From a virus, in the IMG/VR virus record IMGVR_UViG_3300032676_001489, positions 1 through 21,497 of that record: 21,497 bases of DNA; one strand, 5' to 3'. Below, piece by piece: positions 1-21,497 of this stretch. The translations under genes were made by a program, and so were the position numbers. The notes beneath the pieces were generated by a model that did not search any database, was not told the origin of the DNA, and saw nothing but the letters and a program-made list of their open reading frames with translations. Each line of letters starts with the position of its first letter. Position 1 is the stretch's first letter.

Positions 1-971
1 CTGATTACGGTAAATTTTTACAAGTTTTTGAAAAAGCTTGTAATATATCGCTTGTTAGTGATGTAGGTTTAGACTTTTACGGTCAGTATCAAAAGATTAT
101 TGATGAGTTAGGTGCACCTAATGAAACTATACCAATAGGCTGGGATTTTATTGATAATAAAATCGGTGGTGGTTTAGCTAAACGTGGTAGAGCATTGTAT
201 TTGTTCTTAGGACCAACTAATGTAGGTAAGTCTATATTTTTAGGTAATATTGCAGCTAATATGGCTGCTAGAGGTCTTACCACTGTTCTTATTTCTCTTG
301 AAATGCCTGAAATGATGTATGCAAAGAGAATTAGTAGTCATTTATCTAAAATTCCAATTGGGGAAATACAACAACAAATTAAACCGTTAGAGAATTTCTT
401 TATGAGTGTTACAGATACTCATAAACAGAAACTACTTATTAAAGAATTCCCACCAAAGAGTATTACAATCGGTGGCATTAAATCTTACCTTGAATCTTTA
501 GTTAAAAAAGGTATTAAACCGGATATTCTTGTAATAGATTACCTTGGTTTAATTAAAGCTAGTAGCGGTGATAACTCTTATGAACAGGGTAAGAACACAG
601 CAGAAGAACTAAGAGCACTGTCTTATTTCTTTAATGTGCCTATAGTTAGTGCAATTCAAACAAACCGTGATGGTATGGAAAAGCCTGGGTTAGAAAACGT
701 ATCCGAATCTCTAGGTGTTGCATTTACTGCTGATGTTGTTTGGTCTATTCATCAAGAACAAGGCGATCAAGATCTCGGACTTATTCGTTTGGGATGTATT
801 AAGAACCGTGTTGGACCTAAACACACACCAGAAACAATGAGAATTGACTATAGCACTTTATCTTTAAAGGTAGAAAAAGAATACAGTAAAGATGCCAATA
901 ACAATTCAAATGAAGATGAAATGATGAATTTAGAAAGAAAGCTGGAAAATATTACTAAGATAGTTAAATAA
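1..971 (+). CDS. 41: Replicative DNA helicase, T4 gp41/DnaB-like (5' end missing)
   Basis: This is the C-terminal RecA-like motor of a hexameric 5'-3' replicative helicase that would unwind DNA ahead of the phage replisome. The reading frame is open from base 3, upstream of the first ATG at 195, so the N-terminal domain lies outside the window. Visible motifs are a Walker A GPTNVGKS (210-233), a following SLEMPE segment, a Walker B-like hydrophobic strand ending VIDYLGL (about 525-551), and the EELRALS...SAIQTNRD stretch typical of gp41/DnaB proteins. The end is acidic and Asn-rich. The next gene starts 5 bases after the stop. In T4-like phages gp41 works with primase and gp32, and a gp32-like gene lies 1.9 kb downstream, which supports the assignment. 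Confidence 0.9.
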   Translation, partial: DYGKFLQVFEKACNISLVSDVGLDFYGQYQKIIDELGAPNETIPIGWDFIDNKIGGGLAKRGRALYLFLGPTNVGKSIFLGNIAANMAARGLTTVLISLEMPEMMYAKRISSHLSKIPIGEIQQQIKPLENFFMSVTDTHKQKLLIKEFPPKSITIGGIKSYLESLVKKGIKPDILVIDYLGLIKASSGDNSYEQGKNTAEELRALSYFFNVPIVSAIQTNRDGMEKPGLENVSESLGVAFTADVVWSIHQEQGDQDLGLIRLGCIKNRVGPKHTPETMRIDYSTLSLKVEKEYSKDANNNSNEDEMMNLERKLENITKIVK

Positions 972-976
972 CCATT

Positions 977-1897
977 GTGAATCCCAACAACATATATGTT
1001 TTTACAGATATTGACCTAGACGGTGCAACTAGTCTGTTAATATTGCATTGGGCATTAAAGTCAAAGCTAGGAGACATTAAATTTAAAGCCTGCACTGTTA
1101 GTACTTTTAGAAAAGAGTTCTTAAAGTGGCTAGAAGATGATAATTTTGACAATTATGATAATGTTTTGTTTCTAGACTTAGATACAAGTAGTTGTGTTGA
1201 CTTAATTGATAACAAAAAAGCTATTATTATTGATCATCACCTCACACATGTAAACAATAAGCATAATTATAAAAACGCTACCGTAGATGTAGTAGAGACG
1301 TCTTCTTGCGCCAAGAAAATATATATTCACTTTAAATCGCTACTTAAAGATTCTTTAACACCTGCACAAAAGTACCTTATTGCTCTTGCTGATGATTATG
1401 ATAGCTATCAGTTTAAATTAAAAGAATCTTACGACATTAACTGTTTGTTTATTAACACTCAACGTACTTTAGATATGACTAGAGTGCATAAGTTTATAGA
1501 ACGCTTTTATAACGGGTTTGATAGTTTTAACACGTTTGAAGTTAATATTATTAAAGATCACATTACAGGTAGAGATAACACCATTAAGAATTTAGAAGTG
1601 TACTCAGGTAATGTTAACATTAGTAAGCAACCTATTTATATTGTAGGTACTACTGGCAATAAGTATGTTAATGATGTGTGCGATTATCTTCTCAAGAAAT
1701 TCCCTGCAGATATTGTATTTTTTGTTAATGCTTCTAGTTCTCACGTCTCTTTCAGAAAAAAGAAAGAATGTACTGTTGATTTGTCTAAACTTGCTAACAA
1801 ACTATGTGACGGTGGTGGTCATGAATATGCAGCCGGTGGTAAGATTACCGAAGGCTTTATGGAATTCGTTAAACAATTAACCCCTATTCAACAATAA
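977..1897 (+). CDS. DHH-family phosphoesterase / RecJ-like nuclease
   Basis: This 306-aa protein has the full signature of the DHH-DHHA1 superfamily, which includes RecJ exonuclease and NrnA/Orn-type oligonucleotide phosphodiesterases. Motif I is TDIDLDG (D11, D13, D15), motif III is IIDHH (D86-H87-H88), an ALADDYDSY segment follows near residue 136, and a DHHA1-type GGGHEYAAGG lies at 279-288. These residues bind two metal ions and the phosphate. The start is GTG at 977; no earlier start fits after the helicase stop at 971. Its place between the helicase and the SSB suggests a role in single-strand or end processing, or in degrading short oligonucleotides for nucleotide recycling. Length is closer to NrnA (about 310-340 aa) than to full RecJ (about 570 aa). 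The substrate cannot be told from sequence alone. Confidence 0.85.
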   Translation: MNPNNIYVFTDIDLDGATSLLILHWALKSKLGDIKFKACTVSTFRKEFLKWLEDDNFDNYDNVLFLDLDTSSCVDLIDNKKAIIIDHHLTHVNNKHNYKNATVDVVETSSCAKKIYIHFKSLLKDSLTPAQKYLIALADDYDSYQFKLKESYDINCLFINTQRTLDMTRVHKFIERFYNGFDSFNTFEVNIIKDHITGRDNTIKNLEVYSGNVNISKQPIYIVGTTGNKYVNDVCDYLLKKFPADIVFFVNASSSHVSFRKKKECTVDLSKLANKLCDGGGHEYAAGGKITEGFMEFVKQLTPIQQ

Positions 1898-2193
1898 TGT
1901 CTGGTGTAATTGGAGCATTAGAAAGCGCAGTACTTGAAACCCCAATGGGGGCTTTAATTGAAGAGGAAATAGAAAACGAAATTCTTAAATTTTGTTCGTT
2001 TTGCTCAATTATACACAATAAAAAACTTAATAGCGTTGCAGTATTTAGTTTAATCATTAAAAACAAAATATACAAGAAAGTTTTTATGCGCATGGTACAA
2101 ATTGATAATGAGAAGGAAGCAATATTGCTATTTTTAAAGCATAATTCTAACCTTTGTCGTAGCAAAGTTGTACGAGAGGTACTACAATCGTAG
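1897..2193 (+). CDS. Hypothetical phage protein, 98 aa
   Basis: I do not recognise this protein. The ATG shares its A with the TAA of the DHH gene (TAATG), so translation is probably coupled. It has an acidic N-terminal stretch, a CSFCSII segment, and a basic middle (KNKIYKKVF). The pattern of hydrophobic residues suggests a small helical protein. No membrane segment or signal peptide is evident. It lies in the replication operon between the DHH nuclease and the putative helicase loader, so a replication or recombination accessory role is possible but unproven. Confidence 0.7.
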   Translation: MSGVIGALESAVLETPMGALIEEEIENEILKFCSFCSIIHNKKLNSVAVFSLIIKNKIYKKVFMRMVQIDNEKEAILLFLKHNSNLCRSKVVREVLQS

Positions 2194-2196
2194 GGA

Positions 2197-2838
2197 ATGA
2201 ACATACCCGAAGTTTACAATACGTTTCTTGGAGTCTCTAGAGGCTCTAGAAACAAACCTTGGAAACCACGTAAAGACTTTGAAGGCTTTGAAAAAACACC
2301 AGACGGCATCTTATGTGCACGTTTAGTATTGTTTTTTAAAAAGTTTCCGCAAATAGACCCTAAAGAGTTTTTTAAAGCTCCGTATGTTATATATAAAGAC
2401 GAGGATTTATTTCCTCTTAATTTTTATACCACTCAAAAAGCAATAGCTGTTTGGAGTATAATGCAAAAGCAAAAGCTAGAAGAATCGCCTGATACTGAAG
2501 GGCAAATAGAGGATATCAAAAAATCCTTAAAGTACCTAGCTGTTACGTGTTATAATGAAAAGATTACTTTAAATCAGTATGCTAGTTCCAAAAAGGGCTA
2601 TACGTTTAGACCGTTTGTGGATTATGCAGACAAATTAATTAATATATACGTGTTAATTAAGTTGCCTTTTTTCGAAAATAACTTAAACTCACTTAACCTT
2701 CAAGATAAAGAACTATACTTAAAAGATGTAGCTTTTAACATTTCAAAATATAAAATGCGAATAGTTACTTCTACTAGAGCAAAGAACTTAATTGATGAAG
2801 GTCTCAAACTACTAACTAATAAAATTAATATTGATTAA
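2197..2838 (+). CDS. Putative helicase-loader-like protein (gp59 position)
   Basis: This is a 213-aa, helix-rich, lysine-rich protein. In T4 the helicase loader gp59 (217 aa) is encoded beside the gp32 gene, and this ORF has the same length and position, directly upstream of the gp32-like gene. Residues near 60-90 (KEFFKAPYVIYKDEDLFPLNFY, given here without its flanks) look like a conserved core, but I cannot align it convincingly with T4 gp59 by eye. The role is therefore inferred from position and size only. The start ATG at 2197 is 3 bases after the previous stop and has a very close GGGA. A 15-base palindrome (2236-2250) in the coding region has no clear meaning. Confidence 0.45.
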   Translation: MNIPEVYNTFLGVSRGSRNKPWKPRKDFEGFEKTPDGILCARLVLFFKKFPQIDPKEFFKAPYVIYKDEDLFPLNFYTTQKAIAVWSIMQKQKLEESPDTEGQIEDIKKSLKYLAVTCYNEKITLNQYASSKKGYTFRPFVDYADKLINIYVLIKLPFFENNLNSLNLQDKELYLKDVAFNISKYKMRIVTSTRAKNLIDEGLKLLTNKINID

Positions 2839-2847
2839 CTTATATAC

Positions 2848-2859
2848 TATAATAAAATA
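2848..2859 (+). promoter_or_regulatory. Possible promoter in front of the gp32-like gene
   Basis: The 26-base gap between genes is almost pure A/T. It contains TATAAT at 2848-2853, a perfect sigma70 -10 hexamer, with a weak -35 (TTAATA, 2825-2830) at 17 bases. An overlapping ATAAAATA (2852-2859) ends five bases before the ATG, the same spacing seen for late promoters elsewhere in the window. Either reading gives a very short leader. SSB is needed in large amounts, so a dedicated promoter makes sense. Confidence 0.45.
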
Positions 2860-2864
2860 AAATT

Positions 2865-3794
2865 ATGAAACCTACATTCAATCCTAATATGTTCGAAAGC
2901 ATTAAAAATGCTTTAGAAAGCGCTAAAACAAAAAATGCAGATAGCAACTTTAGAAATATTATTTCAATTGCTAAGCCAGGTAATTACCTAGTTCGTTTAT
3001 TACCTAACACTAGCAACCCTGCAGAGACCTTTTTACATTATTTTCATCATGGCTGGAACAGTGAGCGGGATGGTAAGTATGTAAGCATTACATCACCAAG
3101 TACTTGGCATGAACGCTGCCTAATCAGTGAAGCTTATTTTAAGATCTTAAGAGATGGCACAAAAGAAAATCAAGAAAAAGCTAAAGCTTGTCTTCGTCGT
3201 AAAGAAAACTGGTATGTAAACGTTTATGTTATTCAAGATCCTAATGAACCAAAGAATAACGGTACTGTAAAGATTCTTCGCTATGGTAAGCAGTTAAACG
3301 AAATTATTAATTCAGCTATTAGTGGAGACGATTCGCAAGAATTCGGTGAAAAGATTTTTAAGTTAGATGAAACTGGTTGCACGTTCCGTATTAAAGCAGA
3401 ACAAGTAACTGATAAGCCAGGTGCACCTAAATATCCAAAATATACTGCTTCTAAGTTCCTTTCTCCAGGACCTATTGAAGGTTTTGATGAAAGTAAGATT
3501 CCTGAAATTTATAATAGTACATATGATCTGAATACATTGGTTGAACATAAAACACCTGATGAAATTCAAGAATTCCTTAATATTCACTTTTATAATAACG
3601 AATTCAATACGTCTTCATCTACCCCTACAGAAGTAAATGATGTAGATGATGATGTACCATATGAAGCACCTAAGATTGCTGTTAAAGCAGCTGTTAAACC
3701 AGTACAAACTGCTAAACCAGCTCACGTAGCAGTTGAAGATACTGAGAACGATGATAAGGTAAAGGCAATACTAGAAGGTTTAGATAACCTCTAA
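2865..3794 (+). CDS. 32: Single-stranded DNA-binding protein, T4 gp32-like
   Basis: This 309-aa protein would coat single-stranded DNA during replication, recombination and repair. It follows the gp32 layout: a basic N-terminus for cooperative binding, an OB-fold core starting near residue 30 (KPGNYLVRLLPN), a Zn-subdomain region (about 58-110), the diagnostic NWYVNVYVIQDPNEPKNNGTVK-type strand (about 115-136, matching NILVVKDP..PENEGKV in T4), then RYGKQLNEII. The C-terminus is acidic (EDTENDD near residue 290), as expected for the partner-binding tail. Unusually, of the four T4 zinc ligands (H64, C77, C87, C90), only a His (H61 or H62) and one Cys (C85) have clear equivalents; the other two positions are Ser. 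Zinc binding may therefore be lost. Confidence 0.9.
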   Translation: MKPTFNPNMFESIKNALESAKTKNADSNFRNIISIAKPGNYLVRLLPNTSNPAETFLHYFHHGWNSERDGKYVSITSPSTWHERCLISEAYFKILRDGTKENQEKAKACLRRKENWYVNVYVIQDPNEPKNNGTVKILRYGKQLNEIINSAISGDDSQEFGEKIFKLDETGCTFRIKAEQVTDKPGAPKYPKYTASKFLSPGPIEGFDESKIPEIYNSTYDLNTLVEHKTPDEIQEFLNIHFYNNEFNTSSSTPTEVNDVDDDVPYEAPKIAVKAAVKPVQTAKPAHVAVEDTENDDKVKAILEGLDNL

Positions 3795-3799
3795 GCTAA

Positions 3800-4396
3800 A
3801 TGACTGAAGAACAACGCAGACAACAAATTATGCAAGCTCGCCAGCAGGCCATGAACCGGCCTGCTGCGCCTGCTATGTCAGATGCAGATGCTGAAAGAAT
3901 AGCCGGTAATACTCAAGGCTTGACTAAAGAGCAAATGATTGCTATTGCTATGCTTGGCAAGATGGTATCTAATGATATAGGCGGTATTAAAAAGAACGCT
4001 GTTGGGGATAGCCTTAAAGTAACGGATGTGGATATGTCTAAAGTTATGCCTTCAAATGTTATGAGAGCAGCTGGTATGCAGATACCACCACAAGCACCAC
4101 AGCAAAGACCGCCTCAACAACCTGTTTATCAGCAACCTGCACCTCAACAAGTAGAGCATAATAATTTTCAGTTTGTTGCACCGCCCGTGCAGCAGGAACA
4201 AGCAATTGTTCAACCATATTCTGATCCTAACCAATTAGAGTTTGATTTAAACAAAAAAGTTCAATACGAAGATATCATGAATGCTATTGATAATCTTCAA
4301 TCTTCAGTTAAAATGTTAAACGATAAAGTTAACACCCTAATCGAATCTAATAATAAAAAAAAACCGAAGATAGCAAATGGAACTCAAACTGGTTAA
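3800..4396 (+). CDS. Pro/Gln-rich hypothetical protein with C-terminal coiled coil, 198 aa
   Basis: I recognise no family. The N-terminus is Gln/Arg-rich (EEQRRQQIMQARQQ), followed by a conserved-looking segment LTKEQMIAIAMLGKMVSNDIGG (written here only to mark residues about 40-61), a low-complexity Pro/Gln stretch (about 95-145), and a heptad-like C-terminus (IMNAIDNLQSSVKMLNDKVNTLI) that should form a short coiled coil. A structured end joined to a Pro/Gln linker suggests a tether or scaffold. It sits between the SSB and the clamp and overlaps the clamp gene by 20 bases, so it is probably co-expressed with replisome parts. Confidence 0.7.
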   Translation: MTEEQRRQQIMQARQQAMNRPAAPAMSDADAERIAGNTQGLTKEQMIAIAMLGKMVSNDIGGIKKNAVGDSLKVTDVDMSKVMPSNVMRAAGMQIPPQAPQQRPPQQPVYQQPAPQQVEHNNFQFVAPPVQQEQAIVQPYSDPNQLEFDLNKKVQYEDIMNAIDNLQSSVKMLNDKVNTLIESNNKKKPKIANGTQTG

Positions 4397-5111
4397 AAAA
4401 GATTTTGCGGACAACTTCTTAAATGTTGTAAGTAAAACCGTTGATGTCGCATCTATTAAAGTTACTAAAGATGGTTTATACACTATATGTAATAAACCTG
4501 ACACCAGTATCATATTACTTGGTAAGTATAATTATGTAACGGGGATAGATAATGAACAATCCCTTAACATAGGGGATATTAAAAAACTCTTACGTGTTAT
4601 TGAGTGTATAGAAGAAGATGATATTACTTTTACTATAAATAGTAATCATCTTTTATATAAGTCTAATACTACTCAATTTAAGTATCATTTCTTAGATGAT
4701 ACAGCTGTACCTAAAGTAGCATTAAAAAAGGAGAAAATAGAAGCATTAGAGCTAGATACGTTTTTTGATATTAACTACAGAAAACTACAAGAAATCCTTA
4801 AAGCTAGTGCTTTTGCTACGACTACTAATAAAATTTATCTTTACGGTCAACCTGACGGAGTGTACTGTGAATTAGGTGATAAAGAAACAGACAATACAGA
4901 TAGTATATCTCTTAAAGTAGTAGATAAAGTAGAAGGTCAACCTTTATCTCAAGTAATACCGTTTAATCTAGATATTTTTAGAGTGTTGTCTGGTGTTAAG
5001 TTTGAAAACGCAAGAGTAGGTATAAATCTTAAACTCAAGGTCATGTCTTTTTACGTTAAAACTACACCAGAAACAGAGTTTAAGTTTATTATATCGGGGT
5101 TAGTAAAATAA
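4377..5111 (+). CDS. 45: DNA polymerase sliding clamp, T4 gp45-like
   Basis: This 244-aa protein matches the trimeric sliding clamp (T4 gp45 is 228 aa), which encircles DNA, tethers the polymerase and, in T4, activates late transcription. Supporting features are the start with FADNFLNVVSKTVD, alternating beta strands and two helices, the SLNIGDIKKLLRVIE segment typical of gp45 domain 1, and the end FKFIISGLVK. Lysines facing the ring (KEKIEAL, KLKVMSF) are present. The ATG lies inside the end of the preceding gene (20-base overlap) and the stop overlaps the next ATG (TAATG). T4-type late promoters need gp45 for activation, and such promoters occur from 9665 onward, so this clamp may drive their transcription. 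The clamp-loader genes 44 and 62 are not in the window. Confidence 0.88.
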   Translation: MELKLVKKDFADNFLNVVSKTVDVASIKVTKDGLYTICNKPDTSIILLGKYNYVTGIDNEQSLNIGDIKKLLRVIECIEEDDITFTINSNHLLYKSNTTQFKYHFLDDTAVPKVALKKEKIEALELDTFFDINYRKLQEILKASAFATTTNKIYLYGQPDGVYCELGDKETDNTDSISLKVVDKVEGQPLSQVIPFNLDIFRVLSGVKFENARVGINLKLKVMSFYVKTTPETEFKFIISGLVK

Positions 5112-5440
5112 TGGCTAACAAGATAACAACACAAAGCTATTTCATAAAAAGACTTAAAGATTCTGGTTACGTGGTCTATAAGATCTTTGATGCATATAGT
5201 GAAGCGGATCCACGTAGCTGGACAGTAATGATTGACCCAGGCAATGCATCTGTATTTTGTACTTGTTATGTTAATCACAAAGAATTATTTGATGAAACCT
5301 TTTTTGAATTTTATGACGGAGGACAATATATTCCTGAACGTTTTAAGTTGAAAACCGACTCAATTGAGGTTATAATAAGCTATTTAGTAAAATATGGAAT
5401 CAACAACAAATCAGAGTTATACCACGGGCGAACAGTTTAA
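5111..5440 (+). CDS. Hypothetical phage protein, 109 aa
   Basis: This protein is unrecognised. The ATG shares its first base with the stop of the clamp gene. The sequence predicts a mixed alpha/beta fold starting with a basic helix ([18 protein letters not shown]) and then strands containing [20 protein letters not shown]. Several aromatic and Asp residues look conserved, and there is no signal peptide or membrane segment. It is coupled to the sliding clamp, so a replication or transcription accessory role is possible. Confidence 0.7.
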
Positions 5441-6119
5441 GTCCGTAAAATCTTTTAATATGTCAAACGAAGTAAAACACCCAACACTTCCTACAGCTAA
5501 TAGTAGTATGATTACTACAGAAGAAGATAGGAAAGCTATTATTGATAAAGCAGCAGAAGCGTATTCAACATTTCTAGATGCTCTACGTATTGATTGGCGT
5601 AATGACGTCAATAGTGCTGATACACCTCGTCGTGTAGCTAAAGCATATGTATGTGACCTTATTAAAGGTTGCTATGAAGGCCCGCCTAAGATTACTACTT
5701 TTCCATCAGATGGTTATGATGGTATTGTTAGTCAGATGAATATACCTGTTGTATCTATGTGTTCGCACCATCACCTATCTTTTACTGGTGTTGCTCATGT
5801 AGCTTACATACCTGATAAAAACGGTCAGGTTATTGGTCTTTCTAAACTTAATCGTATTGTAGAACATTATGCTCGTCGTCCTCAAATACAAGAAGGATTA
5901 ACGGTTCAGATACATAAAGCTATTGATCAACTATGCACAGGCAATCAGGGTGTAGCAGTTATTCTTAAATGTACCCATACTTGTGCTTGCCATCGCGGTG
6001 TAAAGCATCACGGTTGTGCTATGATTACTTCTAAGTTATCTGGGGATTTTATGAACGAACCACAAACTCGTAAAGAATTTTATGATTTTGTTGCTTCTGC
6101 GGAGCGAGATACTAAGTAA
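5394..6119 (+). CDS. folE: GTP cyclohydrolase I
   Basis: This enzyme converts GTP to 7,8-dihydroneopterin triphosphate, the first step of folate and of 7-deazaguanine (queuosine/preQ0) synthesis. The zinc and catalytic residues are present: C123 with H125 and H126 in [10 protein letters not shown], and H195 with C197 in [11 protein letters not shown]. The core [20 protein letters not shown] is a textbook FolE helix. The residue after the first zinc Cys is Ser, where E. coli FolE has Glu. Numbers assume the first ATG (5394), which overlaps the previous gene by 47 bases; ATG 5460 (residue 23) removes the overlap and may be the true start, because the core begins only near residue 40. No queC, queD or queE lies nearby, so the product could feed either host folate or a modified-guanine pathway. 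Confidence 0.93.
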
Positions 6120-6124
6120 TATTA

Positions 6125-6601
6125 ATGGCCGCTAAAAATACAAAAACTGGTGGTAAGAATAATAAAAAGAAAAAAGTAGATTCTTCTACAACTAATACCT
6201 CTTCTTTGTCTTCTACAGCGGCCCCTAGTAGCTCTATTGCACCAGCACCTAATAGTCCTTTAAACTTAAACGTTCCATCACCTATGACTCCAGTAGTAAT
6301 GGATCAAAAGAAGTTTGAAGAGCTTATTAGACACACTCAGCTTGAGTTTGCAAAAGTGAAAAATTCCTTTGTTAAAGAAAAGAAAAAAGAAATTGAAAGC
6401 TTAGAAACTCAAGTGAAAGAGTATATGAATCAGTTTATGCTTATTGGATATGATCTTAACGGTAATCCTGTTGAGATGGTATCTGCAAGCAATACAGCTG
6501 AATACGATTCTTTACTAGAACGTTTTAGACGTGTAATGTATAAGATTAACCAGAACGTTGCTAATTCTAACGGGGAAGACCCGTATGGACACAATAATTA
6601 A
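6125..6601 (+). CDS. Hypothetical protein with Ser/Thr/Pro linker and coiled coil, 158 aa
   Basis: This protein is unrecognised. Residues 1-18 are Lys/Asn-rich, residues 19-60 form a Ser/Thr/Ala/Pro low-complexity linker, and residues 60-105 are a charged helix (FEELIRHTQLEFAKVKNSF, then KEKKKEIESLETQ) likely to form a coiled coil. A short folded end (LIGYDLNGNPVEM, then LLERFRRVMYKINQ) follows. The design, a basic tail plus coiled coil, suggests an oligomeric or DNA-associated adaptor. It begins 5 bases after folE, and its stop overlaps the start of the next gene. Confidence 0.65.
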   Translation: MAAKNTKTGGKNNKKKKVDSSTTNTSSLSSTAAPSSSIAPAPNSPLNLNVPSPMTPVVMDQKKFEELIRHTQLEFAKVKNSFVKEKKKEIESLETQVKEYMNQFMLIGYDLNGNPVEMVSASNTAEYDSLLERFRRVMYKINQNVANSNGEDPYGHNN

Positions 6602-6899
6602 AAAGTTAAAATTACAATTTTTACCTGAACAACGTCGCATATATGTGGTACTTGAAGGAAAGTACAAAGGCGAATGGTTAGTAAGGGTAAAAAAAGGTAA
6701 AGACAAATTAGTGTTCTTTTCCTTACCGGATAAGTTTATCCGGGAAATTGCTGCAAAAGATTTCGATTGGGGTATTCAAAATAAAATCTTAGAACCAGTA
6801 GATGTATTACCTAAAAAGGTATATAATGTGTGCATAGCAGAATATAACCTTAAAGCTACTGATGAACAAAAAAATAACGCTCTTAATCGACGGGAATAA
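6585..6899 (+). CDS. Small hypothetical protein, 104 aa
   Basis: I place the start at ATG 6585, preceded by GGGGAAG, one of the few Shine-Dalgarno-like sites here; an upstream TTG at 6558 is open but unlikely. The protein begins with MDTIIKKLKLQFLPEQRRIYVV and contains GKYKGEWLVRVKKGKDKLVFF, a run of short strands rich in Lys/Gly/Trp like a small beta-barrel (KOW- or SH3-like), and then a helical end. The function is unknown. It overlaps both neighbours (17 bases upstream, 38 downstream), which suggests coupled translation with the downstream 5' nuclease. Confidence 0.65.
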   Translation: MDTIIKKLKLQFLPEQRRIYVVLEGKYKGEWLVRVKKGKDKLVFFSLPDKFIREIAAKDFDWGIQNKILEPVDVLPKKVYNVCIAEYNLKATDEQKNNALNRRE

Positions 6900-7803
6900 T
6901 ACCCTTCACCGTACTCACTGGGTTGCAAATAATACCGGTCGGTTATTAATAAACTCTAAAGGCGAGAACGTTGGTAGCACGTTCACGTTTATTAAGACTG
7001 TTAAGTCTTATGTGGAACATTTTAATGCATACAATGTATACATTGCTTGGGATAAAAAACTAACCAATGAAACTAATTTTAGAAACACTCTAACAGAGGG
7101 TTCTTATAAAGGCACCAGAGACCAAGATAGAAACAAAGATGTTTACGCTAGTGCAGAAGGAGTTGTCAAATTAACCGAAACACTTGGAGTGAGGAACATT
7201 TTCCCTGGTAAGTTAGAAGCGGATGACGTTATAAGCTGGTTAAGTAAAAATATTGATGGAAAGAAAATCATTATTAGTGTTGATAGAGACTTTATACAGT
7301 TAGTTGCAGAGGATATATCCTATTATAACCCTATCAAAAAGCAGCTAATAGATGTTAGTAATTTTGAAGAAGAGTTTAATTTAACCCCTAAAGAATACCT
7401 TTATTATAAGGCTATTGTAGGGGACACTTCTGATAATATACCTGGTATAGAGGGATACGGTAAAGTAAAAGGTGTTAAACTAGCTAAAACATATAATAAC
7501 TACAAAAACAAAGGTGTGTTAGAACTGGAAAGTACTATTAAGGAACACGAAGAGATTATAAACAATAATCTTAAACTTATGGATCTTTCTTACGGTTTAG
7601 AACAATATAGTGAAGAGATTGACCTTTACAAACAACAAATACAGAAACTAAAAGAGTTAAAACCGGATTTTATAACATTTAAGCAGATATGTGAAGATCT
7701 TGAATTTCCGTCAATAACCACCAGAATTAAAGATTGGCAAGCAGTCTTTAATAAAAATATTAATGATGATTTATTAACTGGGTATTTTAAAGGGTTTGAG
7801 TAA
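6862..7803 (+). CDS. 5'-3' exonuclease / flap endonuclease (T4 RNase H-like)
   Basis: This 313-aa protein belongs to the FEN/5'-nuclease family (T4 RNase H, T5 D15, Pol I 5'-nuclease domain) and would remove RNA primers and 5' flaps from lagging-strand fragments. Metal-binding acids can be placed in order: D10 (LLIDGNN), D64 (IAWDKK), E119/D121/D122 (LEADDVI), D141 and D143 (SVDRDF), then D188 and D191 in GDTSDNIPGIEGYG, the helix-turn-helix hairpin that grips duplex DNA. The helical arch region (TNFRNTLTEGSYKGTR) lies at about 71-86. T4 RNase H has 305 aa, close to this size. The ATG at 6862 overlaps the previous gene by 38 bases. Its role fits the surrounding replication module. Confidence 0.88.
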   Translation: MNKKITLLIDGNNTLHRTHWVANNTGRLLINSKGENVGSTFTFIKTVKSYVEHFNAYNVYIAWDKKLTNETNFRNTLTEGSYKGTRDQDRNKDVYASAEGVVKLTETLGVRNIFPGKLEADDVISWLSKNIDGKKIIISVDRDFIQLVAEDISYYNPIKKQLIDVSNFEEEFNLTPKEYLYYKAIVGDTSDNIPGIEGYGKVKGVKLAKTYNNYKNKGVLELESTIKEHEEIINNNLKLMDLSYGLEQYSEEIDLYKQQIQKLKELKPDFITFKQICEDLEFPSITTRIKDWQAVFNKNINDDLLTGYFKGFE

Positions 7804-7811
7804 GTATATAC

Positions 7812-8006
7812 ATGTTACAAAATACAGTAGTACCACGTCCATCTACTTGCACTACATGCGGTACACCTGCAGTGCATCCACGCATTGTACAGGTAAATAG
7901 AGGTAAAGACATAGTTACAGAAGCACATTGGATTTGTCCAAGATGCAGTAACAGATTTCTAGTTGGAACCGTAAATATTACCAGCAGTGAAACAAAGAAA
8001 AACTAA
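7812..8006 (+). CDS. Small zinc-ribbon protein, 64 aa
   Basis: Two CxxC pairs, C13-C16 (CTTC) and C42-C45 (CPRC), separated by 25 residues of beta-rich sequence, form a classic zinc ribbon. Such mini-proteins in phages often bind nucleic acid or RNA polymerase, but nothing here fixes the partner. The end overlaps the next gene by 20 bases. An AGTAAGTA element (7799-7806) ends five bases before the ATG, the same spacing as the late promoters further on, but it overlaps the previous stop codon and may be chance. Confidence 0.7.
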   Translation: MLQNTVVPRPSTCTTCGTPAVHPRIVQVNRGKDIVTEAHWICPRCSNRFLVGTVNITSSETKKN

Positions 8007-8421
8007 AAAACTTTTAGACGAAGTAGCTTCTACTACAGGTAAGAAGAAGTTACCACTTAAGGAATCGTCATATTACTCTAACGGATCTAATGGATCTAGT
8101 GAGACAGCAAGCGCTTATGAATTTGCTAGAGATTCAGTACCTACTTTGAATAAAATTGAAGCTCTTAGAGATCAAAAAGCTAGAGATAATACACCAGAAG
8201 CTTTACCTTACCCTTTTCAGGATTCAGTTAAGCAATTAGCTGATCTTTATTTAATGGCTCAAGACTTAAGAAACAAATCTAGAGAAGCTTCAAAACTGCC
8301 CCTATTTAAAGGCAAACAAAGTGAGCTTGATGAGTTTCGCAAAAAGCTGAACGGTGTAATGGTAGAGTGTAAAAAGCTAGCTGCCAATTTAAGCAAATTT
8401 TCTCTTGCACCTAGACGTTAA
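7987..8421 (+). CDS. Hypothetical helical protein, 144 aa
   Basis: This protein is unrecognised. The GTG start at 7987 lies inside the zinc-ribbon gene; no ATG is available near the N-terminus. The first 20 residues are strongly basic (KQRKTKKLLDE...KKKLPLKE), followed by a Ser/Asn/Gly linker and then a long helical part (about 50-140) with DSVKQLADLYLMAQDLRNKS and a basic C-terminus (LSKFSLAPRR). There is no membrane segment. Its stop codon overlaps the 19-base inverted repeat that precedes the next gene. Confidence 0.65.
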   Translation: MKQRKTKKLLDEVASTTGKKKLPLKESSYYSNGSNGSSETASAYEFARDSVPTLNKIEALRDQKARDNTPEALPYPFQDSVKQLADLYLMAQDLRNKSREASKLPLFKGKQSELDEFRKKLNGVMVECKKLAANLSKFSLAPRR

Positions 8422-8438
8422 CTCTATTTAATAGAGTT
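8420..8438 (+). promoter_or_regulatory. Perfect inverted repeat before a start codon
   Basis: A 19-base inverted repeat has 9-base arms (AACTCTATT and AATAGAGTT) around one central T. It begins at the stop codon of the upstream gene and ends one base before ATG 8440. It could be a repressor operator or an mRNA hairpin (7-bp stem, 5-base loop) that controls access to the start of the membrane-protein gene. It is not a terminator, since no T-run follows. Confidence 0.45.
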
Positions 8439-8439
8439 G

Positions 8440-8865
8440 ATGAAACAGACACTAATAAGATTATTTAAATCGTTAGTTAAAACGGTATCGTTTTCTCTAA
8501 TTGTAGGTTATATAGCGCACTTTCTAGGCAAACCATTTCTTGCGTGGTCTGGTTTAGCATTCATTGTACAATTTGTTGCATTTTATATGCTCAATGTATT
8601 TCTTGAATATAAAGCAGCTCGAGACACAAGACTATTAATGGTGAAAGAAGCAGAAATACTTTCTCTCAACACTATTAAAGTAGGTTGTGCTTCTTGTAAA
8701 AGAGAAAACGACGTAGTAGTACGCGTAGGGCAAGAAAATCGATTTACTTGTGGGCATTGTAAAGTAAAAAATTCTGTTTATTTAATTGCAGAGACCGCTA
8801 TTGTAACCGAACCTATTTACGATCAACCTGCACCAAACCTTTACCGGACAACAAATGGAAACTAA
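8440..8865 (+). CDS. Membrane protein with cytoplasmic zinc ribbon, 141 aa
   Basis: I choose ATG 8440 over the adjacent TTG 8437. Two hydrophobic segments (about 15-30 and 35-54, e.g. FLAWSGLAFIVQFVAFYML) form a membrane hairpin. The C-terminal part carries two CxxC pairs, C83-C86 (CASC) and C104-C107 (CGHC), 17 residues apart, a zinc ribbon that should lie in the cytoplasm. The N-terminus is basic (KQTLIRLFKSLVK), consistent with an inside orientation. A membrane-anchored zinc ribbon could hold a phage or host protein at the inner membrane. The function is unknown. It ends 11 bases inside the next gene. Confidence 0.68.
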   Translation: MKQTLIRLFKSLVKTVSFSLIVGYIAHFLGKPFLAWSGLAFIVQFVAFYMLNVFLEYKAARDTRLLMVKEAEILSLNTIKVGCASCKRENDVVVRVGQENRFTCGHCKVKNSVYLIAETAIVTEPIYDQPAPNLYRTTNGN

Positions 8866-9154
8866 AGAAAAAATGCCAGACACTAAAATAACTATGTACG
8901 AATTTGCTCGTTGGGGCGCTTTACTTGAAGCAGTAGATATTATTGCTGATAAATGTAAAGATAAAGGTATAGACTTTTATGGTAAGGAAGGGTTAAGATA
9001 CATTAAGCCTTTAGATATACAAGACTATGTCAATATGCGTACAGATACCCTTATCATGAAGTTTAAAACTGCTCAAAATGTTGAGAAGAACTTAATTAAC
9101 ATCAAATGCCTACAAATAGAAAAACAATTAAAACGCTTGGAAGTGATCGAGTAA
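8855..9154 (+). CDS. Hypothetical protein, 99 aa
   Basis: This is an unrecognised, mostly helical protein (MYEFARWGALLEAVDIIADK, then KTAQNVEKNLINIKCLQIEKQLKRLEV). Starts at 8855 and 8873 (MPDTKITM) are both possible. It overlaps the preceding gene by 11 bases and the ClpP-like gene by 49, so the three are likely translated from one mRNA. Confidence 0.62.
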   Translation: METKEKMPDTKITMYEFARWGALLEAVDIIADKCKDKGIDFYGKEGLRYIKPLDIQDYVNMRTDTLIMKFKTAQNVEKNLINIKCLQIEKQLKRLEVIE

Positions 9155-9669
9155 TATTTCTTAGTGGTGAAGTCACTGAATCTAATTCAGTAGATATAGC
9201 TAAACAGTTATTTGCATTAGATAAAAAATCTAATAAAGATATACTCTTAATTATAAACTCTGATGGCGGCAATATTGAAGATGGTATCTTTTTAGCAAAC
9301 ACCTTTAAGCTATTAAAAAGCGATGTGGCTATATTAGTACCATCTAATGCTCAAAGTACCGGTACCTTTATATTAGCGACTGGTACAAAAGGTAAACGTA
9401 TCATAATGCCAGGAGCTGTTGCAATGATGCATGGTTCTATTTATGCTATATCTGAACTACCTCATAAAGTACAAAAGAGCGATATAGATTTTCAAGAAAC
9501 TCGAGAAAACTATATAGCTCAAAGATTAGTAGAATGTGGATATAAACATAAAGAACACAGTCTTGCTTCAGAATACCATCACTACGTAGATGTAGAAATT
9601 ATTGAAGCTGGTTTAGCGGATGTAATGATTAACTCTTTAGAAGAACTATATAGGGTAATTAACTTATAA
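9106..9669 (+). CDS. ClpP-like serine protease
   Basis: This 187-aa protein has the ClpP/crotonase fold signature: INSDGGNIEDG (residues 50-60, equivalent to INSPGGSV.AG), the nucleophile Ser84 in NAQSTGTF (ClpP AASMGAF), and His109 in AMMHGSIY (ClpP MIHQP). The third catalytic residue is unclear: counting from the GLAD end, the position of ClpP Asp falls on Tyr157 with Glu156 beside it. ClpP-like genes are common in marine T4-like phages; possible roles are prohead processing, host protein turnover with a host Clp ATPase, or an oligomeric protease of its own. The ATG lies 49 bases inside the preceding gene. The first perfect late promoter overlaps its stop. Confidence 0.82.
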   Translation: MPTNRKTIKTLGSDRVIFLSGEVTESNSVDIAKQLFALDKKSNKDILLIINSDGGNIEDGIFLANTFKLLKSDVAILVPSNAQSTGTFILATGTKGKRIIMPGAVAMMHGSIYAISELPHKVQKSDIDFQETRENYIAQRLVECGYKHKEHSLASEYHHYVDVEIIEAGLADVMINSLEELYRVINL

Positions 9670-9672
9670 ATA
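9665..9672 (+). promoter_or_regulatory. T4-type late promoter (TATAAATA)
   Basis: This is a perfect match to the T4 late -10 element, spanning the stop codon of the ClpP-like gene and ending five bases before ATG 9678. In T4, transcription starts about six bases after the element, which here is the A of the ATG. Confidence 0.75.
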
Positions 9673-9677
9673 TTATT

Positions 9678-9875
9678 ATGGCATACTCAGCAAGAATTAA
9701 AAAAGACGGGGCTGTAGACATTACCGATGCTCTTACCGGTCAAATAAAGTTTACTATAAGTGCTAAATCCGCCGGTATAGGCGGAGTATCTATAAGTGGT
9801 GATACTGCCACTATAATGCTCAAAGACGGCACCACTCAAGTTTACGATCTTAAAAAACGTCAACAAATACGTTAA
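9678..9875 (+). CDS. Small beta-rich hypothetical protein, 65 aa
   Basis: This protein is unrecognised. The short sequence alternates Gly/Asp turns with beta strands (ARIKKDGAVDITDALTGQIK, then GVSISGDTATIMLKDGTTQVY), as in small virion decoration or spike-like proteins. It follows a perfect late promoter, so a structural role is plausible. The stop shares a base with the next ATG. Confidence 0.7.
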   Translation: MAYSARIKKDGAVDITDALTGQIKFTISAKSAGIGGVSISGDTATIMLKDGTTQVYDLKKRQQIR

Positions 9876-10132
9876 TGAACACAGAGTTTATTATAGCCGA
9901 TACCTCTGTAAGATATATGAATGCAGCAAATGTGTTACAAGAGTTTCTGTTTTACTGCAAAGATAATAATTGGAGCCGCAATATTGATAACACTGTTAAG
10001 TATTCCGATTCTAATGCTGCAATTGATAGTGCTAAAAAACTTAAAGCAGAAGACGGTCTAGATAAAAAGGTATTTTTATTTCAAAAAAACAGTAATGTTA
10101 TTAATATAGGCGAAGTAAAAGTACCTATTTAA
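9875..10132 (+). CDS. Hypothetical protein, 85 aa
   Basis: This is an unrecognised alpha/beta protein (ANVLQEFLFYCKDNNWSRNI, then IDSAKKLKAEDGLDKKVFLF). The start overlaps the previous stop (TAATG). An AACAAATA sequence (9862-9869) lies five bases before the ATG, matching the late-promoter spacing but with two mismatches, so its own promoter is uncertain. Confidence 0.65.
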   Translation: MNTEFIIADTSVRYMNAANVLQEFLFYCKDNNWSRNIDNTVKYSDSNAAIDSAKKLKAEDGLDKKVFLFQKNSNVINIGEVKVPI

Positions 10133-10158
10133 TAACAGGTTGAAGCTCTTTAAACTCA

Positions 10159-10166
10159 AGTAAATA
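10159..10166 (+). promoter_or_regulatory. Late promoter variant (AGTAAATA)
   Basis: This element ends five bases before ATG 10172 and is followed by CTATT, which resembles the T4 extended late consensus TATAAATACTATT. It lies in a 39-base gap between genes. Confidence 0.6.
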
Positions 10167-10171
10167 CTATT

Positions 10172-10441
10172 ATGCTCATATCTTTAACTAACGCAAATCC
10201 GTCTCACAGAAACAAAATAGTGGTTATTAACACTGATTTTATTGTGAGTATGCACCGTAACATTATAACTAGAGAAGATGCTACTGTAGAAGAAGTTACA
10301 TTTGTACATTGCCCGCCTCACGGTACATGGGAAGTACAGGAAACTATAGAACAAGTTATGGGGTTAATTGCTCCTACTGGTAAGCTTTTAACAGAAAATA
10401 CAAAAAAAAGCGTAAAGAAAGAAAAGACCAAGTTACTTTAA
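10172..10441 (+). CDS. FlbD-like small protein, 89 aa
   Basis: The pattern LISLTN....IVVINTDFIVSMHRNI......VTFV.....WEVQETIEQVMGLI recalls the FlbD family of small beta-rich proteins (I.LT..NG..F.LN.DLIE.IE...T.I.L..G.....E....V...I). The match is by eye and weak. The C-terminus is a basic tail (TKKSVKKEKTKLL). It is transcribed just ahead of tRNA-Pro and probably shares its transcript. Confidence 0.6.
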   Translation: MLISLTNANPSHRNKIVVINTDFIVSMHRNIITREDATVEEVTFVHCPPHGTWEVQETIEQVMGLIAPTGKLLTENTKKSVKKEKTKLL

Positions 10442-10449
10442 AGTTTACT

Positions 10450-10526
10450 CGGGATGTAGGTCAGCCTGGTAGACCGCCTGCTTTGGGAGCAGGATGACGC
10501 GTGTTCAAATCCCGCCGTTCCGACCA
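10450..10526 (+). tRNA. tRNA-Pro (UGG)
   Basis: This is a 77-nt cloverleaf with an encoded CCA (10524-10526). The acceptor CGGGATG pairs with CGTTCCG (two G-U/U-G pairs and one A-U), the anticodon stem is CCTGC/GCAGG, the loop is TTTGGGA with anticodon TGG at 10484-10486, and the T-loop is TTCAAAT. The T-stem has one mismatch (T-C). The UGG anticodon reads CCA and CCU codons, which an AT-rich virus would prefer. Confidence 0.93.
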
Positions 10527-10550
10527 ATTTATTGCATATTACAAATAATT

Positions 10551-10558
10551 AGTAAATT
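10551..10558 (+). promoter_or_regulatory. Candidate late promoter (AGTAAATT)
   Basis: This is a weaker variant ending five bases before ATG 10564, in the gap after tRNA-Pro. The spacing matches the other late elements. Confidence 0.4.
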
Positions 10559-10563
10559 AGTAT

Positions 10564-11130
10564 ATGGAACATTTTCATTACCGAATACCTGGTTGGTTTA
10601 CCTTTCCTAAGCTTTATACACATATGGTAGAGCGGTATGATAATGCGCACTTTGTAGAGGTAGGAGCTTTTCAAGGTGCTTCTACAGCTTATATGGCTGT
10701 AGAAATAGCTAATTCTAAAAAAAATATCAAACTAACAACAGTAGATGTATGGGACCGTTATACTATAGACGGGCTGTCTCTTAAAGACCCAGATAGTGTA
10801 CCTATTGATTTTGTTTGGCATTTATACAAAGAAAACATTAAACCTGTAGATCATTTAGTAGAGTCTCTAAGAATGAGTTCTGTAGAGGCTGCTAAACGTT
10901 TTCCAGATGAATCGTTAGATTTTGTTTTTATTGACGCTAATCATGTATACGAAGCTGTAATGCACGATTTACATGCTTGGTACCCTAAAATAAAAAAAGG
11001 AGGACATATAGCTGGACACGACTACACCGCTAATGATGACGATGTGCGTAGAGCAGTAAAAGACTTCTTTGGGGTAAAAGACGATAGATATGCTTGTGGA
11101 GAGTGGAGTTGGTGTGTATTCAAGGAGTAA
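10564..11130 (+). CDS. Class I SAM-dependent methyltransferase
   Basis: This 188-aa protein has the Rossmann-fold methyltransferase pattern of the Methyltransf_24/cephalosporin-hydroxylase-like group: the SAM-binding loop VEVGAFQGAS (31-40), an acidic residue at the end of strand 2 (VDVWD, D61), LDFVFIDANHVYEAV (118-132) with the family's FIDxxHxYE motif, and the GGHIAGHDY strand (147-154). Members methylate sugars or small hydroxyl groups in surface polysaccharides and natural products. It heads a run of three transfer enzymes (methyl, sulfo, glycosyl), which suggests glycan decoration. The acceptor is unknown. Confidence 0.82.
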   Translation: MEHFHYRIPGWFTFPKLYTHMVERYDNAHFVEVGAFQGASTAYMAVEIANSKKNIKLTTVDVWDRYTIDGLSLKDPDSVPIDFVWHLYKENIKPVDHLVESLRMSSVEAAKRFPDESLDFVFIDANHVYEAVMHDLHAWYPKIKKGGHIAGHDYTANDDDVRRAVKDFFGVKDDRYACGEWSWCVFKE

Positions 11131-11131
11131 C

Positions 11132-11758
11132 GTGCTACCTGATGTAAACATTTCCCACCAACATAAAGTTATATGGTGGTTACCAACTCGTAACGGTACA
11201 CGGTCAGTTGGTTTATTTTTAGGTACATTATTGTTTGAAAAACAAGGTAAAGTTATAGGTCCTGAATGGATGCCTACTCACACGCTTTGCTACCCAGATA
11301 ACATAGAAGGTTATAGTTTATATTTAAATGTACGTAACCCTTACTCTAGAGTCTTGTCATTTTGGCATTGGCATAGAGAGTTAAGCAAGACTGATAAACG
11401 ATGCCTTGACACATTTAATACCAATTTTTCAGATTATGTTAGTAAAGCCAACTACAAGTTTCTTGATGACCCTCATTACGAAACAATTCTTAAAGCTGTA
11501 ACCACAAAGAAGAAAATAAAGGCTAACTTTGTTAAATTAGAAAACTTAAAAGAGGATATTTTAAAAATACCCTTTATTGATATAAAATCTCCTGCTATAT
11601 TAAACAACTACAACAAATACATTGTTAATAATCAATTTTTAAGCGCTGATACGGATTATAGGTTGTTTTACACTGAAGAAACTGCCCAGTTGATATATAA
11701 TGAATTTAAAGAAGCTTTTAATATGTTTGACTATGATAAAGATAGCTGGAAGTTATAA
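11132..11758 (+). CDS. Sulfotransferase-family protein
   Basis: Two PAPS-binding motifs are visible: a 5'-phosphosulfate loop PTRNGTRSV (residues 18-26 from the chosen start) and a 3'-phosphate motif NVRNPYSRVLSFW (66-78, family RDP..R..S.W). The layout resembles the carbohydrate sulfotransferases (Sulfotransfer_2 type), enzymes that move sulfate from PAPS to sugar hydroxyls. I choose GTG 11132 because AAGGAG (11122-11127) lies four bases upstream; an ATG at 11090 is in frame but would overlap the methyltransferase by 41 bases. The length of 208 aa is short for the family. No PAPS-synthesis genes are in the window, so PAPS would come from the host. Confidence 0.75.
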   Translation: MLPDVNISHQHKVIWWLPTRNGTRSVGLFLGTLLFEKQGKVIGPEWMPTHTLCYPDNIEGYSLYLNVRNPYSRVLSFWHWHRELSKTDKRCLDTFNTNFSDYVSKANYKFLDDPHYETILKAVTTKKKIKANFVKLENLKEDILKIPFIDIKSPAILNNYNKYIVNNQFLSADTDYRLFYTEETAQLIYNEFKEAFNMFDYDKDSWKL

Positions 11759-11766
11759 TTTATAAA

Positions 11767-11774
11767 AATAAATA
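11767..11774 (+). promoter_or_regulatory. Late promoter variant (AATAAATA)
   Basis: This element matches the late consensus at seven of eight positions and ends five bases before ATG 11780. It is in the 21-base gap after the sulfotransferase gene. Confidence 0.6.
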
Positions 11775-11779
11775 GTTTT

Positions 11780-12352
11780 ATGATTCACATTGTTACAGCT
11801 TATACAAGAACTCCTGTTTTTTTGAATAGAATTTACAAGTCTATTGAAAAACTTAATATAGAGTGTCATTGGTATATTGTTACAACTAAAAAAGACGTTG
11901 ATGTAACGAATTATAAAAACACCACAGTACTAGTCAAAGAAGATGGAATGCCAATGCATTCCGGTGTTAACCACTATTATGATAAAGTAGAAGATACCGG
12001 TCAGTGGGTATATGCCCTAGATGATGATAATTTAATGCACGAAAACTTTACTTTCGTGGTACCACACACTCAAGTACCGGGTAACGACATGCTTGTTGTA
12101 AGTCAACAGTTAAAAAATGGTGTAAGAACTATTGAAAACGTAGAAAGTATAGCAGTAATGAAAATTGATCAAGCTCAATTTTTAGTACGTAGAAGTGCAG
12201 TAAGTAATTTAAGGTACTGGTTAGTGTATAGAGGAGATGGCCACTTTGCAGCAGAGATGCGTATAAAAACACTAGAAGCCTATAGAGGCGTGATAATACT
12301 ATATGTAGTAGCTAGTTACTACAACGCGCAAACAGAAATCTTTCCTGTTTAA
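11780..12352 (+). CDS. Small GT-A type glycosyltransferase
   Basis: This 190-aa protein has the GT-A pattern: an N-terminal strand MIHIVTAYTRTP followed by a helix (FLNRIYKSIEKL), a second strand WYIVTT, and the metal/nucleotide-sugar motif WVYALDDDNLMHE with D81-D82-D83 acting as the DxD. GT-A enzymes move a sugar from a UDP- or GDP-sugar to an acceptor. The protein is compact and lacks a membrane anchor. Its stop codon overlaps that of the convergent oxygenase gene within the palindrome GTTTAAAC (the stops at 12349-12352 share two bases). Confidence 0.72.
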   Translation: MIHIVTAYTRTPVFLNRIYKSIEKLNIECHWYIVTTKKDVDVTNYKNTTVLVKEDGMPMHSGVNHYYDKVEDTGQWVYALDDDNLMHENFTFVVPHTQVPGNDMLVVSQQLKNGVRTIENVESIAVMKIDQAQFLVRRSAVSNLRYWLVYRGDGHFAAEMRIKTLEAYRGVIILYVVASYYNAQTEIFPV

Positions 12353-12987
12353 ACGTCCTTTTCGTACCAAGACGTAAAAGCATAACGAATACCATTAGTA
12401 GTAGGTCTAACCCCGTGTATATAGTTACGATCGCAAGGAAAACCAAATAAAAGACCGTTTACTGGTTTTACATCAAAAGCATGATCCGGCATTATGGTTT
12501 CACCACCATTAAAATTGTCGTTTAAATATATAACACTTGTATACACTCGGGTAGGTACATAATTAGGTATCCATTTGCTTGTTGGTTTTTTATACGTATT
12601 ATATCCAGTCGCTTCTGGCATACCTAAATCTCGTTCACTTTCTACCTCAGGATACTCACAATCTGCGTGATACACAAACGGTGCAGTCTGAGCACTTACC
12701 CCACACCAATTGACCTTCAACTTACCTAATTCTGGAAATTGCTCTTGTACTAACGTTACAGCTCTATCCTGTATTTCTTTTACGTATTTAGCTCTATAAT
12801 CCGTTTCTTTACCCAAATACATATCTTGCAACGATCTCCAACGGTACCATCTACCCTGTTCATCATTTCTATTGTTTTTTTCTTCTGACCACTTATCTTC
12901 AAGAGCAAGGCTTTTAACAAAATTTCTTTCTAGTGTAGTGATAAAATCGCTTACAACTAACATGTGTTTTGCTCTTGATATATTCAT
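12349..12987 (-). CDS. 2-oxoglutarate/Fe(II)-dependent oxygenase (prolyl-4-hydroxylase-like)
   Basis: This 212-aa protein has the double-stranded beta-helix oxygenase signature: iron ligands H107 and D109 (YHADCEYPE) and H191 (IHGVRPT), with R201 placed to bind 2-oxoglutarate. YTSVIYLNDNFNGGETIMP (149-167) and VKPVNGLLFGFP (173-184) are typical core strands of the P4H group. Such enzymes hydroxylate proline, other protein residues, or small substrates using O2 and 2-oxoglutarate. The first 100 residues, helical and charged, are specific to this protein. It is the first of three oxygenases of this class within 5.2 kb and is transcribed opposite to its neighbours. Confidence 0.83.
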   Translation of the reverse strand: MNISRAKHMLVVSDFITTLERNFVKSLALEDKWSEEKNNRNDEQGRWYRWRSLQDMYLGKETDYRAKYVKEIQDRAVTLVQEQFPELGKLKVNWCGVSAQTAPFVYHADCEYPEVESERDLGMPEATGYNTYKKPTSKWIPNYVPTRVYTSVIYLNDNFNGGETIMPDHAFDVKPVNGLLFGFPCDRNYIHGVRPTTNGIRYAFTSWYEKDV

Positions 12988-13019
12988 AAAGGTATATATA
13001 TTATTTAAATAATACCTTT
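12988..13019. repeat. Inverted repeat in the divergent gap before tmRNA
   Basis: Outer arms AAAGGTAT (12988-12995) and ATACCTTT (13012-13019) frame a perfect 14-base palindrome, ATTATTTAAATAAT (13000-13013). It lies between the - strand oxygenase and the + strand tmRNA and contains late-like elements on both strands, so it may be a shared divergent control site. Confidence 0.5.
12993..13000 (-). promoter_or_regulatory. Late promoter variant on - strand (TATATATA)
   Basis: Read on the - strand, this element matches TATAAATA at seven of eight positions and ends five bases before the oxygenase ATG (12987), the same spacing as on the + strand. Confidence 0.55.
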
Positions 13020-13032
13020 AATTATCAACTTT

Positions 13033-13040
13033 AATAAATA
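13033..13040 (+). promoter_or_regulatory. Candidate late promoter for the tmRNA/tRNA-Glu unit (AATAAATA)
   Basis: Transcription from this element would start near 13046, leaving an 18-base leader for RNase P to remove before the tmRNA 5' end at 13064. A second candidate, TTTAAATA (13004-13011), lies within the inverted repeat just upstream. Confidence 0.45.
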
Positions 13041-13063
13041 TTACGTTATTTGACAACATTTTT

Positions 13064-13444
13064 GGGCCTGTACCAGATTCGACTCTGTGGCAGATGTACT
13101 AGAAGCAAGCAGGATTGTTAGATCCTTTATAAACTAACACAAAAACAAACGGCATCATTCAAAGCCTCAAGAACGCAGTAGCTTCTGTGAAAGAATCTCT
13201 TTCCTTTAGCGAAAGCTTCGCACTCGCTGCTTAATCAGCGATCGGTTGTAGTATAGATTCTCGCTATATATTATAACCGTCATTCAGCGAGACTGACTAT
13301 TCAATGGTAGTAGAATAGCAGGAACACTACCAAACAACTTGTATATCAGCACTATGGTTATACATTTTATTAATAGTGCTAAGCTTGTAGAAACTGGTAA
13401 GAACGTTACGGAACACAGGGGTGCAACTCCCCTCAGGTCCACCA
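13064..13444 (+). ncRNA. ssrA: tmRNA (ssrA), one-piece, phage-encoded
   Basis: tmRNA rescues stalled ribosomes and tags the unfinished protein. The acceptor stem GGGCCTG/CAGGTCC contains the G3-U70 wobble pair that marks alanine identity, followed by encoded ACCA. The 5' part shares CCAGATTCGAC with bacterial tmRNAs (TGGATTCGAC in E. coli). Pseudoknot 1 is clear: GGAT/ATCC with GTTAG pairing to CTAAC. Eleven bases after it, GGC at 13151 is the expected resume codon (E. coli also has eleven), and the frame runs 27 codons to TAA at 13232, ending in SFSESFALAA, the classic degradation tag end. The T-arm AGGGG-TGCAACT-CCCCT differs from E. coli only in the second loop base (G for T, position 55) and in the stem. 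Total length is 381 nt (E. coli 363). It is followed six bases later by tRNA-Glu. Confidence 0.93.
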
Positions 13445-13450
13445 CTTTAT

Positions 13451-13525
13451 GCCCTCATAGGATAATAGTTAGTCTACCGCACTTTCACTGCGGGCATCCC
13501 GGTTCGAATCCGGGTGGGGGTACCA
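13451..13525 (+). tRNA. tRNA-Glu (UUC), copy 1
   Basis: This is a 75-nt cloverleaf with encoded CCA. The acceptor GCCCTCA pairs with TGGGGGT (a G1-U72 wobble and one further U-G pair), the anticodon stem is CCGCA/TGCGG, the loop is CTTTCAC with anticodon TTC at 13484-13486, and the T-arm is CCCGG-TTCGAAT-CCGGG. It starts six bases after tmRNA and so is likely co-transcribed with it. It is identical to copy 2 (15252-15326) except for two adjacent D-loop bases (TA here, CG there). The CCA end overlaps a late promoter. Confidence 0.95.
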
Positions 13526-13531
13526 TAAATA
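13524..13531 (+). promoter_or_regulatory. Late promoter (CATAAATA) overlapping the tRNA-Glu 3' end
   Basis: This element matches the late consensus at seven of eight positions. Its first two bases are the last two of the tRNA CCA, and it ends five bases before ATG 13537. The spacing decides the start of the next gene. Confidence 0.65.
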
Positions 13532-13536
13532 TTATG

Positions 13537-14133
13537 ATGAATTTTAAGCAATACTACACAGAAGCTAGACTGCAAGATAACCAAACCACAGAAGGTGTAG
13601 ATAATTTTATTGCTGATTTACAAATTACATTTCCGCAATATCAAAACATTATGGAAGATATAAAAAGTGTTATACTTTCCACTAAATGTCCCAGTATAGC
13701 TTTTGAGCCTTTAAGAGGCGCCTTAGGTATATCTAAACATGATAAATGTATTATTAATACTCAAATTTTATTAAATAGGAATATAACATATGCTTTGTAT
13801 GTTATATTTCATGAATTAGCTCATCAAAAACAATATTCAAAGTACGGAGAAGATATAGCAGCTGATATATTTTTAGACAACATATCAGCCGATGAAGCCG
13901 CTAAAAAGCTCCTCTCTATCGAAAATACTGCTGACAGGTGGTCTCAAATGATTACCACTAGAATTTTAAACAAGCACGGTATAAAAGTAGATCATATACC
14001 AATGATGTATAAAAATGTGAGTTTTAATAATGTAAAACTTTATGTTGAAAATATTAGAAAATTAATTAAAACGAATAGAATTACAACAATAGAACAGGCT
14101 AATAATTTAATTTATAGTATGATAAAGTTTTAA
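13537..14133 (+). CDS. HExxH metallopeptidase with capsid-targeting-like N-terminus
   Basis: This 198-aa protein has a zincin motif FHELAHQ (HExxH) with a downstream ENTADRW (about 125-131 residues in) that may supply the third zinc ligand. The start is set by a late promoter five bases upstream; a longer frame from 13339 runs back through tmRNA and tRNA and is spurious. The first residues, MNFKQYYTEA, resemble the capsid-targeting sequences of T4 internal proteins (MKTYQEFIAEA), which send proteins into the prohead for injection into the host. If so, this would be an injected protease. Alternatively it acts on the cell wall or in assembly. It has no signal peptide. Confidence 0.72.
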   Translation: MNFKQYYTEARLQDNQTTEGVDNFIADLQITFPQYQNIMEDIKSVILSTKCPSIAFEPLRGALGISKHDKCIINTQILLNRNITYALYVIFHELAHQKQYSKYGEDIAADIFLDNISADEAAKKLLSIENTADRWSQMITTRILNKHGIKVDHIPMMYKNVSFNNVKLYVENIRKLIKTNRITTIEQANNLIYSMIKF

Positions 14134-14135
14134 TT

Positions 14136-14189
14136 TGTTGTGTAGCTCAGTTAGTAGATCTCTTGGTTTGAGTCCAGGACGGACAACTA
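14136..14189 (+). pseudogene. tRNA-like remnant lacking the anticodon arm
   Basis: The sequence reads as a tRNA with the middle cut out: TGTTGTG, TA, a D-arm GCTC-AGTTAGTA-GATC (14145-14160), then directly a T-arm CTTGG-TTTGAGT-CCAGG (14162-14178), an acceptor-like ACGGACA, and A-CTA where A-CCA is expected. Acceptor pairing holds only at the outer positions. The anticodon arm and variable loop (about 20 bases) are missing. Either it is a decaying tRNA or the tRNA-like head of a structured RNA (see the following hairpins). Confidence 0.5.
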
Positions 14190-14310
14190 TCTTTAATCCA
14201 AATAGAAGTGATAGTTTATTCCTATGGATATTTTCATTATTATATGAAAATAACGAGTAAGTATTTGTGCTGGTGACATTATCCAGCATAACAACCAAAG
14301 CCCCCGGGCT
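14185..14310 (+). ncRNA. Row of hairpins, candidate structured RNA of unknown function
   Basis: Four hairpins follow the tRNA-like remnant in a stretch without a gene: AACTATC/GATAGTT (14185-14216), TATTTTCAT/ATGAAAATA with a 6-base loop (14229-14252), TGCTGG/CCAGCA with a 9-base loop (14268-14288), and AGCC/GGCT with a CCCG loop (14299-14310). None is followed by a T-run, so they are not plain terminators. The end is a purine/CA-rich single strand leading to ATG 14338. It could be a small RNA or a leader controlling the 61-aa ORF. Confidence 0.4.
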
Positions 14311-14337
14311 GCGGTTCTAAACAAAACAACAACACAT

Positions 14338-14523
14338 ATGCAAGTATTAATCGTAACAAGTTATCTTGCTGTTGGTGGTCTTGTTAGACTCGCGTACGAG
14401 GACTATAAGATAGGAAACAGTAAGACAAAGACAGAGTTCATTAAAAGTGTTAAAAAGTTTTGGGTAGGGTTTAAAAAAGCGTGGAAAGACGCTATTTCAG
14501 CCCCACATCAACACTTGTTTTAA
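14338..14523 (+). CDS. Small protein with hydrophobic N-terminus, 61 aa
   Basis: This protein is unrecognised. Residues 1-19 are hydrophobic (MQVLIVTSYLAVGGLVRLAY) and may anchor it in a membrane; the rest is a basic amphipathic helix (KTEFIKSVKKFWVGFKKAW, then KDAISAPHQHLF). A short membrane segment plus basic helix is typical of small phage membrane-active or regulatory proteins. It has no late-promoter element at the usual spacing but lies behind a structured RNA region and is closed by a strong terminator, so it forms its own unit. Confidence 0.6.
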   Translation: MQVLIVTSYLAVGGLVRLAYEDYKIGNSKTKTEFIKSVKKFWVGFKKAWKDAISAPHQHLF

Positions 14524-14548
14524 TACTATAAGTTAGTAGCAAACAATA

Positions 14549-14579
14549 CCCAGTATAGAAAACTATACTGGGTTCTTTA
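14549..14579 (+). terminator. Rho-independent terminator
   Basis: A 10-bp perfect stem, CCCAGTATAG/CTATACTGGG (14549-14558 and 14563-14572), closes an AAAA loop and is followed by TTCTTTATT. It ends the unit of the 61-aa ORF just ahead of the next late promoter. Confidence 0.85.
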
Positions 14580-14599
14580 TTGACAAATCTTAATGCAGC

Positions 14600-14607
14600 T
14601 ATAAATA
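14600..14607 (+). promoter_or_regulatory. T4-type late promoter (TATAAATA)
   Basis: This is a perfect match, right after the terminator, ending five bases before ATG 14613. It lies inside a longer open frame from 14580 and shows that 14613 is the true start. Confidence 0.75.
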
Positions 14608-14612
14608 CATTT

Positions 14613-15248
14613 ATGAGCTTAACATTACAAGATACAATTGGGGTTATACCTAATGCCTTTCCAGATGATCTTTGCGACACTATATTGCAACTTTATGAAA
14701 CTGCAGCACTTGAAGGAGAAACGTATCAAGGCTTTTCCGGTCGCGGTACAAACAATTTAAACGTAAAAAACTCCATAGATTTAAACCTTTTAAATTATAG
14801 TAACACCCCAGCTATTAAAAGTTTAAATGATAAAATTTGTGATATGTTCAACACAAATATCAACAAATATGCAACGAGCTTTCCTGATCAAGACAAATGG
14901 TCAGGCATGAATAATTTTAATTCTCCTACTGTATTTGATGTTTTACAAGTACAAAGATACAAACAAGGAGAAGGTCACTACAATGCTTGGCATCATGAAA
15001 TAATGGGATATAGATCCTGCAAAAGGTTTTTTGCCATACTAGTATATTTAAACGATGTAGAGGAAGGCGGAGAAACTGAATTTTTATATGCAGGTTTAAA
15101 GGTTAAACCTAAAAAGGGTACTCTTGTAATACACCCAGCTGGTTTTCCATACGTACACAAAGGACATATGCCTATTACTAGTGATAAAACTATATTAATC
15201 ACCTGGCTATGCTTTGATATGCCTGCTAGGTTAGCTGATGCAGTTTAA
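14613..15248 (+). CDS. 2-oxoglutarate/Fe(II)-dependent oxygenase with HxE iron motif
   Basis: This 211-aa protein has core strands FFAILVYLNDVEEGGETEF (139-157) and VKPKKGTLVIHPAGFPYVHKG (164-184, written in part), typical of the P4H-like group. The iron triad appears to be H127 and E129 (WHHE, an HxE in place of the usual HxD) with H182 (YVHKG), and K192 could bind 2-oxoglutarate. The start is fixed by the late promoter. It lies between the two tRNA-Glu copies, so it could have come with the cassette. Substrate unknown; hydroxylation of a protein or glycan is likely from the family. Confidence 0.8.
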   Translation: MSLTLQDTIGVIPNAFPDDLCDTILQLYETAALEGETYQGFSGRGTNNLNVKNSIDLNLLNYSNTPAIKSLNDKICDMFNTNINKYATSFPDQDKWSGMNNFNSPTVFDVLQVQRYKQGEGHYNAWHHEIMGYRSCKRFFAILVYLNDVEEGGETEFLYAGLKVKPKKGTLVIHPAGFPYVHKGHMPITSDKTILITWLCFDMPARLADAV

Positions 15249-15251
15249 CAC

Positions 15252-15326
15252 GCCCTCATAGGATAACGGTTAGTCTACCGCACTTTCACTGCGGGCATCC
15301 CGGTTCGAATCCGGGTGGGGGTACCA
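15252..15326 (+). tRNA. tRNA-Glu (UUC), copy 2
   Basis: This copy has the same 75-nt structure as copy 1, with anticodon TTC at 15285-15287 and an encoded CCA. It differs from copy 1 only at two adjacent D-loop positions. It starts four bases after the oxygenase stop. A run of eight or more T residues follows the CCA and may end the transcript or help 3' processing. Confidence 0.95.
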
Positions 15327-15343
15327 TTTTTTTTGAATATTAA

Positions 15344-15351
15344 AGTAAATA
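15344..15351 (+). promoter_or_regulatory. Candidate late promoter (AGTAAATA), longer spacing
   Basis: This is the same octamer as at 10159, but eight bases before ATG 15360, so a two- or three-base leader would result. It lies in the gap after tRNA-Glu copy 2. Confidence 0.5.
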
Positions 15352-15359
15352 ATCTTATT

Positions 15360-15995
15360 ATGAGCAAATCAACATCAATAGATATCAATTATCTTTCGTA
15401 TGCATGCAACACTCAAGGCACATGCGCTTGGTCATTAAGTGCTGGTAGTCCAGATATCGTACAGGTATCTGCCCCTACAGATAATAGTACGGCATTTTTG
15501 CCTTCCAACCCGACTTCTTTTGCAAGTATTCTTAAATTAGCTGATAGCGCTATTATTAATCTTTCAGGTTTAGTAGTAGATCAAGCTAGCGAAAACGCAG
15601 TAGATGCCAATAATAAAGTCTCAGCAGTACTTGAAGGAGTGTTTGGTAACTCTACCCCCGGTGTAGGCAATCAAATTTTTAGTGTAAAGGGTGGTTGTAG
15701 TGTTAGTATTAGAGGCACTTTAAAAGGCGCTGGCAATAGGTTAAATGCAGATATACTTGTAGATAACTGGTCGGATCAGGATTATAGTTCTAGTACTGTT
15801 GATTTGACCCAAGCTAAGCACGAAACAGGTAGAAAACTAAATGTAGTATATCGTATTGGATCAAGCAAAGTAATCGGTGACTGTAATAAACTTTTATTAC
15901 CGTCAATTGGTTTAACAATTTATTTCTATGTTAAACTTTTAGTGCGTAAAGTTATGGGAATCAAGCAGGGACAAAAGGGCCCGAGCTTTTTATAA
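15360..15995 (+). CDS. Beta-rich hypothetical protein with C-terminal hydrophobic segment, 211 aa
   Basis: I recognise no family. The start MSKSTSIDINYL at 15360 follows a late-like promoter; a frame from 15315 is longer but would begin in the tRNA 3' end. The body is beta-rich with many Ser, Asn and Gly (SGLVVDQASENAVDANNKVS, then KGGCSVSIRGTLKGAGN), like a beta-helix or fibre-type fold. The last 35 residues are different: a hydrophobic stretch (LLLPSIGLTIYFYVKLLV) and a basic tail, suggestive of a membrane anchor. It could be a virion surface protein or a membrane-tethered factor. Confidence 0.6.
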   Translation: MSKSTSIDINYLSYACNTQGTCAWSLSAGSPDIVQVSAPTDNSTAFLPSNPTSFASILKLADSAIINLSGLVVDQASENAVDANNKVSAVLEGVFGNSTPGVGNQIFSVKGGCSVSIRGTLKGAGNRLNADILVDNWSDQDYSSSTVDLTQAKHETGRKLNVVYRIGSSKVIGDCNKLLLPSIGLTIYFYVKLLVRKVMGIKQGQKGPSFL

Positions 15996-16049
15996 AAATC
16001 CGTTTTACAAAAAAAAACAAATAAACGTATATATTTTTTGGCAATAATA

Positions 16050-16057
16050 TATAAATA
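16050..16057 (+). promoter_or_regulatory. T4-type late promoter (TATAAATA)
   Basis: This is a perfect match ending six bases before ATG 16064, in a 68-base AT-rich gap. The downstream gene ends in a strong terminator, so this is a single-gene late unit. Confidence 0.72.
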
Positions 16058-16063
16058 TAGAGT

Positions 16064-16831
16064 ATGAAGAAACTATTAACATTCCTTACTTTGGTAGTAT
16101 TAACAACTGCAGCTATTGCACAAGTAGCTGATATACCTTCACCTATTACTGGTGTAAGCGTAAATGCTGGTTTTACTTCCAAACTTATTGACCGTGGTAA
16201 CTTAGCTGGCACTGATTATATCACTGCTGGTGTTGGTTTAGACGTCTACAACATTGATGTTGCTGTAGAAACGTATAGCCGTTACAATGGTTTAACAACA
16301 TTCAGTTCTACTACAGTAGCTGGTAAAACAACTACAGTAGCAAAAACTGATGCATCCGGTCTAAAGCGTATCTATACAACATTAGGTTATGTTTTTACAT
16401 CACCTCTTGCTAATCTTACGCTTGGCGCACAACTACGTAACACACAAGGTAGTGAGTTACTCGCAGGTGGTTTAACCAGCGACACTCTACCCTTTGTAAA
16501 GCTTAATGGTAAGCTTTTCGGTAATACAGTTGTTTGGGATGGTGTAGCTGTTGACGACTTAAAGAACCGCACTAACAACTATGAAGCGAATTTACGTCTT
16601 CCAGTTGGAGTAGGTTATGGCTTAAAGGTTGTACCAGCACTTGGTGTTGGTTTTAACGATCCAAGCGCTAACACAATACCTGCTTTTGCTGCTAATAAAA
16701 AGTATGCAACAGCTGGTGCAGGCCTTGAATGGAAAGGCTTACAGGCTAACTTATTCGTACATCGTGGTGATTTCACAAGCACAGCTTCTCAAATCACTGG
16801 TTACACAGTAGGTTATTCCTACAAATTCTAA
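16064..16831 (+). CDS. Secreted outer-membrane beta-barrel (porin-like) protein
   Basis: This 255-aa protein starts with a typical Sec signal peptide (MKKLLTFLTLVVLTTAAIAQ, cleavage likely after A19). The mature part is made of alternating-residue amphipathic strands with Gly and aromatic residues (GVSVNAGFTSKLI, YITAGVGLDVYNIDVAVETY, TTLGYVFTSPLANLTLGAQL) and ends in GYTVGYSYKF, the C-terminal aromatic signature recognised by the BAM complex. It should therefore insert into the host outer membrane. Size suits an 8-12-strand barrel. It has its own late promoter and terminator, so it is made late as a separate unit. Likely roles are blocking superinfection by changing the surface or importing nutrients; a host-derived origin is plausible. 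Confidence 0.78.
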   Translation: MKKLLTFLTLVVLTTAAIAQVADIPSPITGVSVNAGFTSKLIDRGNLAGTDYITAGVGLDVYNIDVAVETYSRYNGLTTFSSTTVAGKTTTVAKTDASGLKRIYTTLGYVFTSPLANLTLGAQLRNTQGSELLAGGLTSDTLPFVKLNGKLFGNTVVWDGVAVDDLKNRTNNYEANLRLPVGVGYGLKVVPALGVGFNDPSANTIPAFAANKKYATAGAGLEWKGLQANLFVHRGDFTSTASQITGYTVGYSYKF

Positions 16832-16854
16832 GTTATACAAATACTTAAACAATT

Positions 16855-16882
16855 AACCCCTTACTTCGGTAAGGGGTTTTTT
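16855..16882 (+). terminator. Rho-independent terminator with TTCG tetraloop
   Basis: The stem CCCCTTAC/GTAAGGGG (16857-16864, 16869-16876), extended by two A-T pairs, closes a very stable TTCG loop and is followed by six T. It ends the beta-barrel gene and lies between convergent genes. Confidence 0.93.
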
Positions 16883-16886
16883 ATTG

Positions 16887-17504
16887 TTAATAACCGTAAG
16901 CTACACCTAATTGTGTACGTCCATCGTATGCAAAATTAGCATAAGGGCCGTTCTTGTCTACATAATGCATAAAGACCTGTATTTGTTTGGTACCTTCAGT
17001 ATAAGCATTACGCCAATGAGGTATATCCAGGCCTCTATAAACTAACATATCACCAGCTTTAAGGTAAACTGGTATGTTTGTTTTTTGTTTGTTCTGTACC
17101 CATATAGGCCAAATATCTCCATTAAGCTCTACACATAATGTAGCAGATATTTCACAAGATGGCCTATCAACATGTCTAGCCATTACTGCTCCTGGATAAT
17201 AGATACGAGAACAGGCATAAGTTGGTAATAACTCTAAGCCTGTTAGTTTTTCCATCTTAGGTTTAAGCATTTGCAATAAACCTTCAAATATAAAAGTACC
17301 GTTTGCTATTAAAGATGTGTCAGAGTTGATAGTAAAACTATTTTCTACCATACCATCTTTAAATGCAAACTTATCGTTTTTATCTGTTTTTTGAGTAGCA
17401 TATACCCAATCTCGATACAACTGTACCTGATTAGATAGTAATTCTAGTACTTCAGGATCTACTATTCTACGATATGTTTCGTATCCGTCGTCTTTAAAAG
17501 CCAT
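16887..17504 (-). CDS. 2-oxoglutarate/Fe(II)-dependent oxygenase, third copy
   Basis: This 205-aa protein has iron ligands H111 and D113 (MARHVDRPSCE) and H163 (IPHWRN) in core strands SATLCVELNG and VYLKAGDMLVYRG (146-158). K173, in GTKQIQVFMHY, is a possible 2-oxoglutarate ligand. It is not close to the other two oxygenases outside these motifs, so they are separate subfamilies, not recent duplicates. The N-terminal half is helical. A late-like element (TTTAAGTA) lies five bases before its ATG on the - strand. Confidence 0.8.
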   Translation of the reverse strand: MAFKDDGYETYRRIVDPEVLELLSNQVQLYRDWVYATQKTDKNDKFAFKDGMVENSFTINSDTSLIANGTFIFEGLLQMLKPKMEKLTGLELLPTYACSRIYYPGAVMARHVDRPSCEISATLCVELNGDIWPIWVQNKQKTNIPVYLKAGDMLVYRGLDIPHWRNAYTEGTKQIQVFMHYVDKNGPYANFAYDGRTQLGVAYGY

Positions 17505-17509
17505 ACAAA

Positions 17510-17517
17510 TACTTAAA
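17510..17517 (-). promoter_or_regulatory. Candidate late promoter on - strand (TTTAAGTA)
   Basis: Six of eight positions match the late consensus; it ends five bases before ATG 17504. The weaker match lowers confidence, but the spacing is exact. Confidence 0.4.
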
Positions 17518-17528
17518 AACTTTTATCT

Positions 17529-17765
17529 TTATGCAACTGTCTTCTTTTTTAAAGCTTGACTTTTATGCTCAGTTATATGAAACTGTAAAGCTCTGTTTAG
17601 TTTTTGTGCAAACTTCTCTGGTACGATTCCGGATTGTTCTTGTAATAGAAGTTCTTCTTTAAGAGCTTTTAAGAACTTTTCGGATAAGTTAAAATTACGT
17701 GGATAAAACAGTCTTTTTTCCTGTTTTAACATACCATAGTTTTCCATTAAAGCTTGAAATTTCAT
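17529..17765 (-). CDS. Small basic hypothetical protein, 78 aa
   Basis: This is an unrecognised, helical, Lys/Leu-rich protein (NFNLSEKFLKALKEELLLQE, then QKLNRALQFHITEHKSQ, ending KKKTVA). It is immediately upstream of the oxygenase on the same strand (24 bases), so the two may be co-transcribed. The gap to the divergent neighbour (17766-17825) is AT-rich and should hold promoters for both sides. Confidence 0.6.
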   Translation of the reverse strand: MKFQALMENYGMLKQEKRLFYPRNFNLSEKFLKALKEELLLQEQSGIVPEKFAQKLNRALQFHITEHKSQALKKKTVA

Positions 17766-17825
17766 AAGATTCGTTTACTATACTTACTTGATTTATTTAA
17801 AATAACATATAACATATACAACAAT

Positions 17826-18305
17826 ATGAGCAAAGAAGAATACGTCCAACTTGATACGGTCAAACACGCCCTTGAACAAATCGTTCAAGATAAAGAAGTC
17901 ATTGAACAAGTGCTTGCTGCTTTAAATGAAGCAACTGTAGCTCTTAATGAAACATCCGAAGTTGCCGAAGATACCGGTACTGATTCAGAAGGCGATGAAG
18001 CACCAAAAGTAAAAAAGCAATACGTAATTGTTGTTTCTGATACCACCGGTCTTATTACTAAAGACTTAGTTGGCTGGGTCTTGCAAATACCAGAAGATGA
18101 AGATGTGACTGCTGTAATGGATGGTATTAAAAAGAGTGCATATAACTTTAATGCTTCTAAGAAAGGTAACAAATATCCTGTATCTTCTATTGGTCAAGCT
18201 TTAGCAAATGTTAGCAACAAGTTCTTTAAGCCTTATAATATATCAGTAAAAACTAAAGAGCCTGTACTAGTCGTTACAACTAATAACGTTTTACCAAAAA
18301 GCTAA
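17826..18305 (+). CDS. Hypothetical phage protein with acidic linker, 159 aa
   Basis: I start it at ATG 17826 (MSKEEYVQLDTVKHALEQIV), not the in-frame ATG 17754, because the latter overlaps the divergent gene and encodes an unlikely Leu/Tyr stretch. There is an N-terminal helix (1-40), an acidic linker with EDTGTDSEGDEAP, and an alpha/beta domain (about 65-159: KKQYVIVVSDTTGLITKDLV, then SSIGQALANVSNKFFKPYNI). The function is unknown. It is followed within one base by the next small gene. Confidence 0.65.
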   Translation: MSKEEYVQLDTVKHALEQIVQDKEVIEQVLAALNEATVALNETSEVAEDTGTDSEGDEAPKVKKQYVIVVSDTTGLITKDLVGWVLQIPEDEDVTAVMDGIKKSAYNFNASKKGNKYPVSSIGQALANVSNKFFKPYNISVKTKEPVLVVTTNNVLPKS

Positions 18306-18306
18306 T

Positions 18307-18453
18307 ATGTCCGGTAAAGGTTCAAAACCACGCCCATATTCAGTATCTCAACAGGTATATGCTGATAATTGGGATAATATCTTTAAAAAGGATAAGCCCA
18401 AAAAGGAAAAGAAAGTTAACTCTCTTTCCTCAAATCCCCGGGGTAAAACTTAA
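18307..18453 (+). CDS. Small MSGKGS-type phage protein, 48 aa
   Basis: This short gene begins one base after the previous stop: MSGKGSKPRPYSVSQQ followed by VYADNWDNIFKKDK and a Lys-rich tail. The pattern (MSGKGS..RP....  ..NWD.IF) recurs, from memory, in small conserved phage proteins of unknown function, which makes it more than a chance ORF. The last 38 bases overlap the 3' end of the convergent glycosyltransferase gene. Confidence 0.65.
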   Translation: MSGKGSKPRPYSVSQQVYADNWDNIFKKDKPKKEKKVNSLSSNPRGKT

Positions 18454-20110
18454 ACCTGTTATGATTAATAGGGGAGGCTAGTAATAGTGCTCCCCTTAAT
18501 AATCCTTTAACTGTTAATTGATACATATGAGACATCCATGTTTGCTCAAATGGACGTACCCAAGTAGTATCTAAGAACATTTTTTGGTTGCCCTCTCTTG
18601 AAACTAATTGAGGCCAGTTGCAGTAATATATCTCTCCATCTGCATACGGCAGCCCTTCAAGACTACGTATATTGTTAAATTTGGTTTCCGGAGATTCTGG
18701 ATCTAAGCCTTCTGTAGGTAAGTTTGGTTTTTCTGGCCAAAACTTTTCTCTAAGATTTTGAGGTACATTGTACCATGCCCATTGCTTTGAGTTGTTACCG
18801 TAAAATTCAGTAAAGCTAAACTTAATAAAGTCATAATTGTTAGCAATCATAATTTTATGTACTTTATTATATAAATTAGGTACATAACCTTGGAAGCCGT
18901 TATCACATAGTTCAAAAGAATTATCTTTTAAGAGCATATCATCTTCTAAAAAGATATAAAAATCGTGATTGGTTTCTTTGAAATGCTCTGCAATAAACTG
19001 TCTTCCACCACAAATACCAAGGTTTTCCTTCTTAATATGTGTAAAATTATACTTTTCGCATAACTCTAAGTATCTAGGGGTTGTTTCCAAATCCGTACTA
19101 TTATCTAACAAATAGTTTTTAGTATTAGTAATAAAGCCAGGTTGAGTTAAATAACTTTCTACTATGGTTTGGAATTGCTCTGGGGCATTAAACGTTATAA
19201 TGTAAAGAGCAGTAATAGTCTTGTTAAGATCTACTATTTTGTTCTCTTTTGTTTTTACTGTTATCTCGGGTTTATCTAATACAATGTTATCGTTTTTAAG
19301 TTGCTCTGCAAAGTAGTTAATTAAACCATTACCCTCTATCATAAACCGATTAAAAACTTCCGGTTCTAGATAAGACATAATAGTAAAGATGCTTTCTTCT
19401 GTACCCATGTACCCTTGCTCAAGAGACATCCGTAACAAGTGATAGTACATACCATTAGCATGTTTAATTACATCTTTATGCCCACCAAACAATCCAGCTC
19501 TACATACATATTTTACTTCCTGAGCTTTTGCAAACTTGTTCATTCCTTCTCGAGCAAAACCGTGTATTTCGCTATTGCCTTCATAAGGAAAGGATAAAAA
19601 TAAAAAGCTCTTTAAATACGGTTGTATTTTATTTAGAATTTTATCGTGAGTAAAATAACCGGCATGTACGGTGTTAGTTATACCACCATCTATCCATATA
19701 AAGTAATCTGTATTAAAAGGGTTATAACATACAGCATCGTGTACCATAAACATTTTAGACATAACCATAGGGTTATACATCTCTAATGTTGCTTGAGTAC
19801 TATTACGTAACCAATCAGCTTGTTTTAACCAATTTTCATCTTTACGTATTTTTTGTATTTGTTCGTAGAAGTCAAACTTGGTTTTAAATTCTTCAACCTC
19901 TTTAATGAACACTCTTGTGTTATGGTCCCTTCTATTTTCCCAAACAATATGTTCATACTGTTTTTCAATATAAATGACCATATTAACATCGGTCTGTAAG
20001 AACTTTACAAAGTTATCAATATAATGCTGGAAAGGTCTTTTGAAGCCCTCTCCGGCTTGATCTCTTCTTAAGTCCCAAATACCTGTTACAACTGTTAAAT
20101 TATTGCTCAT
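18416..20110 (-). CDS. Two-domain glycosyltransferase: HtrL/YibB-like plus GT-A
   Basis: This 564-aa protein appears to be a fusion. Residues 1-270 resemble the HtrL/YibB (WlaTC) family: TVVTGIWDLRRDQ at the start, YFIWIDGGITN (136-146) as the acidic active-site strand, and RAGLFGGHKDVI (204-215). Residues 295-564 form a GT-A domain: KTITALYIITFNAPEQF, LLDNSTD, ENLGICGGRQFIAEHF, then the DxD-type FLEDDM (387-392). Both domains transfer sugars, so it may build two linkages of one glycan. It overlaps the carbamoyltransferase gene upstream by a single base (TAATG), so the two are one operon. The acceptor is unknown. Confidence 0.75.
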   Translation of the reverse strand: MSNNLTVVTGIWDLRRDQAGEGFKRPFQHYIDNFVKFLQTDVNMVIYIEKQYEHIVWENRRDHNTRVFIKEVEEFKTKFDFYEQIQKIRKDENWLKQADWLRNSTQATLEMYNPMVMSKMFMVHDAVCYNPFNTDYFIWIDGGITNTVHAGYFTHDKILNKIQPYLKSFLFLSFPYEGNSEIHGFAREGMNKFAKAQEVKYVCRAGLFGGHKDVIKHANGMYYHLLRMSLEQGYMGTEESIFTIMSYLEPEVFNRFMIEGNGLINYFAEQLKNDNIVLDKPEITVKTKENKIVDLNKTITALYIITFNAPEQFQTIVESYLTQPGFITNTKNYLLDNSTDLETTPRYLELCEKYNFTHIKKENLGICGGRQFIAEHFKETNHDFYIFLEDDMLLKDNSFELCDNGFQGYVPNLYNKVHKIMIANNYDFIKFSFTEFYGNNSKQWAWYNVPQNLREKFWPEKPNLPTEGLDPESPETKFNNIRSLEGLPYADGEIYYCNWPQLVSREGNQKMFLDTTWVRPFEQTWMSHMYQLTVKGLLRGALLLASPINHNRFKFYPGDLRKES

Positions 20111-21497
20111 TAGAATCGTTTTACAATTAAATTATCTTCAATAATAAGACAATCAAGTTTTGTATTGTCATATACTTTAAAGGCATCTTTTACTGTAGTT
20201 AATATAGGTTTACCTGCTACATTAAAGCTAGTATTAAGTAGTACTTCATAACCAGACTCTTTACCAAAGGCTTTTAATAGATCATATAGCCACTCATCTT
20301 CTTCTTGCTTAAGTGTTTGCACTCGAGCTGTACCATCGATATGAGTTACAGATACTAGCTTACTTTTCCATTCTTCTCTCACATCAAATGCAAACGACAT
20401 ATAAGGAGAATTTTCAATAACATTAAAATAAGTGTTGGCTGTATCTGCTGGACATACAGGTGCAAACGGTCTATACCACTCTCTATTTTTTACTTTAGCA
20501 TTGAGTATGTCTTTCATGTTCTCTATACCGGGATCGCATATAATACTTCTATGGCCTAGTGCTCTTGGTCCGTGTTCACTCAAGCCTCTCATTACCCCGA
20601 TAATTTTTCCTTTACGTAATAAATCCACTGCAGCAGGTATTGTAACCTTACTAATATCAGATGCATTACTATGGTCATACAAGTACTCTCCAATTGAACC
20701 GTAATCCAATATAGGTACACCGTTTCTTGATACATCCACTTGGTATTCTGGTTTAATATACTCAAACAACATACCTATTGCTTGACCACAGTCATTAGAG
20801 TTGGATGCCACGTACATATCCCGGTTATAACGCTTTTTAATGTTAGTATTAAGTAATACGTTAAGAGCACACCCGCCTGTTGTACAAATAGGTAAATCCG
20901 GGTATTGCTTAGCTATAGGATCAAATATTTCAAAGAATATATCTTCAAAAGCTTGCTGATGAGTAGCAGCAATATCATAAGCTAGTTTATCTTTAAACCG
21001 ATTACTCAAATTAAAAGCCAAACCAGTTTTATCTGACAATTCTTTAAGCTTTTCTTGATAGTTAATACCATCCGGTTTACTGTAGTAAAACTCTTTAAAA
21101 GCAGGTATCCACTCTTGTCTAACAGTGCCATACCCGGTTAACCCCATTAATTTGCCAGAATACACAAGATTACCATCGCTTAAAGAACCTTCCATTTTTA
21201 TGTCATTCATGTACTGGCCCATAATCATGTAAGCAAAGCCAAGATCTACTTTTGTGTCATATACCGGCACACATCCTTCAGCTCTTGTAGCAGTATAAAT
21301 GTTAAAGAAACCATCTTCCCCACCACCGTCAAAAGATACTATTAAAGCACTATTAAACGGAGATTGATAAAAGGTACCAGAAGCATGAGACCGGTGATGC
21401 CATGCCCCCATCTTCTTTTCTTTAGATTCAATTGCTTCATGAAACATACGCTTTACGTCATCATGTAAGCAATCAGTTCTGTTCCATATTAATAGGT
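20110..21497 (-). CDS. Carbamoyltransferase, NodU/CmcH/TobZ family (N-terminus off the right edge)
   Basis: The reading frame is open to the right end of the window (16 codons beyond ATG 21447), so the start is missing. The N-terminal Kae1-like domain shows WHHRSHASGTFYQSPF with the metal-binding HHxxH and then VSFDGGGEDGF. The C-terminal domain shows EHGPRALGHRSIICDP, NREWYRPFAPVCP and EVLLNTSFNVAGKP, all strong family markers. Members use carbamoyl phosphate and ATP to place a carbamoyl group on sugar or antibiotic hydroxyls. Coupling to the glycosyltransferase suggests a carbamoylated sugar on a viral or host glycan. Such genes also occur in marine T4-like phages. Confidence 0.9.
   Translation of the reverse strand, partial: LLIWNRTDCLHDDVKRMFHEAIESKEKKMGAWHHRSHASGTFYQSPFNSALIVSFDGGGEDGFFNIYTATRAEGCVPVYDTKVDLGFAYMIMGQYMNDIKMEGSLSDGNLVYSGKLMGLTGYGTVRQEWIPAFKEFYYSKPDGINYQEKLKELSDKTGLAFNLSNRFKDKLAYDIAATHQQAFEDIFFEIFDPIAKQYPDLPICTTGGCALNVLLNTNIKKRYNRDMYVASNSNDCGQAIGMLFEYIKPEYQVDVSRNGVPILDYGSIGEYLYDHSNASDISKVTIPAAVDLLRKGKIIGVMRGLSEHGPRALGHRSIICDPGIENMKDILNAKVKNREWYRPFAPVCPADTANTYFNVIENSPYMSFAFDVREEWKSKLVSVTHIDGTARVQTLKQEEDEWLYDLLKAFGKESGYEVLLNTSFNVAGKPILTTVKDAFKVYDNTKLDCLIIEDNLIVKRF

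Follow-up and report, generated by a model that had tools for sequence, protein, structure and literature searches.

Late promoter-like boxes next to start codons suggest leaderless or near-leaderless late mRNAs in a clade of T4-like phages

The window analysed here is a 21,497-base fragment of an uncultivated T4-like phage. It encodes a gp32-like single-stranded DNA-binding protein and a gp45-type sliding clamp (DNA polymerase processivity factor; Table 1). In T4, the gp45 clamp is an activator of late transcription. No virion structural genes were recognised within the 21,497 bases, and thus the label "late" for genes of the window is borrowed from relatives. A Pfam betacoronavirus match of the ORF at 16887-17504 was taken as spurious. 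A host search of genome_contigs identified no relative of the protein encoded at 16064 and no exact match to the tRNA-Glu pattern.

Eleven octamers that match or resemble TATAAATA lie just ahead of ATG codons on both strands. We define the gap as the bases between box end and start codon, and the core as TAA[AG]TA (TAARTA). An earlier note on this DNA, made from the letters alone, had given the gap at each of the 11 sites and reported exact TATAAATA at three of them (9665, 14600 and 16050), and both statements are correct. Two further exact copies, at 4634 (+) and 1640 (-), fall within long ORFs. The core is kept at eight of the 11 sites and absent at 9862, 10551 and 12993(-). The note had flagged 9862, 10551 and 17510 as weak; the first two indeed lack the core, but 17510 has TAAGTA, a core form often used by the relatives. 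The ATG that follows the 9862 box overlaps the stop of the upstream ORF; five orthologs of the gene have no element, and the box is probably a chance occurrence. The 10551 box sits downstream of a tRNA-Pro, and CATAAATA shares its first two bases with the end of the predicted tRNA-Glu. The gene starting at 14613 encodes a 2OG-Fe(II) oxygenase. Two more cores, at 6113 and 17781, lie beyond the earlier list. The former is within the replication block and overlaps the stop of the upstream ORF; TAAATA is found at the same gap in contigs G007 and G009, and the occurrence in the window may be coincidence. TAARTA was not found at gap 5-12 upstream of the gp32-like gene.

Table 1. Boxes and marker genes in the window, with the state of the element in orthologs.
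Feature	Position	Strand	Start codon and gap	Match or orthologs
gp32-like single-stranded DNA-binding protein	2865..3794	+		PHROG 224, E 4.2e-37
Sliding clamp, gp45-type	4377..5111	+		PHROG 223, E 3.4e-9
TAAGTA, beyond the earlier list	6113..6118	+	ATG 6125, gap 6	
TATAAATA, exact	9665..9672	+	ATG 9678, gap 5	no element at gap 5-12 in the 2 orthologs found
AACAAATA, weak, no TAARTA core	9862..9869	+	ATG 9875, gap 5	
AGTAAATA, TAAATA core	10159..10166	+	ATG 10172, gap 5	TAAATA at gap 9 in 1 of 3
AGTAAATT, weak, core broken	10551..10558	+	ATG 10564, gap 5	TAAGTA at gap 7 in 1 of 3
AATAAATA	11767..11774	+	ATG 11780, gap 5	absent in the single ortholog found
TATATATA, weak, no TAARTA core	12993..13000	-	ATG 12987(-), gap 5	no ortholog found
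CATAAATA	13524..13531	+	ATG 13537 (second ATG of ATGATG), gap 5	
TATAAATA, exact	14600..14607	+	ATG 14613, gap 5	TAAATA at gap 9 in the single ortholog
AGTAAATA, TAAATA core	15344..15351	+	ATG 15360, gap 8	no element at gap 5-12 in 2 orthologs
TATAAATA, exact	16050..16057	+	ATG 16064, gap 6	best-conserved window site
TTTAAGTA, TAAGTA core	17510..17517	-	ATG 17504(-), gap 5	no ortholog found
TAAGTA, beyond the earlier list	17781..17786	-	ATG 17765(-), gap 15	same gap in the single ortholog (G006)

Most of the window sites are not conserved. Ten of the 11 genes (all but 13537) were checked for orthologs in five other contigs, and eight have one; none was found there for 12987 and 17504. Only the 16064 gene has the element at the same gap in all orthologs found, with TATAAATA at gap 6 in four of four (G003, G004, G006 and G007; 51-73% protein identity). 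For 10172, 10564 and 14613 the element occurs at another gap in one contig each. Inspection of the upstream sequences of the orthologs of 9678, 9875, 11780 and 15360 revealed no element at gap 5-12.

In the window, the core is at gap 5 in 5 of 28 automatically called ATG starts, compared with a mean of 0.13 and a maximum of 2 in 300 dinucleotide-preserving shuffles. The start at 13537 is not among the 28, as the caller took ATG 13354. Comparison of the spacing with shuffled sequence had been proposed earlier; run on six larger relatives (G001, G003, G004, G006, G007 and G009), it was positive, with TAARTA at gap 5-6 in 67 of 569 starts versus a shuffle mean of 5.4 and a maximum of 12. Genes without an in-frame ATG, or too close to a contig end, were dropped from the counts, and contigs G002, G005 and G008 were gene-called but entered no count. 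The window and the relatives are not independent because the gp32 of G001, which is counted among the relatives, is identical to that of the window; G003 and G004 are also alike. When ranked at gap 5-6 against hexamers with the same base composition, TAAATA comes first of 15, as TAAGTA does of 60. Start codons at gap 5 or 6 comprise 70 ATG, 3 GTG and no TTG, in gene calls that are anchored on ATG. In co-terminal ortholog pairs, the element is kept in 60 of 75 and the gap is the same in 36, versus 21 of 330 for the comparison; an ATG-anchored conservation profile is suggestive only (35 vs 108 pairs). Gaps 7 to 12 are also enriched in the clade (18, 11, 16, 12, 8 and 3). Of the fixed spacing that had been claimed, the anchoring to the start codon on both strands holds, but in the clade it takes the form of a gap of 5-6 with a tail to about 12.

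The same spacing appears more widely. A sample of viral contigs shows a peak at gap 5 (12 of 100 among the matches listed), and a scrambled octamer gives 0 of 78 among the matches listed; T4-like core genes are present on 9 of the 12 gap-5 pieces among those matches. Each sample comprised 120 listed stretches; a match was left out if the frame it opens is shorter than 60 codons, except where that frame ran off the piece. Intergenic enrichment of TAARTA is not decisive, either in the clade (2.76 vs 1.64 for the reversed motif) or in the pelagic phage HTVC008M (2.46 vs 2.37). An unanchored EM motif search covering every upstream region was overwhelmed by A/T-rich sequence. The TANNTTTG motif, a Bacteroidetes-type box, showed no intergenic enrichment (density ratio 0.79).

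Such spacing could be an artefact if the TAA of the box were the stop of the upstream gene, or if the first-ATG rule of the ORF caller created it. TAA is in frame with ATG at gaps 6, 9 and 12, and 10 of the 67 gap-5/6 elements do coincide with an upstream stop. However, the other 57 do not, gap 5 is out of frame, and RTA follows TAA in 67 of 165 cases at these places versus 30 of 561 at gaps 20-40. The box also precedes 29 of 96 genes at strand switches, the HTVC008M counts given below were made on annotated starts, and the same caller finds no core at gap 5-6 in T4, KVP40, Syn9 and S-CRM01. We rejected these artefacts, which the controls largely refute and which we regard as very improbable.

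The box is tied to gene class in the relatives. It stands ahead of 19 of 29 structural genes and of none of 54 replication-type genes (9 of 11 versus 0 of 12 by gene family), and thus precedes virion genes and not replication genes, as a T4-type late promoter does. Ten of the 29 structural genes have no box at gap 5-13, among them gp23, which was found in two contigs and lacks it in each; gp18 has a box at gap 20-21 in three contigs. The box is also carried by phoH, in each of the two contigs in which that gene was found, and, at gap 7-8 in six of six contigs, by a gene without a label that lies in the uvsX-gp43 stretch and encodes about 191 aa. The early/late split is imperfect because of these two genes; phoH was placed in neither class, and counting it as early gives 2 of 56. 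The late regulon that had been suggested is in part supported by this association with structural genes.

Homologs of gp55 are encoded in five of the six relatives (G003, G004, G006, G007 and G009), between uvsW and gp47. The G001 contig ends inside gp47, the gene that adjoins gp55 elsewhere, and neither G001 nor the window spans the gp55 place. Compared with its T4 counterpart, the clade gp55 seems to be missing the C-terminal end. A tblastn search with HTVC008M and Syn9 queries (E 1e-4) did not find gp33, which is a small, divergent protein. An offset scan from -60 to -6 gave no -35 hexamer among the matches listed. The clade resembles T4, in which late promoters depend on gp55, gp33 and gp45 (passage in PMC2988020), in that octamers matching or close to TATAAATA precede virion genes and in that gp55 and a sliding clamp are both encoded. 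It differs in that only the TAA[AG]TA part of the T4 octamer is conserved and not the first two bases, the positions at which the late promoter of Aeh1 also varies (PMC2988020). It differs also in that the box abuts the ATG, an arrangement not seen at gap 5-6 in T4, Syn9, KVP40 or S-CRM01. In the T4 numbering of that source, the 8-bp box begins with the variant base A(-13). A gap of 5 would thus place +1 on the A of ATG, which agrees with the geometry put forward earlier.

We propose that these phages probably have a gp55-type late regulon that makes leaderless or near-leaderless mRNAs. The TATAAATA and TAA[AG]TA boxes would be late promoters of the T4 type, recognised by the host RNA polymerase together with the gp55-like phage sigma. 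The first transcribed base would be the A of the ATG or lie no more than about 7 bases ahead of it. Late mRNAs would have no leader or almost none, and their translation would begin, without a Shine-Dalgarno (SD) site, from an AUG that is 5'-terminal or close to the terminus. If the T4 geometry holds, leaders in the clade would be roughly 0-7 nt, many of them 2-7 nt rather than zero because gaps 7-12 are also enriched.

The SD scarcity noted earlier is real. None of the 28 starts of the window has an SD-like 4-mer at gap 4-11, and SD-like sites are present at 0-3% of genes in its clade. This is true of early genes also, and therefore the absence is genome-wide and not in itself evidence for leaderless late mRNAs; as a sign of leaderlessness it is uninformative in the clade. 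Where an octamer-like box lies at gap 5-8, SD accompanies it at none of 25 genes of the six relatives, none of 4 of the window and 1 of 13 of HTVC008M.

HTVC008M, which has a cultured SAR11 host according to its record, is the cleanest case of a fixed gap of 5; the window is not. Eleven annotated genes have a TATAAATA-like octamer at a gap of exactly 5, and every other gap accounts for at most 4. None of these 11 genes has an SD 4-mer at gap 4-10, although SD is present at 98 of 197 annotated starts, and all five genes with the exact octamer at a gap of at least 18 have SD. With automatic starts, 12 of 167 are at gap 5 (shuffle mean 0.58, maximum 3); at gap 16-26 there is no TAARTA excess over shuffles (8 vs mean 5.9, maximum 15). 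Exact ATAAATA-N5-ATG occurs at 9 places in HTVC008M, 8 in Mosig and 4 in Melnitz, versus 0-3 in 14 other records; in the latter two phages the gap 5 count is not above the shuffle maximum (4 vs 4 and 2 vs 3). HTVC008M, Mosig and Melnitz share the TATAAATA-N5-ATG layout with the clade but use SD at 44-54% of genes and also have leadered late genes. Their gp2 genes all have TATAAATA-N5-ATG, although the proteins are only about 39% identical.

These phages bear on two other readings of the box. One is that the boxes are late promoters with short real leaders, in which +1 lies a few bases off the T4 rule, mostly 2-10 nt before AUG, and fixed zero-length leaders are exceptional. Of the elements in the clade, 67 have a gap of 5-6 and 68 one of 7-12, and the element itself is retained in more ortholog pairs than its exact gap is, all of which fits; the concentration on gap 5 in HTVC008M, and the viral-contig peak at exactly 5 among the matches listed, do not. 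We consider it possible, but somewhat doubtful. The other is that the A/T-rich box around -11 serves translation initiation in place of SD, in a host that makes no use of SD, and is not a promoter; the mRNAs would then start further upstream. Consistent with this, the clade is without SD-like sites throughout, the box is frequent where tandem genes are separated by 6-20 bases (33 of 70), and in Flavobacterium johnsoniae, which has no SD, leaders nonetheless average 33 nt (passage in PMC6847099). However, the box precedes none of the 54 replication-type genes, though these are translated in the same host, and its octamer is the one known from late promoters of the T4 type. Moreover, HTVC008M, with SD in wide use, has the gap-5 box just where SD is missing, and S-CRM01, with SD at only 13% of genes, still has its boxes 16-25 bases upstream. 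A translation signal thus seems unlikely, and we retain the gp55-type late regulon as the probable reading.

Leaderless late phage mRNAs are already known: middle and late transcripts of the Thermus phage phiYS40 are leaderless (passage in PMC3594737). The likeness is a temporal class of phage genes on leaderless mRNAs, here predicted from sequence. In that passage phiYS40 raises IF2 and lowers IF3, and its promoters are not described as gp55-type, unlike the T4-late-like boxes here. In Deinococcus-Thermus, leaderless mRNA likewise arises from -10 type boxes that lie a few bases ahead of ORFs, but these are host promoters, serving about a third of D. radiodurans genes (passage in PMC12340547), and not a phage late class. 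If our reading is correct, aquatic phages have rewired the textbook T4 late promoter system so that it produces leaderless mRNAs, which bears on how these phages make virion proteins and would give an annotation rule for start codons of unknown phage genes. It would also help to explain why late-promoter prediction was unsuccessful in pelagimyophages, as stated in part of a survey (PMC7029224). The same layout in a cultured ocean phage makes the idea directly testable; HTVC008M is not named in the consulted part of a pelagiphage transcriptome study (PMC12753301).

More tentatively, pelagic T4-like phages might have a dual-mode late regulon, in which the position of a gp55-type box selects leaderless, AUG-first or leadered, SD-dependent translation gene by gene, the mode switches between relatives, and the late programme of the window's clade is largely near-leaderless. 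Phage-encoded ribosomal protein bS21, present in the three marine phages, might bias ribosomes between modes. It was rejected as a general companion, as PF01165 is found in 3 of 12 records and 0 of 6 clade contigs within their sequence. The gene for gp13 has a gap of 8 without SD in HTVC008M and a gap of 20 with an SD-like site in Mosig.

All eleven distances from late-promoter-like octamers to ATGs that the earlier note had read from the window proved correct on re-reading. The TAA[AG]TA core (TAARTA) is kept in eight of these octamers and broken in those at 9862, 10551 and 12993. With a gap (the bases between box end and start codon) of 5, the core precedes 5 of 28 automatically called window starts, whereas 300 shuffles that preserve dinucleotides averaged 0.13 and never exceeded 2; the site at ATG 13537 lies outside the 28 because the caller took an upstream ATG. 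The sole deeply conserved window site is that of ATG 16064 (gap 6 in 4 of 4 orthologs). No window gene is recognised as a virion gene, and the label 'late' is therefore borrowed from relatives. Two further cores are tabulated, and the one before ATG 17765 (-) may belong to a late gene whose leader would measure about 10 nt. In the relatives G007 and G009, TAAATA stands at the same gap as the TAAGTA within the window's replication block.

Features of the window and of related phages
Feature	Record	Position	Strand	Remarks
TAAGTA	window	6113-6118	+	gap 6 to ATG 6125; within replication block; overlaps upstream stop
tRNA-Pro	window	10450-10526		then weak box at 10551
tmRNA	window	13064-13444	+	Rfam RF00023, 78 bits (gathering score 47); complete
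tRNA-Glu(ttc)	window	13451-13525	+	then late-type box
tRNA-like stretch	window	~14135-14190	+	shortened; spotted by eye
tRNA-Glu(ttc)	window	15252-15326	+	then late-type box
TAAGTA	window	17781-17786	-	gap 15 to ATG 17765; same gap in G006 ortholog
~191-aa gene	G001	39472-40047		unlabelled; uvsX-gp43 stretch
bS21 (PF01165)	HTVC008M	91237-91392		
bS21 (PF01165)	Mosig	9983-10132	-	
bS21 (PF01165)	Melnitz	35461-35619		

A gp32 search matched 51 IMG/VR loci, and six larger relatives (55 to 141 kb) form the comparison set. Searches by tblastn with HTVC008M, T4 and Syn9 proteins identified a T4-like core scattered across the six (gp17, gp18, gp19, gp20, gp21, gp23, gp43, uvsX and uvsW among others), and gp55 homologs in five. 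The earlier note had proposed comparing box-to-start spacing with shuffled sequence; in the six relatives, TAARTA occurs at gap 5-6 before 67 of 569 starts (30 at gap 5, 37 at gap 6; shuffle mean 5.4, maximum 12), and the background at gaps 26-64 averages 0.95 per position. The fixed five-base spacing claimed for the window holds in its clade as a peak at gap 5-6 but not as a rule, since counts of 18, 11, 16, 12, 8 and 3 follow at gaps 7 to 12. At gap 5-6, TAAATA is the top-ranking of 15 hexamers of equal composition, and TAAGTA of 60. One or other of them at -11 or -12 is the top hit of a hexamer-by-offset scan in six of seven contigs, the window included (the exception is G004, with ATAATA at -13), and no Shine-Dalgarno (SD)-like hexamer is among the matches listed for the seven. 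SD-like 4-mers precede 0-3% of genes in this clade versus 44-57% in HTVC008M (a cultured SAR11 phage), Mosig, Melnitz (other marine T4-like phages) and T4. Start codons after gap-5/6 elements are 70 ATG, 3 GTG and no TTG, a soft test as calls are anchored on ATG. Of 75 co-terminal ortholog pairs whose first member carries the element, 60 retain it in the partner and 36 have it at an identical gap; where the first ortholog lacks the element, its partner has it in 21 of 330.

With the same ORF caller, T4, KVP40, Syn9 and S-CRM01 have no gap 5-6 elements. TAARTA at gap 16-26 is found 36 times in S-CRM01 (shuffle mean 3.9, maximum 12), 14 times in Syn9 (1.8, 6) and 11 times in KVP40 (4.3, 10); T4, with 12 (6.2, 16), has no excess by this measure. 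That stop codons or the ORF caller create the spacing is very improbable, being countered by shuffle, same-caller and stop-codon controls. In S-CRM01, SD sites precede just 13% of genes, and 27 octamer-like boxes nevertheless lie at gap 16-25; thus, absence of SD sites alone does not shift the box to the ATG.

The T4 late box, 8 bp long, sits roughly one helical turn before the start, and one variant of its first base is designated A(-13) (PMC2988020). The box therefore spans -13 to -6, and a gap of 5 puts +1 on the A of ATG. The boxes are probably gp55-type late promoters abutting the start codon, and by this geometry transcripts from them are predicted to be leaderless or near-leaderless mRNAs. 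Gaps of 6-12 in the window's clade would correspond to leaders of 1-7 nt, and it is possible, if less likely, that late promoters here have short real leaders. In alignment, gp55 of G003, G006, G007 and G009 has a shorter middle and lacks the C-terminal end of T4 gp55. That end binds the sliding clamp in T4, and the coupling may be different here.

In the relatives, T4-like homology identifies 29 structural genes, of which 19 have the box at gap 5-13, and 54 replication-type genes, of which none has it (Fisher 8e-12). This count treats same-family genes of several contigs as independent, which they are not; by family, it is 9 of 11 versus 0 of 12. The ten boxless structural genes are gp4 and gp18 in G003 and G004, gp18 in G006, gp19 in G003, gp6, gp15 and gp23 in G004, and gp23 in G009. 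A second ATG would put the box of G003 gp19 at gap 6, gp18 has a box at gap 20-21 in three contigs, and gp23 is boxless in both contigs where found. The early/late split is blurred by phoH, which was placed in neither class and has the box in 2 of 2 contigs, and by the ~191-aa gene, with TAAATA at gap 7-8 among replication genes in all six relatives. The box could instead be a translation signal, but we consider this unlikely: it is absent from replication-type genes, and the octamer is shared with T4-type late promoters.

Among 197 annotated HTVC008M starts, octamers that differ from TATAAATA at no more than one position occur 11 times at gap exactly 5 and at most 4 times at every other gap. 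The gap-5 genes include gp4, gp48, gp25, gp2, tape measure, CsgF, a baseplate protein and two 2OG oxygenases. All 11 lack an SD 4-mer at gap 4-10, although three carry it at gap 1, 11 or 13. An SD site is present in five of five genes with the exact octamer at gap >=18 (gp8, gp20 and genes at 46310, 51699 and 111768). In the automatic set, SD sites accompany 14 of 19 boxes at gap >=16 versus 1 of 13 at gap 5-8. TAARTA at gap 16-26 shows no excess in HTVC008M (8; mean 5.9, maximum 15), and gap-5 counts of Mosig and Melnitz are not above shuffle maxima (4 vs 4 and 2 vs 3). Exact ATAAATA-N5-ATG occurs nine times in HTVC008M, eight in Mosig, four in Melnitz and 0-3 times in each of 14 other whole phage records. 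For gp2, TATAAATA-N5-ATG is common to the three phages at ~39% protein identity. For gp13, the HTVC008M box lies at gap 8 and no SD site accompanies it; in Mosig the gap is 20 and an SD-like site is present. Also encoded in all three is bS21; it had no match in T4, Syn9, S-CRM01 or the six clade contigs as far as they extend, which rules it out as a general answer to translation of these mRNAs.

An IMG/VR search with TATAAATA-N(0-24)-ATGGCA matched at least 120 pieces, and matches were counted if the frame was open for 60 codons or ran off the piece. Among the matches listed, 100 qualified, with gap 5 commonest (12), eight at gap 7 and a second mode at 18-23; of 78 listed matches to the scrambled octamer TATATAAA, none is at gap 5. 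SD-like sites accompany 5 of 40 listed matches at gap <=10 versus 27 of 57 at gap >=14 (scrambled, 4 of 32 and 12 of 33). T4-like core genes lie on 9 of the 12 listed gap-5 pieces.

Leaderless middle and late mRNAs are described for phiYS40, with IF2 raised and IF3 lowered (PMC3594737), phage transcripts are often leaderless according to the AR9 paper (PMC5312081), and boxes adjoining ORFs are known in Deinococcus-Thermus (PMC12340547). Cyanophage late promoters, NATAAATA, have been reviewed (PMC2984593). Late-promoter prediction was unsuccessful in a pelagimyophage survey (PMC7029224); the Melnitz paper reports 15 late promoters via BLASTN with TATAAAT, and the available part does not discuss leaders (PMC9004378). 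Among the matches listed, open-licence literature, available in part, contains no report of leaderless late mRNAs in T4-like phages; given this scope, it weakly supports the view that they are so far unreported.

The 21,497-base virus record encodes a gp41-type helicase, a gp32-like single-stranded DNA-binding protein, a sliding clamp, an exonuclease and a ClpP/head-protease-like protein; its downstream block includes two 2OG-Fe(II) oxygenases and a methyltransferase (Pfam). The sole Pfam match of the ORF at 16887-17504 (-), a betacoronavirus domain, was taken as spurious, with 18 residues and no stretch passing by itself. Also present are three tRNAs and one tmRNA. The tmRNA is not among ARAGORN calls and looks one-piece, as model positions 1-374 match in order. 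The tRNA-like stretch, called by neither ARAGORN nor Rfam, is possibly a tRNA remnant. Judged by eye, the two tRNA-Glu genes are almost identical.
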